Source: Candidatus Nanoarchaeia archaeon
Lineage (GTDB): Archaea; Nanobdellota; Nanobdellia; Woesearchaeales; JANQNE01
DNA length: 64,000 nt
Assembly (NCBI GenBank): GCA_028279725.1
Contig: JANQNE010000010.1
Location: 62,001-126,000 of the forward strand
Reading direction: 5' to 3'
The notes under the pieces are model-generated. The model saw nothing but the letters and a program-made list of their open reading frames with translations, made no database searches and was not told the origin of the DNA. Positions 1 through 64,000 of the stretch are shown here, piece after piece; within the stretch, counting starts at the first letter, position 1; each line of letters begins with the position of its first letter. A program made the position numbers and the translations under genes.

Positions 1-812
1 AATTCAACTTCACAATATACAACAAAAAAACAAACAAGACAGAAAGCAAGCAAGCAACTTATAAATTCGCACTTTTCTTCGAAGACACAACACCTCCACC
101 AAAGATAACAGGATTAAAACTTGTTGACACAAATCTATCAGAAAACAACATAACAATTAAATGGGATGCAAGTCCTGCTCCAGATGCAAAAGAATATACA
201 ATTTACTTCAGCGAAACACCATTCACAGACATATCACAAGCAGAAAAAATAGCAACAATTCCTCATAAAAAGACAGCTACCCTATACAACACAACAATAA
301 AAGTTGAAGAAGACAAAAAAACCTATTATTTTGCTGTTACAGCGAAAGACCACAACAAAAACGAAGATTCTGAAGTAGAATCTAAAGAAGGGATGTCAAA
401 AGATGATCTTCCACCAGGTCCAGTTGGATATCCTTCTCCGATAATACCTATAACAAAGATCTCAGATACACCATACAAGATACAGCTAAACTGGCAAAGA
501 CCGACAAAAAACATAGACGGCTCAGATATCCAAGAAACAGAAGATGAGATATCATACAATATCTATTATTACACACCTCCAACTCCAGATAAAGAATTAA
601 CTTACTTAGACATACCTCCACCAATAACAAACTTAAAGACAACCACTCAGATTATAGAAGGCTTAGAACCGCTAAAGACCTACTATTTTGCTGTAATCGC
701 TGTTGACGAAGAAGGAAATCCAGACCAGAAATTCTTGAACAAGGTAAATTTACAAGAGATCCAACACATAGATGAAAACCCATATAAGTTTGAACAGATT
801 TCTTATCCTTAA
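1..812 (+). CDS. FN3-repeat surface protein, C-terminal part (5' partial)
   Basis: The frame that starts at base 3 is open from the left edge to the TAA ending at 812, so this is the end of a larger gene; the first in-frame ATG at 393 is internal. The roughly 269 visible residues hold two fibronectin-type-III-like modules. Each ends in the same signature, TYYFAV(T/I)A.D (about residues 107-116 and 228-237), the usual F/G-strand region of FN3 domains. A proline- and threonine-rich linker separates the modules. FN3 repeats in archaea are typical of secreted or cell-surface proteins, so an extracellular, perhaps adhesive or S-layer-associated, role is inferred. No membrane anchor is present at the visible C-terminus, so any anchor must be in the missing N-terminal part. 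Confidence 0.8.
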   Translation, partial: FNFTIYNKKTNKTESKQATYKFALFFEDTTPPPKITGLKLVDTNLSENNITIKWDASPAPDAKEYTIYFSETPFTDISQAEKIATIPHKKTATLYNTTIKVEEDKKTYYFAVTAKDHNKNEDSEVESKEGMSKDDLPPGPVGYPSPIIPITKISDTPYKIQLNWQRPTKNIDGSDIQETEDEISYNIYYYTPPTPDKELTYLDIPPPITNLKTTTQIIEGLEPLKTYYFAVIAVDEEGNPDQKFLNKVNLQEIQHIDENPYKFEQISYP

Positions 813-831
813 ATACAGCAAAACAACAAAC

Positions 832-840
832 TTTTTATAC
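832..840 (+). promoter_or_regulatory. TATA box of the RPA operon
   Basis: The sequence TTTTTATAC lies about 25 nt before an ATG at 860 and 40 nt before the ATG at 875. It fits the archaeal TATA element and would drive RPA and the overlapping YdjM-like gene. Confidence 0.55.
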
Positions 841-874
841 TTCCCTATTTTCCGATATCATGGGGTGTTTTTAT

Positions 875-1888
875 ATGATTAAGATTCCTTTAGATAAAAT
901 CATTGAAAGAATAAAGAACGAAAAAGGTGTTTCTGAGGCAGAGATAAACGAAAAGATAGAGAAAAAGCTCACTCAGCTTTCTGGACTTATTTCCAAAGAA
1001 GGTGCTGCACACATAATAGCTAACGAATACGGCGTAAAACTCTTCGAAAATGTACAGGGAAAGATGAAGATAGAGAATATCCTTTCAGGAATGCGTTCTG
1101 TAGAGACAGTAGGAAAAGTACAGAGAGTTTTCGAACTAAGGGAATTTGACACAGGCCAGAGAAAAGGAAAAGTGGCTAATTTCATAATTGGGGATGAGAC
1201 AGGAACAATTAGGATAGTATTATGGAATGATCAGGCTGAAAAGATCAATGAGCTGTCAGAGGGAGCCATAGTAAGGATCTCTGGAGCTTATGTAAGAGAA
1301 AACCAAGGAAGAAAGGAATTACACCTAAATGAAAGATCAAAAATAACACTAAACCCAGAAGGAGAATCAATTGGAGAAGTAAAACAGTTTACAACAACAA
1401 GAAAAGACATAAAAGAACTTCAGGAAAATGATAGCAATGTAGAGATTCTGGGAACAGTTGTACAGGTCTATGATCTAAGATTCTTCGAAATCTGCCCAGA
1501 ATGCAATAAAAGGGCAAGATTAAAGGATGAAAACACATTTGCATGCGACCAGCACGGCACAGTGACTCCGAAATATTCATATGTCCTTAATTTCTTCATA
1601 GATGATGGAACAGAAAACATCCGTTCTGTATGTTTCAGAAATCAGGCAGACCGCTTGCTTAATCTTTCTGAAGAAGAAGTTCTCACACTAAGAGAAAATC
1701 CAGAAAAACTACAGCAGATAAAAGATGGATTGTTAGGAAACATAGTAAAACTTGTAGGCAGAGTCACAAAAAACCAGATGTTTGACAGGTTAGAGTTCAT
1801 GACTCAGCTAGTCTTCCCAAATCCAAATCCTGAAGAAGAAGTCAAACGTCTTAACGAGGAAATCCAAGAGATAAAAAATGAAGTTTAA
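875..1888 (+). CDS. Replication protein A (RPA-type ssDNA-binding protein)
   Basis: Single-stranded DNA-binding protein of replication and repair, 337 aa. An N-terminal helical region (about 1-70) is followed by an OB-fold (about 75-165, with the VANFIIGDETG and IRIVLW strands). A second OB-fold (about 185-310) is interrupted by a zinc-binding motif (CPEC...CDQH), the hallmark of archaeal RPA41/RPA1-like subunits. I chose the ATG at 875 because GGGGTG lies about 8 nt upstream and archaeal relatives begin at this MIKIP point. An ATG at 860 is also in frame and, being about 25 nt from the TATA box, could be used on a leaderless mRNA. The 3' end overlaps the next gene by 11 bp. Confidence 0.92.
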   Translation: MIKIPLDKIIERIKNEKGVSEAEINEKIEKKLTQLSGLISKEGAAHIIANEYGVKLFENVQGKMKIENILSGMRSVETVGKVQRVFELREFDTGQRKGKVANFIIGDETGTIRIVLWNDQAEKINELSEGAIVRISGAYVRENQGRKELHLNERSKITLNPEGESIGEVKQFTTTRKDIKELQENDSNVEILGTVVQVYDLRFFEICPECNKRARLKDENTFACDQHGTVTPKYSYVLNFFIDDGTENIRSVCFRNQADRLLNLSEEEVLTLRENPEKLQQIKDGLLGNIVKLVGRVTKNQMFDRLEFMTQLVFPNPNPEEEVKRLNEEIQEIKNEV

Positions 1889-2345
1889 GACTCATGCTGT
1901 CTTTGGTATTCTTTGTGCATTATTTACTTTCAGATACTTCACATCAACTCTGGATCAAAAGATAATATTCACACTACTAGTATTTCTAGGAGCAGTCTTT
2001 CCAGATATAGACATCCACAACTCATGGATCAACAGAAAGCTTATGCTCAGCAAACTTATAGCAGCGATAACAAGGCACAGAGGATTATTCCATTCATTAT
2101 TCATGGCAATCCCACTCTCTTACTTATTCTATTTGATCAAGCCTTTCTGGGGAATAGGATTCCTCATTGGATACCTCTCACATTTAATCATCGATGGACT
2201 AAACCACATGGGTGTCAACCTATTCCATCCGATACAAAAATTCCACCTCTCAGGATTTATAGAAGTAGGTTCAGCAGGAGAAAAGATCCTATTCATAGCT
2301 CTTCTGATCATAACCATACTTAAGATAAAATTCCTGGTTTTCTAA
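1878..2345 (+). CDS. YdjM-like (DUF457) membrane-bound metal-dependent hydrolase family protein
   Basis: A 155-aa integral membrane protein with about four hydrophobic segments. The family signatures are visible: an early TH (residues 5-6), GAVFPDID (about 38-45), RHRGLFHS (about 66-73) and a later HLIIDGLN (about 107-114). Histidines and aspartates at the membrane face suggest a metal site. DUF457/YdjM proteins are annotated as putative membrane-bound metal-dependent hydrolases, but their substrate is not established. Translation is probably coupled to RPA, whose stop lies inside this gene. The family call is good; the biochemical role is unknown. Confidence 0.8.
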   Translation: MKFKTHAVFGILCALFTFRYFTSTLDQKIIFTLLVFLGAVFPDIDIHNSWINRKLMLSKLIAAITRHRGLFHSLFMAIPLSYLFYLIKPFWGIGFLIGYLSHLIIDGLNHMGVNLFHPIQKFHLSGFIEVGSAGEKILFIALLIITILKIKFLVF

Positions 2346-2398
2346 ACACAAAATCAACAGAAAAGCTTATTAATAGCAATCCATTTTACAAGATATAG

Positions 2399-3571
2399 AT
2401 GATAAAGAGAATTTTACCAACAATAATACTAATCCTACTACTTACAACAATAGCCTCTGCTGATGAGATATTTATTCAAGAAGAGCAGTTGATAGAAGCC
2501 CTGGAAATATCTGACCACGTGGATTTGTACTTCTTCAGCCTTCCAGGATGTCCACACTGCGCAAATATGAAGACATTTCTGAACAATATGGTGCAAGAAT
2601 ATCCCAAGTTAGAAGTTCATGAATACAACATAAATGAAAACCTTAATCTATTCTTTGAGCTTGCAGACAAATATAATTTAGAAGTTAACGACCAGATAAG
2701 AGTCCCGGTAATATTCGTACATGAGAAAGTCATAGTAGGAGAGAACTCAGATATAAAGAAAGAATTAGAGTCATACATAAGCGATTGCGTTGACCAATGC
2801 ATTGACCCAAAAGAAGAAGATGTAGAAGAAGTTACCCAGACAATAGGAAGCTCAGATTCATTTGATAAAGAATCAGCTCTGAAGAAACTAACTCTTCCAG
2901 CAGTTATCTCAGCAGCTGCAGTTGATGCAATTAACCCATGCGCATTTGCAGTCTTGATAATATTGATGACAACAATCCTGGCGACACAAAGCAAAAAAAG
3001 AGCACTGCTGGCAGGCCTAGCTTTCTCACTTTCGATCTACATCTCATACCTTATGATGGGTATCGGCCTATATTCTGCAATACAGGTAGCAGGACTAACC
3101 CATATCTTCTACATTATAGTTGCAATCCTCGCAATATTAGTCGGATTATTCAATCTGAAAGACTTCTTATGGTATGGAAAATGGTTCATAATGGAAGTTC
3201 CTTTATCATGGCGTCCAAAGATGAAATCCTTGATCAAAAGTGTAACTTCAGTTCCAGGAGCTTTCTTAGTTGGATTCTTAGTGAGCTTATTTCTTCTTCC
3301 ATGCACATCAGGACCATACATTGTAATCCTTGGCTTATTAGCTCATGCAACAACTAAAAACTACGCATTCCTCCTATTATTACTTTACAATTTCATATTC
3401 ATAATTCCAATGTTAATAATCACACTGGCTATCTACTTCGGTTTCACAACAACAGAAAAAGCAGAGAGATGGAGAACAAAGAAACTAAAGATTCTACACT
3501 TAATCGCAGGATTAATCATCCTTGCTTTAGGGATAATCATGCTAATTGGTGTGATTTTCGGATTCCTTTAG
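2399..3571 (+). CDS. Thioredoxin domain fused to CcdA/DsbD-type transmembrane electron carrier
   Basis: A 390-aa protein that probably moves reducing equivalents across the membrane. A signal peptide (about 1-21) is followed by an extracytoplasmic thioredoxin/glutaredoxin-like domain with the active site CPHC (about residues 51-54) and a cis-proline RVPVIFV loop. A second cysteine pair (CVDQC, about 130-134) precedes the membrane part. The C-terminal half is a six-TM CcdA-like unit with the two characteristic redox cysteines in NPCAF and LPCTSGP. The substrate-side domain is thus attached to its own membrane donor, like the reverse half of DsbD. A TATA-like element (about 2366-2374) suggests its own leaderless transcript. 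Likely clients are secreted cysteine-containing proteins; this is inference. Confidence 0.88.
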   Translation: MIKRILPTIILILLLTTIASADEIFIQEEQLIEALEISDHVDLYFFSLPGCPHCANMKTFLNNMVQEYPKLEVHEYNINENLNLFFELADKYNLEVNDQIRVPVIFVHEKVIVGENSDIKKELESYISDCVDQCIDPKEEDVEEVTQTIGSSDSFDKESALKKLTLPAVISAAAVDAINPCAFAVLIILMTTILATQSKKRALLAGLAFSLSIYISYLMMGIGLYSAIQVAGLTHIFYIIVAILAILVGLFNLKDFLWYGKWFIMEVPLSWRPKMKSLIKSVTSVPGAFLVGFLVSLFLLPCTSGPYIVILGLLAHATTKNYAFLLLLLYNFIFIIPMLIITLAIYFGFTTTEKAERWRTKKLKILHLIAGLIILALGIIMLIGVIFGFL

Positions 3572-3652
3572 CCACTGGACAGCCCGAATCCCAAGAATTC
3601 TACAGATACAGCCCATATAACTCAAGAATCCACCTCCACTGGACACTGGACA
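3572..3652 (+). repeat. Short imperfect direct repeat in the gap after the CcdA gene
   Basis: The ten-mer CCACTGGACA occurs at 3572-3581 and again at 3636-3645, where it is followed at once by CTGGACA. Nearby CAGCCC and CAAGAAT words are also duplicated. No ORF or recognisable RNA gene is seen here. It may be a decayed duplication or part of a 3' UTR. Confidence 0.3.
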
Positions 3653-3663
3653 TCCTCAGATAA

Positions 3664-3792
3664 CATATATAAACAAGTACGCCTATATATACTATGTTGC
3701 TTAGAAAAGCAGCACTCCACTCTCTGGAGCCATAGCAGCTCATAATCAAGGAGAGATGAAATAAAATGCGAATAGCAATGGAGGTGTCGTAG
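3664..3792 (+). promoter_or_regulatory. Promoter and structured leader upstream of the small gene at 3793
   Basis: A TATA element (ATATATAAAC, about 3664-3673) predicts a transcription start near 3695, giving an unusually long leader of about 98 nt. The predicted 5' end can form a 7-bp hairpin (3696-3702 with 3707-3713, AGAA loop) followed at once by a 5-bp hairpin (3715-3719 with 3725-3729). A GGAGGTG Shine-Dalgarno lies at about 3780-3786, before the ATG at 3793. Whether the leader regulates, or is a separate small RNA, cannot be told from sequence. Confidence 0.45.
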
Positions 3793-4083
3793 ATGACATC
3801 AGAAAATAAACCAGAAAAAAAATTTAGAGCTGGTGCAATATCAGCTACTGTTTGGCTAAACGAAGGCCAGACAAAAGATGGGAAATTAGCCCAATACAGA
3901 ACTATATCCTTAGAAAGAGGATATAAAGATAAAAATGACGAATGGAAGTCAACAAATTCTTTCAGAATAAATGACTTACCAAAAGCAGCGTTAGTTCTTA
4001 ACGAAGCTTACAGATATTTAGTGCTTAAACAACAAGAGGATAGCGACAGCGCTTATCCAATTGATGAAGAGATCGTTATATGA
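3793..4083 (+). CDS. Small conserved protein of unknown function next to radA
   Basis: A 96-aa protein with no signal peptide or membrane segment. The visible core is a beta-rich pattern: FRAGAISATVWLNE, then YRTISLERGYKD, then EWKSTNSFRINDLPKAALVLNEAYRYL. Small proteins of this pattern (basic Gly-Ala-Ile strand, then Y-KD, W-(S/T)TNSF, then DLPK helix) are, as I recall, widespread in archaea and some bacteria as hypotheticals. The order of strands followed by a helix is compatible with a PC4/Whirly-like nucleic-acid-binding fold, but that is a guess. A strong GAGGTG ribosome site precedes the ATG. Its position 39 bp before radA suggests co-transcription and a DNA-related role. Confidence 0.7.
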   Translation: MTSENKPEKKFRAGAISATVWLNEGQTKDGKLAQYRTISLERGYKDKNDEWKSTNSFRINDLPKAALVLNEAYRYLVLKQQEDSDSAYPIDEEIVI

Positions 4084-4122
4084 TCTCTTCAATCTAATTA
4101 AATTCAAAAAAAGGTGATTTTC

Positions 4123-5133
4123 ATGAGTAAAAAAGATAAATCAGAACAGATTACTGAACAGATTGAGGAGCCAAAAAAGGTGGTTGTTGTGGAAGAAAAG
4201 AAAGAAACCCAGATAACAGACCTTCCGGGCGTAGGTGCTGCAACTGCAGAAAAATTAGAATCTGTAGGATACACAGACCTTATGTCAATAGCTGTAGCAT
4301 CACCAGGAGAACTGATAGATGCTACTGGAATGACTGAAGCAGCTGCTAAAAAGCTGATAGCAGTCGCAAGAAATTCTTTAGATATGGGTTTCGAGTCAGG
4401 AGAAGAACTCCTAAGAAAAAGAGCTCAAGTATTCAAGATAACAACAGGGTCAAAAGCCTTTGACGATATGCTTGGTGGCGGAGTAGAATCTGGATCCATC
4501 ACAGAGTGCTTCGCGCAGTATGGTGGTGGAAAGACTCAGATAGCCCATATGCTATGCATCAACGCGATAAAAGCAGACGAAACTGCAGTTTGTGTTTATG
4601 TTGATACTGAAGGAACATTCAGACCAGAAAGGATTGAGCAGTTAGCAAAAGGAGCAGACATAGATCCAAGTGCAGCCTTAAGAAATATAAAAGTTGCAAG
4701 AGCCTTTAACTCAGACCATCAGATGCTATTATCTGAAAAGATAGAAGACTTAGTAAAGAAGAATCACGAAAACGTAAAGCTGGTCATAGTAGACTCTCTA
4801 ACTTCCCACTTCAGAGCTGAGTTCGTAGGAAGAGGAACCTTAGCAGAAAGACAGCAAAAGATCAACAAACACATGCACACTCTGCTAAAACTTGCAAACG
4901 TTTACAACTTGGTTGTCTATGTAACTAACCAAGTCATGGCAAAGCCAGACCAGTTCTTCGGAGATCCAACTGAAGCTATTGGCGGAAACATAGTTGGCCA
5001 TAACTCAACATTCAGGATCTATTTAAGAAAAGGTAAGAAAGGATCAAGAGTTGCAAAACTTGTTGACTCTCCAAACCTGCCGGATTCAGAATGTGGATTT
5101 TACGTAGCAACTGAAGGACTAAAAGAACTATAG
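4123..5133 (+). CDS. radA: RadA recombinase
   Basis: Archaeal RecA/Rad51-family recombinase, 336 aa, which forms nucleoprotein filaments for homologous recombination. The N-terminal helix-hairpin-helix domain (about 31-85, LPGVGAATAEKL) is followed by the ATPase core. This has a Walker A of AQYGGGKTQ (about 131-139; the more usual form is GEFGSGKTQ) and a Walker B of KLVIVDSL. The L1/L2 DNA-binding region includes TNQVMAKPDQFFGDP and EAIGGNIVGH. A GTG at 4114 is in frame, but the ATG at 4123 has a GGTGA ribosome site just upstream and is preferred. The first 28 residues are lysine- and glutamate-rich and probably disordered. Confidence 0.96.
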   Translation: MSKKDKSEQITEQIEEPKKVVVVEEKKETQITDLPGVGAATAEKLESVGYTDLMSIAVASPGELIDATGMTEAAAKKLIAVARNSLDMGFESGEELLRKRAQVFKITTGSKAFDDMLGGGVESGSITECFAQYGGGKTQIAHMLCINAIKADETAVCVYVDTEGTFRPERIEQLAKGADIDPSAALRNIKVARAFNSDHQMLLSEKIEDLVKKNHENVKLVIVDSLTSHFRAEFVGRGTLAERQQKINKHMHTLLKLANVYNLVVYVTNQVMAKPDQFFGDPTEAIGGNIVGHNSTFRIYLRKGKKGSRVAKLVDSPNLPDSECGFYVATEGLKEL

Positions 5134-5164
5134 GTTTTTATAGTTCAATTTCTTTTTCTTTTTC

Positions 5165-5683
5165 ATGAGATTATTCATAGCTATAGAACTGCCTAAGAAA
5201 ATAACTGATGAGTTAGAGTCCATCCAAACTAAGCTAGACACAGACATAACCAGACAAACATTTTCAAAACAACATCACTTAACTCTAAAATTCTTGGGAG
5301 AATCAGATCCAGAACAGATTAAGCCTATTCTAGAGAAGATATCTTTCGAACCTTTTGAGATCTCCCTCTCAAACATAGGCGTCTTTCCAAATGAAAACTA
5401 CATCAAAGTTGTTTGGATTGGAATAACACCAACAGAACACATAGTCAAGCTCCAAAAACAGATTGAAGATTATCTAAGACCTCTTAACATAAAACAAGAC
5501 CACGAATTCCATCCACATATAACTCTTTCAAGGGTCAAGTTCATCAAAGACAAGGATCAGTTCAAAAAACTCCTAAAAATGACACCAAAACAGATAAAAT
5601 TCAAAGTAAACTCATTCAAACTGATCAGATCTGAACTGACTCCAGAAGGTCCAAAATACACAGAATTAGCCTCTTTTCAGTAG
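5165..5683 (+). CDS. thpR: RNA 2',3'-cyclic phosphodiesterase (2H family, LigT/ThpR)
   Basis: A 172-aa 2H phosphoesterase that opens 2',3'-cyclic phosphates at RNA ends. It carries the two catalytic HxT motifs of the family, HLTLKFLG (about 39-46) and HPHITLSRVK (about 120-129). Length and the MRLFIAIELP start are typical. A TATA box (about 5135-5143) centred about 26 nt before the ATG suggests a leaderless transcript separate from radA. The biological substrate is not established for archaeal ThpR. Confidence 0.92.
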   Translation: MRLFIAIELPKKITDELESIQTKLDTDITRQTFSKQHHLTLKFLGESDPEQIKPILEKISFEPFEISLSNIGVFPNENYIKVVWIGITPTEHIVKLQKQIEDYLRPLNIKQDHEFHPHITLSRVKFIKDKDQFKKLLKMTPKQIKFKVNSFKLIRSELTPEGPKYTELASFQ

Positions 5684-5688
5684 AAACC

Positions 5689-5795
5689 TTTATAAATCAC
5701 CTCAAATTCTCCGATTTATAGCCCAGTTGCATGTAATCATGCAATGCACTGCAAAGGGCAATAAAGATTGCAGTTATATTCTGCAATTATGAAAG
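5689..5795 (+). promoter_or_regulatory. Promoter and structured 5' leader of rps2
   Basis: A TATA box TTTATAAAT (5689-5697) predicts a start near 5719; a second weak one lies at 5714-5720. The leader can fold as GCCC (5721-5724) closing on GGGC (5756-5759) around a perfect 7-bp hairpin, TTGCATG/CATGCAA (5727-5733 with 5738-5744, TAAT loop). TTGCAG (5768-5773) can then pair with CTGCAA at 5781-5786, but an identical CTGCAA also occurs at 5749-5754. Two mutually exclusive folds are therefore possible just before the ATG at 5796. No clear Shine-Dalgarno is seen. Confidence 0.5.
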
Positions 5796-6392
5796 ATGGC
5801 TGAAGAACAAGAATTTTTAGTGCCGACTGACCAATACCTTAAAGCAGGTATCCACATAGGTACTAAGTTCAGGACAAAGTATATGGAACAGTTTATTTAC
5901 AAGACTAGATCTGACGGATTATCAGTTCTTAATCTACAGAAGATTGATGAAAGGATAAGAGTTGCAATAAACTTAGTTTCACAGTTTGAACCTCAGGATA
6001 TTCTGATTTGTTCAAGAAGGGAAAATGGATGGAAAGCAATCAAAGCTTTTGGAAAACTTACAGGATCTAAAGTTTTCGCAGGAAGATATCCTCCTGGAAT
6101 CCTTACAAACCCAAGCTTAGAGAACTACATAGAAGCAAAAGTTGTTGTAGTTACAGATTCCTGGCCAGATAGAAACGTGATCAACGATGCTATGAAGATA
6201 GGGATCCCAGTTATAGCTCTGTGCGACACAAATAACCAATCAAACAATATTGATCTTGTAGTTCCATGCAACAACAAGGGCAAGAAATCACTTGGACTGT
6301 TCTTCTATATCTTAGCTAAAGAATATATGAAAAATAAAGGCCTTTACAAGGGAAAATTCCCAGGCAACATTGATGATTTTACAGAAGAGTAA
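5796..6392 (+). CDS. rps2: Small ribosomal subunit protein uS2
   Basis: Ribosomal protein S2/SA family, 198 aa, a component of the small subunit between head and body. Family features include LKAGIHIGTKFRT near the N-terminus, GLSVLNLQKIDERI, FAGRYPPGILTNP, VVVTDSWPDRNVINDA and the C-terminal GKKSLGLFFYILAKEYM. The length fits the archaeal form without the eukaryotic extension. In many archaea rps2 sits with rpoN/rpl13/rps9; here it stands alone between thpR and the convergent radB. The two genes overlap at their 3' ends by 14 bp. Confidence 0.96.
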   Translation: MAEEQEFLVPTDQYLKAGIHIGTKFRTKYMEQFIYKTRSDGLSVLNLQKIDERIRVAINLVSQFEPQDILICSRRENGWKAIKAFGKLTGSKVFAGRYPPGILTNPSLENYIEAKVVVVTDSWPDRNVINDAMKIGIPVIALCDTNNQSNNIDLVVPCNNKGKKSLGLFFYILAKEYMKNKGLYKGKFPGNIDDFTEE

Positions 6393-7077
6393 ATCTTTTT
6401 TCTTTAACTTCTTCAAATCCTTTCTCAACTATCTTAAATATAATTTCCTTACCTTCTGCAATACTTCTGTGCTTCCTCAACACCGCTTTTCTCTTCCCCA
6501 TATGAAGTAATTGCAGTTCAATAAGACACTTGCTGGAATATTTCAGTATATCTCCACCAACCATATTTATCTTATTCTTATCTTCAAAGTTAGAATAAAC
6601 TTGATTTGTGATCAGCACAGGAATATTCTTCTTCCTTGCAACCTCTCCTATATAACTAAGCTGCAGCCCCAGCTCTTTATTAACACCATATACATCTTCA
6701 CTCTTACCCATCTCAAGCCTATACAACATAGCAATAGTGTCAACAACAATCAGCCCAATATCATCATTTATTATCTTTCTAAGGCCTTTAAACACCTTCT
6801 TCTGCCCTTCAAAAGATAATGGCTTAAAGAACATCATACTTTTCAGCAGATTATCATAATCTTTAGCAACTTGCTTAAGCCTCTCGACAGAAAATCCACC
6901 TTCTGTGTCAATATAGATCACTTTCTTGCCCTTCCTTACAACATTAGCAGCACACAGCATACAAGCACAGGTTTTACCGCTCCCGGCAGGACCATAAACA
7001 GTAGTAATTATGTCATCCTCATACCCTATATTCAGCAACTTATCCATAACTTCAGAACCTGTAGCTACCATTTTCAA
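6379..7077 (-). CDS. radB: RadB, RadA paralogue
   Basis: DNA repair and recombination mediator protein RadB, 232 aa, a short RecA-family ATPase without the N-terminal HhH domain of RadA. Walker A is YGPAGSGKT (about 28-36) and Walker B is IGLIVVDTIAML. A late NQVYSNFEDKN..MVGGDILKYSSK segment matches the RadB core. An alternative start two codons in (MVATGS) is equally plausible. It is divergent from the GT-C gene at 7148 and tail-to-tail with rps2. RadB is known in Euryarchaeota and several DPANN lineages, which helps to place the organism. Confidence 0.93.
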   Translation of the reverse strand: MKMVATGSEVMDKLLNIGYEDDIITTVYGPAGSGKTCACMLCAANVVRKGKKVIYIDTEGGFSVERLKQVAKDYDNLLKSMMFFKPLSFEGQKKVFKGLRKIINDDIGLIVVDTIAMLYRLEMGKSEDVYGVNKELGLQLSYIGEVARKKNIPVLITNQVYSNFEDKNKINMVGGDILKYSSKCLIELQLLHMGKRKAVLRKHRSIAEGKEIIFKIVEKGFEEVKEKRFTLL

Positions 7078-7117
7078 CCTAGATTATCAAAATTATCTTA
7101 TAAACTTTACTAAAAGG

Positions 7118-7125
7118 TTTTAAAT
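7118..7125 (+). promoter_or_regulatory. TATA box of the 7.1-15.5 kb glycosylation run
   Basis: TTTAAATA is centred about 26 nt before the ATG at 7148, so the first gene is probably leaderless. The following genes overlap or abut and have their own ribosome sites. Confidence 0.5.
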
Positions 7126-7147
7126 AACACTCACAACCCACCATAAG

Positions 7148-8635
7148 ATGAAAAAAGAACACTACATACTGCTTTTTATCTTCTTATTAGCACTCTCATT
7201 AAGGCTGTTCTTCACACTACAGACTCCTTATTTTAGCTCAGACGAGTCTTATCTTAATCTTAGGCTTACAGAACACATAACAAGCAATGGAACTCCGTTA
7301 GTCTATGACGACCTAAGTTATTCAGGCAGAACTTTGGCATATTCTCCTCTGTTTCATTATATTTTAGCATTATTTGACCTCACATTTCCCATAATCATAA
7401 TAGCAAAGATACTTGTAAATTTATTTGCATCTTCATTGGTTATAGTTGTTTATCTGATCTCAAAACAACTCACCAAAAACAAGAACATATCTTTGATGAC
7501 ATCATTCATTTCAGCATTCATCCCGATATATCTGACATCAACGACAAACACCATAAATATATATTCACTGATAATCCCCCTCATCTTCTACTCAATCTAC
7601 TGCCTTATGAATATAGAGAGAATGAAATACCCTTACATATTCACTATAATGTTCATATCATTACTTCATCCATCATCCTTGCTACTGATCATTGGTTTCA
7701 TATTCTACATAGTGATAATGAAACTTTCAAACATAAAACAAAAGCCAGCAGAACTGGAAGCAATACTTTTCGCAACTCTTGTCACAGTATGGTCTATCTT
7801 CCTGATATTCAAGAAAGCATTCCTTGTTCACGGTCTTTCTGTGATATGGCAGAACATCCCCTCGCAGGTTCTTAGGTATTATTTTACGAACATAAATGTA
7901 TTTGACCTACTATACAAGATAGGCATAATACCTTTATTATGCGGTATCTACATAATCTTCATATATACATACAAAGAAAAAAACAAGAACATAAATCTCC
8001 TGATAGGGCTCGCATCATCAACATTCTTGTTGATCTGGCTGCATCTCCTCCGGCTAGAGACAGGGATAATATTCCTTGGCATAATTCTAACTATATTGTT
8101 CAGCCAATTTATGAAGAATCTTCTTTCCTATATATCAAAAACAAAGATATCTCATCTAAAACCTTTATTTTCCATAATTGTCTTCCTAGTATTCATCCCG
8201 ACATTAGTCATACCTTCATTAACTTTCACAAAAGACTCATTAACTCTTACACCCTTGGATGAAGATGTTAAGGCTATGATTTGGCTAAGACAAAATACAG
8301 ATCCCAACTCAACAATCCTTACAAATCTCTACAATGGCCATCTTCTGACATATTTCTCAGAAAGAAAAAATATGGCAGACTCATACTTTCTTCTTATCAG
8401 TAATATCAACGAAAGAGTGGATGATATAAGGAAGATATACACAACACACTATGAGACTGATGCGATCCAGCTGCTGAACAAATACGATATCGATTACATC
8501 TTATTTTCCTCTCAGGAAAGATCAACATTTAACTTGGATAAGATAAGATACGTTAATGACAAGAGGTGCTTTGAACTGGTCTATGATGAAGAAGCACAGA
8601 TATACAGATCATTATGTAAGCTTATAGAAAGATGA
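7148..8635 (+). CDS. GT-C family membrane glycosyltransferase
   Basis: A 495-aa polytopic protein with about 11 hydrophobic segments and a soluble C-terminal tail (about 385-495). The first extracytoplasmic loop carries an acidic DE pair in FSSDESYLNLRLTEHI (about 30-45). This is the position of the metal/phosphate-binding acidic motif in GT-C enzymes that use polyprenyl-phosphate sugars. The tail includes a MIWLRQNTDPNSTILTN segment, a type of sequence common after the membrane part in archaeal PMT/STT3-like proteins. Likely role: transfer of a sugar from a dolichyl-phosphate donor on the outer membrane face. Donor and acceptor are unknown. Its stop overlaps the next GT-C gene by 4 bp. Confidence 0.75.
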   Translation: MKKEHYILLFIFLLALSLRLFFTLQTPYFSSDESYLNLRLTEHITSNGTPLVYDDLSYSGRTLAYSPLFHYILALFDLTFPIIIIAKILVNLFASSLVIVVYLISKQLTKNKNISLMTSFISAFIPIYLTSTTNTINIYSLIIPLIFYSIYCLMNIERMKYPYIFTIMFISLLHPSSLLLIIGFIFYIVIMKLSNIKQKPAELEAILFATLVTVWSIFLIFKKAFLVHGLSVIWQNIPSQVLRYYFTNINVFDLLYKIGIIPLLCGIYIIFIYTYKEKNKNINLLIGLASSTFLLIWLHLLRLETGIIFLGIILTILFSQFMKNLLSYISKTKISHLKPLFSIIVFLVFIPTLVIPSLTFTKDSLTLTPLDEDVKAMIWLRQNTDPNSTILTNLYNGHLLTYFSERKNMADSYFLLISNINERVDDIRKIYTTHYETDAIQLLNKYDIDYILFSSQERSTFNLDKIRYVNDKRCFELVYDEEAQIYRSLCKLIER

Positions 8636-10068
8636 AAAAAATAACAAACAAAGGAACATTGCTGATAGTGTTGATAGTCGCGCTTCTGATATTGCTTACA
8701 CCCCACCTGATAAGGATCATAAAGTACGATTCAATACTTCTAGGAAAAGAGCCTTATTACCACATTAGGATGGCCGAACATCTCAAGAACTTTGATATTC
8801 CTGATAATGATCCTTTGATAGACAGGCCTTATGTATTGAACCCATATCATATGGTTCTCGCGGCATCGTCATTCATAATGCCTTTAGAGTTAGCATCCAA
8901 GCTTGTCCCATTCCTGCTGGGGATCTTATCAGCCTACTTATTATTCTTGATATTCAATGACTTGAACCTTGGAAAGAACAAGATACTGATAATCCTGCTG
9001 ATGTTTGTCACATCTCCGATATTCATATTCATATTCGCAACTTCATCTCAATATTCTATTATAATCTTCCTAAATCTGTTAGGATTCTATCTATATATGA
9101 AAAAAACAACTTTATTCCTATGGCTCTCGATCATAGTGTTCTACTTAATCCCTTTCTTCAACATATTCAACGCTCTGATAACATTAATCTTATTGTTCAT
9201 CTACACCATATATTCTAAGATGGGAATAAAGAAGTTCTATTTTATCTCGATTGGTCTTTTCCTGAGGGTCGTGATATATCATTTCTCTATTTTCTATAAC
9301 TATGGCCTCCCTCAGGTATCACCTTTTACGATTCAGGACATAATCCCGGCATCTATCTCAGATCTTGGCGGTCTGGTTTCTTTTGGAGTCTTTACCTTAC
9401 TTCTTGCAGCAATTGGTTTGTTCGTAACATGGAAAAGTGAAAAAGAGTTCTATTTCATCTATCCACTGGCATTTTTCTTATTCATACTGTCTTTCTTCCT
9501 TGGAGCTTATGCAAATATCTATCAAAACTTCATAGTATGCATTCTTGCAGGTTACGGATTCTTTGTATTGATGACGAGAAAATGGCATCTTGAAGTAATA
9601 AAGAACCTAACTCTCCTTATAATAATCTGTGGAATAATCTTCTCAACGACATCATACCTAGTAAGGCTATCGAACCTTTCTCCTAATCAGGAAATCATAG
9701 AAAGCTTGGAATGGTTAAATAACAATTCAAATCCTTCAGATATCATCCTATCTCACCACTCAAACGGATACTGGATCGAAGCGATTGCAAAAAGACCAGT
9801 CATACTGGATGAATCTTTTGACTATATCAATTTCTTGGATGAAAAACAAGAAGACTTAAAAGAAATCTTTCATTCAAGAACTCTAAAGACGACAACAAAT
9901 CTCCTAAAAAAACATAACATATCTTACATCTGGATAAATAAAGACATGAAAGAAGGCTTGGTATGGAACAAGAAAGAAGAGGGCCTTCTGTTTTTATTTA
10001 GGAACAGCGAAACCTTTAAAAAGTTAAAAACCTATACTAGTATAGAGATTTGGGAATTTATTGGGTGA
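8632..10068 (+). CDS. GT-C family membrane glycosyltransferase, STT3-like first loop
   Basis: A 478-aa polytopic protein with about 11 membrane segments and a soluble C-terminal domain of about 110 residues. The first loop reads GKEPYYHIRMAEHL (about 38-51), which resembles the loop after TM1 in STT3/AglB-like enzymes. The tail contains ESLEWLNNNSNPSDIILSHHSNGYWIEA, reminiscent of the WWDYG-bearing region of oligosaccharyltransferases but without the WWD motif. It is therefore a GT-C transferase rather than a second oligosaccharyltransferase. It overlaps the preceding GT-C by 4 bp and is probably co-translated with it; the two could act as a pair. Confidence 0.72.
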   Translation: MKKITNKGTLLIVLIVALLILLTPHLIRIIKYDSILLGKEPYYHIRMAEHLKNFDIPDNDPLIDRPYVLNPYHMVLAASSFIMPLELASKLVPFLLGILSAYLLFLIFNDLNLGKNKILIILLMFVTSPIFIFIFATSSQYSIIIFLNLLGFYLYMKKTTLFLWLSIIVFYLIPFFNIFNALITLILLFIYTIYSKMGIKKFYFISIGLFLRVVIYHFSIFYNYGLPQVSPFTIQDIIPASISDLGGLVSFGVFTLLLAAIGLFVTWKSEKEFYFIYPLAFFLFILSFFLGAYANIYQNFIVCILAGYGFFVLMTRKWHLEVIKNLTLLIIICGIIFSTTSYLVRLSNLSPNQEIIESLEWLNNNSNPSDIILSHHSNGYWIEAIAKRPVILDESFDYINFLDEKQEDLKEIFHSRTLKTTTNLLKKHNISYIWINKDMKEGLVWNKKEEGLLFLFRNSETFKKLKTYTSIEIWEFIG

Positions 10069-10079
10069 GGTAGGTAAGA

Positions 10080-11312
10080 GTGATTCACTATATGATGTGG
10101 TTTATAGCCTTTATAGCGCTTTATATCAGCATAGTCTGGCTTAATTTTCTTTACCTAGGTATAACTAACCCAAAACAAAAAGCACCTAAAAACCTCCCTA
10201 AAACGACCATAGTTGTCCCGGCATATAATGAAGAAAAGACAATCCTTACAACTTTAAAATCCATCACAAAACTAAACTATCCAGAAGAAAAGTTAGAAGT
10301 TATAGTTGTAAATGATGGATCTAAGGACAACACAAAAAAGGTAGTGCAAAAATTCATAAAAAAACACAGAAACTTCTCTCTATTAGACAAAAAGAATGAA
10401 GGAAAAGCAGAGGCCCTAAATTCAGCGATCAAGATTGCAACAGGAGAGCTTTTTGCATGCGTTGATGCAGACTCTGTTGTTGAAGAAGATTCTTTAGCAA
10501 ACGCGATACACAACTTCTCAAAACCAAAGGTTGCTGCAGTTATAAGTTCGATCCAAATATACCAACCAAAAAATATCTACGAAAAACTACAGAAGATAGA
10601 ATATGTGATGGCTGTACTGATGAGAAAATTGATGTCTTCTATAGACACGTTAGCTATGACTCCTGGAGTATTAAGCATCTACAAGACAGATGTGCTGAAA
10701 AAGATAGGTGGCTTCGATAAAGATAACATAACAGAGGATTATGAAGTTGCTATGAGGTTAAAATACCATGGATATAAGATAGAGATAGAAGACAACAGTA
10801 TAACCCACACAAAAGCTCCGAGATCCTTTTGGTCTTTATGGAGACAGAGAGTAAGGTGGTATAGGGGATTTATCTTTAATCATCTAAAATACAGGAAGAT
10901 GTTCTTCAACAAAAAATATTCCTTTTTAGCATATTTTCAGCTTCCTCTTGATGTCATCGGAGTTGTATTCTTACTCACAGCGACAGGAATTATAGCTTTC
11001 AATGTTATAAAGCACCTGTATGAGTTCATAGTAAGAAGCGTAATGATAAAAGGATATTTTACTTCACAGATATTTTCTATCCCTTCATTTAAAGAGATTA
11101 TCCTCTCTCAAAATATGAAGATCATGATCCCAATATGGGTTGCATTGATAGCAGGAATATATCTTTTCTACAGGGCACATAAGCTGTCAAAAGCACCGAT
11201 AAAGCACCCGTTTTCTATATGGACTTATTTTATCCTCTTGCCTTATCTGACTTCCCTTCATTGGATTTCAGCGATATCACATGAACTGTTTGGAACTAAA
11301 AGAAAATGGTAA
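10080..11312 (+). CDS. Processive GT2 glycosyltransferase (BcsA/HasA/IcaA type)
   Basis: A 410-aa membrane glycosyltransferase that polymerises or extends sugars from nucleotide-sugar donors. An N-terminal TM (about 5-25) precedes the GT-A domain with VVPAYNEE, VVNDGSKDNT, the DxD-like VDADS and the acceptor-site TED (NITEDYEVAMRL). The QRxRW signature (RQRVRWYRG, about 256-264) marks processive enzymes of the cellulose/hyaluronan synthase type. Three C-terminal TM segments follow. The given start is a GTG with a GAGGTAGGT ribosome site; an ATG four codons in is an alternative. It sits between GT-C enzymes and the thioredoxin-like pair. Confidence 0.88.
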   Translation: MIHYMMWFIAFIALYISIVWLNFLYLGITNPKQKAPKNLPKTTIVVPAYNEEKTILTTLKSITKLNYPEEKLEVIVVNDGSKDNTKKVVQKFIKKHRNFSLLDKKNEGKAEALNSAIKIATGELFACVDADSVVEEDSLANAIHNFSKPKVAAVISSIQIYQPKNIYEKLQKIEYVMAVLMRKLMSSIDTLAMTPGVLSIYKTDVLKKIGGFDKDNITEDYEVAMRLKYHGYKIEIEDNSITHTKAPRSFWSLWRQRVRWYRGFIFNHLKYRKMFFNKKYSFLAYFQLPLDVIGVVFLLTATGIIAFNVIKHLYEFIVRSVMIKGYFTSQIFSIPSFKEIILSQNMKIMIPIWVALIAGIYLFYRAHKLSKAPIKHPFSIWTYFILLPYLTSLHWISAISHELFGTKRKW

Positions 11313-11947
11313 AAGAAAAATTCAAAAAACACCTGTTATTAACAATAACTCTGCTTCTTATAGTTGTGTTTATAGCAGGAATACTTGTCGGGAGGGCATC
11401 AAGCTCTAAAAAGATCAACGAGATAAATAAGTTCATAAAAGAAAATGAACTGGATACAGAATCTTACATAATTGAACAGCAGCTAATCGGAGATTTTGAC
11501 GAGGAAAATTGTATTCTTGCAAAGACAAGATTAGAAAGCTTGTTCGCCCAGCTAAGCTCGATAGGAAAACAGTTAGTCACAGAGAATATTGAAGAGAATA
11601 TAGGGGAAGATAACTATATTTTCCTAAAAAGAAAATACCATCTTCTTCAGATAAGGACTTACACGCTATTCAAGAAACTGTCCGATAACTGCAACATAAG
11701 AAACCCAGTCATCCTTTATTATTACTCACAGAACCAGGAAGAATCAAAACAACAAGGACTTATATTGGACGAATTAGTTAAAAATCATGATTTCAGTATC
11801 TTTGCCGTAGAATTCAACTACTCAACAGAATTAAAGTTCTTAGAATCTTATTATAGTATAAAGACTACACCTACTGTGGTGGTCAATTATGATCATAAGT
11901 TTGAAGGATTGACAGAATACAAAGAGATAGCTGATCAGTTTGTATAA
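11306..11947 (+). CDS. Membrane-anchored thioredoxin-fold-like protein without CXXC (short paralogue)
   Basis: A 213-aa protein with one N-terminal TM (about 9-29), then an extracytoplasmic helical region. Its C-terminal part looks like a degraded thioredoxin fold: strand NPVILYYYSQ, a helix, strand FSIFAVEFNY, then TTPTVVVN, where TP fits the cis-proline loop. No CXXC is present. Two cysteines (about residues 69 and 127) are conserved in the larger paralogue downstream and could form a disulphide. The ELDTESYIIEQQ and KRKYHLLQIRTYTLFKKL blocks are also shared with it. I do not recognise a named family. Position suggests a part in surface glycan assembly. Confidence 0.65.
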   Translation: MVKEKFKKHLLLTITLLLIVVFIAGILVGRASSSKKINEINKFIKENELDTESYIIEQQLIGDFDEENCILAKTRLESLFAQLSSIGKQLVTENIEENIGEDNYIFLKRKYHLLQIRTYTLFKKLSDNCNIRNPVILYYYSQNQEESKQQGLILDELVKNHDFSIFAVEFNYSTELKFLESYYSIKTTPTVVVNYDHKFEGLTEYKEIADQFV

Positions 11948-11968
11948 TCATTCTTTGCTTAGGCTAAA

Positions 11969-14086
11969 ATGGATAAAAGAAAATATTATCAAAAAAGGGT
12001 ATTCTTCACTAGTTTTATACTCACATTGATAATTTTCTCAGTTGGTCTAGCCCTAAGTTATCTTCTTGACTATGCAAGGATAGATACTGTATTCACCATG
12101 CTTGAAGAGAACGAGCTTAATACAGAAGCTTATTTTGTAGAGGAGGAATTTGCAGAAACATTTAATGCTGATAAATGTCCTTCTATGCGTTCACGTATCT
12201 ACGAGATCAAAAGAGAGATAACTAAAGTAGCACAAGATCTTTCAAATTATGGCTCTAAATCCATATTCAAGAAAAAAGACTTCGATTACCTTAAACGAAG
12301 ATATTTCCTATTGGAGCTCAGATTTTACAACCTTATCAACGACCTAAACGAGAAATGCGGATCTTCTTACATCCCCATCCTGTTCTTTTATGAGATCGAC
12401 GATGACTTAAGCACAAGACAGGGTTATGTCTTGGATGACTTAAGCCAGACAGATGAATACAAATCAAGGATAATAACTCTCTCATTCGACAAAGACTATG
12501 AAGATGAGCCTTCTTTAGAGATATTGCTGTTGAAGTTCAATGTGACAAAAGCACCCACAATCATAATCAATAACGAGATAAAAGATGAAGGGATCACATA
12601 TGGAGGACAGATAAATGGCTCCATAATAAAGATACTGAGGGAAGTAAGTACAGACCCACATGCAAGGGATTATAATTTTTCTTATGTGCTCGATTCAGTG
12701 AGTATTAACAAAGAAGATTACATAAAGAATCTTACAGGCCTTCTATCAAAGAATATATCATATTTCTCAAAAGGAGATATCAGCCTCATGCTAGGAAGAT
12801 TGACAAAAAACGATTCATTGATCTGCTCATCCTTAAAGTATTATTTCAACCACTCTCCTAGGAGTTTAGAAGAAAAAGCAATCTTATATGAAACGATTGC
12901 AAGCATAGATTGCAAGACAAATAAAAGACAGTTCTTATTAGAGGCTTCAGATATCTGGAAAAAGTTAGGAAATGATTTCAGGTCAGATCTGGACAAATCC
13001 CTGGCATATGGAAATAAGGTAAATTTTAAGTTCTGGGATTACAAATTAAAACAGCCTGACACAGAAGAGAAGATAAATGCTTCAAAGATATTGATGGGCT
13101 CATCTTATTTCAGATTAGATGACTCAGATACAATAGTCTCACAGGCAGACAGGGTAACAAGAGACTGGCTTTCATATCAGTTGGAAGAATCTCCTTTCTC
13201 AGAGAATGTGTTAGAGATCTTTTCAGAAAAACTATACTGGAGCGATTCAGATCACTTTCCTAGCATAGGTTGGCATGAAGGAGGAAGGATAAGAGAACTA
13301 AAAGAGACAGGACTGAGTCATGAAGTTGCTTCTGGAACTATTGTAAAAAAGATTGACGGTAGATGGTATGCTCCGAATGAAGAAGGAGTATTCATGTTTG
13401 ATGTTCCTATTGATAAGATCCAATACCCTACAACTAGATTTCTGAAAGAAGATATTGCACTTATCGTAGACTCCCATGGGATGAATATGTTAGTAGAACA
13501 GGCAGTAAGGAATAACGCAACAATCACTATTGGCTGCTGCGATCATATTGGAAAAGTAAAAGCTATCCAATATCTTTCAGACAAAGGGATAAGATCAATC
13601 TGCTTTACAGATAAATATCTCCCTCTCCTTCTAAACACAAATACATCAGCATTAGGATCTCCGACTATAAAACTGGCTGGAGATTCCGCCATCGTAGGAA
13701 ATCAGCCGATAACAATAGACACAGATGAAAAGATAATAGCAATGGATGTTGAAGACATAACTCTTGTGCAGAGTTATTATGATACTCCGGCAAGGTATTT
13801 CAGGAACCTGGAAAAGCTAGTAGACCTGAACGTTATATATTTCCACATAAGCGGTGTCAATCAGACAGGGAATATTGTCGAAAGCGCTATAAAAAATGGG
13901 GTAAGAGTTATTGGGACGAGAGTGTATGAAGCAGATGATTATTACAAATTAAAGGAATGGTTAGGAAGAAGCCAGAAAAACAGGGCTATATTGTTCCATT
14001 CAACATCATACCCTTATGGGTATAGGATAATGAAAGAATTTCCGCTTCAGACAACATTTGATGATATAAATCCTGTATTTATCTAA
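11969..14086 (+). CDS. Large membrane-anchored paralogue: thioredoxin-like N-half plus unknown C-terminal domain
   Basis: A 705-aa protein. Residues 1-235 parallel the 213-aa neighbour: an N-terminal TM, an ELNTEAYFVEEEF block, two conserved cysteines (about 69 and 130), then YIPILFFYE and TKAPTIIINN as a thioredoxin-like fold without CXXC. Residues 245-400 look like a helical TPR-like stretch. Residues 420-705 form a domain I do not recognise, with alternating strands and helices: IALIVDSHGMNMLVEQA, ATITIGCCDHIGKVKAIQYL, IRSICFTDKYLPLLL, VIYFHISGVNQTG and IVESAIKNGVRVIG. That rhythm suggests a Rossmann-like or SIS-like alpha/beta fold. The bulk should be extracytoplasmic. The tandem duplication implies the pair act together. 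Confidence 0.6.
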   Translation: MDKRKYYQKRVFFTSFILTLIIFSVGLALSYLLDYARIDTVFTMLEENELNTEAYFVEEEFAETFNADKCPSMRSRIYEIKREITKVAQDLSNYGSKSIFKKKDFDYLKRRYFLLELRFYNLINDLNEKCGSSYIPILFFYEIDDDLSTRQGYVLDDLSQTDEYKSRIITLSFDKDYEDEPSLEILLLKFNVTKAPTIIINNEIKDEGITYGGQINGSIIKILREVSTDPHARDYNFSYVLDSVSINKEDYIKNLTGLLSKNISYFSKGDISLMLGRLTKNDSLICSSLKYYFNHSPRSLEEKAILYETIASIDCKTNKRQFLLEASDIWKKLGNDFRSDLDKSLAYGNKVNFKFWDYKLKQPDTEEKINASKILMGSSYFRLDDSDTIVSQADRVTRDWLSYQLEESPFSENVLEIFSEKLYWSDSDHFPSIGWHEGGRIRELKETGLSHEVASGTIVKKIDGRWYAPNEEGVFMFDVPIDKIQYPTTRFLKEDIALIVDSHGMNMLVEQAVRNNATITIGCCDHIGKVKAIQYLSDKGIRSICFTDKYLPLLLNTNTSALGSPTIKLAGDSAIVGNQPITIDTDEKIIAMDVEDITLVQSYYDTPARYFRNLEKLVDLNVIYFHISGVNQTGNIVESAIKNGVRVIGTRVYEADDYYKLKEWLGRSQKNRAILFHSTSYPYGYRIMKEFPLQTTFDDINPVFI

Positions 14087-14129
14087 AACCGCATAGAGCT
14101 GTGCCAAAAACCACAAGGTGTTTTTAAGC

Positions 14130-15536
14130 ATGTCAAAAATAAAATCAATTTATTTTGTACTTATATCATTCTTTATAGCAAAACTCCTCTTCTTTACAAA
14201 ATATATGGTTATACTTTGGGATGAAGCAGTCTACATAGGGGTTGGAAAATCAATATTCTCACTAGGGAAGATAGGTCTCTTTGAACCTATAAGGCCGATA
14301 GTCCTTCCGATCTTCCTTGGTTTCTTCTGGAAGATCAACTTAAACATAATCTTATTTGGAAAACTAATTGCCCTTATTTTCAGCTTGATATACTTATACT
14401 TAACATACCTATTGGCCAAAGAAATCTTCGATAAAAAAGTAGCGATAATAAGCTCAATAATTATAGCAATAACACCTGTTTTCTTCTTTAACAGCACACA
14501 GATAATGACAGGAATCCCTTCAACAGTATTTGCCATGTTTGCAATCCTTCTTCTTATAAGAAAAAAGAGCCCCTATTTGATTGGATTCTTTACAGCATTA
14601 TCGTTTCTGACAAGATTTCCTCAAGGAATATTGCTTCCAGCAGTGCTCCTTTCTGTATATTTGCTTCAAAAGAAAAAAGAACGCATCCAAAACATAAAGA
14701 AGATCCTGGTCTCCTTTATTATAACAACTACACCTCATCTTATATTCAACTTAGTTATTTACATAAACCCATTCTATCCATTCATACTTGCACTTAGACA
14801 TCAAGGAAATCCAGTGCATGCAGCATCCTCAATACTGCACGATATTTTGTATTACATCATAGAACCTATTAAAGATAATTTAATATTCATATTTCTCATA
14901 ATGGGGTTATTTTTCATATTGCAGAAGAAATTAAAGAAAGATAAAAAGATAATTTTAATCTCCCTTGCATTCTATCTCCTATATTTTACGTACACGTCAA
15001 ACAAACAGCTGAGATTCTCACTTGTATTTCTCCCACTTCTTGCAACACTTTCTTCTTTTGGAATTGTTGAATTGATCAGAAGGATAAATAGACTAAGGAT
15101 AAAAGCTATAAAAATACCAATCTTGATAATCATCGCAATATTCATAGCCTTCTCATCATTTTTAGCGATAAAAGAAGACATAAGGCTTCATAATTGGTGG
15201 AAAGTCACAGAAGAGCCAGAAATACAGGCAGAATTCTACAGATACTTCATAGACAAAGAAACAAACTGCATATTCACCACAGATCCTGTACCAGTTGCAT
15301 ACACAGATAAGCTCTTCATACCATTCTACAACTCTGCTTTTGAAGCAAATTTACTTTTCGACAAATTAAAAGACAGATGCAATTATATCATATACACCCC
15401 AGACCCATTTCCTTGTGAATATTTTGATGATATCTGCTATCAACAGAAGAACGAACTTATATCAAAACTAAACACAACAAAAACAAAAATATTCCACAAG
15501 GAATACGAAAACCAGGAATATAACATATACATCTGA
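14130..15536 (+). CDS. GT-C family (GT39/ArnT-like) membrane glycosyltransferase
   Basis: A 468-aa polytopic protein with about 11 membrane segments. The first extracytoplasmic loop holds the acidic pair in LWDEAVYIGVGKSIF (about 28-42), the typical D-E motif of GT39/ArnT-like enzymes. LTRFPQGILLPAVLLS and LRFSLVFLPLLATLSS match the later loop regions of that clan. The ATG at 14130 is preferred over the GTG at 14118 because GGTG is then correctly placed as ribosome site. It closes the 7.1-15.5 kb run, and the convergent MBF1 gene begins one base after its stop. Confidence 0.75.
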   Translation: MSKIKSIYFVLISFFIAKLLFFTKYMVILWDEAVYIGVGKSIFSLGKIGLFEPIRPIVLPIFLGFFWKINLNIILFGKLIALIFSLIYLYLTYLLAKEIFDKKVAIISSIIIAITPVFFFNSTQIMTGIPSTVFAMFAILLLIRKKSPYLIGFFTALSFLTRFPQGILLPAVLLSVYLLQKKKERIQNIKKILVSFIITTTPHLIFNLVIYINPFYPFILALRHQGNPVHAASSILHDILYYIIEPIKDNLIFIFLIMGLFFILQKKLKKDKKIILISLAFYLLYFTYTSNKQLRFSLVFLPLLATLSSFGIVELIRRINRLRIKAIKIPILIIIAIFIAFSSFLAIKEDIRLHNWWKVTEEPEIQAEFYRYFIDKETNCIFTTDPVPVAYTDKLFIPFYNSAFEANLLFDKLKDRCNYIIYTPDPFPCEYFDDICYQQKNELISKLNTTKTKIFHKEYENQEYNIYI

Positions 15537-15995
15537 TCATTTCTTTATCTTAATCATATCTCCTATGGTCAACCCACCACCAGTTCCTTTTGGAACTATC
15601 GGACTTTCTTCCTCTTCTTCAAATTCAACAAGCTTAATCTCCAAGAATCTCTCCAACTTCTTAGCTAATTTCATAGAAGGCATCATCTTACCGCTCTCTA
15701 TCTTATGGACCATAGATTCTTTCTCAGCAATCTTCTGGGCCAGCTCCTCTTGTTTCAAACCCATTTTCTCCCTCTTTTTCTTGATCTTAACACCACAGTC
15801 TTCAACAACACTCTCAACGATCTCTTTCTCAGCTTTTACCTCTCTTCTAAATATTTTTTTAGCTTCAGCAACTTCCACGTTCACTTTCTTGACAACCTTT
15901 CCAAACTTAGAACATCTATCGCAGACATTCATCTCTACTCCTTCTACTTTCGCTTTATACAGCTCCCCTTCTTTGCCGCACATATCACACTGCAT
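15537..15995 (-). CDS. Multiprotein bridging factor 1 (MBF1-type transcription factor)
   Basis: A 152-aa regulator. An N-terminal zinc ribbon has CDMC...CDRC (residues 3-6 and about 26-29). A basic linker is followed by a Cro/C1-type helix-turn-helix (about 73-128: KKREKMGLKQEELAQKIAEKE, then VHKIESGKMMPS), and the acidic tail ends in GGGLTIGDMIKIKK. This architecture is the archaeal MBF1/aMBF1 form. The ATG at 15995 is chosen because GGTGGT precedes it and family members begin MQC; an upstream ATG would add ten residues. A TATA-like TTTTTATAG on the minus strand (about 16027-16035) fits its promoter. It is divergent from the ABC transporter. Confidence 0.93.
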   Translation of the reverse strand: MQCDMCGKEGELYKAKVEGVEMNVCDRCSKFGKVVKKVNVEVAEAKKIFRREVKAEKEIVESVVEDCGVKIKKKREKMGLKQEELAQKIAEKESMVHKIESGKMMPSMKLAKKLERFLEIKLVEFEEEEESPIVPKGTGGGLTIGDMIKIKK

Positions 15996-16071
15996 CTTAC
16001 CACCTATTTGATTTCCAAGGCCCAATTCTATAAAAATCTTGCTTTCTTTGCCCTCTTAAAAGGACAAAAAG

Positions 16072-16079
16072 TTTATAAA
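16072..16079 (+). promoter_or_regulatory. TATA box of the ABC-2 exporter operon
   Basis: TTTATAAA is centred 26 nt before the ATG at 16102 and no ribosome site is visible, so a leaderless transcript is predicted. Confidence 0.6.
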
Positions 16080-16101
16080 GGGAGTTGATATTATTATTTG
16101 T

Positions 16102-17079
16102 ATGTCACAGCCAATTATTAGGTTAAAAGGGGTTAAAAAGAGCTTTAACAGGAAATCAGTTCTAAATAATGTCAACTTAGACATTAAGAAAGGAGAGGTC
16201 TTTGGAGTTATTGGGCTAAGTGGATCCGGAAAAACAACACTTCTAAATTCATTGATCGGATTCTTAGAACCTGAAGAAGGAAAGATATTATACAATCATC
16301 CAACCTTCCCCACAAAATATTCAATCTCTATATTCGAAGATCTTTTAGAGGTAAGAAAGATATTTGGTTTCGCTCCTCAAAATCCCTCTTTCTATCCTAA
16401 ACTTACTGCAGAAGAGAACCTCGATCATTTTGGATCATTATACAAGATAAGGAAAGATATCAGAAAAAAGAACACAGAATATCTGCTAAAACTTGTTGAT
16501 CTATATGATGCAAAAGACACAGTTGGAGATTCACTTTCAGGGGGTATGCAGAAAAGACTCTCCATAGCATGTGCACTTATCCACAACCCAAAAGTATTGA
16601 TCCTGGACGAACCGACAGCAGACTTAGATCCTCATCTAAGAAACCAGATGTGGGATATAATTAAAAATATCAACAAGCAGGGAACAACTGTTCTTGTTTC
16701 TTCACATTTTCTGGAAGAAGTAGAATTGTTATGTGACAGGGTAGGAGTTCTGCATAATGGACATATGCTTGAAGTAGGAACACCAGATGAACTAAAAGAC
16801 AGGTTCTCCAAAAATGAAGAGATCCATCTTGAGACAAGCCCAGGAAAATATGATGTAATCTACAAAAAACTAAGAAAAAACAGATCTTTAGCTGTAAAAA
16901 AGATGGTCAACAAAGGTACAAAGATAATCATCTACACACCTAAAGCAGAATCAACTCTCCATAAGCTTCTTCATATATTAGAAGGCATGCATGAAAAACT
17001 CATAGATGTTTATGTAAATAAGCCATCACTTGGAGAGGTATTTGAATCCCTCACAAGCAAGTCAGTTAACCTAAAATGA
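16102..17079 (+). CDS. ABC transporter ATP-binding protein (ABC-2 exporter type)
   Basis: A 325-aa ATPase of an exporter. Walker A is GLSGSGKTT (about 38-46), the Q-loop is FGFAPQNPSF, the signature is DSLSGGMQKRL, and Walker B is PKVLILDEPTADLDP. The switch histidine lies in VLVSSHFLEE. A C-terminal domain of about 100 residues follows, as in multidrug, polysaccharide and Nod-type exporters of the ABC-2 class. It overlaps the permease gene by 4 bp. The substrate is unknown. Confidence 0.93.
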   Translation: MSQPIIRLKGVKKSFNRKSVLNNVNLDIKKGEVFGVIGLSGSGKTTLLNSLIGFLEPEEGKILYNHPTFPTKYSISIFEDLLEVRKIFGFAPQNPSFYPKLTAEENLDHFGSLYKIRKDIRKKNTEYLLKLVDLYDAKDTVGDSLSGGMQKRLSIACALIHNPKVLILDEPTADLDPHLRNQMWDIIKNINKQGTTVLVSSHFLEEVELLCDRVGVLHNGHMLEVGTPDELKDRFSKNEEIHLETSPGKYDVIYKKLRKNRSLAVKKMVNKGTKIIIYTPKAESTLHKLLHILEGMHEKLIDVYVNKPSLGEVFESLTSKSVNLK

Positions 17080-18875
17080 ACGTAATAACAAAGATCATAA
17101 AGAAGAATTTCAAGCTTTTGACTAGATCGAAATCTTCTGCATTGGTCATAATATTAGGGCCCTTACTTTTGATTTTCCTAGTCGGAATTGCATTTGACAC
17201 TTCAAACACATATAACCTAAACATAGGCATATATTCTCCTGAATACAGCAATGTTACAGATTCCTTTGTAGATAAACTATCTGAGAAGAACTTCAATGTA
17301 AAACAGTTCGATTCTGAGATAAAATGCGTAGATGAGATAAAACAGGGAAGGACTCATACATGTATAGTCTTCCCCAGAGATCTTTCTTTTGACGACAAAA
17401 ACGTAACGAATGAGATAACATTCCACATAGATTACTCAAAGATAAATTTAGTCTGGGCGATTGTAGATACAATAACTGAAAAGATGTCTGCAACAGAATC
17501 AGAAGTAAGCGAAGACTTGACAAATGTATTGATAAACAAGCTTGAATACACCAGAGCATCAATATTTGAGAAAAAACCTCTTTTATCCTCAATGAACACC
17601 CAGATCTCAGATGTAAAATCTCAGATCCAAAAAATAAAAGACGAATTGGAAAAATTAGATCTCTCTCTTGACAAAGAAAGTTTCAAAATCTCAGACATAA
17701 CAACAAAGAACCAGCAGATAAAGGATGAGATAGATTCGTTACAAAGAGATACAGCTACAAGGCTTAGTGAAATCTCAACAAGCCTAAACTTAACTCAGAG
17801 AAAGATAGAGAAGCTCAACAACACACTAGAAGAAGAAAAACTGGATGTATTAGATAATTTTCCGCCTATAGAGGCAAACGTAAATTCAATAAGATATAAA
17901 TTCAATAGAAGCACAAACATCTCAGCAACAAGCTGGGCTGATATGAACGCAATCATATCTTCTTTCGAAGGTTCTATAGATAAGATAAAATCTAACTTAG
18001 ATCAGGCATCATCAACAAGGCTTGAATCAAACAATGACATAGAGATAGCAAAAGGCCTTATAGATTCATCATTAAACAACTTAAACAACTTAGAAACAAC
18101 ACTAAATTCAATTGACTCAGCAATAGCTTCTATCCAGGTTACAAATGTAGAAGACATAGTAAATCCAATAACAACAACGATTAAGCCAGTAACACAGCAG
18201 AATACACAGCTTAACTACTTATTCCCAAGCTTAGCGGTCTTAGTTATAATGTTCATAAGTATCTTGCTATCTACAACAATAATAATGATGGAAAAACATT
18301 CTCCAGCACATTTTAGGAACTTTATCACTCCGATAAAAGACATTACATTCATCCTCGGAACATATTTTACAAACATTATACTGGTGATGCTTCAAGTAGT
18401 CATAATATTAGCAGTCTCTTCTTATTTCTTCAAAACAAACATTCTTTCAAGCTTCCTTAATATCTCATTATTACTCTTAATAATAACTTCTTTATTCACA
18501 TTCATAGGCATGGCAATAGGTTATCTCTTCAATTCAGAAGAAACAGCAACCTTAGCATCAATCTCGATAGGAACAATCCTGCTATTACTATCAAGCACAA
18601 TCCTGCCGCTAGAGACTATGCCAGAGTACGTCTCTCAGATAGCACGTTTCAATCCTTTCGTCATATCAGAATCTCTGTTGAGAAAAGTCCTTTTATTCAA
18701 CCCACCTGTGATCGAACTCCTAAGCGAACTTGCAATCTTGCTTAGCTATGGTGCTTTGCTTTTCGTATTTGTCTGGTTCTTACAGAAAGCATACAAGCTA
18801 AACTACTTGAACAAGATAGTCAACTTTGAGCATAAGCTTTTTGACAAAAAGAACAAGATAAAGAAATCAAAATGA
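17076..18875 (+). CDS. ABC-2 type permease with large extracytoplasmic coiled-coil domain
   Basis: A 599-aa permease partner of the preceding ATPase. TM1 (about 22-42) is followed by a very long extracytoplasmic region (about 45-380). This includes a YhgE/Pip-like alpha/beta part and a strong heptad region (about 165-350). The remaining five or so TM segments are C-terminal (about 385-575), with IMMEKHSPAHFRNFITPI in the first cytoplasmic loop, a typical ABC-2 feature. The coiled coil may reach to the surface layer or bind substrate outside the membrane. The stop overlaps the next gene by 4 bp. Confidence 0.85.
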   Translation: MNVITKIIKKNFKLLTRSKSSALVIILGPLLLIFLVGIAFDTSNTYNLNIGIYSPEYSNVTDSFVDKLSEKNFNVKQFDSEIKCVDEIKQGRTHTCIVFPRDLSFDDKNVTNEITFHIDYSKINLVWAIVDTITEKMSATESEVSEDLTNVLINKLEYTRASIFEKKPLLSSMNTQISDVKSQIQKIKDELEKLDLSLDKESFKISDITTKNQQIKDEIDSLQRDTATRLSEISTSLNLTQRKIEKLNNTLEEEKLDVLDNFPPIEANVNSIRYKFNRSTNISATSWADMNAIISSFEGSIDKIKSNLDQASSTRLESNNDIEIAKGLIDSSLNNLNNLETTLNSIDSAIASIQVTNVEDIVNPITTTIKPVTQQNTQLNYLFPSLAVLVIMFISILLSTTIIMMEKHSPAHFRNFITPIKDITFILGTYFTNIILVMLQVVIILAVSSYFFKTNILSSFLNISLLLLIITSLFTFIGMAIGYLFNSEETATLASISIGTILLLLSSTILPLETMPEYVSQIARFNPFVISESLLRKVLLFNPPVIELLSELAILLSYGALLFVFVWFLQKAYKLNYLNKIVNFEHKLFDKKNKIKKSK

Positions 18876-19390
18876 TCATAGCTATTTCTGGAACTCCTGG
18901 CACAGGTAAGACATTTCTGTCAAAAAAGCTCTCAAAAACACTGAAATACAAATACATTGACGTAAAAAGATTAATAACAAAACACAAGTTATCAGAAGGC
19001 TACGACAAAAAAAGACATTCAAAGATCGTAGATGAGAGAAAATTATCAAAATTCCTCATAAAAATAATAAAAGACTCCAAAGACAACATTATAATCGACT
19101 CCCATATGGTCCATTTTATCCCAAAAAGATACATAGATCTCTGCATAATAACAAGAACCGACCTAAAAGTCCTGGAAAAACGTCTAAAAAGGAAGAGATA
19201 CAACAAGGCAAAAATAAGGGAAAATCTTGATGCAGAGATCTTCGAAATCTGCCTTTCAGAGGCAAAAAAACTAAAGCATACGATTCTCGTAATAGATACA
19301 TCAAAACGTTTAAATATTAGCAGTTTGGCCACTACCCTTAGGGTGAGTGGTAATGGAAATAAACAACCAAGCAAAAGAGTTAAACGATAA
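18872..19390 (+). CDS. AK6/Fap7-type adenylate kinase-like NTPase
   Basis: A 172-aa P-loop protein of the archaeal/eukaryotic AK6 (Fap7, hCINAP) group, linked in that family to adenylate kinase activity and to small-subunit ribosome maturation. Walker A is GTPGTGKT (about 7-14). A NMP-side DSHMVHFIP motif and a LID-like RTDLKVLEKRLKRKRYNKAKIRENLDAEI segment are typical. The last 28 or so residues do not look like the family and overlap the next gene by 38 bp, including its TATA box. It is translationally coupled to the ABC permease by a 4-bp overlap, though no functional link is evident. Confidence 0.88.
   Translation: MIIAISGTPGTGKTFLSKKLSKTLKYKYIDVKRLITKHKLSEGYDKKRHSKIVDERKLSKFLIKIIKDSKDNIIIDSHMVHFIPKRYIDLCIITRTDLKVLEKRLKRKRYNKAKIRENLDAEIFEICLSEAKKLKHTILVIDTSKRLNISSLATTLRVSGNGNKQPSKRVKR
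19309..19350 (+). promoter_or_regulatory. Promoter and palindrome for the aminotransferase gene
   Basis: TTTAAATA (19309-19316) predicts transcription starting near 19339. An inverted repeat, CCACTACCCT (19329-19338) and AGGGTGAGTGG (19340-19350), perfect except for one bulged base, is centred on that predicted start. It also contains the GGGTGAG ribosome site of the ATG at 19353. It fits either a repressor operator over the start site or an RNA element. Confidence 0.45.
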
Positions 19391-20648
19391 GATAACAGCA
19401 AATAATTCTAACATAGTGGAGATGCTTTCAGAGAGAGGAAAAGCTATTTTCTTCCCGAAATTAGGCATCTTAGGCCAGACAGCAGAAGCTAAAGGCAAGA
19501 AGATCAACGCAACAATTGGAATAGCAGTAGAAGATGATGGATCACCAATGCGTCTTAATTCTATAGCAAAGAACATCAGCATTGGACCAAAAGATGCCTT
19601 TCCATATGCTCCGAGTTTCGGAAAAAAGGAACTAAGAGCTAAATGGAAAGAGATGCTTTATGATAAGAATCCAACACTAAAGGATAAGACAATTTCGCTG
19701 CCTGTAGTGACAAACGCTCTTACTCACGGACTAAGCATAGCAGCATATCTTTTCCTAGAGGAGGGAGAAAACATAATCATACCTAATCCATTCTGGGGAA
19801 ACTATAAGCTTGTATTCATAAATGGGTATAAGACAAAGATCAAGAACTTTGAATGCTTCAAAGAAGGAGCTTTCAACACAGAAGGACTTAAAGAAGTTCT
19901 AACATCAGGATCTCCAGGAAAAAGAGTCCTGCTATTAAACTTCCCAAATAACCCTTCAGGGTACACCCCAACAGACGATGACATGAAGTCAATCATAGCA
20001 ACAATCAAAGAAGCAGCAGAAGCAGGAAACAACATAGTTGTCTTAGTTGACGACGCATACTTCGGCTTAGTATACAAAGATGGAATCTACAAAGAATCTA
20101 TCTTTGCAGAACTTGCAGACCTTCATGAGAAAGTTCTTGCAGTTAAACTTGACGGAGCTACAAAAGAAGACTACGTATGGGGATTCAGGACAGGATTCAT
20201 GACTTTTGCATCAAAAGGAATAAATGCTGAAGCAGCAGATGCTCTTGAATCAAAAGCAGCTGGAGCGATAAGAGGAAATATTTCCAACGCACCGCACATT
20301 TCCCAGTCTTTAGTCTTGGAATCTTTCTCATCACCAGAATACAAAGATGAGAAACAGGAGAAATACAACACACTGAAAGGAAGATTTGACGAAGTTGAAA
20401 AAACAATCAGCTCACATGAAGAATACAAAGAAGTATTCGAGCCGCTTCCGTTCAACTCAGGATATTTTATGTGTCTAAAACTCAAAGAAGGATTAGATGC
20501 AGAAACCATAAGAAAAAAACTTTTAGAGAAATACGACACCGGAATCATCGCTATGGGCAACATAATAAGAGTTGCATTCTCAGCAGTCAGCAAAGACCTG
20601 ATTCCAGAGATGTTTGATAATATCTACAAAGCTTGTAAGGAGGAATAA
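19353..20648 (+). CDS. Class I/II PLP-dependent aminotransferase
   Basis: A 431-aa fold-type I aminotransferase. Visible landmarks are VVTNALTHGLSIAAYLFLEEGENIIIPNPFWGNY (cofactor phosphate and substrate region), LLNFPNNPSGYTPT (conserved NNPSG), VVLVDDAYFGLVY (PLP pyridine-contacting Asp and Tyr), and the candidate Schiff-base lysine in KLDGATKEDYVWGFRTGFM, with the following Arg. The substrate cannot be assigned; aspartate- or aromatic-type is most likely by family. The ATG at 19353 is preferred over the GTG at 19347 because of the GGGTGA site. It is 2 bp from pckG, so joint expression linking amino-acid carbon to PEP is plausible. Confidence 0.85.
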   Translation: MEINNQAKELNDKITANNSNIVEMLSERGKAIFFPKLGILGQTAEAKGKKINATIGIAVEDDGSPMRLNSIAKNISIGPKDAFPYAPSFGKKELRAKWKEMLYDKNPTLKDKTISLPVVTNALTHGLSIAAYLFLEEGENIIIPNPFWGNYKLVFINGYKTKIKNFECFKEGAFNTEGLKEVLTSGSPGKRVLLLNFPNNPSGYTPTDDDMKSIIATIKEAAEAGNNIVVLVDDAYFGLVYKDGIYKESIFAELADLHEKVLAVKLDGATKEDYVWGFRTGFMTFASKGINAEAADALESKAAGAIRGNISNAPHISQSLVLESFSSPEYKDEKQEKYNTLKGRFDEVEKTISSHEEYKEVFEPLPFNSGYFMCLKLKEGLDAETIRKKLLEKYDTGIIAMGNIIRVAFSAVSKDLIPEMFDNIYKACKEE

Positions 20649-20650
20649 AC

Positions 20651-22516
20651 ATGAACATCGATAAAAACATTTTAGATGAAGCAAATCTAGCAAAGCTAGA
20701 GGCTGTAAACAACCCAAAGGTAATGGAAATAGTTGAGAAATATGTTAACTTATGCAAACCAAGCAAGGTTACAGTTCTTACAGATTCTGAAGAGGATATG
20801 CAGTACGCAAGAGATTTAGCAGTAAAGAATGGAGAAGAGAAGAAATTATCCACCGAAGGACACACCATCCATTTTGACGGGATCAATGATCAGGGTAGAG
20901 ATTTAGAGAACACAAGAGTTCTTCTGCCCCCTGGAAAGAAATTAAGCAAAGCGATAAAGACTCTAGACAGAGAAGAAGGACTTAAAGAAGTTCTAGGTAT
21001 GCTTGATGGAATCATGGAAGGAAGAGAGATGCTTGTTAAGTTCTACTGCCTGGGTCCGGAGAATTCAAAATTTGCGATTCCAGCTCTTCAGATGACAGAT
21101 TCATCATATGTAGTACACAGCGAAGACATGTTATATAGGCAGGGATACAATCAATTCAAGAACCTAAATGGTTCAGGAGAGTTCTTTCACTTCATACACT
21201 CATCAGGAGAAGTAGATGAAAGAAAAAATACCAAGAATGTAGACAAAAGAAGAGTCTATATGGATCTAGAAGAAGAAAGGGTATTTACAATCAACAACCA
21301 ATATGCAGGAAACAGCGTAGGATTGAAGAAACTATCACTAAGGCTTGCTATTGGCAAGGCAAACAAAGAAGATTGGTTGTGCGAACACATGTTTATCATG
21401 GGTGTAAAACCTGAAGGAAAAGACAGGATCACATACTTTACAGGAGCATTCCCAAGTGCATGCGGAAAGACAAGTACAGCTATGATTCCTGGACAGACGA
21501 TTGTAGGAGATGATATTGCATATATCAGACCTGGAGAAGATGGTATTTCCTATGCTGTTAACGTTGAACAGGGAATCTTCGGGATAATCGCTGATGTAAA
21601 TCCAACAGACGACCCATTGATCTACAAATCACTGACAACACCTAGAGAACTGATCTTCTCAAATGTATTGGATGTTGATGGAACACCTTATTGGTTAAAC
21701 ATGGGCCAAGATATTCCATCAAAAGGAGAGAACTTCTCTGGAGACTGGGAAGAAGGCAAACAGGACGATAAAGGAAACGCAATCAGCCCTGCACACAAAA
21801 ATGCAAGGTACACGATAAGGATAAATGAACTTGACAATGCAGATGAACATCTTGACAATCCAGAAGGCGTCCCAGTATCAGGAATGATCTATGGTGGAAG
21901 AGATTCAGACACATCTCCTCCAGTTGTTCAGTCTCTTAGTTGGGCTCACGGAGTTTTTATTGGAAGTGCAATTGAGTCAGAAACTACAGCAACAGTTGTC
22001 GGAAGACCTACAGGAGTAAGAAAACACAATCCGATGTCCAACATAGAATTCTTGACAGTACCTCTTGCTACATACATAGAGAATCATCTTAAATTTGGAG
22101 AGACTCTTGACAAACCTCCTTTGATATTCTCAACAAACTATTTCCTTAAGGAAGACGGAAAGTTCCTTAACGAAAAAGTAGACAAGAAAGTATGGGTTGT
22201 ATGGATGGAGGGAAGAGTTCATAACGAATACGAAGCGATTGAAACTCCAATTGGTCATATCCCGAAATACGATGATCTAAAAGCACTATTCAAACAGATC
22301 TTCGACAGAGAATACACAGAAGACGAATACAAACAGCAGTTCTCAATAAAGATAGACAAGCTTTTAGAAAGGATGGACAGGATGGAAGCAACCTACAAGG
22401 AAGAAGAAGGAATTCCTCAGGTGTTTCATGACCACATACAGCAACAGAAAGAGAGATTAGTTGAAGCTAAAGAAAAGTACGACAAGGACGTAATTCTTCC
22501 GGGAGAGTTCGAATAA
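20651..22516 (+). CDS. pckG: Phosphoenolpyruvate carboxykinase (GTP)
   Basis: A 621-aa cytosolic enzyme that converts oxaloacetate plus GTP to PEP plus CO2, the entry to gluconeogenesis. The GTP-dependent class is identified by the P-loop region FPSACGKTSTAMIPG (about 266-280), the metal-binding VGDDIAYIRPGEDG, the substrate region NQYAGNSVGLKKLSLRLA, and the late PLATYIENHLKFG and FSTNYFLKEDGKFL segments. Length matches the family. It follows the aminotransferase by 2 bp with a GGAGG ribosome site. In a glycan-rich window it can supply carbon for hexose phosphates, but sugar-phosphate genes that would prove this are not in the window. Confidence 0.95.
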   Translation: MNIDKNILDEANLAKLEAVNNPKVMEIVEKYVNLCKPSKVTVLTDSEEDMQYARDLAVKNGEEKKLSTEGHTIHFDGINDQGRDLENTRVLLPPGKKLSKAIKTLDREEGLKEVLGMLDGIMEGREMLVKFYCLGPENSKFAIPALQMTDSSYVVHSEDMLYRQGYNQFKNLNGSGEFFHFIHSSGEVDERKNTKNVDKRRVYMDLEEERVFTINNQYAGNSVGLKKLSLRLAIGKANKEDWLCEHMFIMGVKPEGKDRITYFTGAFPSACGKTSTAMIPGQTIVGDDIAYIRPGEDGISYAVNVEQGIFGIIADVNPTDDPLIYKSLTTPRELIFSNVLDVDGTPYWLNMGQDIPSKGENFSGDWEEGKQDDKGNAISPAHKNARYTIRINELDNADEHLDNPEGVPVSGMIYGGRDSDTSPPVVQSLSWAHGVFIGSAIESETTATVVGRPTGVRKHNPMSNIEFLTVPLATYIENHLKFGETLDKPPLIFSTNYFLKEDGKFLNEKVDKKVWVVWMEGRVHNEYEAIETPIGHIPKYDDLKALFKQIFDREYTEDEYKQQFSIKIDKLLERMDRMEATYKEEEGIPQVFHDHIQQQKERLVEAKEKYDKDVILPGEFE

Positions 22517-22559
22517 TCTCAGATACATTTATATATTCTTTTTTTCTTTTTCTTTTTCT

Positions 22560-23657
22560 ATGAAAAATCAAGTATCAGCTTTAGAACTGCACTACATAAC
22601 AAAAGAACTTAAGTCCCTAATAGATGGAAAAGTAGACAAGATATATCATCCGGAAAAAACAGAACTTCTTCTACAACTTCACATACCGAACACAGGAAAA
22701 AAAATCCTGAGAATCTCAGTTCCAAATTTCATCTATATAACAAACTATAAGCCAAAACAGCAGCAACCATCAGGATTCTGCACTTATCTAAGAAGAAAAC
22801 TCACAAATGCCCGTCTGAGATCCATAACTCAGCTTAATTTTGAGAGAATAACAGAATTAGTATTTGAGACAAAAGAAGAAAGTTACTCCCTAATCATCGA
22901 GCTTTTCAGCAAAGGAAACATAATTCTGCTAAAAGACAAAGAGATTCTCTCAGCAATAGACTATCAGACTTGGAAAGAAAGGACAATAAAACCAAAAGAG
23001 AAATACATCCACCCAGTAAGAGAGCTAAATTTCCTAAAACTGACAGAAAAAGACCTGGCAAAACTATTAAAGACATCAGACAAGGAATCAGTAGTAAAGG
23101 CCTTAGCCATGGATCTCGGATTAGGCGGGTTTTATGCAGAAGAGATATGCTTCTTAGCAGATATTGACAAAAACATAGCTCCAAAAAAACTAAAACAGAC
23201 AAAAGAGCTTTTCAGCTCATTAAAATCACTGAGAAACAAGAAGATTACTCCTTCAACAACAGGCTCAGAAATGATCCCTTTCTCATTAGAATCAAAAAAA
23301 TCAGAAAAAACAGATCAACAGTCTTTCAACGAGCTTCTCGACTCAAGATTAACACAAGCTCAGAAAGAGACAGCAGAAGCAGAACAGCTAAAGACAAAAA
23401 ACAAAGAGATAGACAAGGTAAAGAGGATAATAGAAGCACAAGAATCAACAATAAAGAAATTAGAAAAAAAAGAAACACAGGAGAGAGAAAAAGCAGAAGC
23501 AATATACAACAGCTATCAGCAGGTAAACGACATCCTGAAACAACTAACAAAAGCAAGATCAAAATTCTCAGCAAAAGAGATCAAAGAAAAGCTAAAAGGA
23601 AATAAGACAATAAAAGATTTCAATCCGAAAGAAAAGACAATCACAGTTGAGCTATAA
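22560..23657 (+). CDS. NFACT/Rqc2-like protein, short form lacking NFACT-R
   Basis: A 365-aa protein matching the N-terminal part of NFACT (Rqc2/NEMF/RqcH) proteins, which bind stalled 60S/50S-tRNA complexes. The NFACT-N start is typical: SALELHYITKEL, then GKVDKIYHP, then FCTYLRRKLTNARL with the conserved Arg-rich helix. KGNIILLKD and a helical region lead into a long coiled coil (about 255-345). The protein ends with SAKEIKEKLKGNK..., where full-length archaeal members continue for some 200-300 residues into NFACT-R. The reading frame ends cleanly 1 bp into the next gene, so this is a natural short form rather than a visible frameshift. A TATA box (about 22528-22535) suggests a leaderless mRNA. 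Confidence 0.82.
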   Translation: MKNQVSALELHYITKELKSLIDGKVDKIYHPEKTELLLQLHIPNTGKKILRISVPNFIYITNYKPKQQQPSGFCTYLRRKLTNARLRSITQLNFERITELVFETKEESYSLIIELFSKGNIILLKDKEILSAIDYQTWKERTIKPKEKYIHPVRELNFLKLTEKDLAKLLKTSDKESVVKALAMDLGLGGFYAEEICFLADIDKNIAPKKLKQTKELFSSLKSLRNKKITPSTTGSEMIPFSLESKKSEKTDQQSFNELLDSRLTQAQKETAEAEQLKTKNKEIDKVKRIIEAQESTIKKLEKKETQEREKAEAIYNSYQQVNDILKQLTKARSKFSAKEIKEKLKGNKTIKDFNPKEKTITVEL

Positions 23658-24541
23658 TGAAAAACTATTTTTTAGAGAGATACAGAAGATTTGGCCAGGA
23701 CATAGATCCAAAAAAGATTAAACTAGATTCCTCTATAAGGATCAACACATTAAAGATAGATGAAAAAAAAATGATAAGTCAATTAAAATCAAAAGTTAAC
23801 ATTGAAAAAGTTCCAGAGATAAAAAACTGCTACAGGATAAAAAAACAAAATTTCTCATTAGCATCAACACAAGAATACTTACATGGATACATGTACATCC
23901 AGGAAGTTGCATCTCAAGTCTCAGCCTTAGCCTTAGATCCAAAACCAGGAGACTTAGTTCTTGACATGTGTGCAGCTCCAGGTTCCAAGACAACTCAGCT
24001 TGCCCAGCTGATGAAAAACCAAGGAGAGATCATAGCTTTAGACATAAGGACAGAACGTCTAAAAGCACTAAGAAACAACCTAGAGAGATGCGGCGTAAAG
24101 AACACAATAACTTATAACAAAGATGCAAGATATGCTTCAGACTTAAACCTACAATTCGACAAAATATTACTCGATGCTCCTTGCTCTGGAAACTTCGCTA
24201 CAGACCCAGACTGGCTTGAAAAAAGAGACCCAAATGATGTGACTGAGAACACAGATATCCAAAAATCACTCTTAAAATCAGCTGTAAATTGCCTAAAACC
24301 AAAAGGAACTTTGGTCTACTCAACATGTTCATTAGAGCCTGAAGAAGACGAATTCATGATTGAATGGGCTATTCAAAATCTCAAACTAAAATTGGAAAAA
24401 ATAGATATTAAATTAGGCTCAGAAGGCCTTACAACCATAGAAAAAAAGCAATTAAGCAAGGAAATAGCAAAAACAAGGCGTTTTTGGCCTAATTTGACCA
24501 AAACACAAGGTTTCTACATAGCTAAACTAACTAAAATTTAG
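23657..24541 (+). CDS. Nop2/Sun (RsmB)-family RNA m5C methyltransferase
   Basis: A 294-aa SAM-dependent cytosine-5 RNA methyltransferase. The SAM motif is VLDMCAAPGSKTTQLAQLM (about 98-116). The two catalytic cysteines lie in DAPCSGNF (motif IV) and YSTCSLEPEEDE (motif VI), as required for this family. The N-terminal RNA-recognition part is short and no PUA domain is visible. Target is rRNA or tRNA and cannot be told from sequence. It overlaps the NFACT gene by one base, and a 5S rRNA gene follows, so the context is translation-related. Confidence 0.92.
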   Translation: MKNYFLERYRRFGQDIDPKKIKLDSSIRINTLKIDEKKMISQLKSKVNIEKVPEIKNCYRIKKQNFSLASTQEYLHGYMYIQEVASQVSALALDPKPGDLVLDMCAAPGSKTTQLAQLMKNQGEIIALDIRTERLKALRNNLERCGVKNTITYNKDARYASDLNLQFDKILLDAPCSGNFATDPDWLEKRDPNDVTENTDIQKSLLKSAVNCLKPKGTLVYSTCSLEPEEDEFMIEWAIQNLKLKLEKIDIKLGSEGLTTIEKKQLSKEIAKTRRFWPNLTKTQGFYIAKLTKI

Positions 24542-24548
24542 CATAAGC

Positions 24549-24556
24549 TTTATAAA
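24549..24556 (+). promoter_or_regulatory. TATA box of the 5S rRNA gene
   Basis: TTTATAAA is centred about 25 nt before the first paired base of the 5S rRNA at 24578, a normal archaeal promoter spacing. It lies just after the methyltransferase stop. Confidence 0.65.
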
Positions 24557-24576
24557 CAACCCCAGATTCCTAGCTC

Positions 24577-24691
24577 ATGGACGGCCATAGGGGCTTGGTT
24601 CACCCGATCCCATTTCGAACTCGGAAGTTAAGCAAGCCTCCGTTTTAAGTTGTACTGCACTTCTGTGCGGGAACCTTAGAAAGCTGTCCAC
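24577..24691 (+). rRNA. 5S ribosomal RNA
   Basis: The conserved 5S loop sequence is present (GATCCCAT.TCGAACTCGG followed by AAGTTAAGC, about 24606-24633). The ends pair as helix I: TGGACGGC at 24578-24585 with GCTGTCCA at 24683-24690. At about 115 nt the length is normal. It has its own TATA box and is followed by a short T-rich stretch (TTTCTTTT, 24693-24700) that may terminate transcription. No 16S, 23S or tRNA gene is nearby, so this is a solitary 5S gene, as in several archaea with unlinked rRNA genes. Confidence 0.93.
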
Positions 24692-24758
24692 CTTTCTTTT
24701 ATTATAATAAGATAATTTTTTAAAGCAACAATCTTTTCTATCGATTTGAGGTGTAAAA

Positions 24759-26063
24759 ATGAATATAACTGTTATTGGCACAGGGTATGTTGGTTTAGTT
24801 CTTGGTACTTGTCTCGCAAACTTAGGAAATAATATAATTTGTGTTGATGTTGACAAATCAAAAGTAGACAAACTAAAAAAAGGGATTATACCTATTTATG
24901 AACCTGGCCTTAAAGATCTGGTTGAACGAAATACAAAAGAAGAAAGATTAATATTTACAACTTCAATAAAAGATGGAGTTGAAAAATCAGATGTAGTATT
25001 CATAGCAGTAGGAACTCCACAAGGTCATGATGGAAAAGCAGATCTAAAATATGTTGACCAGGTAGCAGAAGACATAGGAAAATACATTAATTCTTACAAA
25101 GTAATTGTTAACAAAAGCACAGTTCCGGTTGGAACAGCAGAAAGAGTTAAAAAAATAATCAAAAAGAATCAAAAATCCAAAACAGGTTTTGATGTAGTTT
25201 CAAATCCAGAATTTCTGAGGGAAGGTTGCGCTATAAAAGATTTTCAGGTTCCAGATAGAGTAGTTATAGGGGTTGATTCAGAAAAAGCAAAAGAAATAAT
25301 GCTCAAGATATACAAACCGATAGAAAGAACAAACCACCCAATACTGATAACAACTCCAAAAAGCTCAGAATTGATAAAATATGCATCAAATTCATTCCTT
25401 GCAACAAAAATCTCATTCATCAATGAAATAGCAAATCTCTGCGAAAAGGTTGGTGCAGACGTAAAAGCTGTTGCAAGAGGTATGGGATTAGATAAAAGAA
25501 TTGGTTCAAGATTCTTACAGGCAGGGGTAGGTTATGGAGGAGCGTGCTTTCCAAAAGATGTAAGGGCTCTGATAACAACAGGATATGAAAATGGATATGA
25601 CTTCAGGATAATAAATGCAGCTGACGAGATCAACCAGGAACAAAAACGTTCACTAATACCAAAACTAAAAAAATTGATTCCAGATCTAAAAAACAAGACA
25701 ATAGCGATATGGGGCCTAGCGTTCAAACCGAAAACAGATGATATCAGAGAAGCCCCTTCATTAGTTATCATAGAAGAACTACAAGAGTTAGGGGCACAAA
25801 TAAGAGCATTCGACCCAGTAGCTGAAGAAAATGCCAAGAAAGCTACAAAAAATATTGAATTCTGCAAAAACCCATACGAAACAGTAAAAGATTGCGATGC
25901 ACTCATAATCGTAACTGAATGGGATGAATTCAGAAACCTAGACAAGAAGAAAGTAAAAGAACTTCTTAAACATCCAAATATAGTTGACGGAAGAAATATC
26001 TACGATCCAAAAGAGATGAAAGAACTTGGATTTAGTTATATCGGTGTGGGTAGAGGTAAATAG
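24759..26063 (+). CDS. ugd: UDP-glucose 6-dehydrogenase-type nucleotide-sugar dehydrogenase
   Basis: A 434-aa NAD-dependent dehydrogenase that oxidises the C6 hydroxyl of a UDP-hexose to the uronate, most likely UDP-glucose to UDP-glucuronate. The Rossmann motif is GTGYVGLVLGTCLA (about 7-20). The central helix region has YASNSFLATKISFINEIANLCE, the catalytic cysteine lies in VGYGGACFPKD (about 258-268), and the C-terminal UDP-binding domain has GLAFKPKTDDIREAPS. It groups with the Ugd/TuaD type, unlike the WecC-type gene at 27885. A GAGGTG ribosome site precedes the ATG. It opens the glycan island and is followed at once by a nucleotidyltransferase. Confidence 0.92.
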   Translation: MNITVIGTGYVGLVLGTCLANLGNNIICVDVDKSKVDKLKKGIIPIYEPGLKDLVERNTKEERLIFTTSIKDGVEKSDVVFIAVGTPQGHDGKADLKYVDQVAEDIGKYINSYKVIVNKSTVPVGTAERVKKIIKKNQKSKTGFDVVSNPEFLREGCAIKDFQVPDRVVIGVDSEKAKEIMLKIYKPIERTNHPILITTPKSSELIKYASNSFLATKISFINEIANLCEKVGADVKAVARGMGLDKRIGSRFLQAGVGYGGACFPKDVRALITTGYENGYDFRIINAADEINQEQKRSLIPKLKKLIPDLKNKTIAIWGLAFKPKTDDIREAPSLVIIEELQELGAQIRAFDPVAEENAKKATKNIEFCKNPYETVKDCDALIIVTEWDEFRNLDKKKVKELLKHPNIVDGRNIYDPKEMKELGFSYIGVGRGK

Positions 26064-26065
26064 TG

Positions 26066-26812
26066 ATGAAAGCTATAATTCTTGCTGCAGGTTATGCCAC
26101 TAGATTATATCCTTTAACCTTAAATCAACCAAAACCTCTGTTGAATTTAGGAAACAGACCCATGATAGAGAGGACTATAGAGAAAATAGAGAAAATAGAT
26201 GAAATAGATACAATCTACATAGTAACAAATGATAAGTTCAAAATTCATTTTGATGGTTGGCTCTTAAGATACAGCTCAAATAAATCAATAAAGATAATAA
26301 ATGATGGAACCCTTTCAAACGAAGACAGGCTTGGGGCTGTTGGAGATATCAATTTTGTAATAGAACAAGAAAAAATAGATGATGATTTACTTGTTGTTGC
26401 AGGCGACAATCTATTCAAATTTGACTTAAAGGATTTGATTTCAGTTAAAAAAGAGAAAGATGCTTCAATTCTTGCAGTAAGGGATTTGGAAGATCCAAAA
26501 CTGTTATCTCACAAATTTGGAACTATACTTCAGGATCAAGATAAAAAAATAATTAATTTTGAAGAAAAACCGGAAGAACCAAAATCTTCACTTGCAGCAA
26601 CAGCAATTTATCTTTTCAAGAAAGAAGATGTTCAGGAAATAAAGAATTGCCTTAGAGAAAACCCAAAACTAGATAATTCTGGAGAATTTATAAAATATCT
26701 TATCTCAAAAAAACCAGTATACGCATACATCGTAAAGGGAGAATGGTTTGATATAGGCAGTAAAGAAGAACTTATAGAAGCAGATAAAAAGTATGGTGGA
26801 AATGAATATTAA
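26066..26812 (+). CDS. Sugar-1-phosphate nucleotidyltransferase
   Basis: A 248-aa GT-A-like NTP transferase that makes an activated sugar from NTP and sugar-1-phosphate. The nucleotide-binding loop is AAGYATRLYPLTLNQPKPLL (the usual form is G.GTRL.PLT...PK.L), the metal-binding Asp is in VVAGDNLF, and EKPEEP and EWFDIGSKEELIEA are typical later motifs. It lacks the C-terminal beta-helix of GlmU or RmlA-long types. A GTG one codon upstream is possible; the ATG at 26066 is preferred, with GAGGT before it. Next to ugd, a UTP-glucose-1-phosphate activity is plausible, but nucleotide and sugar specificity are not proven. Its stop overlaps convergent wecB by 4 bp. Confidence 0.85.
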   Translation: MKAIILAAGYATRLYPLTLNQPKPLLNLGNRPMIERTIEKIEKIDEIDTIYIVTNDKFKIHFDGWLLRYSSNKSIKIINDGTLSNEDRLGAVGDINFVIEQEKIDDDLLVVAGDNLFKFDLKDLISVKKEKDASILAVRDLEDPKLLSHKFGTILQDQDKKIINFEEKPEEPKSSLAATAIYLFKKEDVQEIKNCLRENPKLDNSGEFIKYLISKKPVYAYIVKGEWFDIGSKEELIEADKKYGGNEY

Positions 26813-27888
26813 GAATTTTCTTTTAAAACATCAATTATCTTCTCAGCACTTTTTCCATCACCGAATGGATTTTCCCAATCACCTTTTTTCTTCAGCATTT
26901 TATTGACAGAACTGATCATTTTGTCTTTTTCAAGTCCAGCTAGCATATTTGCTCCAACATCAACTGTCTCAGGTCTCTCTGTATCATCTCTTAAAGTTAC
27001 ACAAGGAACACCAAATATACATGCCTCTTCCTGTATCCCTCCGGAATCAGTCAGTATTAGCTTAGCATTTACTTCTAAACTTATAAAATCCATATAACCT
27101 ACAGGATCAATAAATTTAATATCCTCACTTACTTTAATTCCAAAATCATCTATCTTCTTCTTAGTCCTTGGATGCACAGGATACAATAAAGGAACTTTGT
27201 ACTTCTTAGCAACAGCATCAAGAGAATCCATTAGCTTAATCAGATTCTCTTTAATATCAACATTATTTGCTCTGTGCGCTGTAACTAAAAAATAACTCTT
27301 AGAATCAAATTCAAGATCTTTTAGAATACTGCTCTTCTCTTCTGCTTTTTCTTTATTGCTTAGGGCAGAATCAACAATAGTATTCCCAACAACAAATATT
27401 TTATCCTCACTGATCCCTTCTTTAAGCAATATCTCCTTCTGTTTTTCTGTAGGCGCAAAAAGAAAATCAGATATATGATCAGTAACTATCCTATTTGTCT
27501 CCTCAGGCATGGTTCTATTATAGCTCCTCAGCCCAGCTTCAACATGTCCTAATTTTATCTGTAATTTAGTAGCAGCCAATGCAGCAGCAAGCACAGTATT
27601 AGTATCTCCCTGCACCAAAACATGGGTTGGCTTTTCTTTGATAAAAACATCCTCTACTTTCATAAGGATATTTCCAGTTTGGTTGCCATGAGTACCGGAC
27701 CCAACACCTAGATTATATTTTGGTTGAGGCAGATCCAACTCATCAAAGAATATTTTGTCCATATTTTCAGAGTAATGTTGGTTTGAATGAACTATAAAAA
27801 AATCAAGCTTCCTTTTAACACACTCAACAATCAAGGGATACATCTTTATTATTTCAGGCCTTGTTCCAAAAACAATAGCAATCTTCAT
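26809..27888 (-). CDS. wecB: UDP-N-acetylglucosamine 2-epimerase (non-hydrolysing)
   Basis: A 359-aa GT-B-fold enzyme that interconverts UDP-GlcNAc and UDP-ManNAc. Family motifs include FGTRPEIIKMYPLI (about 7-20), VQGDTNTVLAAALAATK, GHVEAGLRS, PEETNRIVTDHISD, and the UDP-binding LTDSGGIQEEACIFGVPCVTLRDDTERPETV. The length is typical. It is translationally coupled to wecC (4-bp overlap), giving the two-step route to UDP-ManNAc uronate. Confidence 0.95.
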   Translation of the reverse strand: MKIAIVFGTRPEIIKMYPLIVECVKRKLDFFIVHSNQHYSENMDKIFFDELDLPQPKYNLGVGSGTHGNQTGNILMKVEDVFIKEKPTHVLVQGDTNTVLAAALAATKLQIKLGHVEAGLRSYNRTMPEETNRIVTDHISDFLFAPTEKQKEILLKEGISEDKIFVVGNTIVDSALSNKEKAEEKSSILKDLEFDSKSYFLVTAHRANNVDIKENLIKLMDSLDAVAKKYKVPLLYPVHPRTKKKIDDFGIKVSEDIKFIDPVGYMDFISLEVNAKLILTDSGGIQEEACIFGVPCVTLRDDTERPETVDVGANMLAGLEKDKMISSVNKMLKKKGDWENPFGDGKSAEKIIDVLKENS

Positions 27889-29135
27889 CTATAATCACCC
27901 AGAACAATAACTTTAAACCCTTCTTTTTCAAACTTTCTTTTATCGATACAATTCCTGCTGTCTATCACTACTTTATTCTTAACTCCCACCAAATCTTTTG
28001 GAGATAATTTATGATACTCTTTATGGTCTGTAACAATAACTATACAATCAGCCCCATCAACTGCCTCATCAATACCAATGATATCAGATTCAAATGATTT
28101 AACATGTGGATCAGTAACACTAACGTTCCATTTTTCTTTTTCACATAATTTGATCAACTCAATAGCTGGACTCTCTCTAGGATCATCAACATCTGGTTTA
28201 TACGCAGCTCCAAGAACAGTAATCTTTGGATTTTTAACATCTTTTAGTTCTTCAGAAATTATCTTAAATACATGATTTGGCATAGAATCATTTATCTTTC
28301 TCGCAGTCTTTATCAGATCAGCATCTGTATTCTCTACCAAAAACCAAGGATCTATCGCAATACAATGCCCACCAACTCCAGGACCTGGCAAGTGTATATT
28401 AACTCTCGGATGCTTGTTGGCAAGTTCAATAACTTCCCATGCGCTTATCTTAAACTTCTCGGAGATCTTAGCTAGCTCATTAGCCAAAGCGATATTAACA
28501 TCTCTGTAAGTGTTTTCCATCAGCTTTGCAGTCTCAGCAGTTGTCAGATCAGTCAAGAATATATCTCCCTTGCAGAAGCAGGAATACAGTTTCTTAGTCT
28601 TATTGCATGATTCTTCATCTAACCCACCAATTATCCTGTCGTTATTTATCAATTCATGAAGAGTATTTCCTGGAATTGCTCTTTCAGGACAATGAGAAAT
28701 AAAAAAATCAGATCCAGCCTTAAGTCCATCTTCTAAAATAGGGATTATAACATTTTTGCATGTATTTGGTGGAACTGTTGACTCTAATATAACCAGATTC
28801 CCTTTTTTCAGAACAGATTTGATCATCTCACTGGCAGAAATTACATACTTCAGATCAGCTTTATTATTCTTTTTATCCAATGGAGTAGGAACAGCAATGA
28901 TAAACACATCTGCTTCTTCTATCTCTCCCTTTGCAGTAAACCTTCCTGAGCTTATAGCTCCTTTTACAAGCTCATTCAGGCCTTTTTCATCAATATACAC
29001 TTCCCCTTTATTCAAAGAATCAACTTTATTTTTATCTACATCAACACCCACAACATCATAACAATTCTTAGAAAAAAGGCTTGCAGTAGGAAGCCCCATA
29101 TACCCTAATCCAAGTACACATATCTTATCTCCCAT
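27885..29135 (-). CDS. wecC: UDP-N-acetyl-D-mannosamine dehydrogenase
   Basis: A 416-aa NAD-dependent dehydrogenase that oxidises UDP-ManNAc to UDP-ManNAcA. The Rossmann motif is GLGYMGLPTASLFS (about 9-22). The central region includes CPERAIPGNTLHEL, which marks the WecC/WbpA-type rather than Ugd. The catalytic cysteine lies in PGPGVGGHCIAIDPWFL (about 247-263), and the C-terminal motif is GAAYKPDVDDPRESPA. It is the first gene of a two-gene minus-strand operon with wecB. Its start lies about 25 nt from a TATA box shared with the divergent gene. Confidence 0.94.
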   Translation of the reverse strand: MGDKICVLGLGYMGLPTASLFSKNCYDVVGVDVDKNKVDSLNKGEVYIDEKGLNELVKGAISSGRFTAKGEIEEADVFIIAVPTPLDKKNNKADLKYVISASEMIKSVLKKGNLVILESTVPPNTCKNVIIPILEDGLKAGSDFFISHCPERAIPGNTLHELINNDRIIGGLDEESCNKTKKLYSCFCKGDIFLTDLTTAETAKLMENTYRDVNIALANELAKISEKFKISAWEVIELANKHPRVNIHLPGPGVGGHCIAIDPWFLVENTDADLIKTARKINDSMPNHVFKIISEELKDVKNPKITVLGAAYKPDVDDPRESPAIELIKLCEKEKWNVSVTDPHVKSFESDIIGIDEAVDGADCIVIVTDHKEYHKLSPKDLVGVKNKVVIDSRNCIDKRKFEKEGFKVIVLGDYR

Positions 29136-29156
29136 ACTTCCTCTAAAAAAGAGGCG

Positions 29157-29168
29157 TATTTATAAAGG
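29157..29168. promoter_or_regulatory. Shared TATA region between divergent wecC and the FrhB-fusion gene
   Basis: The near-symmetric TATTTATAAAGG is about 25 nt from the wecC ATG on the minus strand and about 35 nt from the ATG at 29198 on the plus strand. It may serve both directions. A second TTTTTAAAG (about 29179-29187) lies too near the plus-strand start to be its TATA box. Confidence 0.4.
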
Positions 29169-29197
29169 TTTTCAAAAGGTTTTTAAAGAACAGTAAA

Positions 29198-31273
29198 ATG
29201 TTAAAAGACAAGGTTAGGGGGCCAAAGGACCATAAAATGTTAGGCAATTACATAGGGCTATATCTTGCACAGACTAATGTAAAAAGTCTAAAGAGCGGAA
29301 GAGGTAGCGGAGACATAGTGACTACTTTATTGACTTATGCAAAGGAAAAAGGCATAATCAAACAGGCACTAGTTTCAAGGATGTCTAAGAAAAACCCTTA
29401 TGAAGCAGAAGCATTCATAGCAAATACAAAGAAAGAGATCATAAGTTCAGCAGGTTCTAAGTATATCTTTATACCTCAGAATCATCTTATAAAAAAATTA
29501 AAGAGACCAGCTGCAGTTGTAGGTCTCCCATGCCAGATTGCAATGGCGCCAAAAGACTCCCTAAAGGTGGGTCTATTCTGCGGCTTAAATTCTTCTCCAA
29601 AAGTTCTTGAATACATTTTCAAGAAATACAACCTAAAGAAGGAAGACATAGCTTACATGGACCATAGAGCACCAAAAACAAAAAAACTACTTATCAAATT
29701 AAAGAACGGAAAAGAAATCCAGGTAAGTAAATGGTGGCTCTCTTTTTTCTTCAGTTATCCAAAATGCCTATATTGCAAAAACTATAGCAATCATTTCGCA
29801 GATATAGCTGTTGGAGATGCAAAACCAAATTGGTCTTTAGTGATAACAAGAACAGAAAAAGGAGAAGAACTATTTCAAAGATTAATAAAAGAAAAACAAG
29901 TCAAAGCAAAAAAGTTAACACTAAAAGAGTTCTTCAAATACAGAAAAAGCCCATTAGTTCAGAAAGAGATGAGAGGAGGATTCATAAAGACAAAATTTGT
30001 CAGGATCAGAGGAAATTTATTCTTCAGATTACCTCCGATAATATTAAAAGCCTTAGGAAAAGGATATGCATTCTATATCAAATATATTCTCCCAAAAATA
30101 ACCAAAAAACCAAGACTACCAGACCCAGACTTAAAAACGATATGTGAAAATCTAAGAGCTTGGTTCAAGAAGGAGAATTACAGAGGCATAGATCCTTATT
30201 TCCTAGATGAAAAAGTATTCAAACTAGGAAGATTCAAAGCGATAAAAAAATTAAGAAGCATACTAAAACCTCTGCATAGCAGAGTAAGTAAGATATTCTT
30301 TAAAGGGTTTAAAGGAAGGGTGATCCCAAAAGCGATTGGCCTAATAATCAGAGGGAATATTTCACTCTATAAGACGACAAAAAACAAAGAATATCTAGAA
30401 GAAAACAAAAAACTGATCGATCTATTGATAAAAAACAGGAACAAAAAATTCAAGCATCATTGCTGGGGATGGCCTTTTGAATGGGGAAGCAAACCAAGAT
30501 ATCCAAAAGATTATCCATTAGCGATCGTAACAGCAGAAATAGGCCACGCATTGATGGATCATTATGAGATAACTAAGGAAAAGTCATTATTAAAGATATG
30601 TGAGGACATCGCAGACTTCTTCATAAAAGAGAACGGATACACAGAAAGAAAAGAAGGGATCTGCTTCCATTACACTAAATTAGATAAGTACTGTATAACA
30701 AATATATCTTCATATGTCTGTGCATACCTAACAAGATTAAACAGATACAGCAAAGAAGATTATTCTTCTTTGATAAACAGATCAAAATCATTTGTAACTT
30801 CCATCCAGAATAAAGATGGATCATGGCATTATGTAGCTCCTCCTGTTCCAGAAGGATATGAACAGAAGATAGATAACAGGCATACTGGTTTCATATTGAT
30901 AGCATTAAATTGGATAAATAAGATAAAAAAAGAAAAAAAGACAGAATCTTCCATAAAAAAAGGCTACAACTTCTACAAAAACAAACTTTTTAATGGAGTT
31001 ATACCAAAATGGTCACCTTCTCAATCATATCCTGTAGATATCCACGACGTGGCTCAAGGAATAATAACTGCTGCAGAACTTGACGATCTAGAATTTACAA
31101 AAAAACAGATTGACTTCACATTAGATAAGTTCTTCAACGGACAGGACGAGTTCTACTACAAACTTTTCAAGAACGGAAAAAATAACAAGATGGTATTCTT
31201 CAGATGGAACCAGGCATGGATGTACAGAGCATTATCACTATACTTAGAGAAACTAAAAGAGGTAAAAAAATGA
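29198..31273 (+). CDS. FrhB/FdhB-type iron-sulphur flavoprotein domain fused to an alpha/alpha-toroid domain
   Basis: A 691-aa two-part protein. Residues about 20-270 resemble the F420-hydrogenase beta-subunit (FrhB/FdhB C-terminal) family: SGRGSGDIVTTLLTYAKEKGII, AAVVGLPCQIA, GLFCGLNSSP, PKCLYCKNYSNHFADIAVGDA, with Cys residues at these points able to hold an Fe-S cluster. Such proteins also occur in glycan clusters. Residues about 390-690 are helical with repeated aromatic motifs (HHCWGWPFEWGS, ICFHYTKL, NKDGSWHYV, DIHDVAQGIITAAELDD, RWNQAWMYRALSLYLE), the look of an alpha/alpha6 toroid glycosidase- or lyase-like fold. The reaction is unknown. It is coupled to the next GT4 gene by ATGA overlap. 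Confidence 0.7.
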   Translation: MLKDKVRGPKDHKMLGNYIGLYLAQTNVKSLKSGRGSGDIVTTLLTYAKEKGIIKQALVSRMSKKNPYEAEAFIANTKKEIISSAGSKYIFIPQNHLIKKLKRPAAVVGLPCQIAMAPKDSLKVGLFCGLNSSPKVLEYIFKKYNLKKEDIAYMDHRAPKTKKLLIKLKNGKEIQVSKWWLSFFFSYPKCLYCKNYSNHFADIAVGDAKPNWSLVITRTEKGEELFQRLIKEKQVKAKKLTLKEFFKYRKSPLVQKEMRGGFIKTKFVRIRGNLFFRLPPIILKALGKGYAFYIKYILPKITKKPRLPDPDLKTICENLRAWFKKENYRGIDPYFLDEKVFKLGRFKAIKKLRSILKPLHSRVSKIFFKGFKGRVIPKAIGLIIRGNISLYKTTKNKEYLEENKKLIDLLIKNRNKKFKHHCWGWPFEWGSKPRYPKDYPLAIVTAEIGHALMDHYEITKEKSLLKICEDIADFFIKENGYTERKEGICFHYTKLDKYCITNISSYVCAYLTRLNRYSKEDYSSLINRSKSFVTSIQNKDGSWHYVAPPVPEGYEQKIDNRHTGFILIALNWINKIKKEKKTESSIKKGYNFYKNKLFNGVIPKWSPSQSYPVDIHDVAQGIITAAELDDLEFTKKQIDFTLDKFFNGQDEFYYKLFKNGKNNKMVFFRWNQAWMYRALSLYLEKLKEVKK

Positions 31274-32568
31274 AGATTCTGATGGTTTTACCGGAAAGTT
31301 ATCCTCCTGACCCAAGAGTAGAGAAAGAAGCAAAAACATTAGTTAAAAAAGGATATGATCTACATCTTCTTTGCTTAAATCTAAATAACAAGCCCAACTA
31401 CGAGATTGTAGAAGGAGTCAAAGTTCACAGGATAAATCCTCAATTCAGAGGGATATCGGGCATATTCAACAGGTTAATGATTAAATTCAACCCAATACTT
31501 AAGAAAAAACAACACATAGCAAAATCTCAGAACCCTGTAAAGGACTCATTGGGAATAATCAACAGGATACTGTTCAATAACATAGATCATCTATTCAGAT
31601 CAGATTGGTATAAAACAATAGATCTATTGATAAAAAAACACAACTACGACATAATCCACGTGCACGACCTGCCTCTTGCAAGGACAACATTGGCAGTTGC
31701 AAGAAAATATAAGAAGAAAGTTATCTTTGACATGCATGAAAACTGGCCAGAGGCGATGAAAGCACACACTAACTATCCTTTTCTGAAAAAGATTATACTT
31801 AATCTGGCAGTCTGGGTATACAAAAGACAGGAAAAACTAAGCTGGAAATATTCAAACAAGATCTTAGTTGTAGTCAAAGAATCAAAAGACAGGCTCATAA
31901 AAGCAGGAGTTCTAAACAAGAAGATAGAGATAATAAGAAATTCAGTAGATTCAGATTATTTTGATAATAACAAAAATCACAAGTTAAACTTCAAAAGAAA
32001 CAAATCAGATTTCATAGTTACTTACACAGGAACATTCGGAACTCACAGGGGTCTTGATATAGCGATAAAAGCGATGGCAGAAGTGATCAAAAAAAATCCA
32101 AAAGTAAAGCTATTGCTGGTTGGAGATGGCCCTAACAAATCAAGTCTCCAAAAACTAGCCAGATCATTGAACATCGAGAAAAACATCATATTCACAGGAT
32201 ATGTCAACAAAAAGTATCTCCCATCTTACATAAACACAAGTGATGTTTGTTTGATACTTCACACATCAAATCAGCATACAAATTCAACTATCCCTCACAA
32301 GTTATTCGAAAATATGTATATGGGGAAACCAGTAATAGTGACTAGCGTAAAACCTTTAAAAAGAATAGTGGAGAAAGAAAACTGCGGCCTAGTGGTCAAC
32401 TACAATCATTCAGAGGTTGCAGATGCAATCCTAAAGCTAACTGATAAAAAACTCAGTAACAAACTAGGCAAGAACGGAAGATCTTCAGCAGTCAAAACAT
32501 ATACATGGGAAGTAGTATCAAAGAATTTAGAAAAGATTTATAAACAACTCGAGGTTCCAAAAAATTAA
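31270..32568 (+). CDS. GT4 family glycosyltransferase
   Basis: A 432-aa GT-B-fold retaining glycosyltransferase on the cytoplasmic side. The N-terminal domain opens MKILMVLPESYPPDPRVEKEAKTL, and the donor-binding C-terminal domain has VTYTGTFGTHRGLDIAIKAM, LLVGDGPNKSSLQKLA, and the EX7E-like stretch IPHKLFENMYMGKPVIVT. I chose the ATG at 31270, which overlaps the previous stop as ATGA and has GAGGTA upstream; the frame is open further up. Donor and acceptor sugars are not predictable. It belongs to the plus-strand operon from 29198 to 33946. Confidence 0.9.
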   Translation: MKILMVLPESYPPDPRVEKEAKTLVKKGYDLHLLCLNLNNKPNYEIVEGVKVHRINPQFRGISGIFNRLMIKFNPILKKKQHIAKSQNPVKDSLGIINRILFNNIDHLFRSDWYKTIDLLIKKHNYDIIHVHDLPLARTTLAVARKYKKKVIFDMHENWPEAMKAHTNYPFLKKIILNLAVWVYKRQEKLSWKYSNKILVVVKESKDRLIKAGVLNKKIEIIRNSVDSDYFDNNKNHKLNFKRNKSDFIVTYTGTFGTHRGLDIAIKAMAEVIKKNPKVKLLLVGDGPNKSSLQKLARSLNIEKNIIFTGYVNKKYLPSYINTSDVCLILHTSNQHTNSTIPHKLFENMYMGKPVIVTSVKPLKRIVEKENCGLVVNYNHSEVADAILKLTDKKLSNKLGKNGRSSAVKTYTWEVVSKNLEKIYKQLEVPKN

Positions 32569-32569
32569 G

Positions 32570-33946
32570 ATGAAGATTGGTTTAATAAATCCGCCATATG
32601 ACTTTAGCAGGCATTCAACTTCTTTTGTTCCTCCACTAGGTATAGCTACAGTTGCTGCAATGCTTGAAAAAGAAAAACATTTTGTAAGGATTTTAGACTG
32701 CCAGGCACAAGGAACTATGCTGGAAGATGTAATAGCTTGGATAAAAAAACATGATTTTGACATAATAGGTTTAACTTCATCAACCATAGCGATTGATAAT
32801 GCAGCTAAGATAATAAAGCTGGCAAAGAAGAAATTCCCAAAACTGACAACAATGGTTGGAGGGCCACACCCAACTTTTGATCCAAAAGGATCTATGAAAT
32901 TAACAGGAGCAGACCTCTTAGTTTATGGAGAAGGAGAAGAGACGATTGTTGATCTTATTAAGAATATAAAGAAACCTCAAAAGGTTCTTGGCATATATTA
33001 CAGAGAAGAAGGCAAGATAAAAAACACAAAACCAAGACCTCTAACAAAAGATCTAAATACATTACCTTGGCCAGCAAGGCATCTCTTAGATATAAAAAAA
33101 TACAAGCCTTTTGCAGGAAGCTACAAAAGATTGCCTTCCATGCAGATCATGTCTACAAGAGGTTGCCCTTATAACTGTTCTTTCTGTTGCAGTGTCTTCG
33201 GAAGAAGTTACAGAAAAAGAGATCCTAAGGATGTAATTGAAGAGATCAAACATCTGATAAAGAAATATGGTGCAAAAGAGATATATTTCCAGGACAGCCT
33301 GATAGTACTAGACAGAAAGTGGATCATGGAGATCTGTGGCAGGATAATAAAAGAAAAGTTAGACATTACCTGGTCAGGAAGCGCAAGAGCTAACTTAGTT
33401 GATTTAGAATTGTTAAAGAAGATGAAAAAATCAGGATGCTTCAGATTAGCTTTTGGAGTTGAGAGTGGAGATCCAAGAGTTCTAAAGATAGTAAGAAAAG
33501 ATGTAAATGTTCCAAAGATAAAAGAAGCTTTTAAGATGTGCAGGAAAGTAGGTATCGCAACAACTGCGTTCTACATACTTGGTCTCCCTGGAGATAACAG
33601 AGAGAGCTGCTTAAGAACGATAAAGCTTGCAAAAGAGCTTAATGCAGATGTCTCTAGCTTTAACATAGCAACACCTTTCCCGGGATCAGATTTCTACAAG
33701 CACCTAGATCAATATGGAAAGATATACGACTTTGATTTAAGACACTGGACAGATGACAGGGCTGTCTATGCACCTCATGGTATGACTACAAAAGAGCTGG
33801 AAAATCTGAGAAAATATGCTATGAGACAGGTTTACTTAAACCCAAGATATATATGGAAGAGAATTACATCCATAAGAGGATGGCAGGATATTAAGAATTT
33901 ATGGGAAGGCCTAAGGACAATCCTGTTCAAGAAAGATATCTTCTAA
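32570..33946 (+). CDS. B12-binding-domain radical SAM protein
   Basis: A 458-aa enzyme. The N-terminal cobalamin-binding-like domain (about 1-140: INPPYDF, FVPPLGIATVAAMLE, DIIGLTSST, MVGGPHPTFDP) is followed by a radical SAM core with the cluster motif RGCPYNCSFCC (about 197-207). The DxHxxG signature of B12 binding is not obvious, so cobalamin binding is uncertain. Family members methylate unreactive carbons or rearrange substrates such as lipids and sugars. Position next to a GT4 and upstream of glycan genes suggests modification of a sugar or polyprenol lipid. It begins 2 bp after the GT4 stop and converges on the UPF0104 gene. Confidence 0.88.
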   Translation: MKIGLINPPYDFSRHSTSFVPPLGIATVAAMLEKEKHFVRILDCQAQGTMLEDVIAWIKKHDFDIIGLTSSTIAIDNAAKIIKLAKKKFPKLTTMVGGPHPTFDPKGSMKLTGADLLVYGEGEETIVDLIKNIKKPQKVLGIYYREEGKIKNTKPRPLTKDLNTLPWPARHLLDIKKYKPFAGSYKRLPSMQIMSTRGCPYNCSFCCSVFGRSYRKRDPKDVIEEIKHLIKKYGAKEIYFQDSLIVLDRKWIMEICGRIIKEKLDITWSGSARANLVDLELLKKMKKSGCFRLAFGVESGDPRVLKIVRKDVNVPKIKEAFKMCRKVGIATTAFYILGLPGDNRESCLRTIKLAKELNADVSSFNIATPFPGSDFYKHLDQYGKIYDFDLRHWTDDRAVYAPHGMTTKELENLRKYAMRQVYLNPRYIWKRITSIRGWQDIKNLWEGLRTILFKKDIF

Positions 33947-34872
33947 GATTTCTTATTTTTGTTCAGAAACAGATAAACTACAAATATTAAGAAAGCAGGG
34001 AAGTAGTTTCTGATATCCATCAAGATATAATTGCTAAATACCAGTGTTTTTTCAACACCTATTAAAGAATATAAGAAAATTCCTATAGATTCTCTAACTC
34101 CTAGTCCGCTCATTGTTATTGGTACAAATGATAGCAAGGTAGTTGCACTTGTTATTATTAAGACCGTAAACAATGAGATCTTTACACCAAAAGCCAGGAA
34201 TATTATAAAGAATGCGACTGCACTAAAGAGCCACTTGACAAATGTCAATAACAGATTCAACAGCAGCATCTTCTTCCTCTTTTTAACATAGAAGAAAAAG
34301 GTCTTTGAGAATCCCTTAAATTTACCTGCATATTTCCTCAAAACATACTTCCTCAATATACCTCTTACTTTCCCAGACATAGATATCAGGAACAGTAAGA
34401 AACACCCCAATATAACTAAGATCAGATTAATCATGTTTTCAGTAGGCAGCAGCACTACAAATGCTATAACTGTCAGGATTGAAAGGCATATAAAAGTAAG
34501 AAGCTTATCCATCACTGAAACTGCCATAGACGGCCCATATCCCACTCCTTCTTTCTTCATAAGCCTAAGCAGGTAAAACTCCCCAACCCTCCCCGGAAGA
34601 AAAGAACCGATAGACCAGCTTATTAAAAAGAATTTGAATAGTTTTGAAAATTTGATCTTTATATCTGCACTTCTAATTAAGATGAATATATTTAGTGTCC
34701 CGATAATCCACACTATGATCAAAAGTAAGACTATTCCCAAAATATAAGCTCCATTTACAGATCTAACTTGTCCATACACTTCAGATAATCCAATATTCTT
34801 GAATAATAGGAAAAGAACTAGAAAACTTATTAGAATCTTAAAAGGAAAGACTAATTTTTTTAAAACTTTCAT
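33943..34872 (-). CDS. UPF0104/LPG-synthetase-type membrane protein (AglD/MprF-like TM domain)
   Basis: A 309-aa integral membrane protein with about eight TM segments. Typical family motifs are WIIGTLNIFILIRSADI, SWSIGSFLPGRVGEFYLLRLMKKEGVG (the LPGR.GE signature), and SFVPITMSGLGVRESIG near the C-terminus. This TM unit occurs alone, fused to DPM1-like GT2 domains in AglD, or in MprF flippase/synthases. Being coupled by 4 bp to a DPM1-like GT2 gene upstream, the two together look like a split AglD. A role in sugar-lipid handling or flipping is inferred. Confidence 0.88.
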   Translation of the reverse strand: MKVLKKLVFPFKILISFLVLFLLFKNIGLSEVYGQVRSVNGAYILGIVLLLIIVWIIGTLNIFILIRSADIKIKFSKLFKFFLISWSIGSFLPGRVGEFYLLRLMKKEGVGYGPSMAVSVMDKLLTFICLSILTVIAFVVLLPTENMINLILVILGCFLLFLISMSGKVRGILRKYVLRKYAGKFKGFSKTFFFYVKKRKKMLLLNLLLTFVKWLFSAVAFFIIFLAFGVKISLFTVLIITSATTLLSFVPITMSGLGVRESIGIFLYSLIGVEKTLVFSNYILMDIRNYFPAFLIFVVYLFLNKNKKS

Positions 34873-35744
34873 TTTGGGTCCATATCAGCTAAGAAACCAA
34901 ACAAGACAATCTGAAGCCCTAAAGAAAGACAGATAAGCATCAGGAACAATAATCCAAGATGTCCGCGAATCCCTCCTGTGAAATGAAGGAACAAAAAGTA
35001 GATTCCTATGAGGAATCCAGCTCCAAAGAACAACCCTCCTATTCTTCCGAAGAATTTCAGAGGCTCAAAATCCCTGTAAATCCTGAATATATTTATCCAA
35101 GCTTTAATTGCATAATCAAATGAGTTCTTAAACAATCTGCTTTTTCTTGTTTTGTTTGTTGTAATAGGAACCTCAGCAATCCTCATCTTAGCTTTTCCGA
35201 TCCTGATTAGCTGTTCTTGCGTATATGTGAAATTATTTATTAAAGGGATCTGAGCAACTTCCTTAGTAAAAGCTCTGAATCCAGTGGTAGTATCTGTTAG
35301 TTTTGTTCTTAACAAGCTGGAAAACACTTTAGCAAATGCAACATTTCCTAGTTTCTTCATTATAGAGCCACTATACTTTCCTTTTCCAAATCTGCTTCCT
35401 AGAACAAAATCATAGCCATTCTCAATCTTCTTTATCATCAAAGGAATGAATTTTGCAGGATACTGGCCATCAGCATCAGTATGCACTATAACATCAGCTT
35501 TTAATTTCAAACATTCTTTCATCTCATTTTTGAATGTTTCAGCCAATCCTAGATTCCTTGGATTAGAGACAACTATTGCCCCCTCCTTTCTAGCAACTTT
35601 TGATGTATTATCTATGGATCCATCATCTAGAACTAATATCTTGTATTTGTATTTAGTAGAATCCATGACATTTCTTATCTCTCTAATAACTCTGCCAAGG
35701 GTCTTCTCTTCATTATATGCAGGTATAGTTATGGCAACATCCAT
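34869..35744 (-). CDS. DPM1-like GT2 glycosyltransferase with C-terminal TM segments
   Basis: A 291-aa GT2 enzyme that probably makes a polyprenyl-phosphate sugar. The GT-A domain shows ITIPAYNEEKTLGRVI, VLDDGSIDNT, the metal-binding HTDADGQYP and GSRFGKG, TTTGFRAF. Two hydrophobic C-terminal segments (about 232-252 and 262-285) anchor it. It stands directly before the UPF0104 gene, an arrangement equal to the two halves of haloarchaeal AglD. Donor sugar unknown. The promoter region is shared with the divergent GT-C gene. Confidence 0.9.
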   Translation of the reverse strand: MDVAITIPAYNEEKTLGRVIREIRNVMDSTKYKYKILVLDDGSIDNTSKVARKEGAIVVSNPRNLGLAETFKNEMKECLKLKADVIVHTDADGQYPAKFIPLMIKKIENGYDFVLGSRFGKGKYSGSIMKKLGNVAFAKVFSSLLRTKLTDTTTGFRAFTKEVAQIPLINNFTYTQEQLIRIGKAKMRIAEVPITTNKTRKSRLFKNSFDYAIKAWINIFRIYRDFEPLKFFGRIGGLFFGAGFLIGIYFLFLHFTGGIRGHLGLLFLMLICLSLGLQIVLFGFLADMDPK

Positions 35745-35809
35745 ACCATCACAAAAGGATAAACTATTTATATATGTTTCTGATTTATCCTAGTTATGGG
35801 GGTTTTATA

Positions 35810-37687
35810 GTGAGTCTTACAACGATAATACTATTTTTTGTATACACATGGGGTCTGGGATTTACGGCAACAGCTCTAATGAAGAACTCGGAGAACTTCT
35901 TAGAAAGGAACATGATAAGAGTAGGGATTGGAATAGGGGTTCTGGTAGCCTTAGGAACACTACTCAACTTATTACACATCCCTCTGGATTGGAAAATTTT
36001 CCTATTATTGAGCATAACATATCCTTTATTTATCCTAATCAAGAAAATAAAAAATAACGATCTAAAACTAAAACTAAATTTAAAACTCACAAAATCAAAT
36101 CTAAACATCCTTTTTGTCTTATTGATCTTTTTATTCTGTCTATTCATGTATGTTGGGGGATCATTCAAATACCCTTATTTTGAGGATGATGATCCTTGGT
36201 CACATTCCATGTCTGTTAAATACATAGCGACAGAGAAGACAGCATATGAGCCTGATAATTTCAACTTAAAATACCTTGATCCATACCCTCCAGGATATGG
36301 CATATTGATGGGTGTTTTACACCAGACTTCACCTTTTATGATGTGGACTCTTAAGTTCTTTAATGGACTTATCCTCTCCCTGGGGATTGTATTCTTCTAT
36401 TTTTTTACAAAACTATTCACAGGAAGCAGGAATAAGGCATTATTCTCTACATTTGTCATAGCAGCACTCCCAAGCTTCTTCACACATTTCATATGGGCAC
36501 ACACTTTAGTAGTTATCCTGATCTTTCCAGCCATGTATTGTCTAGAGATGGTAAAGAAAGACAAGAAGTGGAAGTATGTATCAGCGATCCTGATCTCTTC
36601 AATATTATTGACTCAACCATCACAGGCAATAAAGATAGGTTTGATGATTTTTATCTATTTTGTAGTTAAATGTGTATGGGAGAGAAAATTCCTTATTGAC
36701 TTATTTCTTGCCCAAGTTTATGGAGTTATATTGTCTTTCATGTGGTGGGGAGTAAAAGCCCAAGGTATGCTTGCGGGAAGGATGGAAGTTGCAGTAAAAC
36801 ACGCTGATAAAATAGGGGCTGCAGAAGCATCAGGAGGGATCCTTTCAAAAATATCCTTTATGATCCAGAATTATTTTAGGCCAGACTTAGGAACAGCAAC
36901 AAAAGCATATTCATTCAATGATTTTTTTATCGTAAAACCTTTTGGAGGGATAAATATTCATGTTGGGTGGGGTATATTTATCACACTACTGCTCACCATA
37001 GGTATAATCTATGCACTAATAAAATTCAAGGAATCACTAAAGAAAGAAAATGTCTGGATTGGAATATCCCTAGCTTGGTTTATCTTTACTTTCTTGGGTG
37101 TAAACGCAATGACATTCAATCTGCCGGTAGGTTTCATAACTTTTAGATTCTGGCTCCTATTAGCGATACCTGTAGCACTCTTATCTTCTGAAGGGTTATG
37201 GGCATTATTTAAGATAGGAAAGAAGGTCAGCATACCTTCCGCACTAATCCTTATTGTAGTTCTTGTAGGCATATTTACAACAGCAGGATATCAGAAGTAT
37301 AACCATAACACTCTGCCAAACTGGCCTCCAGGAATTGGCTGGACATCAACAGATGAACTACAAGGATATCTGTGGCTAAAGACCCTTCCGGCAGACACAA
37401 AAGTATTCACTTATTATTATACTGGAAAGATAAGCGGACTTAACAAATATAGCTGCGATTGGTGCAGTGAAGTGATTGAATTCAGGAAAACAGCAACAAA
37501 TAAGACAGCATCTGAATTAAACACATGGCTTAAAAGACATAAATATGAATATATGATTTTAAGTGGCTCCACAGCCAAAAAATTAGGAGTTAACAAGACA
37601 AATGAAAAACTTCAGGAATTAGCATCTTCAAATTTATTTGTCCCAGCACACCAGACAAAAGATTTCTTTGCATTTAAAGTTATATAG
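35810..37687 (+). CDS. Large GT-C type membrane glycosyltransferase
   Basis: A polytopic protein of about 625 aa with some 13 TM segments. The first large loop contains the acidic cluster FEDDDPWSHSMSVKYI, a DxD-like motif, followed by PYPPGYGILMGVLHQ; this is the loop pattern of STT3/PMT-like GT-C enzymes. The soluble tail has GYLWLKTLPADTKVFTYYYTGK and a CDWC motif. An ATG 36 bp upstream overlaps the TATA-like sequence (about 35765-35774). I prefer the GTG, which has GGGGGT before it and suits the promoter distance. Role: transfer of a lipid-linked sugar or oligosaccharide outside the membrane; a secondary oligosaccharyltransferase-like enzyme lacking WWDYG is possible. Confidence 0.7.
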   Translation: MSLTTIILFFVYTWGLGFTATALMKNSENFLERNMIRVGIGIGVLVALGTLLNLLHIPLDWKIFLLLSITYPLFILIKKIKNNDLKLKLNLKLTKSNLNILFVLLIFLFCLFMYVGGSFKYPYFEDDDPWSHSMSVKYIATEKTAYEPDNFNLKYLDPYPPGYGILMGVLHQTSPFMMWTLKFFNGLILSLGIVFFYFFTKLFTGSRNKALFSTFVIAALPSFFTHFIWAHTLVVILIFPAMYCLEMVKKDKKWKYVSAILISSILLTQPSQAIKIGLMIFIYFVVKCVWERKFLIDLFLAQVYGVILSFMWWGVKAQGMLAGRMEVAVKHADKIGAAEASGGILSKISFMIQNYFRPDLGTATKAYSFNDFFIVKPFGGINIHVGWGIFITLLLTIGIIYALIKFKESLKKENVWIGISLAWFIFTFLGVNAMTFNLPVGFITFRFWLLLAIPVALLSSEGLWALFKIGKKVSIPSALILIVVLVGIFTTAGYQKYNHNTLPNWPPGIGWTSTDELQGYLWLKTLPADTKVFTYYYTGKISGLNKYSCDWCSEVIEFRKTATNKTASELNTWLKRHKYEYMILSGSTAKKLGVNKTNEKLQELASSNLFVPAHQTKDFFAFKVI

Positions 37688-38591
37688 TCTTTCTCCAGTA
37701 ATTTAGAACATCTTTCAGCGTATCTTCTATACCAATCTCAGGAGACCAGCCTGTCTTCTCCCTGAACTTTGAATTATCTCCTTGAAGCACAGGTATATCA
37801 CTTGGCCTCATCTTAGATTCGTCTTGCTCAACTTCTATATTTAACTCACTCATAGAAAGCAGTTTATCAAGAACTTCTTGAATAGAATAAACATTTCCTG
37901 AACATATATTATAGACTTCCCCTCTATTACATTTTTCCACTGCCAGTAGGTAAGCTTTAACAACATCCCTAACATCAGTAAAATCTCTCTTTGCTTCAAG
38001 ATTCCCAACCCCCATAACAGGTTCTTTTCCTTTCTCAATCTCAACAATCTGCTTAGAAAAATCAGATACTACAAACAAAGGCTGCTGCCCAGGCCCAACA
38101 TGTGGAAAACTCCTTGATATCACTATATTTAATTTATCATATTTCTTACAAAGCTCTTCCTGTTCTTTTCTAGATTCCCCATATGGGCTGTCTGGATTCA
38201 ATTCATGCGTTTCTTTTATGGGAATCATCTTAGGAATTCCATAGATCTCAGCAGAAGTCACTATAAGTATCTTAGGATTTATCCCAACATCTTCTATTGC
38301 ATCAAGAAGATTCTTTGTTCCATCCACATTGATCTTTCTGCATAGTTCAGGCTGCTCAAAACTCTTCTTAACAGAGCTGAATCCAGCAAGATGGAATACA
38401 TAATCAGGCCTAACTTCATCAATAATCTCCCTTACTTCATCAACAGCTAACAAATCTGCCTTATAACACCTAACTCCTTTCTTACAACCTTCAGAAACAT
38501 CCATCCCTAATACTTCAAAACCCCTGGATAAAAGAAAATCACTAAGATGATTTCCAACAAAACCATTTATTCCTGTGATAAATGCCTTCAT
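37680..38591 (-). CDS. rmd: GDP-4-keto-6-deoxy-D-mannose reductase-type epimerase/reductase
   Basis: A 303-aa extended short-chain dehydrogenase. [10 protein letters not shown] (about 7-16) binds NAD(P), with [12 protein letters not shown] and TSAEIYG as typical family strands. The catalytic Tyr lies in [11 protein letters not shown], where the expected YxxxK lysine is arginine (Y-G-E-S-R), with a lysine one place later. The 4-bp overlap with gmd makes reduction of the Gmd product, giving GDP-D-rhamnose, the most likely reaction; GDP-fucose or GDP-talose type products are alternatives. The gene name is given from context and family. Confidence 0.8.
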
Positions 38592-39598
38592 TTTTGAGAA
38601 GATAGCTCTTTAAGATCAGATTCAACCATCATTTTAACAAGCTCTTCAAAATTTATTTTAGGAACCCACTTTAGATTATCCTTAGCTTTAGTGGAATCTC
38701 CAAGTAGAAGATCAACTTCAGCAGGCCTATAGAACTTTGGATTTACCTTTACTGCAACTTTACCATCTACTTTTCCAACTTCATCAAGACCTTTCCCCTC
38801 CCACTCTATATTCATATCGACAGCCTTGAATGCAGCCTCGACAAATTCTCTAACTGAATGAGTTTCACCGCTGGATATCACATAATCATCAGGTTCATCT
38901 TGCTGAAGCATCAGCCACATAGCTTCAACATAATCTTTAGCATGACCCCAGTCTCTCTTTGCTTCCATATTGCCCAATTCAAAATATTCCTGCATGCCCA
39001 ATTTGATCTTTGCAACAGAATGAGTTATCTTCCTAGTTACAAACTGCTTCCCTCTTTTTGGAGACTCATGGTTAAATAAGATACCATTACATGCAAAAAG
39101 ACCATAACTTTCTCTGTAATTTATAGTCATCCAGTATCCATAAACTTTAGCAACACCATAAGGGCTTCTCGGATAAAAAGGAGTATTTTCATTTTGAGGT
39201 GTTTCTTTAGCTTTTCCAAACATCTCACTGCTTGAAGCCTGGTAGTATCTTATCTTTTTATCAACTAACTTTATAGCTTCCAAGATCTTCAACACACCCA
39301 GACCAGTCATTTCTCCAGTTGCAATTGGTTGGGTCCATGATCCAGGAACAAACGATTGTGCAGCTAGATTATAAACTTCATCAGGTCTTATTTCTTGTAA
39401 TATCCTTATCAATGAAGAAACATCAGTCATATCTCCTTCAACAAGATGTATCCTGCTCTTCAACTCTTCAACCCTTTCAAACACATCCATACTAGTCCGC
39501 CTATACATGCCATAAACTTCATACCCTTTTTCCAATAATAACTCAGACAGATATGACCCATCTTGTCCAGTTATTCCGGTTATAAGTGCTTTTTTCAT
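38588..39598 (-). CDS. gmd: GDP-mannose 4,6-dehydratase
   Basis: A 336-aa SDR enzyme that converts GDP-D-mannose to GDP-4-keto-6-deoxymannose. The family-specific start is [31 protein letters not shown]. Further marks are [20 protein letters not shown], the catalytic SPYGVAK (YxxxK), [28 protein letters not shown] and the late [11 protein letters not shown]. It is the first gene of a two-gene operon with rmd and is divergent from the GT2-methyltransferase fusion. Confidence 0.96.
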
Positions 39599-39694
39599 AT
39601 TATCTGACCTTAAAAATAACTATTATTAAAATGTTACTATGTATTTATATAGGCAATCAAAAGCTTTTTAAATAGCCTTCCATTCGGGTATATC

Positions 39695-40960
39695 ATGTTT
39701 TTATCAATCGTAATAGCAATTTATAACGAGGAAGGAAATGTCAGGGAACTGACAGAAAGGATCTATTCTGCAATGGAATCCCTTAAGGTCCCGTTTGAGC
39801 TAATCTATGTAATTGATGGAGATGATTCTTCTTTTGATATACTAAATGAGATGAAAAAATCAAAGAAAGATCTCATACTGAACAAATCAAACAAGAAAAG
39901 AGGATTTAAAAAATCATTTGTTGAAGGATTTAAGCTAGCAAATAAGAAAGCTACACATATTCTGACTCTTGATGGGGATCTAAATCATCAGCCAGAAGAG
40001 ATTATAAATCTAGTAAAAAAGATGGATTCAGCCAGATCAGACATAGTTATTGGATCAAGATATGTAAAGGAAGGAAAAGTAGAGAAACTAGCCTTATGGA
40101 AAAGAGGGATAAGTTTACTTGCAAATTTTATAATAAAGATCCTTTGGAAACTTGATGTTAAAGATAAAACATCAGGTTTTAGATTATACAAGAAAGAAGT
40201 CATAGATAAGGTAACTCCCTTGTGCAGATCAGACAATTTTGAATTTCTTCTTGAAATATTGATTTTATCAAAGATAATAAATTATAAAGCAAATGAGGTT
40301 CCGATAACCTTTAAAGCAAGAGAGAAAGGAGAAAGTAAGTTTGATGTGATAAAGACTATCAAAGGATATATGAAGCTTACTTGGATGTATTTTGTCAAAA
40401 GACCTTACAGAAAACCCATAGTCACAAGATATGTAGCAAACAGAAGAGCAGCGCTTATACTGAAAGGTCTAAAAAAATTAGACAAGAATAAGATAAAGGT
40501 CCTTGATGTAGGTTGTGGAGACAGATACATAACCGACCTTATTAAAAGAAAAGGATACAATATAGTTGGAATTGACAAATTTACATCCAAAGACTGCAGA
40601 TGGATGATAAAAGATCCGGATTTTGTGATGGATGCAAGAGATATGGCATTCAAAGATAATTCTTTTGATGCAGTAATTTCTTTGGAAGTGATAGAGCATT
40701 GTGACTGCATATCTGAAATAAACAGAGTTCTGAAGCCAGGAGGCTTTTTCTTTTGTTCAACACCTTCACCATTTTCCGACTGGATAAGGAAAGTATTGAT
40801 TTTTCTAAGACTGTTAGAAAACCAGGATTTTGAAGGACACGAACATATAATTGACCTAAGGAAGGTCCCTATGAAGTTATTAAAGTACAAAAAGATGTTC
40901 CTTTGGACATCCCAATTTGGAGTTTTCACAAAAAACAGTAATTTAACCAAGAAAACATGA
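39695..40960 (+). CDS. GT2 glycosyltransferase fused to class I SAM methyltransferase
   Basis: A 421-aa bifunctional protein. Residues about 1-235 are a DPM1-like GT2: IVIAIYNEEGNVREL, VIDGDDSSFDI, LDGDLNHQP (DxD-like) and DKTSGFRLYKKEVID. Residues about 265-400 are a class I methyltransferase with KVLDVGCGDRYITDLI (SAM motif I), AVISLEVIEHC and VLKPGGFFFCSTPSP. No TM segments follow the GT2 part, unlike most DPM1 relatives. A TATA box (39664-39672) centred about 27 nt before the ATG suggests leaderless expression. The fusion would attach and methylate a sugar, or methylate the same lipid-linked glycan; substrate unknown. Confidence 0.88.
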   Translation: MFLSIVIAIYNEEGNVRELTERIYSAMESLKVPFELIYVIDGDDSSFDILNEMKKSKKDLILNKSNKKRGFKKSFVEGFKLANKKATHILTLDGDLNHQPEEIINLVKKMDSARSDIVIGSRYVKEGKVEKLALWKRGISLLANFIIKILWKLDVKDKTSGFRLYKKEVIDKVTPLCRSDNFEFLLEILILSKIINYKANEVPITFKAREKGESKFDVIKTIKGYMKLTWMYFVKRPYRKPIVTRYVANRRAALILKGLKKLDKNKIKVLDVGCGDRYITDLIKRKGYNIVGIDKFTSKDCRWMIKDPDFVMDARDMAFKDNSFDAVISLEVIEHCDCISEINRVLKPGGFFFCSTPSPFSDWIRKVLIFLRLLENQDFEGHEHIIDLRKVPMKLLKYKKMFLWTSQFGVFTKNSNLTKKT

Positions 40961-42534
40961 AACTTATTCAATTGATAAAGAAAAATAATTTTTTGATTCT
41001 TTTGACTTTATTAGGCCTGATTCTACTTCTTCCAAATTTAGGAGACAGAACTTTTTTCGGAGATGAATCTTACACTATGATAGTCTCAAAGACAGTTGCA
41101 GAAGAAGGATACCCTGCTTCATATTATAATGGGTTTTTCATCAATGCAAAAGAGACAGCAAACGCAGATATTTTTGGAAAACAAGTCTACACATGGAATT
41201 CATGGTCTCAATTCTACATAACAGCTCTATTCTACAAGATATTTGGGATGAATGAGTTCTTTCTTAGATTGCCATTTGTATTATTCGGTCTGGCCACTCT
41301 TATTTTACTGTATTTCTTCGCAAAAGAGATCACAAATAATGAGATGATAGCAAGAATCTCATCTATCTTTCTGGCATTATCTACCACTTTTATACTTCAT
41401 GCCCGTCAGTTAAGATGGTATTCTATGTCAGCATTCCTTGTATTGGCCATATTATACTCTTACTGGGTATTTCTTAAGGACAAAAGAATTTTTTGGTTTG
41501 CTTTTTCCTCAATCTTCCTTTTTCACACAAATACGTTGATATTTTTTGTTACAATGCTTTCAGTCACACTGCATTTCTTAGTTTTCAAATTTAATAAAGG
41601 TCATGTTAAAAAAGCGATACTATCCCTTATCTCAATCTTCTTATTTACTTTTCCCTGGTTTGTCATAACTAATCAATTTTCAAAATTAAGCGGCACAACT
41701 TCAAGTATCTTTAAGATAGTATTTCATATGGTACTGAATTGGTTCTATTTATTTATCCTTTTATTCCCTATAATATTCCTGATAGCCTTCTTATTCAAGA
41801 GATTCAGAAAAGAGCTCCTGAAGGAAGGATACTTGCTGGTCATATTCTTCATAATATCTTTCATAACAATACTTTCTTTAAAATCTGATGTACTGCCTGC
41901 AGTAAGATATCTGATATGCCTTATCCCGCTAACATCTATAATTTTATCATTCACGATAGTAAAGATTTGGCAAAACAACAAGACAATTGCCGTCATAATA
42001 GCTTTGTTGTTGGTGTTAACAAATTTACTGAACTTAGTTCCATTCATTCTCCTAAAAGGGGCTGCAGGTAGCTTGAGTGCAGATGTTTCTGATTATAATA
42101 AGGAAAAGTTCATAAAAGACTCATTGGGTGTTAAGTTTTATCTTCCAAGTTATTTATATGAAATAACTAATGATTATGAAAGTTCTGAAGAACTGGTCAT
42201 AAATCAGCTGCTGGAGAAAGGATCTGAGAAAGACACTTTCACAACAAGTCATTTTCCTTACACTTTCATAATATATACTGACATGGAATACATCCCTGTT
42301 GAAGAAATAAAAGAAGGGCCAGACTGGATAATAAAGAGATCATTTAGGATTGGAGAGGATGAGGTAGAGGAGTTTTTCAACAAAATAAGTGATAAGCTGG
42401 ATCTATCAGATTATGAACTTATAAAAATAAGCAATTTTGATGAAAGATGGGCAGATTCTCCAGATCCTATAAGTCATAGATTCAAAACAAATTTAAATGG
42501 AGAAGTATTGGTATATCATCTAGAAAATGACTAA
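40957..42534 (+). CDS. GT39/ArnT-like GT-C glycosyltransferase
   Basis: A 525-aa polytopic protein. The first loop after TM1 has RTFFGDESYTMIVSKTVAEEGYP (acidic D-E motif), and the second loop contains NSWSQFYITALFYKIFGMNEFFLRLPFVLFGLATLILLYFFAKEI, which is diagnostic for the GT39/PMT-ArnT clan. The C-terminal 150 residues are soluble and extracytoplasmic. It overlaps the previous and following genes by 4 and 8 bp, so it is part of a translationally coupled operon with the flippase. Likely transfers a sugar from a polyprenyl phosphate to a lipid or protein acceptor outside. Confidence 0.8.
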   Translation: MKLIQLIKKNNFLILLTLLGLILLLPNLGDRTFFGDESYTMIVSKTVAEEGYPASYYNGFFINAKETANADIFGKQVYTWNSWSQFYITALFYKIFGMNEFFLRLPFVLFGLATLILLYFFAKEITNNEMIARISSIFLALSTTFILHARQLRWYSMSAFLVLAILYSYWVFLKDKRIFWFAFSSIFLFHTNTLIFFVTMLSVTLHFLVFKFNKGHVKKAILSLISIFLFTFPWFVITNQFSKLSGTTSSIFKIVFHMVLNWFYLFILLFPIIFLIAFLFKRFRKELLKEGYLLVIFFIISFITILSLKSDVLPAVRYLICLIPLTSIILSFTIVKIWQNNKTIAVIIALLLVLTNLLNLVPFILLKGAAGSLSADVSDYNKEKFIKDSLGVKFYLPSYLYEITNDYESSEELVINQLLEKGSEKDTFTTSHFPYTFIIYTDMEYIPVEEIKEGPDWIIKRSFRIGEDEVEEFFNKISDKLDLSDYELIKISNFDERWADSPDPISHRFKTNLNGEVLVYHLEND

Positions 42535-44008
42535 TTATACAAAAAAGGCATTCAGAGGAGCAGGCATAGTATTTATAACAGGAGTATTGACTGCATTCTT
42601 TGCCTACCTTATCAGGATTTTTCTGGCCAGAAGCCTATCTCCTAATGACTTTGGTCTTTTTTATGCAATATTCACTTTCTTGATATTTCTTTTGATCTTC
42701 AGAGATATAGGCCTTGGCACAGCTCTGGTAAGATTTATTCCAAAATATAATGTAAGAAAAGATTATTCTAAGATCAAGACACTAGTTTTATCTTCTTTAT
42801 TATTTCAATTTATATCATCTTTAATTATGGCAGGAGTTCTTATACTGATCTCATCTTTATTAGCTAAGCATTATTTTAAGGTAGAGATTTCTTCTCCAAT
42901 CCTTCAGCTATTCACCTTATACATATTCACATCATTACTTTTCCTGAATGTAAGACACTTATTGAGAGCTTTTCAGAACATATTCTGGTTCTCAATCGCA
43001 GAGATAATAAGAGATATATCTTTCCTAGTAATAACATTAATGTTCTTCACTACTGGTTGGCAGATATTTGGTGCTGTTCTTGGTTTTATACTCTGTAATC
43101 TAGTCGCATTCTTGATATTACTGTTTCCAGCCTCAAAATATTTCTTTATTTTTAAGCATAAGACAAAAGACTTCTGGAAAACAACCAAACAGCTTTTTCA
43201 GTTCGGAATACCTGTTATATTTACAGGAATAGGAGAGAAAGTGATCTCTTACATTGATGTATTAATACTGACTTACTTTGTTTCTTTGACAGCAGTTGGA
43301 ATATACAACATAATTATGCCTACAGCAATGGTATTCTTATTTTTAGCAAGGTCAGTATCATCTGTTTTATTGCCTATGATATCAGAATTGTGGGAGAAGA
43401 AAGACATGAAGAGAATATCTGCCGGATTTAGGTTGATCTACTCTTATTCTTTTGTGATAACTATCCCGGTCTTATTTACCGCATTTACATTTTCAGATAT
43501 ATTGATAAGATTATTCTTTGGCAATGAATATGTTTCAGCTACACTGGCTTTCAAGATATTGCTAGTCGGCGTCTTATGTTATATTGTAGCCCAGGTCAAT
43601 CATTCAGCACTGTCAGGCATAGGAAAGCCAAAAGAAGCGACTAAAATAATACTGGTAATAGCTGTCATAAATATACTGCTAAATTTCATCTTAATACCTC
43701 ATTTCAAGCTCACTGGTGCTGCAATAGCAACAGCAGTTAGTTATGTTATAGCTTTAGTAATATCTACTCTAAGGCTGGTGAAATTTATCAAAGTAGCGCC
43801 ACCTTGGCTAAATTGGCTGAAGATATTGTTCTCAGGAGCAGTATTCATCTCAGTAATCTATCTGATAAAAGGGATACTAATCTTAAATCCTTGGGTAGAG
43901 ATGGCCATAAGCCTAATGGTGGCAGGAACAGTATATCTTGCTTTAGTATTTGCAATAAAAATAATTGAACTCAAAGAATTAAAATTACTTGTCAAACGCA
44001 TACTCTAA
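42527..44008 (+). CDS. Wzx-like oligosaccharide flippase (MOP superfamily)
   Basis: A 493-aa protein with about 14 TM segments, the size and topology of the Wzx/RfbX polysaccharide transport family. The first helix region GAGIVFITGVLTAFFAYLIRIFLARSLSPNDFGLFYAI is typical, as is the duplicated half beginning FWKTTKQLFQFGIPVIFTGIGEKV. It should flip polyprenyl-linked oligosaccharides to the outer face before AglB or GT-C transfer. It is the last gene of the plus-strand operon from 39695 and overlaps the convergent kinase gene by 24 bp. Confidence 0.92.
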   Translation: MTNYTKKAFRGAGIVFITGVLTAFFAYLIRIFLARSLSPNDFGLFYAIFTFLIFLLIFRDIGLGTALVRFIPKYNVRKDYSKIKTLVLSSLLFQFISSLIMAGVLILISSLLAKHYFKVEISSPILQLFTLYIFTSLLFLNVRHLLRAFQNIFWFSIAEIIRDISFLVITLMFFTTGWQIFGAVLGFILCNLVAFLILLFPASKYFFIFKHKTKDFWKTTKQLFQFGIPVIFTGIGEKVISYIDVLILTYFVSLTAVGIYNIIMPTAMVFLFLARSVSSVLLPMISELWEKKDMKRISAGFRLIYSYSFVITIPVLFTAFTFSDILIRLFFGNEYVSATLAFKILLVGVLCYIVAQVNHSALSGIGKPKEATKIILVIAVINILLNFILIPHFKLTGAAIATAVSYVIALVISTLRLVKFIKVAPPWLNWLKILFSGAVFISVIYLIKGILILNPWVEMAISLMVAGTVYLALVFAIKIIELKELKLLVKRIL

Positions 44009-44761
44009 TCTTTTATTTAATATATCAAGAACTTCTTTCTTAGTCTTGCTTAGTTTTTTTGATTCTACTTTCTCTGCTCTCACTTTCTTTAGAAGCGCTT
44101 TATAGAGTTTGAATTTTATACTAAAATAGCTGCTATCATGCTCATTCTTCCTTTTCTGCGCAGTCTTCGTATCAACATCTAGATACATCAGTAGGCCTGG
44201 CTTTGGAATTATCCACCTATATAGTTTTGGAAAAAAGCATTGTTTTTTGTAGCTCATATGTACTAATTCATCATAAAACCATCTGTCTGCAACAATAACT
44301 CTGCCCAAAATATAATTTGGGATTATTCTGAAAAAATAGATCCAAAGAACACCAAATAAAAATGCAGCTTGTCTTAATGAAGAACTAAAAAATCCAGAAT
44401 TTTTCCTTAAATTTATCTCCTTGTTCATTTTCTTGGATCTTTTAACAACTAGATTCAATGGAGATGCAGTTGGCAGATGAAGATATTTTACCTTAAACTT
44501 ATTCTTTTTTAGAAAATCGACAACATTCTTTGCCTGAGTACTTTTCCCGGAACCATCCAGCCCGATAAATGAGATTATTTTTGGAGTTCTAAAGAATCTA
44601 AAACCTCCATCCTTTCCTTTCAGTCTTCTTTTTACTTTTCTTCTAACTCCTAATATGTCATAAGCGCATACACAAAGCCTTTTCCCGAATACTGGCTTTG
44701 TAAACCATTCACAAAATAGGTAACACATCCATTTCTTCCACCAAGGACTTTTAACTGCCAT
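43985..44761 (-). CDS. Thymidylate-kinase-like P-loop kinase in the glycan island
   Basis: A 258-aa P-loop kinase. Walker A is FIGLDGSGKST (about 65-75), then AKNVVDFLKKNKFKVKYLHLP, a DR(W/Y)-type motif in VIVADRWFYDE (the DRY/DRF site of dTMP kinases) and a LID-like segment. An unusual N-terminal extension of about 60 residues contains WWKKWMCYLFCEWF and further cysteines. Two hydrophobic stretches (about 118-150) could dip into the membrane. True dTMP kinases are shorter. Proteins like this recur in polysaccharide clusters, where the substrate is unclear; a lipid or sugar kinase role is possible. It overlaps the GT4 gene upstream by 11 bp. Confidence 0.75.
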   Translation of the reverse strand: MAVKSPWWKKWMCYLFCEWFTKPVFGKRLCVCAYDILGVRRKVKRRLKGKDGGFRFFRTPKIISFIGLDGSGKSTQAKNVVDFLKKNKFKVKYLHLPTASPLNLVVKRSKKMNKEINLRKNSGFFSSSLRQAAFLFGVLWIYFFRIIPNYILGRVIVADRWFYDELVHMSYKKQCFFPKLYRWIIPKPGLLMYLDVDTKTAQKRKNEHDSSYFSIKFKLYKALLKKVRAEKVESKKLSKTKKEVLDILNKRLEYAFDK

Positions 44762-45884
44762 TTACTAGTCTCCTGTATATTTTAATAAATTCTTTTGCAA
44801 TAACTCCAACATCAAAATTTCTTGATTTTTTATATGCATTATCAGTTAATCTCTTTGCTAGACTTTTATCGCTCAAAACTATGCTGATTTTTTCAGCAAT
44901 TTCTTTGATATCACCAGGTCTTGTCATCAAGACATCTTTCCCAGGTTCAACAATTTCCCTTAATTCAGGAAGATTACTGGTGACTACAGGTGTTTTACAA
45001 GCCATAGCCTCCAACAGACATGAAGGATTCCCTTCAGTCGCAACCAGGTTCTTATAAGGTAAAGCAACAACATCAGCCATATTTACATACTCAACTACAT
45101 TTATATCTTTTTTTATTAATTTAGCGTTTTTAATCTGTTCTATCTCTTTAAAAATATGTTCATACTTTCTAAGAACATTTAGCTTCCTTGGAGCTATTAT
45201 AAAAAAGACATTTGGAACTTTTTTACTGATAAAAGGGATGGCTTTTATAAGGTATTTAAGACCTTTTTCTTCCCATATCCCTCCATAATAGAAAACAATC
45301 TTCTCACCACCATACTCATATTTCTTTTTTATATTTTCTTTATTTAAAGGAACGAATCTCTTCAAGTCTATATTGGATCTTATTACCTTTATCTTGCTTT
45401 TTTTAACTCCTTCATTCTTCAATCTCTCAGCAAATATTTTTGTAGGAACAGTAACAACATCATTAAAGTTCAATACACAATAAAACTGCTTTCCAATAAC
45501 ACTCCTTGAATAAGATTTCATAGTGTGTATTGTCTTAACATCCTTCAAGATGATCTTGGCCATAAGATTCTTAAGGGACAATACAGGAGCAGCGCTGAAA
45601 TTATGTATGATATCGAACTTAATTTTTAGCCTTCTTTCCAAATCCCTTATGGTTAAAGAAGGAGAAATCAATCTGTTTATCTTAAGAAAATTGTAAGTTG
45701 GATTTGTTCTATAAACAGGAACACCCTCAATCTTTTCATACTTAAGAAGTCCTTTCTCACTATTGCAGATTACGACAACTTTATTTCCTAGTTTAATAAG
45801 CCTTTTTGCAAGATCTATTATTGTCAGATAAGTAGCTTCCTTCCAATTCTTAAAAGTAATCTCCGAGATCAACGCAATATTCAT
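44751..45884 (-). CDS. GT4 family glycosyltransferase
   Basis: A 377-aa GT-B-fold enzyme. The acceptor-side N-domain starts MNIALISEITFKNWKEATYLTIIDLAKRL, and the donor-side domain has KIVFYYGGIWEEKGLKYLIKAIP, VVALPYKNLVATEGNPSCLLEAMACKTPVVTSNLPELREIV with the EX7E region. A TATA-like TTTATAAAT upstream on the minus strand (about 45911-45919) suggests that transcription restarts here after mtnA. Sugar specificity unknown. Confidence 0.9.
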   Translation of the reverse strand: MNIALISEITFKNWKEATYLTIIDLAKRLIKLGNKVVVICNSEKGLLKYEKIEGVPVYRTNPTYNFLKINRLISPSLTIRDLERRLKIKFDIIHNFSAAPVLSLKNLMAKIILKDVKTIHTMKSYSRSVIGKQFYCVLNFNDVVTVPTKIFAERLKNEGVKKSKIKVIRSNIDLKRFVPLNKENIKKKYEYGGEKIVFYYGGIWEEKGLKYLIKAIPFISKKVPNVFFIIAPRKLNVLRKYEHIFKEIEQIKNAKLIKKDINVVEYVNMADVVALPYKNLVATEGNPSCLLEAMACKTPVVTSNLPELREIVEPGKDVLMTRPGDIKEIAEKISIVLSDKSLAKRLTDNAYKKSRNFDVGVIAKEFIKIYRRLVNGS

Positions 45885-45939
45885 TTTAATATACTCAACA
45901 GAAACAGTTCTTTATAAATATTTGTCATTGTCCTCCCAA

Positions 45940-47034
45940 CTATTTATGTTCAGGATAATGTTCTAGTACATCCTTTTCTTCAGCCTTCATTATGCCTCTT
46001 TCTGTAATCAATCCCGTGATAAGCCTAGAAGGAGTAACATCAAAAGCAAAGTTAGTTGCAGGGCTGTCTTTTGGTGTCAAAAGGACCTTTTTTATCTCAC
46101 CATCATGAAGGCCTTGTATATATTTTACTTCTTCCTCTCCTCTCTGTTCTATAGGAATCTCCTTCACACCATCTCTTATCTTCCAGTCAAAAGTAGAAGA
46201 AGGTAATGCCACATAAAAAGGAACATTATTGTCTTTTGCAGCTAATGCTTTAAGGTATGTTCCTATCTTATTTGCAACATCTCCAGTATATGTTGTCCTG
46301 TCTGTTCCGACTATCACCATATCGACTAGACCATGCTGCATCAGATGTCCACCGACATTATCTGGAATGACTGTGTGAGGGACGCCATGCCCGTTCAGCT
46401 CCCATGCTGTCAGCCTTGCTCCCTGGTTTCTTGGTCTGGTCTCATCAACCCAGACATGAACTTTTATCCCCTTCTCAAATGCAGCATATATGGGAGCAGT
46501 AGCAGATCCATAATCTACAAAAGCCAGCCATCCAGCATTGCAGTGTGTAAGTATATTGACAGGCTCACCATTCTTCTTTTTGCTTATTTCTTCTATTATC
46601 TTTAGTCCATATTCACCTAGTCTTTTACAGTATTCAGCATCTTCATCAGCTATCTCGTTTGCAGTCTTCAAAGCAACATTTATCCTCTCTTCATTAGAGT
46701 CTGCTTTTTTTATCTTATCAAGCTGCCTTTCAACAGCCCAGGCAAGATTTACTGCAGTAGGTCTTGTAGCTTTTAGCTTTTCACCTGTTTCCTTCAAGAA
46801 ATCATCCTCTGTTGATTCTAAAGCTGCGATATACATGCCATAGCCTGCAGTTGCCCCTATCAGGCCAGCACCCCTTACATGCATATCTCTTATCGCAGTT
46901 GCAACATCATCTACAGTAGTAAGATCTTCTATAACAAACTTATGAGGTAATGGCCTTTGATCGATAATCTGGATTACTTTATCATCTCCTTCTTTAACCC
47001 AGATAGTCCTGTAATGTTTGCCATCTATATTCAT
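45940..47034 (-). CDS. mtnA: MtnA-like sugar-1-phosphate isomerase (methylthioribose-1-phosphate isomerase family)
   Basis: A 364-aa member of the eIF2B-like isomerase superfamily. MtnA marks are clear: YRTIWVKEGDDKVIQIIDQRPLP at the N-terminus, AIRDMHVRGAGLIG, TAVNLAWAVERQ, and the catalytic Cys in NILTHCNAGWLA (about 177). Then come VWVDETRPRNQGARLTAWEL, the catalytic Asp in VGTDRTTYTGDVANKIGT (about 256), and PFYVALPSSTFDW with IPIEQR. The family converts methylthioribose-1-P, or deoxyribose-1-P analogues, to the ketose-1-P. The usual RGAPAIG loop reads RGAGLIG here, so the substrate may differ. GGTG precedes the ATG. It lies 13 bp after the RuBisCO-like gene and is co-transcribed with it. 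Confidence 0.85.
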   Translation of the reverse strand: MNIDGKHYRTIWVKEGDDKVIQIIDQRPLPHKFVIEDLTTVDDVATAIRDMHVRGAGLIGATAGYGMYIAALESTEDDFLKETGEKLKATRPTAVNLAWAVERQLDKIKKADSNEERINVALKTANEIADEDAEYCKRLGEYGLKIIEEISKKKNGEPVNILTHCNAGWLAFVDYGSATAPIYAAFEKGIKVHVWVDETRPRNQGARLTAWELNGHGVPHTVIPDNVGGHLMQHGLVDMVIVGTDRTTYTGDVANKIGTYLKALAAKDNNVPFYVALPSSTFDWKIRDGVKEIPIEQRGEEEVKYIQGLHDGEIKKVLLTPKDSPATNFAFDVTPSRLITGLITERGIMKAEEKDVLEHYPEHK

Positions 47035-47047
47035 GATTTACACCAAA

Positions 47048-48373
47048 TTAATCAAAATGAGTTCCGAAGTATTCTATTGCTTTCTTCAGTTCAGGATGTT
47101 TTTTAGCATACTCCTTTATATCAATTCCATCCTTATAAGCTTCCCATGCCTGGATTATGCTCTTGGTTCCTGCTTCAGGCCCATCAGGATGCGAATAGAT
47201 ACCATGTCCGACTATATATCCTACATTTGAAGTTCCAGCAGCATCAAGTATCCTTGCCATATTATCAGCCCTATTCCCCCCACCTAAGAAAGGCATACTT
47301 TGTTTAAGGTTCCCTAAAGGTTCCTGACAGCTTTTTATTTCATTGTCTATATCTGTTGGATACTCCATCAATACTGATTTTGGAGAAGGTATGACTAAAT
47401 TATCTATACCTGCCATCCTATGCAGTTTTGCCAGCAGCTTATGGCTAACTCCATGGAAAGGGACTTTTGCATTGCATCCAGTAAGATCAAAATGAGAACA
47501 GACCGGAACATCAGAAAAATCAGTTACCATCCTTGCTGCAGAAAGTCCTATTGCCATAGCATTGACCATTATACTCTCAGCTCCAGCAGCAATTGCCATA
47601 CTGTAATTTCTTTTTAGCTTAGATACATCCGAAGTTATATTAACTTGATATATTGTCCTTTTTCCAGTCTCTTTTTCTGCCTTATCTAATCCTTTAATAA
47701 CAGCTCTTACTCTTTGTATAAGACGAGAATCAGGAATATCTGACAAAAGCTCATCATCTTTTACAACATCCGCACCGCCCAGCGCACTCTTGTAAGCAAG
47801 ATCAGCAAACATATCTGAAGGACAAAGGCTAGGTTTTATAACTCCTATCACTATAGGTCTTACTTCTTTGATGCCCAATAGATGCCTCAATCCTTCTGGT
47901 CCGCTTCTAGGACCTCTGAATGTATCAAGATATGGTTTTGGAAACTCAATATCTTCCAGTTTTATAGAATTGAATTGATCAAGGTAATGTATCTCTCCTG
48001 CAGCTGCAGTAAGGAGTGCTGGGATACTTTCTCCAAAATTTCTAACAGGTATTGCAATCTTTGTCATAACTCTAGTGTATTTGTCAGACTTCATATCTGG
48101 ACTGACTAGAGGAAGATCTGGAGTATCCGATTCTTCGATAGACTCATAACTAAGAAGTTTTGCACCAAACCTGTCTGTGATTTCTTTGGTTTCACCTTCA
48201 ACAGCTCCCACATCGCCCCAACCGGCACTAGATGTACTCTGAGATTTACAGAGCTGTATTGCAGCCTCTTTGATATCTTTAAGATGTGTTTGAAACTTAT
48301 AAATACATGTGATATATTCTTCTGGATTGTCTACGCCTTCTAAAGCCACAAAACGTTCATCATATTCACTCAT
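47048..48373 (-). CDS. RuBisCO-like protein with form-IV-type active site (not a carboxylase)
   Basis: A 441-aa RuBisCO-fold protein. Conserved enolisation residues are present: the Lys of VIKPSL, and the carbamylation motif GGADVVKDDE (K, D, D/E). Carboxylase residues are altered: SSAGW replaces STGTW, GEIH replaces GNIF (Asn to Glu), SHFDLTG replaces HRAGH, loop 6 reads IPSPKSV instead of GTxGxGKLEG, and GHGIYSHPDG replaces GGGxxGHPDG. As I recall, the PSP loop is shared with Bacillus MtnW, the diketo-methylthiopentyl-1-P enolase. With mtnA downstream, a tautomerase or isomerase acting on the MtnA product is inferred. The ATG at 48373 is chosen for its GGGGGTG site; the upstream ATG is too close to it. 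Confidence 0.85.
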   Translation of the reverse strand: MSEYDERFVALEGVDNPEEYITCIYKFQTHLKDIKEAAIQLCKSQSTSSAGWGDVGAVEGETKEITDRFGAKLLSYESIEESDTPDLPLVSPDMKSDKYTRVMTKIAIPVRNFGESIPALLTAAAGEIHYLDQFNSIKLEDIEFPKPYLDTFRGPRSGPEGLRHLLGIKEVRPIVIGVIKPSLCPSDMFADLAYKSALGGADVVKDDELLSDIPDSRLIQRVRAVIKGLDKAEKETGKRTIYQVNITSDVSKLKRNYSMAIAAGAESIMVNAMAIGLSAARMVTDFSDVPVCSHFDLTGCNAKVPFHGVSHKLLAKLHRMAGIDNLVIPSPKSVLMEYPTDIDNEIKSCQEPLGNLKQSMPFLGGGNRADNMARILDAAGTSNVGYIVGHGIYSHPDGPEAGTKSIIQAWEAYKDGIDIKEYAKKHPELKKAIEYFGTHFD

Positions 48374-48417
48374 TATCATACACCCCCTGGTTATAACTAA
48401 AATAGGTTACGGAATTA

Positions 48418-48426
48418 TTTATAAAT
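48418..48426 (-). promoter_or_regulatory. TATA box of the RuBisCO-like/mtnA transcript
   Basis: The near-symmetric TTTATAAAT predicts a start near 48395 on the minus strand and a leader of about 22 nt containing the GGGGGTG ribosome site. The two genes can therefore be expressed apart from the kinase upstream. Confidence 0.5.
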
Positions 48427-48435
48427 CTATCGCTA

Positions 48436-49470
48436 TTATTTATATATAGACCTACCATTAAATATAAAATCAACTGCAGTCTTTCTTAACTCATCCACTC
48501 TGGATTCAGGTATATGGGGTTCTAAAGGGACTGCATCAATCCTATTGAGGATACCCATCCCAACAAAGAAAGAAATATTGTTCTTTGTAAATTGGACGAA
48601 TTCTTTATCAGCACCTTCTTTATCTAGATAAGAGAGATAAGCCTTTACAAATCCATCCATGAGCGAATCTAGCTCCTTCTGATAGTCCTCTCTGATTATC
48701 TTTATCACATATATGTTAGAGACAAAGAAACCGACATCATAAGAGGCCATTCCGTCACCCATAAACTCAAAATCACAAAGCCCCATCCCTTTAAATCCAG
48801 GCCAGATGAATATGTGCTTCGGAGACAGGTCTGCATTGATTAGGCAGAAAAATTTCTTATTTTCTTCATATAGCTCCTCAGACTTTTTCCTTATTATTTC
48901 TTTTTGCTCTTCATTTAGTTTTTCACAAGAAAAATATGTCCTAAAATCATAGAATCTCTTATTTACTTCTGCTTCATCCTTGACACGTTCTTTATAGTCT
49001 CCATTTCTTAAGGTTCTTACATGCAGCTGTGCAGTCATATTTGCGACAATGTCTAAGATATCGCTTGTTTTTTTAAGGTCAAAATCAGATAATAGCAGCT
49101 CTTTCAATATAGTTCCTTTTTTAGAGATGTCTTCCATTATCAGAACTTTTCCTTTTTCATCGGAGTGAAATATCTCAGGGACGCAGATTGCAACATCATC
49201 ATCGAATATATCTTTCATATATCTTATAGATCCAGACTCTCTTTCAAACCTATAAGGAGAGATTCCTATCTTATCTATCGCTTCAGTGGGCTTCCTCGGG
49301 CTATCACTGTAGAATTTTAGGAAATACAGATTATCTTTGGTTATGATTTCATACACATAGTTTATATTGCCAATATCGACAAGATGGACATCTGTATTTT
49401 GACCAGGAAAAAGATTTTTTTCCTTTATATATTCTCTTACACTTTCCACATTAATTAGCTGATTCATCAT
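48436..49470 (-). CDS. mtnK: MtnK-like sugar kinase (APH/methylthioribose kinase family)
   Basis: A 344-aa kinase of the aminoglycoside/choline kinase superfamily that matches 5-methylthioribose kinase in order and wording of motifs. These are KNLFPGQ near residue 20, a glycine loop VDIGNINYVYEI (about 32-43), the ATP-site Lys in YFLKFYS, VPEIFHSDEKGKVLIMEDIS, the catalytic Asp in INADLSPKHIF (usually HGDL), the metal site LCDFEFMGDG, and YDVGFFVSNIY. It would phosphorylate C1 of a ribose-like sugar, the substrate form for MtnA. An upstream TTG is in frame; ATG 49470 is preferred. It overlaps the nucleotidyltransferase gene by about 20 bp, so a LicA-like role serving that enzyme is an alternative. 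Confidence 0.75.
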   Translation of the reverse strand: MMNQLINVESVREYIKEKNLFPGQNTDVHLVDIGNINYVYEIITKDNLYFLKFYSDSPRKPTEAIDKIGISPYRFERESGSIRYMKDIFDDDVAICVPEIFHSDEKGKVLIMEDISKKGTILKELLLSDFDLKKTSDILDIVANMTAQLHVRTLRNGDYKERVKDEAEVNKRFYDFRTYFSCEKLNEEQKEIIRKKSEELYEENKKFFCLINADLSPKHIFIWPGFKGMGLCDFEFMGDGMASYDVGFFVSNIYVIKIIREDYQKELDSLMDGFVKAYLSYLDKEGADKEFVQFTKNNISFFVGMGILNRIDAVPLEPHIPESRVDELRKTAVDFIFNGRSIYK

Positions 49471-50167
49471 CAAATTCCTTTACTATGGATTTAGACTCTT
49501 CTAAATCTTCTTTTGTGTCAACCTCCACACCTTTATGGAAGAAATAAGGAGTAAACTCAACTCCATCCCTTATCATTATATTCAGAGCATCTATCAGACG
49601 ATGCTTCTTTTTCCCATCCTCTAGAATATTTTTGACAACCTCAAACAACCTTTTTGATGGCTCAGAACTGAACTTGATTATCATTCCAAATTCTCCAACA
49701 GCCTCCTCACAAGGTATGTTTTCCTCCATCTTATGGATCTTTCCATTATTGACTACAACTTTTACATCCTCCTCACAACATTTCTTTTTCTTGACAGCAA
49801 CTACAACATCTCCTTTTGTACCAAGGAATTCTGGAAATATTTTAGGATTAAATAGGACATCCCCTGTAGACAATACAAATTCTTCTCCAAATACACTTTC
49901 TTTTGCATACCAGAGTGAACGAAGTATTCCTTCAGAACTAAACAAAGGGTTATCTAGATACTCAGCATCACCCTTTATTTCTTTGATTATATCTTCTTTT
50001 TTATGTCCTACAACTATGTATATGTCATTAACTCCATTAGACTTAAACGAATCAACAATTCTCCTTATGATGGACTTTCCATTTATTTCTAGAGCACATT
50101 TATTCTTAGAATAAGTAATCTCTTTTAGCCTCGTCCCCCTACCAGCAGCAAGAATAACTGATTTCAT
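49451..50167 (-). CDS. Nucleotidyltransferase (cytidylyltransferase-like, LicC/IPCT type)
   Basis: A 238-aa GT-A-like NTP transferase: VILAAGRGTRLKEITYSKNKCALEINGKSIIRRIVDSF at the N-terminus, a SEGILRSLWYAKESV segment and LSTGDVLFNP as the metal-binding Asp region. The short length and the SxNKCALEINGK wording resemble cytidylyltransferases for phosphocholine or inositol-phosphate more than sugar-1-P thymidylyltransferases. The gene is followed by the APH-type kinase (overlap) and preceded, 1 bp away, by a CDP-alcohol phosphatidyltransferase. Together these would suit a kinase, CTP-activation and CDP-alcohol transfer route. The alcohol is unknown. Confidence 0.8.
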   Translation of the reverse strand: MKSVILAAGRGTRLKEITYSKNKCALEINGKSIIRRIVDSFKSNGVNDIYIVVGHKKEDIIKEIKGDAEYLDNPLFSSEGILRSLWYAKESVFGEEFVLSTGDVLFNPKIFPEFLGTKGDVVVAVKKKKCCEEDVKVVVNNGKIHKMEENIPCEEAVGEFGMIIKFSSEPSKRLFEVVKNILEDGKKKHRLIDALNIMIRDGVEFTPYFFHKGVEVDTKEDLEESKSIVKEFDDESAN

Positions 50168-50168
50168 C

Positions 50169-50816
50169 TTAACCCTTGTGTTTTTTTAGATATCTATATT
50201 GGAAAAATACCATTGCTAAAAAATAACCAATATACCCTATGGCAAAGAAATATAATGTGAATTCTGGAACTCCTGCAAATGTAGTTATTATCAATATAGG
50301 AGGAATCAATGTAACTCCAAAAATCCGCATATACCATTTCTTGTTTTTGATCATCTTAACTTTCTTTTCACTTCTCGAGGCAATTGAGTAAAAACCATGG
50401 CTCAATATAACGCTCAAGGAGTAAAATCCCAACAGAACAGAACCAGAAACAATAGTCCAAAAATTGTTGAAAGTGAATATCGATACTATAAAAAATATGA
50501 CATATCCAGGATAACCTGTAACTTTGTCATACCATTCTCCCAAACCGCTAGAAATCCCCTTGATTCTGGCAATCTTTCCATCTAGTGCATCAAAAAAATG
50601 ATGCAGCATCAGAAAACCAGCTGCAAAGAAAAATCTGTGATATAGAAGTGAACCTGCAGCAAGAAGAGAGAGTAAAAAAGCAAATACAGATATCCTATTT
50701 GGAGTGATCCAGCTAAACCTGGATAAAAAGATAGCAGTTGGGACGGTAAATGGATTATAGAAACTTCCTATCAACTCCTGTTTTCCTCTTGGAACAAGAT
50801 TTTTTGGTATTTTCAC
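50169..50816 (-). CDS. CDP-alcohol phosphatidyltransferase family protein with altered motif
   Basis: A 215-aa membrane protein with about six TM segments. The family motif D-x2-DG-x2-AR-x8-G-x3-D-x3-D is present as DALDGKIARIKG...GEWYDKVTG (about 68-92). The first three aspartates are kept, but the fourth, thought to be the catalytic base in this family, is glycine. Archaeal members make archaetidylinositol, archaetidylserine or di-inositol phosphate. The change may mean altered chemistry or loss of activity. It forms a tight operon with the cytidylyltransferase-like gene and the kinase. Confidence 0.82.
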   Translation of the reverse strand: MKIPKNLVPRGKQELIGSFYNPFTVPTAIFLSRFSWITPNRISVFAFLLSLLAAGSLLYHRFFFAAGFLMLHHFFDALDGKIARIKGISSGLGEWYDKVTGYPGYVIFFIVSIFTFNNFWTIVSGSVLLGFYSLSVILSHGFYSIASRSEKKVKMIKNKKWYMRIFGVTLIPPILIITTFAGVPEFTLYFFAIGYIGYFLAMVFFQYRYLKKHKG

Positions 50817-50828
50817 GATAATGACCTC

Positions 50829-51338
50829 TTACTTCACTAAAACGACTCTAAGATTCAATGGTTGAAACATCCTAAGGAAAGAATTTTCATAAACATTCGG
50901 AAATAATTTAGCAAACCATCCGATAAAGAACCTCCAGAAAGCATACCTTGCAAACTCAAATTTTTTGGATATCTTCTCAAATCCAAAATCAAAATAATAG
51001 TTTCTCTGGTTTCCTTTGACAAAATAATCAAATGTGTTGTACGCAAAAAAGTTCTTATGGGTTGGATCTGCATATGCACTTGATTCTAGAAAATGAGGCA
51101 CTTTTATCCTCAATATTCCTCCTTTTTTCAGGATTCTGTGCAGCTCCTTCAAGACTTTTGGCATATCATTGACATGTTCCAGTATGTCATATGCCATTAT
51201 CTCATCAAAATAATCATCTTTGAAAGGCAGTTTTTTATTTACATCACACACAACATCAACACCTTCTAATTTAACCAGATCTAGATTAACATAACCTTCC
51301 CTTATATCTTTCCCGCAACCGAGGTTTAATTTCTTCAT
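50829..51338 (-). CDS. Class I SAM-dependent methyltransferase
   Basis: A 169-aa methyltransferase: KLNLGCGKDIREGYVNLD (motif I), FDEIMAYDILEHVND, VLKELHRILKKGGILRIKVPH (motif around strand 5). This short type (Methyltransf_11-like) is common in surface-polysaccharide clusters. It lies between a GT4 gene (1 bp away) and the CDP-alcohol transferase, so the substrate is probably a sugar or lipid-linked glycan. The C-terminal part is aromatic-rich (YYFDFGFEKISKKFEFARYAFWRFF). Confidence 0.87.
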   Translation of the reverse strand: MKKLNLGCGKDIREGYVNLDLVKLEGVDVVCDVNKKLPFKDDYFDEIMAYDILEHVNDMPKVLKELHRILKKGGILRIKVPHFLESSAYADPTHKNFFAYNTFDYFVKGNQRNYYFDFGFEKISKKFEFARYAFWRFFIGWFAKLFPNVYENSFLRMFQPLNLRVVLVK

Positions 51339-51339
51339 T

Positions 51340-52359
51340 TTATAGTATCTTGATTATAGCATCAGCAAAACCATTTATATCTTTCGGTTTTACTAGTATT
51401 CCTTCCTTGACAACCTCAGGGTGAGGTCCGATATCAAAAGCGACAACAGGCTTACCACAGGCCTGGGCTTCAACAACAGTCATATTGAATCCTTCCCATA
51501 ATGTTGCCGTTGTATAGACATTACATGCAGCATAATATTGAGGAAGATCTTCATCTGAGACAAAACCTGCAAATATTATAGATTCAGGATTTACTTTATT
51601 TGCAATTCTTTTCAATCTTTTAGCATACTCATCAAATGTTTCCTTACCAGCGATCAATAATTTAGCACTAGGGATTTTCTTAAGCACAAGATTGAATGAT
51701 TCTATCAAAAGATCAATCCCTTTGTGGGGGGATATCCTTCCGACATACAAACACACAGGATCATTTCCTAGTTTATATTTGACCCTTATCTTATCTCCAG
51801 AAACCCCCTTATGGAATCTTTCAACATCAATCTTATCATAGACTATACTGCTTTCAACTCCAGTCTCTTTCTTCAAAACTCCTCGCAGATATTTACTGAT
51901 AGAAACAGCTTCATCAGCATTCTTTACGCTTCTATTTGTCAAAAATCTAAATAATTTCATATATGTTTTCTCAACAAACCCGCTGAATAATTCAGGATCA
52001 GCTACACCATGGTTATGATATCTGTACTTCACACCAAATTTCTTCTTTGCATAAGCTCCGATAAGATTCATAGGATAAAGATGACTTATTACAAGATCAT
52101 AATCTTTCAGCATTTTTCCGTATTTTTTGATCTTAAATATATCGAAAAAGAAAAATATCCTGTATATCCTCTCCAGAAAAGAACTCTTAGGCATTCCGAT
52201 CTCAACTACATTTACCCCTTTTGAAGGCTGCATTCCGGCCTTTAGACAGAATATAGAAACTTCATTCCCTTCTTTAACCAGATCTCTTGCTTGAAGCTCA
52301 ACAACCCTATCTATCCCGCTGAATGCAGAGTATGTTGGAGTTAACAACGCAATCTTCAT
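51340..52359 (-). CDS. GT4 family glycosyltransferase
   Basis: A 339-aa GT-B-fold transferase: MKIALLTPTYSAFSGIDRVVELQARDLVKEG at the N-terminus, VCLYVGRISPHKGIDLLIESFNLV as donor domain start, LLIAGKETFDEYAKRL, and YTTATLWEGFNMTVVEAQACGKPVVAFDIGPHPEVV with the EX7E motif. The protein ends slightly early compared with many GT4 enzymes, just after FADAIIKIL. It overlaps the next upstream methyltransferase gene by 4 bp. Confidence 0.9.
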   Translation of the reverse strand: MKIALLTPTYSAFSGIDRVVELQARDLVKEGNEVSIFCLKAGMQPSKGVNVVEIGMPKSSFLERIYRIFFFFDIFKIKKYGKMLKDYDLVISHLYPMNLIGAYAKKKFGVKYRYHNHGVADPELFSGFVEKTYMKLFRFLTNRSVKNADEAVSISKYLRGVLKKETGVESSIVYDKIDVERFHKGVSGDKIRVKYKLGNDPVCLYVGRISPHKGIDLLIESFNLVLKKIPSAKLLIAGKETFDEYAKRLKRIANKVNPESIIFAGFVSDEDLPQYYAACNVYTTATLWEGFNMTVVEAQACGKPVVAFDIGPHPEVVKEGILVKPKDINGFADAIIKIL

Positions 52360-53093
52360 TTTTTACACCTTATGGATAATGTTTGTGAAAAAATACTAAG
52401 TGGGGTCGCAGTCAGTATCCTATCCATACAATTTATGATTTTATAAAATCTATTGAATATCTTTCCCATAAGTCTGCTTATCTTGTTGATCTGGCCAGGT
52501 ATTAGGAATTCTCTCTTTATTTTTATATCTTTAAACCCAGCCTTTTTTAGCTTATTTTTTACAGAACCATCATACAGCCTGTCATGATGGCCTATCTTCA
52601 TCATCCTTGCCATAAATTCATTGAACGAATATCTGTTAGGTAGGCTAAATATCAGATTAAGCCCGCCAGATTTTAAGATTCTATACATCTCTCTCAACAG
52701 ATCCTTATCATCATCCACATGCTCCATAAGGCCAAAACTGACTAAACAGTCTATACTGCCATCTTTATACTTTAGGTTTGTAACATCATCTGCCAGAAAA
52801 CTACACCCAAAATCCTTAAACCTTTCCCAGGTATCTCTTCTTTCAATATCAATTCCAGTTATATTTATATCAGGTCTAAGCATCTTAAGCAATGCAGTCG
52901 TATGTCCAACCCCGCACCCAACATCAAGAACAGTAGCACCTTTAGGTATAAGTCTTGCACATAACTTTAATCTTCTTTCAAATCTATAGCATGTAAGCTT
53001 GCTCCCTATGTGATAAGCCCTGGTTGGATCCTTTTTCCTATATTCCTCAAATATGCTCTGCACCTTTTTATTATCGTAGATCATTTTAAACAC
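52356..53093 (-). CDS. Class I SAM-dependent methyltransferase
   Basis: A 245-aa methyltransferase of the Methyltransf_11/25 type: ATVLDVGCGVGHTTALLKML (about 54-73), GIDIERRDTWERF, SFGLMEHVDDDKDLLREMYRILKSGGLNLIFSLPNRYSFN. An N-terminal helical part of about 50 residues may bind the acceptor, and a C-terminal hydrophobic stretch may touch the membrane. It overlaps GT4 genes on both sides, so it probably methylates the glycan they build. Confidence 0.88.
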   Translation of the reverse strand: MFKMIYDNKKVQSIFEEYRKKDPTRAYHIGSKLTCYRFERRLKLCARLIPKGATVLDVGCGVGHTTALLKMLRPDINITGIDIERRDTWERFKDFGCSFLADDVTNLKYKDGSIDCLVSFGLMEHVDDDKDLLREMYRILKSGGLNLIFSLPNRYSFNEFMARMMKIGHHDRLYDGSVKNKLKKAGFKDIKIKREFLIPGQINKISRLMGKIFNRFYKIINCMDRILTATPLSIFSQTLSIRCKK

Positions 53094-54217
53094 AATTTCT
53101 TATAAACTTTAAGATAATTCTCAACATTATCCTTCAACTCAAACTTCTTCAATTTACTTTTTATAAACTTCTTCCTATACGCCATCTCGACCCCTTCTGC
53201 AATCCCATCAGGACTCTTAACTTTGACCAAAACATGATTTCCACTCACAACTTCAGGCAATGAAGTAGTATTGCTTGCAACAACAGGCTTGCCCATAGCA
53301 CACGCTTCAGCAGCTGCAAAACCAAATCCTTCTGCCAATGAAGGAACTACAACACAGTCTGCAGCCTTAATATAAGCAGGCAGTTCTTTATAGGAAACAG
53401 GATCATGTAAAATAACATTATCCTCAACACCTAATCTTTTAATCAGCTTTTGTATCTCTTTATATTGTTTCAATGTGTTCTTATCTTTGCTCACAATAGC
53501 CAGTAATTTTGAATTCTTTACTTTATTAGAAATAATTGGAACTGCTTTTATCAGATACTCGAGACCCTTGCTTACTCCAGGCCTACCTGTAAATACATAT
53601 AAGAAATTCTTTTCAACACCTAACATCTTTCTTATCTTCTTTCCGTCATATTTTTTAGGATTCCAATGGCTGTAATCTACTCCATTATACACAACTTCCA
53701 CTTTTTCTTTCTTAACTCCAACCCCTAACAATTGTTTCTGGGTAGATTTAGATACACACACATACTTATCAAAATTAAGCATATAGATCATCCTTTCCAG
53801 AATATCATGGACCTTTCCGCTAAACCAACTCATTTCAGTAAGTTTATTCCATTTCTTGATCCATACTTCATGAATGGTTATCAAACTCTTCTTCCTAGTT
53901 AGCTTAGAAGCAACCCATGCAGGAAACGCTCCGTTAAATGTAGTTGTATGTATAAGATCAGCCTTCTTAGCCAACTTGACAACTTTTGGAATAGAAAGAA
54001 AAGTAAACCAATATCTACTATGAAAACAATTAATTCTATGTACTTTAACTCCGTTTATTATCTCAAATTGTTTTGTCCCTTTCAATCTATGCGTGACTAT
54101 ATTAACCTCATGACCTGATTTAGCCAAACCTTCACAAAGATTCCTAAAAACTACTTCAACCCCTCCGATATGAGGTATATAATTCTCTAATACAAATAAT
54201 ATCTTCATTTTATGCAC
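53081..54217 (-). CDS. GT4 family glycosyltransferase
   Basis: A 378-aa GT-B-fold transferase: MKILFVLENYIPHIGGVEVVFRNLCEGLAKSGHEVNIVTH, NFLYVFTGRPGVSKGLEYLIKAVP, VVVPSLAEGFGFAAAEACAMGKPVVASNTTSLPEVV (EX7E region). An alternative start three codons in (MKILF) agrees better with relatives. It overlaps the DMT gene upstream by 8 bp and the methyltransferase downstream by 13 bp, which implies tight translational coupling within this minus-strand operon. Confidence 0.92.
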   Translation of the reverse strand: MHKMKILFVLENYIPHIGGVEVVFRNLCEGLAKSGHEVNIVTHRLKGTKQFEIINGVKVHRINCFHSRYWFTFLSIPKVVKLAKKADLIHTTTFNGAFPAWVASKLTRKKSLITIHEVWIKKWNKLTEMSWFSGKVHDILERMIYMLNFDKYVCVSKSTQKQLLGVGVKKEKVEVVYNGVDYSHWNPKKYDGKKIRKMLGVEKNFLYVFTGRPGVSKGLEYLIKAVPIISNKVKNSKLLAIVSKDKNTLKQYKEIQKLIKRLGVEDNVILHDPVSYKELPAYIKAADCVVVPSLAEGFGFAAAEACAMGKPVVASNTTSLPEVVSGNHVLVKVKSPDGIAEGVEMAYRKKFIKSKLKKFELKDNVENYLKVYKKLCLK

Positions 54218-54563
54218 CTAGTCCAATTAATGAAACACCCATTGCTATTATAAGTATTCCTATCCACTTGGCAAGATTCATCCTTTCTTTCAGCAAAAAT
54301 ATAGAATATATGCAGACCCACACATAAGATAATCCGACCAAAGGATACAATACAGATAATTCTCCAAACTTCAATGCAGGAATAAACAAAACAGTACCAA
54401 CACCATATATCATCACACCAATTATGAGGAATTTATTCTTATATATTGTAGAAAAATCCTTCAACTTTATGCTGCTGGATCCTTTTTTCAGATAGATTGG
54501 TCCAAATCCTCCGATCAACCCAGCAATAACCACAAGTACAATTGCAAATAATTGAGTTTCCAT
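54210..54563 (-). CDS. Small four-TM DMT/EamA-type transporter subunit (ArnE/ArnF-like), second of a pair
   Basis: A 117-aa protein with four TM helices, each half about 55 residues: METQLFAIVLVVIAGLIGGFGPIYLKKG, then LIIGVMIYGVGTVLFIPALKFGELSVLYPLVGLSYVWVCIYSIFLLKERMNLAKWIGILIIAMGVSLIGLG. That is the SMR/EmrE layout without the EmrE-type intramembrane glutamate in helix 1. The start at 54563 is chosen because an earlier ATG would overlap the upstream gene by 40 bp and add a poor N-terminus. Its twin is just upstream. ArnE/ArnF pairs flip polyprenyl-phosphate sugars, and the glycan context supports that role. Confidence 0.8.
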   Translation of the reverse strand: METQLFAIVLVVIAGLIGGFGPIYLKKGSSSIKLKDFSTIYKNKFLIIGVMIYGVGTVLFIPALKFGELSVLYPLVGLSYVWVCIYSIFLLKERMNLAKWIGILIIAMGVSLIGLGA

Positions 54564-54564
54564 T

Positions 54565-54951
54565 TTATATAGCCTCAGTAAATTCACTGATTTTTTTATC
54601 CTCACTTCCTAAATTTATTACGATGATGCCTACTATTATCAAAAAAACACCGATCCATCTCAAAAAACTGATGGTTTCTCCAAAAAAATACATTGATCCT
54701 AGAGTCACCCATACAAAACTGGTCGTTATTATGGGATAAAGGACAGTTACATCCCCTCCGCGGAAAGCAACAATAAGCAATACAGCTCCCATCACATACA
54801 AGACAATTCCAAAGATCAGATTCCAGTTTGTTATTATTGAAATAAGATTTAGACCTAGTTTTTCTGCTCCTTTTTTATATAATATTTGAGCAGAAGAAGT
54901 AAATAATGTACATAATACAACTAAAGATACTGCCCATAACTTTGTTTTCAT
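54565..54951 (-). CDS. Small four-TM DMT/EamA-type transporter subunit (ArnE/ArnF-like), first of a pair
   Basis: A 128-aa protein, four TM helices: AVSLVVLCTLFTSSAQILYKKGAEKLG, IFGIVLYVMGAVLLIVAFRGGDVTVLYPIITTSFVWVTLGSMYFFGETISFLRWIGVFLIIVGIIVINLGS. The GxxxVLYP(L/I)...(F/Y)VWV motif is shared with the neighbouring subunit, so the two are paralogues. It ends 1 bp before the partner start, suggesting equimolar synthesis and a heterodimer. Proposed role is flipping of lipid-phosphate-linked sugar for outside GT-C enzymes; other small-molecule export cannot be excluded. Confidence 0.8.
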   Translation of the reverse strand: MKTKLWAVSLVVLCTLFTSSAQILYKKGAEKLGLNLISIITNWNLIFGIVLYVMGAVLLIVAFRGGDVTVLYPIITTSFVWVTLGSMYFFGETISFLRWIGVFLIIVGIIVINLGSEDKKISEFTEAI

Positions 54952-54989
54952 TTGTTATGAATGCCCCACATATTATTTAGGTTTTTGAT

Positions 54990-55017
54990 AGGGTATTCAT
55001 AATACTAAAAATACCCT
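54990..55017 (-). terminator. Possible stem-loop between DUF2304 and the DMT pair
   Basis: AGGGTATT (54990-54997) and AATACCCT (55010-55017) form an exact 8-bp inverted repeat with a 12-nt loop in the 73-bp gap. It could be an mRNA processing point, an attenuating hairpin or a binding site. No T-tract follows in the direction of transcription, so a strong terminator is unlikely. Confidence 0.35.
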
Positions 55018-55024
55018 TGGTATT

Positions 55025-55354
55025 TTATTTTGCTCTTTTTATCGCAACTTCCCTGACTACTCTTTCTACTTTTTTCTGGGTCTTCCTAACAACCCCATAT
55101 GTATAAAAATTAGTAAATATCAGAAACATAAACCCAAGTATTATGAAAAAATCCATAGTCCTTGCGATATTAAGAGACTCTAGTATTGGATCAAGTATCC
55201 GTGGGATTAAAGTCACGATCAAAAATACAATCCATACAACACTCCAAAATCCTGTTTCATTAATAGTAAATTCTTTCCTCTTGAAATGTAAAAATGTTAA
55301 ATATAACATAAATAATCCAAATATAACACCTAATAGCTGTATTCCTAATATCAT
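55025..55354 (-). CDS. DUF2304 family membrane protein
   Basis: A 109-aa protein with three TM segments: ILGIQLLGVIFGLFMLYLTFLHFKRKEF, FWSVVWIVFLIVTLIPRILDPI, and DFFIILGFMFLIFTNFYTYGVVRKTQKKVE. The F.R.E...E..FW...W and LGI.R..D....LG....F patterns are those of DUF2304. This family regularly accompanies DPM1-like GT2 genes, as here, and probably forms a complex with the transferase. I chose the ATG at 55354 because GGAGGT lies 7 nt upstream; an ATG five codons earlier overlaps the GT2 gene. Its C-terminus is basic and cytoplasmic. Confidence 0.85.
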   Translation of the reverse strand: MILGIQLLGVIFGLFMLYLTFLHFKRKEFTINETGFWSVVWIVFLIVTLIPRILDPILESLNIARTMDFFIILGFMFLIFTNFYTYGVVRKTQKKVERVVREVAIKRAK

Positions 55355-56016
55355 CCTAATAACCTCCATTTAACCATATTAAAGACAATTTTAACACCAT
55401 CCAGAACAGTAGTCCCTTTATACCTGTCTGAGTATATCGTTTGGATTGGAATTTCTCTGTACTTCAAATTATTCTTGCCGACATTGGCTATCATCTCACT
55501 CTCCATACTATAGTCATTTGCATTCCATCTGATTCTTCTGTATGCCTTGGATGTAAAAGCCCTATATCCTGACTGAGTATCTTTAAGGTCAACACCATAT
55601 AATATCTTTGTAACAAAATTGATAAAATTATTCCCGAATTTCAGCACAAATGGCATATGTCCTGTAAATCTTCTATATCCAAAGACAATATCAACACCTT
55701 CAAGACTCTCGATAAAATTAGGAATCTCTTTTGGCTCATGCTGCCCATCTGCATCAATTACTATGATTGTTTTCGCTCCATTAAGTAGGGCATAATCACA
55801 GCCCGTCTTAAGTCCAGCACCTTTCCCAAGATTAACAACATGCCTCAAAACTTTTATCTTTTTTTGCAATCCAACATCATATGTATCATCTTTAGACCCA
55901 TCATCGACCAAGACAACATTCCTGCTGAATCTCTTAACTTCATCAATTACTTTTCCAACTCTTTTTTCCTCATTATATGCAGGTATAATCACCCAGACAT
56001 CTTTACTCAGTTTCAT
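55351..56016 (-). CDS. DPM1-like GT2 glycosyltransferase
   Basis: A 221-aa GT2 enzyme without TM segments: VWVIIPAYNEEKRVGKVIDEV, VVLVDDGSKDDT, GKGAGLKTGCDYAL, the metal-binding VIDADGQHEPKEI, KDTQSGYRAF and the late YREIPIQTIYSDRYKGTTVLDGVKI. It resembles AglJ and dolichol-phosphate mannose/glucose synthases, which attach a sugar to dolichyl phosphate. It overlaps aglB by 14 bp upstream and DUF2304 downstream, forming an AglB, GT2 and DUF2304 group. The membrane attachment is probably supplied by DUF2304. Confidence 0.9.
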   Translation of the reverse strand: MKLSKDVWVIIPAYNEEKRVGKVIDEVKRFSRNVVLVDDGSKDDTYDVGLQKKIKVLRHVVNLGKGAGLKTGCDYALLNGAKTIIVIDADGQHEPKEIPNFIESLEGVDIVFGYRRFTGHMPFVLKFGNNFINFVTKILYGVDLKDTQSGYRAFTSKAYRRIRWNANDYSMESEMIANVGKNNLKYREIPIQTIYSDRYKGTTVLDGVKIVFNMVKWRLLG

Positions 56017-59000
56017 TTGTTTCAGTTAAGTTTTCAACAATCTCTTCTTCAGCTTGTTCTTCTTTGAATTCTTCAATCTTCTTTTCTAATTCTTGTTTCT
56101 CTTTTGCAATCTCTAAAGCACTCTTCTTTCCAGTCAATTTTATGATATGATATCCGAAATCAGTCTCAACCATAACTGTTGATTTATTGACTTCTTCAAG
56201 AGCAAAAGCAGCTTTTTCAAACGCAGGAACCATCCTTCCTTTTCCAAACCAGCCAAGATCCCCTCCTCTTGGTCCAGATGGCCCGTCAGAATATTCAATT
56301 GCAAGCTCTTCAAAGTTAGTCTCATTGACTCTCTGAAGCAAATCATCAGCAATTACCTTTGCTTCTTCTTTAGTCCTGTTTGCAGTGCATCTCACATCTC
56401 CTTCTCCGCAGATAAGTATATGGCTAGCTCTTATCTCAGGCTCTCCAAGCAGTTCATCCATTATTATTGGATCTCCTTCATCCCAATCAACTTTCCAGAC
56501 ATATATGTCAACTCCAGTGATTCCTTGGTCATACTTGAATAGCTTGAAATATTTAGATCCATGCCCCTTGAAGAAGAAAAGTCTGGTAAATACAGAATCT
56601 GCTAACAACCCATCCATCAAGAAACTTCTATAATTTCCACCACCAGTAGGAACCAAAGCAGCAGCCATATCTCTTCCGTTCTGCATCTTTATGATATTTT
56701 CACTATACTCTTTCTTATTCAGTCCGTCAAGGTCAGCCCAGACAAAATATTTAGGATACATCTTTCCTTGAGCTGTATCAGCCCATGCTTCTCCATTCTC
56801 AAGATCAAAGTTCATCCCATGATTGCATTTTATTATTCCTTCTTCCTCACTACAGCTTACAAGATCTGAAGCATAGCTAGGCCACGGAGACACCCATTGG
56901 TCTGCCTTATTGTTCTTTATTTCATAAAAAGTGGTTTCTGCCTCTTCCTGTGACAGTCCAAATTCATCTTTAAGAATTCCTACACCTTCATCATAGTTCT
57001 TCTTTACAACATTTTGGTACATTGAAGCTCTCTTGAAATCCCAGCTTCCAAAATGGCCCCAAACTCCACTCTTCCTTATCATATCTTCAGAAGTTATGTA
57101 ATAGCTATCTATAAGATCATCACAGTGTGTAACTTCAAGAACACTTTCAACTTCATCTTCACTCAATCCTTCTCTTTCCAAGACTTCTTTTGCCTCATCT
57201 TTATCCAGAACGACGATCTCGTTCAATATATCTACTGCTCTTACAGTGTCTCCATCAAGGTATTCTTCTAACACATGAGGTGGTTTCTCTTGCCCACAAT
57301 TTAGCATCCTCAGTATACCTACAGCTAACTTCTCATCAGACACCAACAAGCTTTTACCGACCCAATGGATTCTTTCTCCTTGATCAGCTCCGTCAAAAGT
57401 AACCCTTCTCTCAGATATGGAATAGAACCAATGTCCGAAATCCCACCAGGAGGTTATTATAGCATCTTCACTTTCATCCCCAATAGCCTTAAGGCTGTTA
57501 TACCACGCATCATCCATGCTAGGCATCTCGTTCTTTGCAATTTTTTGCGTTTGACAAAGAAAACTTTTATCCCCTGACAAAGAACAGTTACTTATCTTCT
57601 CAGATTGAACTGGAACAGCTATAAAGAGCAAAACAACAAGTATGATAAAAATACTATTGGTCACGTTCTTATTAACATTAAATTCTTTTGCAAACCACCT
57701 GCTGGCATGCAGAAATAAAAAGCTAATACAGATACCAAAAGCAATAGCAAATCCAGGAACCATCAATATTGCAAATCTAACTCCTTTTGTAAATCCATAT
57801 GTTGTCCCCATAACCCATATGATGATGAAAATAGAATATTTAACATCAGAACTTTTTGATTTTATCAGCCCAACAGCAACAGGGAGGCCTAGAAGTAAGA
57901 TAAACAACAGAGGTCTGCTCAAGATATCTCTGCTTATATCTGACAGGATAATTATATTTTTTGAAGAAACCCCTATAATTAAAACAAGATAGTAAGCTGC
58001 AAAAGAAACAACATACGACCAATTAATTTTACCCATTTCATCTTTAAATGATATGATCAGGATCCCGATCAAAGCGATCATGAAGAAGATTATCCCGCCC
58101 ATTTGAGGTATGATATTTCCCAATGTAGTTTCATTAAACTCAGCGACTGTCGTCAAAACATTTGGCCATACTGTTGTAACAGCAACATCCTTAAGCACTA
58201 TAACACTCAAAGGACCCCTTAAGAAAGTCAAGAATGCATCAAATCCTTGAAATATCCCAACAAATAAGAACGATCCAACAAAAAACACCCCAGTAGACAT
58301 CAATAGGTTTTTCACTTGTGTAAAGCTTTCTTTTACCTTTGTATAATGCTTTCTAATCAATAGATAAATTAGGTAAACACCAAGTGTTGCAAGTATAAAA
58401 TCAAAAACATACCACCATCCTCCCCAGGTGATACTGTATAATCCAACAAAAATACCGCCAATTGATGCAAAAATACCCCTCTTCAGATTATCTTTAGATT
58501 CTATAGATAAAAATATCATCCAAGTAATCATTAACGGGAACAGTATGTTATATCCGTCAGTATCAGCAAAACCCGCAGGAGTCCTTCCCAATAAAGCACT
58601 GTTGGTCGCAACTATTATACCGGCAAACAGTCCAGCAAGATTTCCTCCCACTCTTTTTGCAATAAAGAAAGCAGGTATTATCGCCAATGTAACTATGACC
58701 AATGGAATAAAAAACATAACTCTCATCAGGCTTAAATCTTTATTAAAAACACTCAATACCTTATATGCCCAGGCTCCAACATAAGAATTAAATGGAATTG
58801 TAACAACTCTCATAGGCTCTCTTCCATTTCTCAATGAGAACGATTCTTTTCCATCAACAATCTCATCACCCATGAATCCATTATTAACATAATTCCTTGC
58901 ATGAGCATACCAGAAGTAAGGATCTATAGCAAGCAGATAAGTATGTCCGTTTTCATCCTGAAGTCCTGCCTTATACTGTTGAGACAGTTGTTTCTTTTGT

Positions 59001-59422
59001 TCCTTAAGAGATTCTCTGTCCTTCTCTAATGCATCCTCAAGTTGAGCAGCAATAAGAACATTCTTATTCTCATCAGGTAGATTTGGGTATTGTTGATTAA
59101 TTTGTGTTGATATTTGAGATCTGTAATAGTTTCCAATAGTACTGTCAGCCCATGTATCAGTCATAGGCAGGTAGACTGGTTGTATCCTGAAGAATACAGA
59201 TAATATTATCGGAATCAGCAAAAGAAGCCAAACCTTGTTCTTTGAGAAAAATCCGCTAACCTTGTTCCAGTCAACTTTTACTTCATCATCCTTATCTTCT
59301 TTTACAAAATTACTAGTCTTATGTCTTGATTTCTTTCCAAAACCCTTAAACCAGTTTTTGATCTTACCAAAATCGATAGATATCTCATCATCTTCTTCTC
59401 TATTTCCCACTTTTTCTACCAT
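56003..59422 (-). CDS. aglB: AglB/STT3 oligosaccharyltransferase with C-terminal parvulin domain
   Basis: A 1139-aa catalytic subunit that transfers lipid-linked glycans to Asn in N-x-S/T sequons outside the membrane. A charged cytoplasmic N-tail (about 1-60) is followed by 13 or so TM segments. The first-loop acidic motif is PMTDTWADS and the second is AIDPYFWYAHARN. The hallmark WWDFGHW lies at about 659-665. A globular region of about 330 residues follows, then an extra domain at about 996-1105: a parvulin/PpiC rotamase (RASHILI...YSDGPSGPRGGDLGWF...MVPAFEKAAF...FGYHIIKL). The acidic tail ends NLTETNETE, which itself holds sequons. The ATG at 59422 is chosen for its GGGGG site; an upstream TTG is in frame. 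Confidence 0.95.
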   Translation of the reverse strand: MVEKVGNREEDDEISIDFGKIKNWFKGFGKKSRHKTSNFVKEDKDDEVKVDWNKVSGFFSKNKVWLLLLIPIILSVFFRIQPVYLPMTDTWADSTIGNYYRSQISTQINQQYPNLPDENKNVLIAAQLEDALEKDRESLKEQKKQLSQQYKAGLQDENGHTYLLAIDPYFWYAHARNYVNNGFMGDEIVDGKESFSLRNGREPMRVVTIPFNSYVGAWAYKVLSVFNKDLSLMRVMFFIPLVIVTLAIIPAFFIAKRVGGNLAGLFAGIIVATNSALLGRTPAGFADTDGYNILFPLMITWMIFLSIESKDNLKRGIFASIGGIFVGLYSITWGGWWYVFDFILATLGVYLIYLLIRKHYTKVKESFTQVKNLLMSTGVFFVGSFLFVGIFQGFDAFLTFLRGPLSVIVLKDVAVTTVWPNVLTTVAEFNETTLGNIIPQMGGIIFFMIALIGILIISFKDEMGKINWSYVVSFAAYYLVLIIGVSSKNIIILSDISRDILSRPLLFILLLGLPVAVGLIKSKSSDVKYSIFIIIWVMGTTYGFTKGVRFAILMVPGFAIAFGICISFLFLHASRWFAKEFNVNKNVTNSIFIILVVLLFIAVPVQSEKISNCSLSGDKSFLCQTQKIAKNEMPSMDDAWYNSLKAIGDESEDAIITSWWDFGHWFYSISERRVTFDGADQGERIHWVGKSLLVSDEKLAVGILRMLNCGQEKPPHVLEEYLDGDTVRAVDILNEIVVLDKDEAKEVLEREGLSEDEVESVLEVTHCDDLIDSYYITSEDMIRKSGVWGHFGSWDFKRASMYQNVVKKNYDEGVGILKDEFGLSQEEAETTFYEIKNNKADQWVSPWPSYASDLVSCSEEEGIIKCNHGMNFDLENGEAWADTAQGKMYPKYFVWADLDGLNKKEYSENIIKMQNGRDMAAALVPTGGGNYRSFLMDGLLADSVFTRLFFFKGHGSKYFKLFKYDQGITGVDIYVWKVDWDEGDPIIMDELLGEPEIRASHILICGEGDVRCTANRTKEEAKVIADDLLQRVNETNFEELAIEYSDGPSGPRGGDLGWFGKGRMVPAFEKAAFALEEVNKSTVMVETDFGYHIIKLTGKKSALEIAKEKQELEKKIEEFKEEQAEEEIVENLTETNETE
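56120..56437 (-). other. Parvulin-type PPIase domain encoded within aglB
   Basis: This segment codes for about 105 residues with the parvulin landmarks: N-terminal ASHILI, the helix KEEAKVIADDLLQRV, FEELAIEYSDGPSGPRGGDLGWFGKGRMVPAFEKAAFAL, and the C-terminal TDFGYHIIKLTGK. The histidines of the ASHIL and GYHII strands, both typical of active PpiC/PrsA/Pin1-type sites, are present. The loop after ASHILI holds two cysteines (CGEGDVRC) that could form a disulphide, which suits an extracytoplasmic location. Confidence 0.88.
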
Positions 59423-59513
59423 TAACAACAACCCCCTGATAAATAGTGTATTAGTCGAGAAAAACTCCCTGGCTTTTTAAATATTTTGCTTTCTAAGAGT
59501 ATATTAAATCCCT

Positions 59514-60584
59514 TTACAAATTCTTCATAAAATATAGAAATCTCGGCTCTTTAAATGCCAATTTTAACAAAAATTTGAGTGGAAACTCCCTGTCTCCATC
59601 ATTCACAAAGTCCCTGACTTTCTTCTTTCCAACCAACCTAATCAAAAGCTCATAATCCTTATCACTGAATCTATTCAACACATTTCTAAGCCACAGATGG
59701 ATCTTCAGGTTCCTTCCAACTTTCTTCATAGATTCAGATCCATAATCCTTACCATTACTTACACAGTCAGCCAGCACTTCAGCTCCTCTAAAACCAGGCA
59801 CCAACCCTCCTCCCGTAGAGGCTTTCACCATACCTGCAGCATCCCCCACTAAATATACATTCTTGCCTTTATCACAGATCTTCATCTTCAGATCATAGAC
59901 AGGGATCAACCCACCCTGCTTCGACAGTATCTTGCTTTTTCCCACCCTTTTCTTAATAAATCTGTCAAAATACTGCTTTGTATTAGCTCCGCAGGCAACT
60001 CCAACCCTGCATATCTTGTCAGATTCAGGCACAACCCATCCAAAAAACTTAGGATAATCTCTGCCAAAATAAACTTCATAGGCATCACTTTCATTCTTCA
60101 TATTAACTCTAGCTTGCATGCCAAAATAGAACTTCTTATTGACCATTCCAGCACTCTTTCCGACGCCAGATAAAGGCCCATCAGCCCCGATTAAGAGCTC
60201 TTTTTCAGCCTTTTTTCCATTATGAAACATAACACTCTTATCATTAAATCCTTTAAATTTATGCCTTAGATTAACCCTTACACCTTCAGAAACAGCCATC
60301 TCTACAGTGTTTTTATCAAACTCTTCCCTGTCGATAACAAACTCCTTGACCTTAATTTCAGCACACTTCCCACTGGGTGCAAATACATTTACTTTTTCCA
60401 GTTTATTAACCAGAACATCATCTAATTTCATTATTTTACTAAGATGTTTTGTAACAATCCCAGTGCACTGTACAGGCTTACCTATTGTATGGTGCTCTTC
60501 AAATAAATCAACATTAAACCCAGCTCTGGCTAGCAGATATCCTGTATAAGCTCCAACTGGCCCCCCACCAATTATCGACACCAT
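59514..60584 (-). CDS. Geranylgeranyl reductase-family FAD-dependent oxidoreductase
   Basis: A 356-aa flavoprotein. The FAD-binding site is SIIGGGPVGAYTGYLLARAGFNVDLFEEHHTIGKPVQCTGIV (GxGxxG at about 6-11, plus the conserved CxGxV). Later VYLVGDAAGMVKASTGGGLVPGFRGAEVLADCV binds the FAD phosphates. Archaeal family members saturate geranylgeranyl chains of membrane lipids or dolichol. Adjacent to aglB, reduction of the dolichol carrier is a likely role, but lipid reduction cannot be excluded. The gene is transcribed alone, between the aglB operon and the surface-protein genes. Confidence 0.9.
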   Translation of the reverse strand: MVSIIGGGPVGAYTGYLLARAGFNVDLFEEHHTIGKPVQCTGIVTKHLSKIMKLDDVLVNKLEKVNVFAPSGKCAEIKVKEFVIDREEFDKNTVEMAVSEGVRVNLRHKFKGFNDKSVMFHNGKKAEKELLIGADGPLSGVGKSAGMVNKKFYFGMQARVNMKNESDAYEVYFGRDYPKFFGWVVPESDKICRVGVACGANTKQYFDRFIKKRVGKSKILSKQGGLIPVYDLKMKICDKGKNVYLVGDAAGMVKASTGGGLVPGFRGAEVLADCVSNGKDYGSESMKKVGRNLKIHLWLRNVLNRFSDKDYELLIRLVGKKKVRDFVNDGDREFPLKFLLKLAFKEPRFLYFMKNL

Positions 60585-60612
60585 CTTTATAGAATTAAAT
60601 TATAAGCTTTTA

Positions 60613-61935
60613 TTACTTTCTCTTTTTCTTCTTTTTTGCTTTCTTCTTCTTAACTTTCCTTGTTGCAGCTGCTTTATTGCTTGTTCTCTTCGGTTTTTCT
60701 TCTTCTACTTCTATCCTTATATCACTTAGCTCTTCTCTTTCCCTTCTGTTTATGATAACTATTCCAACAATCACTAAGACAACAATTATCAAGACAATCA
60801 TCAAACTAAGCAGGAATGATGCAAAATCAAATCTCTTCTCACCGACGTGAACATCAATCTCTTTCGAATATATTGTCTTATCTCCTTTCATAACATCAAC
60901 ATCAATTTCATACTTTCCATCTTCTACAGTTTCATCAAGGCTAAGATCTATACTAATATTCTTTATCTCTTCTCCATCTAATGTTACAGTCTTCTGTGTT
61001 GCTATCCACTCAGGACCTTCAACAACAACATCAAACTCTCCTTTTCTATCCCCTAGGTTTTCTATCTCAATATTTATACTCTCTTGGGTCTGATTAATAA
61101 CAAATTCATCGCTCAATATCTTTACCTTGTTGCATTTTTCTTGAGGGACAACATCAAGCACTATGCTTGTCTTATCCACCATAACTCCCTGAGAATTCTT
61201 TGCTATAATCTGTATCTCTTCCCTTCCATCAACATCACTTCCAGGATCAGCTATAAGGTTGATATTCTTTTCATCATTATCATTTAGCTCTATCACATTG
61301 GTCCATCCAAGTTCTACCCACTCAGGACCGCTTGAACTCATAGTTATGCTTCCAGCTTTCTCGCTTTTTATGGCGATGTTATAAATGGTCTTTTCTCCGC
61401 TGCATATCTCATCTTCTCTTTTTGGAAGGCTTATTGCGAATCCCTTTATCTCTGCTTCTTCTATTTTATCTTCTTTTTCTTCAGCTGGTTCTTTCTCCTC
61501 TTCCTTTCCTTCATCTTCAGATGGTTTATCTACTTTGATCTTTATAACACACTTCTTAACATTAATTATCTGATTAAGCACTTTCTTCAGTCCAAAAGCG
61601 CTGGTAACATAAGTCTTAAGTTCATAATCTCCAGTTCCTGTATCACAAGGAACATTGATAACTTCAACTATCTCTTTTACATCCCCACTGTCTAGCTTAA
61701 ATCTTCCTTCAGACAGCAGTGAGAATTCTTTAGCCTTTCCAGCCTGGTAAGTGGTATAGATATTATCTACACTTCCAGTATTTCCTATCTTTATAGTACT
61801 CTGTACAGATCCGCATCTGCACACATCTAGTTCATAATCATCAGATACGACGACAAAGTCATCGACTATTGAATAAGCACAGCTTATTGAAATTAAGAAA
61901 GCCAAGAAAATTATTAGTATTTTTGATTTGTTCAT
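60613..61935 (-). CDS. Secreted, membrane-anchored surface protein with Ig-like/COG1361-type repeats
   Basis: A 440-aa surface protein. A signal peptide (about 1-24, ILIIFLAFLISISCAYS) is followed by beta-rich modules: one at about 25-125, with paired cysteines in DVCRCGSVQ and VPCDTG; an acidic KPSEDEGKEEEKE linker; and two NEW3/CARDB-like modules (about 150-360) with recurring GPEW(V/I)E..W and IENLGDRKGEF patterns. One TM (about 373-397) precedes a cytoplasmic tail ending in a run of lysines. The ATG at 61935 is chosen because of GGGGT upstream. N-x-S/T sequons are present, so it could be an AglB client. Function unknown. Confidence 0.75.
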   Translation of the reverse strand: MNKSKILIIFLAFLISISCAYSIVDDFVVVSDDYELDVCRCGSVQSTIKIGNTGSVDNIYTTYQAGKAKEFSLLSEGRFKLDSGDVKEIVEVINVPCDTGTGDYELKTYVTSAFGLKKVLNQIINVKKCVIKIKVDKPSEDEGKEEEKEPAEEKEDKIEEAEIKGFAISLPKREDEICSGEKTIYNIAIKSEKAGSITMSSSGPEWVELGWTNVIELNDNDEKNINLIADPGSDVDGREEIQIIAKNSQGVMVDKTSIVLDVVPQEKCNKVKILSDEFVINQTQESINIEIENLGDRKGEFDVVVEGPEWIATQKTVTLDGEEIKNISIDLSLDETVEDGKYEIDVDVMKGDKTIYSKEIDVHVGEKRFDFASFLLSLMIVLIIVVLVIVGIVIINRREREELSDIRIEVEEEKPKRTSNKAAATRKVKKKKAKKKKKRK

Positions 61936-61956
61936 GTTTAACCCCATTATTTTGAA

Positions 61957-61996
61957 AAACTATAAAAAAATTAATTAAAAAAAGAAAAAAAGAAAC
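61957..61996 (-). terminator. T-rich terminator after the 62001-63254 gene
   Basis: On the minus strand the stop is followed by CTTTTTTTCTTTTTTTAATTAATTTTTTT-type sequence, the repeated oligo-T tracts that end archaeal transcripts. It separates the two surface-protein genes. Confidence 0.6.
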
Positions 61997-62000
61997 TTAC

Positions 62001-63254
62001 TTAGTAGTAAGTTTGTCCAGCTTCCTCTGATTCGTCTTCAGCTCCTTTCAATCTGTTGAAGCCGATTATTAATCCTAGGATAACCAGTAAAACGACTAAA
62101 ACAACCAAGCCAACTTCTAGTCCTTTCTTAACTTTTGACCATCCGCTTGCTCCTTCGTTTACGTCAACTTTCAAAGTTATGTCCTGTTTCTTATCTCCAG
62201 CACTAACTTCTAGAGTTATTAACTGTTCTCCTGAAGCATCTTCTGAAGCAGTTGCATCAACTAGAACAACTTCCTCATCATCTCCATTCAAAACAATTAC
62301 TGGTTCATCAACTGAAACTTCGACACCGCTTCCAGCCTGAGCCTTAACAGTTACCTGCTTAGCATCAGCTCCCAAATTCTTGATTGTGATTGGGAATGAT
62401 GTCTGTCCTCCAGCATTAACAGATCTTGAACTTGCTGGAACAGTAACTCTTATACCACTAGCGATTGGTGTGCATGAATCTCCTTCTGTAACAGTCATCA
62501 AATCTGATGTTGTTTCTGTCTCATAGCCTTCATCATATGATAGTTCAGTAACAACTTCATATGTTCCAACTGCGACACATTTAGGAACTCTCATGTACAG
62601 CTCTTCTGTAGTTGTAGTCTCTTCGCTTTCTAGCTCATCGATATAATCAGTAGCTGCAATTCCTAGACTTGGAACGCTCATTCTAACCTTGATTCCTTGC
62701 TCATCTTTTTCACCAGTGTTCTTTATTCTAACAACACCGATCAAAGCTCTTCCAGCCTGAACAGCACTTTCTGGGCTAAGAACAACATCTTTTATCTGCA
62801 GTTCGTGTCTCTTAGTTCCAACTTTCAAAAAGTAGTCAGAAACTGTGATTGGATCGTCGTTATCTGCAAAGAATAGCCTTAGTCTGTAAAGCTCTCTGTC
62901 TAGCCTGTCTGGCAAGTTTATCTTTAGTGTTTTAACGTATGTTATTCCTGCTTCTACATCGAAAACGTGTGAACTAGCTGCTAGCGGTTCTTTATCCTTA
63001 TATTCATAACCTGCTATAAATGCATTTAGCTCGACGTTTGTATCGTCAGCAGTTGCTTCGAATCTAACCTTGATCTCTACTTCTTCTCCTCTGTCTATAT
63101 CAAGGGTATCTCCTCCATTAGCGTCTACTTCTTCTCCATTTATCTTAACAGAGTCAACAGCAACGCTTACAGCGCTAACAGCACTTGAAATAGCCATAAT
63201 TCCGACTAGGAAAAGCGCTAAAACGCTCAATACTCTAAATTTGTTTGATTTCAT
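62001..63254 (-). CDS. Abundant-type surface protein with COG1361/CARDB-like repeats
   Basis: A 417-aa secreted protein anchored at its C-terminus. A signal peptide (about 1-29, VLSVLALFLVGIMAISSAVSA) is followed by three beta-sandwich modules: about 30-145 (VKINGEEVDANGGDTLDIDRGEEVEIKVRFEA), about 150-265 (LSPESAVQAGRALIGVVRIKNTGEKDEQGIKVRMSVP) and about 268-365 (SSRSVNAGGQTSFPITIKNLGADAKQVTVKA). A TM helix (about 372-397) and a short tail ending QTYY complete it. It has few lysine runs and uses a GGAGGG ribosome site, its own promoter and a strong terminator, all consistent with high expression. An S-layer-associated role is inferred. Confidence 0.78.
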   Translation of the reverse strand: MKSNKFRVLSVLALFLVGIMAISSAVSAVSVAVDSVKINGEEVDANGGDTLDIDRGEEVEIKVRFEATADDTNVELNAFIAGYEYKDKEPLAASSHVFDVEAGITYVKTLKINLPDRLDRELYRLRLFFADNDDPITVSDYFLKVGTKRHELQIKDVVLSPESAVQAGRALIGVVRIKNTGEKDEQGIKVRMSVPSLGIAATDYIDELESEETTTTEELYMRVPKCVAVGTYEVVTELSYDEGYETETTSDLMTVTEGDSCTPIASGIRVTVPASSRSVNAGGQTSFPITIKNLGADAKQVTVKAQAGSGVEVSVDEPVIVLNGDDEEVVLVDATASEDASGEQLITLEVSAGDKKQDITLKVDVNEGASGWSKVKKGLEVGLVVLVVLLVILGLIIGFNRLKGAEDESEEAGQTYY

Positions 63255-63288
63255 TTTATTTTCCCTCCAAACAATCTATTTTAATCTT

Positions 63289-63328
63289 GATAGTAATTAT
63301 ACTATCTAATCTAAGCCACTATTTAAAT
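63289..63328 (-). promoter_or_regulatory. Promoter and start-site hairpin of the 62001-63254 gene
   Basis: ATTTAAAT (63321-63328) is the likely TATA box and predicts a start near 63298. This lies within an exact 7-bp inverted repeat, GATAGTA/TACTATC (63289-63295 and 63300-63306, 4-nt loop). The repeat may be an operator, or part of a 5' hairpin in the mRNA. Confidence 0.45.
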
Positions 63329-63446
63329 CTTTCGATTTTTAACCATTGTCCAGTGATTACAAATGGTAACTATATTCAAATTAATGTAGTCTCTGCGCCA
63401 CTTCTCTCAAAAAACTTAATCGTGGATCACCACTCTTTTCCTACCA

Positions 63447-63513
63447 AATAATGTATTTTCATACACTATTTTTTGATCATGATTTGAAATTAAAAAAACA
63501 AATTAAAAAATGA
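63447..63513 (-). terminator. T-rich tract and GAAA-loop hairpin after the PKD-protein gene
   Basis: The 259-bp gap between 63254 and 63514 holds no gene. Just after the stop the minus strand has TTTTTTAATTTGTTTTTTTAATTT (about 63482-63510), an archaeal-type terminator. Beyond it lies a 10-bp stem (one G-T pair) with a GAAA loop at 63447-63470. The rest, 63331-63446, shows nothing recognisable. Confidence 0.5.
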
Positions 63514-64000
63514 TTATTCTATGATGATAGCTCTGTGAATCCTTCTGTTCTCAAAGTCATCTCCATGCACAGACAGCCTTATCCAGTATTCTCCTGCTTC
63601 TGTATCTTCAGGAATATCAAGCAGTAGTGTTACTGAATCTTTAGATCCGCCGTCTAATCCACGTACAACTTCACTGTCTCTTACATAAAGGCCATCTAGA
63701 CCCATTGCAGATACATGAACATCTTTGAAGTCCACTGTCTCTCCCATGTTCTGGATTCTTACAGGAACTCTCATGAAGTTTCCAGCAGATATAAATTCAT
63801 TTCCGCCGCTGAATCCACTTACGCTTGAGATCTTTAACCATGGATTTTCATCCTCATCAATCTCTTTGCATGATTCGTCATCTTCATCTTCAACTGTTAT
63901 CTCTTTTGAGATTGTATCTGTTCTTCCAGTACTGTCTTCTACAGTCAAAGTAACTGTGTAAGTTCCTTCATCATCATAGACAGTTGGTGGATTCTGTTGG
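63514..64000 (-). CDS. PKD-domain surface protein, C-terminal part (5' partial)
   Basis: The minus-strand frame is open to the right edge, so the N-terminus lies outside; the ATG at 63948 is internal. The visible 160 or so residues begin in a PKD domain (PTVYDDEGTYTVTLTVEDSTGRTDT, the typical end of PKD). An acidic linker with a CKEIDEDENPW segment follows, then a COG1361-like module (VPVRIQNMGETVDFKDVHVSAMGLDG, then VTLLLDIPEDTEAGEYWIRLSV) that ends at the stop. No C-terminal membrane anchor is seen. It belongs with the two preceding genes to a set of surface proteins beside the glycosylation genes. Confidence 0.8.
   Translation of the reverse strand, partial: QQNPPTVYDDEGTYTVTLTVEDSTGRTDTISKEITVEDEDDESCKEIDEDENPWLKISSVSGFSGGNEFISAGNFMRVPVRIQNMGETVDFKDVHVSAMGLDGLYVRDSEVVRGLDGGSKDSVTLLLDIPEDTEAGEYWIRLSVHGDDFENRRIHRAIIIE

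Follow-up and report, generated by a model that had tools for sequence, protein, structure and literature searches.

Why a RuBisCO-like protein (RLP) should be encoded between a kinase and a MtnA-like isomerase in an archaeal glycan island, and what the three proteins make together, is the question raised by this locus. RLPs are mostly treated as salvage or catabolic enzymes. An earlier note on the window (the whole stretch of DNA analysed, 64,000 nucleotides of contig JANQNE010000010.1 from a Candidatus Nanoarchaeia archaeon) had left two roles side by side, a short salvage route and a supply of unusual sugar to surface glycans.

Layout of the locus

The kinase, RLP and MtnA-like ORFs all lie on the minus strand, where the earlier note had placed them. 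They and their neighbors are as follows:

43985-44761, minus strand: P-loop thymidylate-kinase-like protein, downstream in the directon (PF02223)
44751-45884, minus strand: GT4 glycosyltransferase, downstream in the directon (PF00534)
45940..47034, minus strand: MtnA, 5-methylthioribose-1-phosphate (or 5-deoxyribose-1-phosphate) isomerase family, 364 aa (TIGR00512, NF004326)
47048..48379, minus strand: RLP, 443 aa, near form IV-Photo (PF00016, tree, residues)
48436..49470 (ATG; TTG start at 49473), minus strand: APH-fold small-molecule kinase, methylthioribose-kinase-like (fold, weak TIGR01767)
49451..50167, minus strand: LicC/IPCT-like nucleotidyltransferase, probably a CTP:X cytidylyltransferase (PF12804, PF00483, PDB matches)
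50169..50816, minus strand: membrane protein resembling CDP-alcohol phosphotransferases, its motif altered (PF01066, closest solved structure AF2299)
50829..56016, minus strand: upstream directon genes, namely two methyltransferases, two GT4, two EamA-type small transporters, DUF2304 and GT2

Kinase and RLP are separated by 56 bp, RLP and MtnA by 13 bp, and the kinase ORF overlaps the upstream nucleotidyltransferase ORF by 23 bp; with this overlap and the short gaps the unit reaches upstream to 50816. The five-gene unit is operon-like in layout. MtnA is followed after 55 bp by the GT4 gene, which overlaps the thymidylate-kinase-like ORF by 11 bp, and every gap in the upstream run is 73 bp or less. 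The unit sits inside a glycosylation directon of 15 genes, in keeping with the glycan setting first described for the kinase, RLP and MtnA trio. The nucleotidyltransferase and the CDP-alcohol phosphotransferase-like gene, upstream partners that are central to the case, were absent from that description.

Identity of the encoded proteins

Profile scores place the isomerase firmly in the MtnA family. It clears the curated cut-offs of TIGR00512 (409 bits vs 279) and NF004326 (465 vs 271), and its score against the R15P isomerase profile TIGR00511 (160 bits) falls below the cut-off of 314.

The kinase had no Pfam match and matched the methylthioribose kinase (MTRK) profile TIGR01767 weakly (29 bits, cut-off 275). 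The nine best PDB fold matches of its AlphaFold model (pLDDT 68) were all methylthioribose (MTR) kinases (E 1.9e-8 to 2.3e-6, TM ~0.6). It is a very divergent kinase whose predicted fold is nearest to methylthioribose kinase. Choline or inositol kinase identity was rejected, as MTR kinases outscored both by fold, and the model is also closer to MTR kinase than to LicA or choline/ethanolamine kinase.

The RLP matches Pfam RuBisCO_large (PF00016, E 3e-44), scores below every NCBIfam RuBisCO/RLP equivalog cut-off, and has the Chlorobium RLP 1tel as its best PDB match (E 2.7e-83). Eight of 16 catalytic or ligand-binding residues are kept, K175, K201, D203, E204 and H294 among them; N123E, K177S, R295F, H327V and G404H are changes at such positions, and K334 is lost. 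Judged by these residues, the protein is non-carboxylating, a RuBisCO-like protein rather than a carboxylase. In the tree it groups with form IV-Photo and a further two RLPs of archaea (support 99/92), apart from both MtnW and form III; the form IV-Photo clade itself (100/100) excludes it, and it appears as sister or basal to IV-Photo, on a long branch. To our knowledge, no reaction or function is known for the form IV-Photo class.

Three named identities were rejected for the RLP: the YkrW-type RLP enolase MtnW (TIGR03332, 154 bits vs 513.6; grouping with MtnW-type rows rejected at p-AU 0.002), form III carboxylase (TIGR03326, 208 bits vs 497; only 8/16 residues) and 3-oxo-isoapionate-4-phosphate decarboxylase OiaX (NF042437, 197.5 bits vs 700; placement outside the apionate/OiaX clade). 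The three family names originally given stand, MtnA on cut-offs, the RLP on PF00016 and the kinase on its predicted MTR-kinase-like fold. So does the separation of the kinase from choline and inositol kinases by predicted fold and that of the RLP from form III carboxylases, by its clade, by the missed TIGR03326 cut-off and by an orthodox form III enzyme that the genome encodes elsewhere.

The nucleotidyltransferase matched PF12804 and PF00483 and, among PDB and profile matches, LicC (E 2e-13), sugar-1-phosphate nucleotidyltransferases (2e-13), PntC (1e-11) and also IPCT. It is probably a CTP:X cytidylyltransferase, CTP specificity being a property that sequence alone cannot assign. The CDP-alcohol phosphotransferase-like protein passed PF01066 (46.5 bits, cut-off 22). 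The full motif of that family is D-x2-DG-x2-AR-x8-G-x3-D-x3-D; the protein here has DALDGKIAR-x8-GEWYDKVTG, which is without the fourth (last) Asp.

Conservation in relatives and genomic context

Of 353 genomes examined from the order, only three encode an RLP of this kind (the source genome, G357 and G482), so that the comparison comprises three cases, on long branches. A nucleotidyltransferase of the same family lies next to the RLP, or one gene off, in all three. These nucleotidyltransferases are 34-41% identical pairwise over their full length (E 1e-39 to 1e-53), and two comparison nucleotidyltransferases, one from the source genome and one from a relative, matched them over partial length only. 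The RLPs themselves share 29-34% pairwise identity. In G482 the RLP adjoins a homologue of the kinase (27% over 329 aa, E 2e-35), and the run also holds a CDP-alcohol phosphotransferase, PEP mutase and phosphonopyruvate decarboxylase, the last two belonging to known headgroup/glycan chemistry. The G357 neighborhood contains a kinase non-homologous to that of the window, a RpiB-type isomerase and a LicD-family gene. What recurs is the RLP-nucleotidyltransferase link (3/3) and the pairing of kinase and CDP-alcohol phosphotransferase (2/3); the order kinase-RLP-MtnA is not conserved among the three. A search of 371 genomes of the phylum with the kinase gave only two remote homologues without an RLP. 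Genome and viral contig collections scanned with the RLP sequence alone gave no match; a profile scan recovered about 80 further, more distant RLP loci from other phyla, and none of these is flanked by the nucleotidyltransferase, the kinase or MtnA. In the part of the literature covered, no publication was found that describes an RLP in a glycan locus or together with a nucleotidyltransferase.

MtnA is 57-84% identical to homologues from 19 other genomes of the order. In 12 of these 19 it is linked to a class II aldolase, and in others it stands apart; among the three RLP carriers, linkage of MtnA to RLP is confined to the source genome. Conservation of the kinase-RLP-MtnA order in relatives, which the earlier note had listed as a check, was not supported. 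G482 has MtnA fused to an aldolase, and its RLP at a separate place. No second MtnA was found in the source genome.

The same genome encodes an R15P-isomerase-like protein and, away from this locus, an MTA phosphorylase (TIGR01694, 303 vs 275) that adjoins APRT. The earlier note had seen no class II aldolase in the window, which was confirmed and extends to the genome (95.8% complete): there was no PF00596 match, and a profile of ten MtnA-linked aldolases gave a partial best match at E 0.085. No cupin MTXu-5-P sulfurylase was seen among the genes around the locus.

Candidate pathways and known systems

We put at about one half the probability that the locus is an anabolic module supplying surface glycans or lipid headgroups with an unusual sugar or polyol in nucleotide-activated form, most likely linked to CDP, with the RLP rearranging carbon. 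Substrate, direction, exact RLP reaction, nucleotide and acceptor are inferred. MTA or 5'-deoxyadenosine would be cut by the MTA phosphorylase encoded elsewhere to a 5-substituted ribose-1-phosphate; alternatively, the MTRK-like kinase would form that compound from free methylthioribose or 5-deoxyribose. MtnA would turn it into the ribulose-1-phosphate, and the RLP might enolise or isomerise this ketose phosphate. By-products of SAM may be its origin, in which case it could be methylthioribulose-1-phosphate or 5-deoxyribulose-1-phosphate. The resulting phosphate could then be activated with CTP by the LicC-like enzyme and attached by the CDP-alcohol phosphotransferase-like protein or a nearby glycosyltransferase.

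This anabolic reading draws on the RLP-nucleotidyltransferase link in 3/3 genomes, the further kinase, headgroup and LicD-family genes around the RLPs of G482 and G357, the lack of such partners at the RLP loci of other phyla, the presence of MTA phosphorylase and the absence of the relatives' MtnA-linked class II aldolase. Its precedents are LicC-like enzymes that activate headgroups for surface glycans (PMC6697681), isomerisation of MTRu-1-P to MTXu-5-P by the R. rubrum RLP (PMC4958253), and capping of mycobacterial lipoarabinomannan by methylthioxylose (PMC8081860). Against it stand the MtnA-RLP link found only in the source genome, a kinase that seems redundant with MTA phosphorylase, a phosphotransferase without its usual last Asp, a nucleotidyltransferase whose CTP specificity is unassignable from sequence, and a sample of three long-branched RLPs. 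A class I (LsrF-like) aldolase, if present, could drain MTRu-1-P. G357 has a non-homologous kinase and an RpiB, an enzyme not expected to accept methylthioribulose, and the substrate may therefore differ among the three genomes. The full route from SAM by-products, in which a RuBisCO-superfamily enzyme would serve surface building-block synthesis (MTA -> MTR-1-P -> MTRu-1-P -> RLP product -> CDP-linked methylthio-/deoxy-pentose on archaeal glycans/lipids), is offered tentatively.

If true, DPANN-type archaea would be turning SAM waste into part of their cell surface. From the locus there is a hint that relatives of RuBisCO can contribute to the synthesis of cell-surface building blocks, and the conserved link to a headgroup-type nucleotidyltransferase is a first biochemical lead for the form IV-Photo-adjacent branch, testable with purified proteins. 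It also cautions against taking every archaeal RLP for methionine salvage, as was done in one survey (PMC7495880) with the type IV proteins of metagenome bins.

Of the two roles originally left side by side, feeding of surface glycans is favored, and plain methionine salvage with an MtnW-type enolase falls with the tree test (p-AU 0.002). Salvage of MTA or 5-deoxyribose in another form is doubtful: MTA phosphorylase or kinase, MtnA and then RLP would feed carbon and sulfur back into metabolism. The RLP would work in the manner of the R. rubrum isomerase or take over from the class II aldolase, and the glycan genes would be incidental neighbors. Such a route would account for an MtnA above cut-off, an MTA phosphorylase beside APRT, the missing aldolase and the MTRK-like kinase fold, and known RLPs act on MTRu-1-P (PMC4958253). 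However, what accompanies the RLP in all three families is no salvage enzyme but a nucleotidyltransferase, G482 retains an MtnA-aldolase fusion yet has its RLP elsewhere, and the locus has no cupin sulfurylase in view.

A Kennedy/Lic-type headgroup pathway is unlikely. Kinase, LicC-like cytidylyltransferase and CDP-alcohol phosphotransferase, a set found in two genomes, would activate a small alcohol or phosphonate made or modified by the RLP, which suits the adjoining phosphonate genes of G482 and the LicD near the RLP of G357; MtnA would be a chance neighbor in general salvage. Against this, just 13 bp separate MtnA from the RLP, no other MtnA was found in the genome, and by fold the kinase resembles MTR kinase more than it does LicA or choline/ethanolamine kinase.

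Glycan islands are mosaics, and reshuffling could have joined two unrelated gene sets, with the RLP in a housekeeping role such as that of form IV-Photo, whose function is not known. The rarity of the RLP (3/353) fits this, but the same nucleotidyltransferase family accompanies RLPs of only 29-34% identity and two share the kinase, which makes such a joining improbable. A CO2-fixing AMP-pathway set of R15P isomerase and form III carboxylase, to which the families are related, is strongly disfavored by the missed R15P isomerase and rubisco_III cut-offs, by loss of K177, R295, H327, K334 and other residues, and by the separate form III enzyme and R15P-isomerase-like protein of the genome.

Among known systems, the form IV-Photo RLPs (Chlorobium tepidum 1tel; R. 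palustris RLP2, PDB 2qyg) are closest to the window's RLP, by top sequence match, common clade (99/92) and shared N123E, R295F and K334 loss; the latter differs in being archaeal, on a long branch, with a 'GHG' rather than 'GRG' loop, and in a glycan operon instead of next to yjbQ or photosynthesis genes. The mycobacterial methylthioxylose cap shows that a surface glycan can carry a methylthio-pentose, though in another organism, with other enzymes and no mention of an RLP (PMC8081860). As far as they are described, the Lic/Pnt headgroup pathways (LicA, LicC, LicD; PepM, PntC) resemble the locus in the LicC/PntC-like nucleotidyltransferase, the APH-fold kinase, LicD in G357 and PepM in G482, and, unlike the window's unit, do not have RLP and MtnA as parts. 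The MTA-isoprenoid shunt of R. rubrum shares MTA phosphorylase, MtnA and RLP functions with the source genome, but its Deep-Ykr RLP belongs to a different RLP class (PMC4958253), and the window's RLP is accompanied by a nucleotidyltransferase, with no cupin sulfurylase seen beside it. The DHAP shunt (MtnK/MTAP, MtnA, Ald2) is matched by the MTRK-like kinase and MtnA of the window and by the Ald2-like gene that adjoins MtnA in relatives; in the source genome, where no class II aldolase was found, the RLP stands in that place.

The five-gene block

The trio of MtnK-like kinase, RuBisCO-like protein (RLP) and MtnA-family (methylthioribose-1-phosphate isomerase) genes reported in the earlier note was confirmed, and makes up the downstream part of a block of five genes arranged head to tail on the minus strand from 50816 to 45940:

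50169-50816, minus strand: CDP-alcohol phosphotransferase-like protein, first gene of the block
49451-50167, minus strand: nucleotidyltransferase (LicC/IPCT-like), second
48436-49470, minus strand: APH-fold kinase, third
47048-48379, minus strand: RLP, fourth
45940-47034, minus strand: MtnA, last

Spacings in this order are 1 bp, a 23 bp overlap (counted from a TTG kinase start at 49473), 56 bp and 13 bp. The block lies inside a 15-gene minus-strand run (56016 to 43985, every gap ≤ 73 bp) otherwise containing glycosyltransferases, methyltransferases and small EamA-type transporters, and adjoined by an STT3 oligosaccharyltransferase. The STT3 protein (56003-59431, minus strand, 1142 aa) carries a C-terminal PPIC-type (parvulin) rotamase domain (Pfam), an odd fusion.

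Assignment of the RLP and kinase

The RLP contains the RuBisCO catalytic domain (Pfam), scored below the curated cut-offs of the form III, MtnW and OiaX profiles, and has the Chlorobium RLP as its nearest solved structure. In the tree it lies outside form IV-Photo proper, in a group (support 99/92) that unites this clade with it and two further archaeal RLPs, and a topology constrained to group it with MtnW-type rows was rejected (p-AU 0.002); the MtnW, form I and IV-Photo row labels were assigned from profile scores, active-site motifs and general knowledge. Eight of 16 RuBisCO active-site positions are retained, among them K175, K201, D203, E204 and H294 (lysine and acidic positions that serve metal binding and enolisation); residues of the second phosphate-binding site and loop 6 are lost (R295F, H327V, K334 gone). 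All three archaeal RLPs and the IV-Photo rows carry N123E, which occurs in no other row shown. Judged from these residues, the protein would be suited to enolisation or isomerisation of a ketose monophosphate, not to RuBP carboxylation.

The kinase had no Pfam match and a weak methylthioribose kinase (MTRK) profile score. The nine best fold matches to its predicted model (pLDDT 68, four sequences) were methylthioribose kinases, with ethanolamine kinase, LicA and aminoglycoside kinases ranking behind; on this model it is a relative of MtnK by fold, not a proven MtnK.

Conservation of the RLP module

A profile search of 353 genomes of the order found three such RLPs, in the window and in genomes G357 and G482 (29-34% identity to the window protein), and sampling 371 genomes from the phylum yielded no further RLP of this kind. 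The G357 order is kinase, nucleotidyltransferase, RLP and RpiB-type isomerase, with a LicD-family gene close by; its kinase, in the place of the APH kinase, is a P-loop protein without Pfam match (L035:5964-6899), judged glycerate-kinase-like from motifs resembling D-glycerate 3-kinase/Tda10. The G482 order is nucleotidyltransferase, HAD hydrolase, RLP, APH kinase (27% identical to the window kinase over 329 aa, and homologous) and CDP-alcohol phosphotransferase. Directly next to this module lies a phosphonate cluster (L155:2460-7177) encoding phosphonopyruvate decarboxylase, an Fe-alcohol dehydrogenase and a PEP mutase that carries a fused TagD-type cytidylyltransferase.

The three RLP-linked nucleotidyltransferases form one family over their full length (34-41% identity), which the other nucleotidyltransferases compared do not match in this way. 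The conserved core is thus RLP plus nucleotidyltransferase, the pair that recurs in all three genomes, rather than the kinase-RLP-MtnA trio. In each of the two CDP-alcohol phosphotransferases that accompany an RLP (window 50169-50816; L155:7226-7906) the catalytic motif is damaged, its last Asp being absent; a second G482 copy (L155:11730-12398) has it complete.

The window's nucleotidyltransferase, kinase and MtnA had no counterpart at the RLP loci retrieved from other phyla. In an Anaerolineae bin, two IV-Photo-like RLPs (L038:9450-11257, L134:1489-3326) each have an RpiB-type sugar-phosphate isomerase as immediate neighbour, which may hint at the reaction of form IV-Photo proteins; near one of the two there are also PTS-like genes, an aldolase and a HAD protein. 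In three unrelated bacteria a YjbQ-family gene, annotated in L031 and assigned by sequence likeness in L037 and L043, directly precedes a form IV-Photo RLP (L031:5555-7290, L037:9519-11251, L043:9394-11263); the L031 locus also has idi.

Proposed pathway

Across the three genomes the same logic recurs: a kinase; an isomerase of sugar phosphates, either MtnA (encoded elsewhere in G482) or RpiB; the RLP; the LicC/IPCT-like nucleotidyltransferase; and, as CDP-dependent transferase, a CDP-alcohol phosphotransferase or LicD. For surface glycans and lipids, phosphocholine is activated by LicC-like enzymes and aminoethylphosphonate by PntC (PMC6697681). Read most simply, the set would lead to an unusual sugar or polyol in CDP-activated form, with the RLP performing the rearrangement step.

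The window's MtnA exceeds the TIGR00512 cut-off (409 vs 279) and falls below that for R15P isomerase (160 vs 314). Its subfamily is common within the order. Of 19 relatives with MtnA at 57-84% identity, 12 have a linked class II aldolase, fused or immediately adjacent in 10 of the 12, as is known from the DHAP shunt (PMC10986504). In G482 a single protein (L193:3454-4461, at a contig edge) joins MtnA and a class II aldolase domain, its N-terminal part lost at the contig end. In the window's genome (95.8% complete) MTA phosphorylase is encoded next to APRT, and there is a single MtnA. Pfam found no class II aldolase in it, and a profile of MtnA-linked aldolases gave only a partial best match (E 0.085); the usual taker of methylthioribulose-1-phosphate is therefore missing. 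Together with the 13 bp between MtnA and RLP, this suggests a link but does not prove one, and the argument is weakened by a relative (G433, 75% complete) also lacking the aldolase and by LsrF-like class I aldolases close to MtnA in some relatives.

AMP metabolism does not explain the locus: if present, it is likely served by other genes, since the genome encodes elsewhere an orthodox form III RuBisCO (TIGR03326, 597 vs 497; 16/16 active-site residues) together with a protein resembling R15P isomerase (240 bits to TIGR00511, its best match, against a cut-off of 314).

The earlier interpretation stands in that the locus is probably a surface-precursor pathway, not ordinary methionine salvage; what fell was the named trio as its core. 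We hold this general role with moderate confidence and the exact chemistry with low confidence, the substrate, nucleotide and acceptor being inferred. Because the genome has both MTA phosphorylase and MtnA, the likeliest input here would be a 5-substituted ribose-1-phosphate from SAM by-products. Two features fit the pathway poorly: the damaged CDP-alcohol phosphotransferase motif, and the kinase's apparent redundancy with MTA phosphorylase.

RLPs themselves are already known; the setting is new. Steps of the proposed type are known from the R. rubrum RLP, which converts methylthioribulose-1-phosphate to 1-methylthioxylulose-5-phosphate (PMC4958253), and from mycobacteria, whose lipoarabinomannan bears a methylthioxylose cap (PMC8081860).

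Follow-up and report, generated by a model that had tools for sequence, protein, structure and literature searches.

The analysed window, a 64,000-nucleotide stretch of a contig from Candidatus Nanoarchaeia archaeon, encodes an AglB oligosaccharyltransferase (OST) that continues in the same reading frame into a parvulin-type prolyl isomerase (PPIase) domain. Fusions of AglB to a PPIase are a recurrent trait of one archaeal order, the Woesearchaeales, and extend well beyond this one genome. We read the window protein as an archaeal OST with a tethered prolyl isomerase that would act on the acceptor chain, and put the probability of this reading at roughly 60%. A preliminary description of the DNA, made from the sequence alone, had pointed to the fusion and knew of no precedent for it; searches of the open-access literature for AglB or STT3 together with parvulin, FKBP or prolyl isomerase, including in DPANN and Woesearchaeota, returned no such architecture, and we provisionally regard the fusion as new to the literature. 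Going beyond that description, we find that the slot at the end of AglB accommodates unrelated PPIase folds, three in all (parvulin, FKBP and cyclophilin), as well as, in one case, a thioredoxin fold.

Layout of the fused protein and its gene

The minus-strand frame that holds the gene is free of stops over its full length (56003–59431), and a TTG at 59431, nine bases upstream of the ATG, is a possible alternative start (Table 1). Pfam assigns both enzymes to one chain: STT3 (PF02516) matches at 7.4e-36, with 124.9 bits against a cut-off of 24.5, over residues 158–605 as numbered on the 1142-aa form, and the parvulin profiles Rotamase_3 (PF13616, 1.4e-26) and Rotamase (PF00639, 6.7e-20) also score above cut-off. 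NCBIfam lists its archaeal STT3 and PrsA/PpiC models, both under their whole-protein cut-offs, as expected because the protein is a chimera. Searched alone, the tail retrieves 67 PDB sequences at E ≤ 0.001, the best being PrsA (1.5e-15). The set of OST motifs is complete (TDTWAD at 88, DPY at 167, TVAE at 425, WWDFGHW at 659–665 and DMIRK at 780), covering the acidic EL1 motif, a second acidic motif, a TIXE-like motif, WWDxG and DK/MI, and most of these positions are invariant columns in our AglB alignment. The tail carries the parvulin motifs RASHIL (998), GGDLGWF (1053) and GYHIIK (1090); H1001 and H1092 are the counterparts of Pin1 H59 and H157, and equivalents of M130 and F134 complete a hydrophobic proline pocket. 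The WWDFGHW motif, the key histidines, the GGDLGWF segment and the position of the parvulin behind the globular domain had all been named in the preliminary description, and each is borne out. Pfam finds neither SurA_N, the mark of a PrsA/SurA-type chaperone domain, on the fused chain nor a thioredoxin-like CxxC domain of the MAGT1/TUSC3 (Ost3/Ost6) kind in the window protein.

Table 1. Features of aglB and its neighbourhood (positions are those of the window)
Feature	Position	Strand	Basis or remark
AglB/STT3 oligosaccharyltransferase with C-terminal parvulin domain, 1139 aa	56003..59422	(-)	ATG start at 59422
N-terminal multi-pass membrane (GT-C) part, residues 1-610	57593..59422	(-)	PF02516, model helices, TDTWAD/DPY/TVAE motifs
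C-terminal globular (acceptor-binding) domain, residues 611-980, ending in IYVWKVDW	56483..57592	(-)	WWDFGHW, DMIRK, fold match to PglB/AglB/STT3A
Linker, residues 981-994 (DEGDPIIMDELLGE), 14 residues	56441..56482	(-)	compare the median of 13 in 25 parvulin fusions
Parvulin/PpiC domain, residues 995-1100	56123..56440	(-)	Pfam, PDB sequences, Foldseek to PrsA, active-site conservation
Acidic helical C-terminal tail, residues 1101-1139, with sequons NLT and NET	56006..56122	(-)	model helix 1102-1134, sequons
GT2 glycosyltransferase	55351..56016	(-)	Glycos_transf_2 2.6e-22; 14-base overlap with the end of aglB
DUF2304 protein, same gene run	55025..55369	(-)	1.4e-19
Two GT4 glycosyltransferases, a methyltransferase and two EamA-type small transporters	51340..54951	(-)	neighbours of aglB
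Geranylgeranyl-reductase-like flavoprotein, upstream of aglB	59514..60584	(-)	weak Pfam matches including GGR_cat 8.9e-5

The AlphaFold model of the window protein (mean pLDDT 86.3, pTM 0.81) is disordered at residues 1–50 and reaches about 82–94 in the parvulin blocks. With Foldseek, the OST part shows the fold of solved OSTs (6gxc, 1.7e-18; Archaeoglobus fulgidus AglB 7e9s, 1.4e-12), its matches including PglB and human STT3A, and the tail shows the parvulin fold (PrsA 6xd8, TM 0.80; Pin1, 0.79–0.81, on target). From motifs, profile and fold, we predict that the AglB part transfers glycans and that the tail is a parvulin prolyl isomerase. Profile searches of the tail, prediction of the full chain and a survey of AglB homologues had all been proposed as checks in the preliminary description; all three, the survey being made within the class, agree with what it had suspected.

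The gene lies within a run of glycosylation genes, and a scan for sigma-70 promoters and terminators gave nothing exceeding chance. The source genome (1.42 Mb, 12 contigs) holds only one STT3, the fused AglB, and a second parvulin, a separate 346-aa anchored SurA/PrsA-like protein with SurA_N.

Sequons in the tail and rotamase domain, likewise noted earlier, are indeed frequent: five N-x-S/T lie in the last 125 residues of the window protein, compared with four in the first 1014. Among related proteins, and with counts that kinship inflates since related sequences are counted more than once, N-x-S/T is enriched over shuffled segments in parvulin domains (22 vs 9.8), FKBP domains (92 vs 28) and the tails of unfused AglB (122 vs 39), and is depleted in the AglB membrane part (214 vs 441). 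This pattern is consistent with extracytoplasmic tails that may themselves be glycosylated. The globular domain of AglB lies at the outer face of the membrane, and this topology together with the sequon enrichment probably places the PPIase domain outside the cytoplasm.

Distribution and history of the fusions

A first scan of contigs, with one genome per species, yielded 80 AglB loci, nearly all labelled Woesearchaeota or Nanoarchaeota. Thirteen of them end in a parvulin, three in an FKBP (FKBP_C, 1e-15 to 6e-22), one in a cyclophilin (Pro_isomerase, 7e-50) and one, L038, in a thioredoxin-like CGHC domain for which the Pfam search gave no match. Across the order, where all genome counts are lower bounds, AglB–parvulin fusions occur in at least 26 of 353 genomes from 10 families (the window genome included), AglB–FKBP fusions, detected with a chimeric profile of AglB end plus FKBP, in at least 40 of 353 from 11 families, and AglB–cyclophilin in at least one of 353; L038 is the only AglB found with a thioredoxin-like end. 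In every fused AglB the added domain occupies the identical C-terminal position. The model of one FKBP-fused AglB (pLDDT 84) has a tail that matches FKBP13/FKBP2 and FKBP12. In an even sample of the class, the genomes from other orders, about 210 in number, yielded neither a parvulin nor an FKBP fusion. AglB lacks a PPIase in most genomes of the order and in the other orders sampled; the module is therefore dispensable, which weighs against the function proposed below.

When 20 genomes with a fused OST were checked, the fused frame was the top STT3 match in all 20 and the sole one in 16; the fused enzyme is thus the main, and usually the only, OST of its host. In the AglB loci we saw no free PPIase gene in an operon with an unfused aglB. 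A weak FKBP-like ORF adjoins the fused aglB of one locus, L011. Free PPIases of extracytoplasmic type, namely secreted PrsA/SurA-like parvulins and lipoprotein-like FKBPs, are also found in the order.

How did the fusions spread? In trees of the AglB core, the parvulin label changes 10–12 times, with at least seven changes forced by well-supported branches, and the FKBP label 7–8 times, with at least six forced. For either fold, AU tests on the AglB core tree reject a single origin with all carriers in one clade (FKBP, p = 2e-05; parvulin, p = 7e-05), which means that the domains were repeatedly gained, lost or exchanged. Within one 20-member clade (support 99), an AglB with an FKBP, L020, groups with the window protein and its parvulin, and another member, L012, retains the first parvulin strand alone, its tail being likely an eroded parvulin copy. 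In domain trees, which rest on 98–101 columns and few free sequences, the 40 fused FKBPs fall together against seven free FKBPs (support 93), as do 22 of the 26 fused parvulins (support 95); the window parvulin falls outside this main group, beside a PrsA-like one, at a weak support of 84. Many independent captures within each fold are therefore unsupported for FKBP, given its single fused group, and supported only in part for parvulin; loss and exchange between aglB genes are equally possible. Parvulin, FKBP, cyclophilin and the thioredoxin fold were thus captured separately from one another, with loss later, and domains were probably exchanged between aglB genes thereafter.

Proposed function and competing explanations

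What would a prolyl isomerase do at the end of an OST? Between the conserved WKVDW that closes the AglB core and the PPIase domain behind it, the linker has a median length of 13 residues in parvulin fusions (10–19 in 22 of 25) and of 21 in FKBP fusions (17–24 in 33 of 36), and a linker this short means that the PPIase domain must sit near the acceptor site. The active sites are preserved to a high degree: with numbering after Pin1 and FKBP reference sequences, the fused parvulins keep H59, L122, F134 and H157 in 25 of 25 and M130 in 24 of 25, with D or G at the C113 position, and the fused FKBPs keep Y26 and F99 in 40 of 40, D37 in 39 and Y82 in 38. Three non-homologous PPIase folds in one slot must share an activity or a type of ligand, not a descent. 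Unrelated PPIases with intact catalytic residues favour isomerase activity or the handling of unfolded chains at the site of glycosylation, although conserved active sites could also serve binding instead of isomerisation. We therefore propose a prolyl isomerase permanently tethered beside the acceptor-peptide site, at the outer face of the membrane, where it would most likely handle chains that have just been exported and have not yet folded. Bound to such a chain and accelerating the cis/trans interconversion of its prolines, the domain would leave the surroundings of sequons extended and mobile while glycosylation takes place; afterwards it may aid folding of the glycosylated chain. In its logic this proposal is akin to the eukaryotic MAGT1/TUSC3 subunits and to FKBP11, described below, although the adaptor role argued for FKBP11 speaks against it. 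The globular domain of AglB has been found to help keep the acceptor peptide extended (PMC8342417). The tethered domain may influence glycosylation or folding.

The short tether bears on other explanations as well. The PPIase could serve all exported proteins, with AglB as no more than an abundant membrane anchor near the Sec exit, and the free secreted parvulins and lipoprotein-like FKBPs of the order do suggest that extracytoplasmic PPIases are in general use there. Any other large membrane protein would be equally usable as an anchor, yet among the matches listed all 25 parvulin ORFs of at least 650 aa in the order are AglB (the other listed parvulin ORFs have at most 639 aa), and the only listed cyclophilin ORF above 450 aa is AglB too. 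The linkers are short and similar in length, and the window genome already has an anchored parvulin of its own. We consider this general role unlikely. Still less probable is that the PPIase fold is a non-catalytic adaptor that recruits a substrate or a translocon partner. FKBP11 provides a precedent at the human translocon (PMC12804085), and PPIases generally bind partners through the active-site cleft; however, catalytic residues are conserved almost completely in both the parvulin and the FKBP classes, and three folds would have had to keep one binding partner.

The cis position and short linker might also suit a PPIase that acts on AglB itself, assisting its folding or the opening of the mobile acceptor loop. 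We find this very improbable, as most relatives conserve the same core and have no such domain. A mere joining of two adjacent genes by annotation or assembly has next to no probability. The preliminary description had named a frameshift or join near 56437 as one finding that would undo the fusion; the frame check showed the junction to be free of frameshifts and stops, and in the tail synonymous codons are used as in the remainder of aglB, with no change over the junction. The identical junction recurs across dozens of independently assembled genomes (at least 25 others with parvulin and at least 41 with another PPIase), and both an assembly error and chance are ruled out by this recurrence and the intact ORF, just as the survey of the order rules out a unique oddity of one genome.

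An OST whose tethered PPIase acts on the acceptor chain thus remains our preferred reading, and the recurrence of PPIases in woesearchaeal AglB suggests that attachment of sugars and folding of the chain are handled together. More tentatively, and with somewhat less than even confidence, we propose that the OSTs of Woesearchaeales combine glycosylation and folding in a single-chain machine whose C-terminal slot takes exchangeable folding catalysts, that prolyl isomerisation and chain handling limit archaeal N-glycosylation, as the recurrent capture of parvulin, FKBP, cyclophilin and thioredoxin modules would show, and that the fusions are a prokaryotic counterpart in cis of the accessory subunits of eukaryotic OST. 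This touches on the open question of how cells coordinate the folding of exported chains with their N-glycosylation. Eukaryotic helpers belong to a large complex as subunits of their own, which makes them difficult to dissect; a covalent link between OST and prolyl isomerase would make the coupling testable in a single polypeptide by point mutation and by swapping domains. Archaeal OSTs, usually seen as lone catalytic subunits, would gain a putative folding function, and the fused AglBs may be regarded as natural constructs for glycoprotein production.

The fusions in the context of known systems

Finally, we would like to set the fused protein beside the systems it resembles. With AglB, STT3 and PglB (GT66, PF02516) it shares the catalytic core, the WWDFG motif and the fold; however, the solved enzymes end with their globular domain, whereas here a PPIase domain follows. 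Its tail has the domain sequence, fold and both histidines of the parvulins PrsA, PpiC and Pin1 (PF00639, PF13616), yet PrsA and SurA are separate foldases with a chaperone domain, which the window parvulin, a covalent part of an OST, does without. At the eukaryotic OST, MAGT1/TUSC3 (Ost3/Ost6) hold the chain and thereby keep sequons accessible (PMC7563561), and the likeness lies in a folding-related module at an OST with the acceptor chain as its target. These proteins are separate subunits with a thioredoxin fold, whereas woesearchaeal AglBs carry PPIase folds in cis, L038 being the only one found with a thioredoxin-like domain in cis. FKBP11, which binds the human OST-A translocon and for which an adaptor role and a buried catalytic site have been argued (PMC12804085), is similar as a PPIase-fold protein next to an OST and the exit site. 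However, FKBP11 is a transmembrane protein in its own right and is recruited together with the ribosome, whereas the woesearchaeal PPIase is fused to the OST itself.

C-terminal tails of unfused AglB

Unfused AglBs of the order Woesearchaeales, which lack a C-terminal prolyl isomerase domain, frequently end in acidic, Asn/Thr-rich tails (e.g., loci L030, L048, L016 and L042), where sequons are about threefold more frequent than in shuffles; these tails may be self-glycosylated, with the sequon excess as the observation. The L012 tail, which retains only the first parvulin strand, is likely an eroded parvulin domain.

Gene integrity and contig labels

At locus L127 (G225:C17), a frameshift or sequencing error divides the AglB-FKBP gene into a frame of 806 aa and an overlapping one of 348 aa. 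Woesearchaeal-type AglBs also occur on two contigs labelled Aminicenantes bacterium (L041, L046), likely reflecting binning contamination.

Thioredoxin-like domains

Apart from AglB, parvulin and thioredoxin-like matches lie near each other, apparently in the same frame, in 446-587 aa ORFs of five genomes of the same order, possibly encoding combined prolyl isomerase and disulfide foldases. Another thioredoxin-like match lies within a 1432-aa open frame.

Parvulin and thioredoxin-like features
Feature	Location	Strand	Motif
Probable parvulin remnant, AglB tail	L012:2597-2836	+	IRASHILI
Thioredoxin-like AglB tail	L038 (genome G079):5310-5885	+	CGHC
Parvulin/thioredoxin-like ORF	G327:C1 ~247878-248618		
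Parvulin/thioredoxin-like ORF	G328:C7 ~79276-80019		
Parvulin/thioredoxin-like ORFs	G083:C18, G231:C65, G344:C138		
Thioredoxin-like match	G219:C1:107732-107974		

Among 353 genomes, a single AglB (L038) has a thioredoxin-like ending, which follows a long low-complexity linker and resembles the thioredoxin-like domains of VKOR-type proteins. This domain is a parallel in cis to MAGT1/TUSC3, the thioredoxin-fold subunits of eukaryotic OST.
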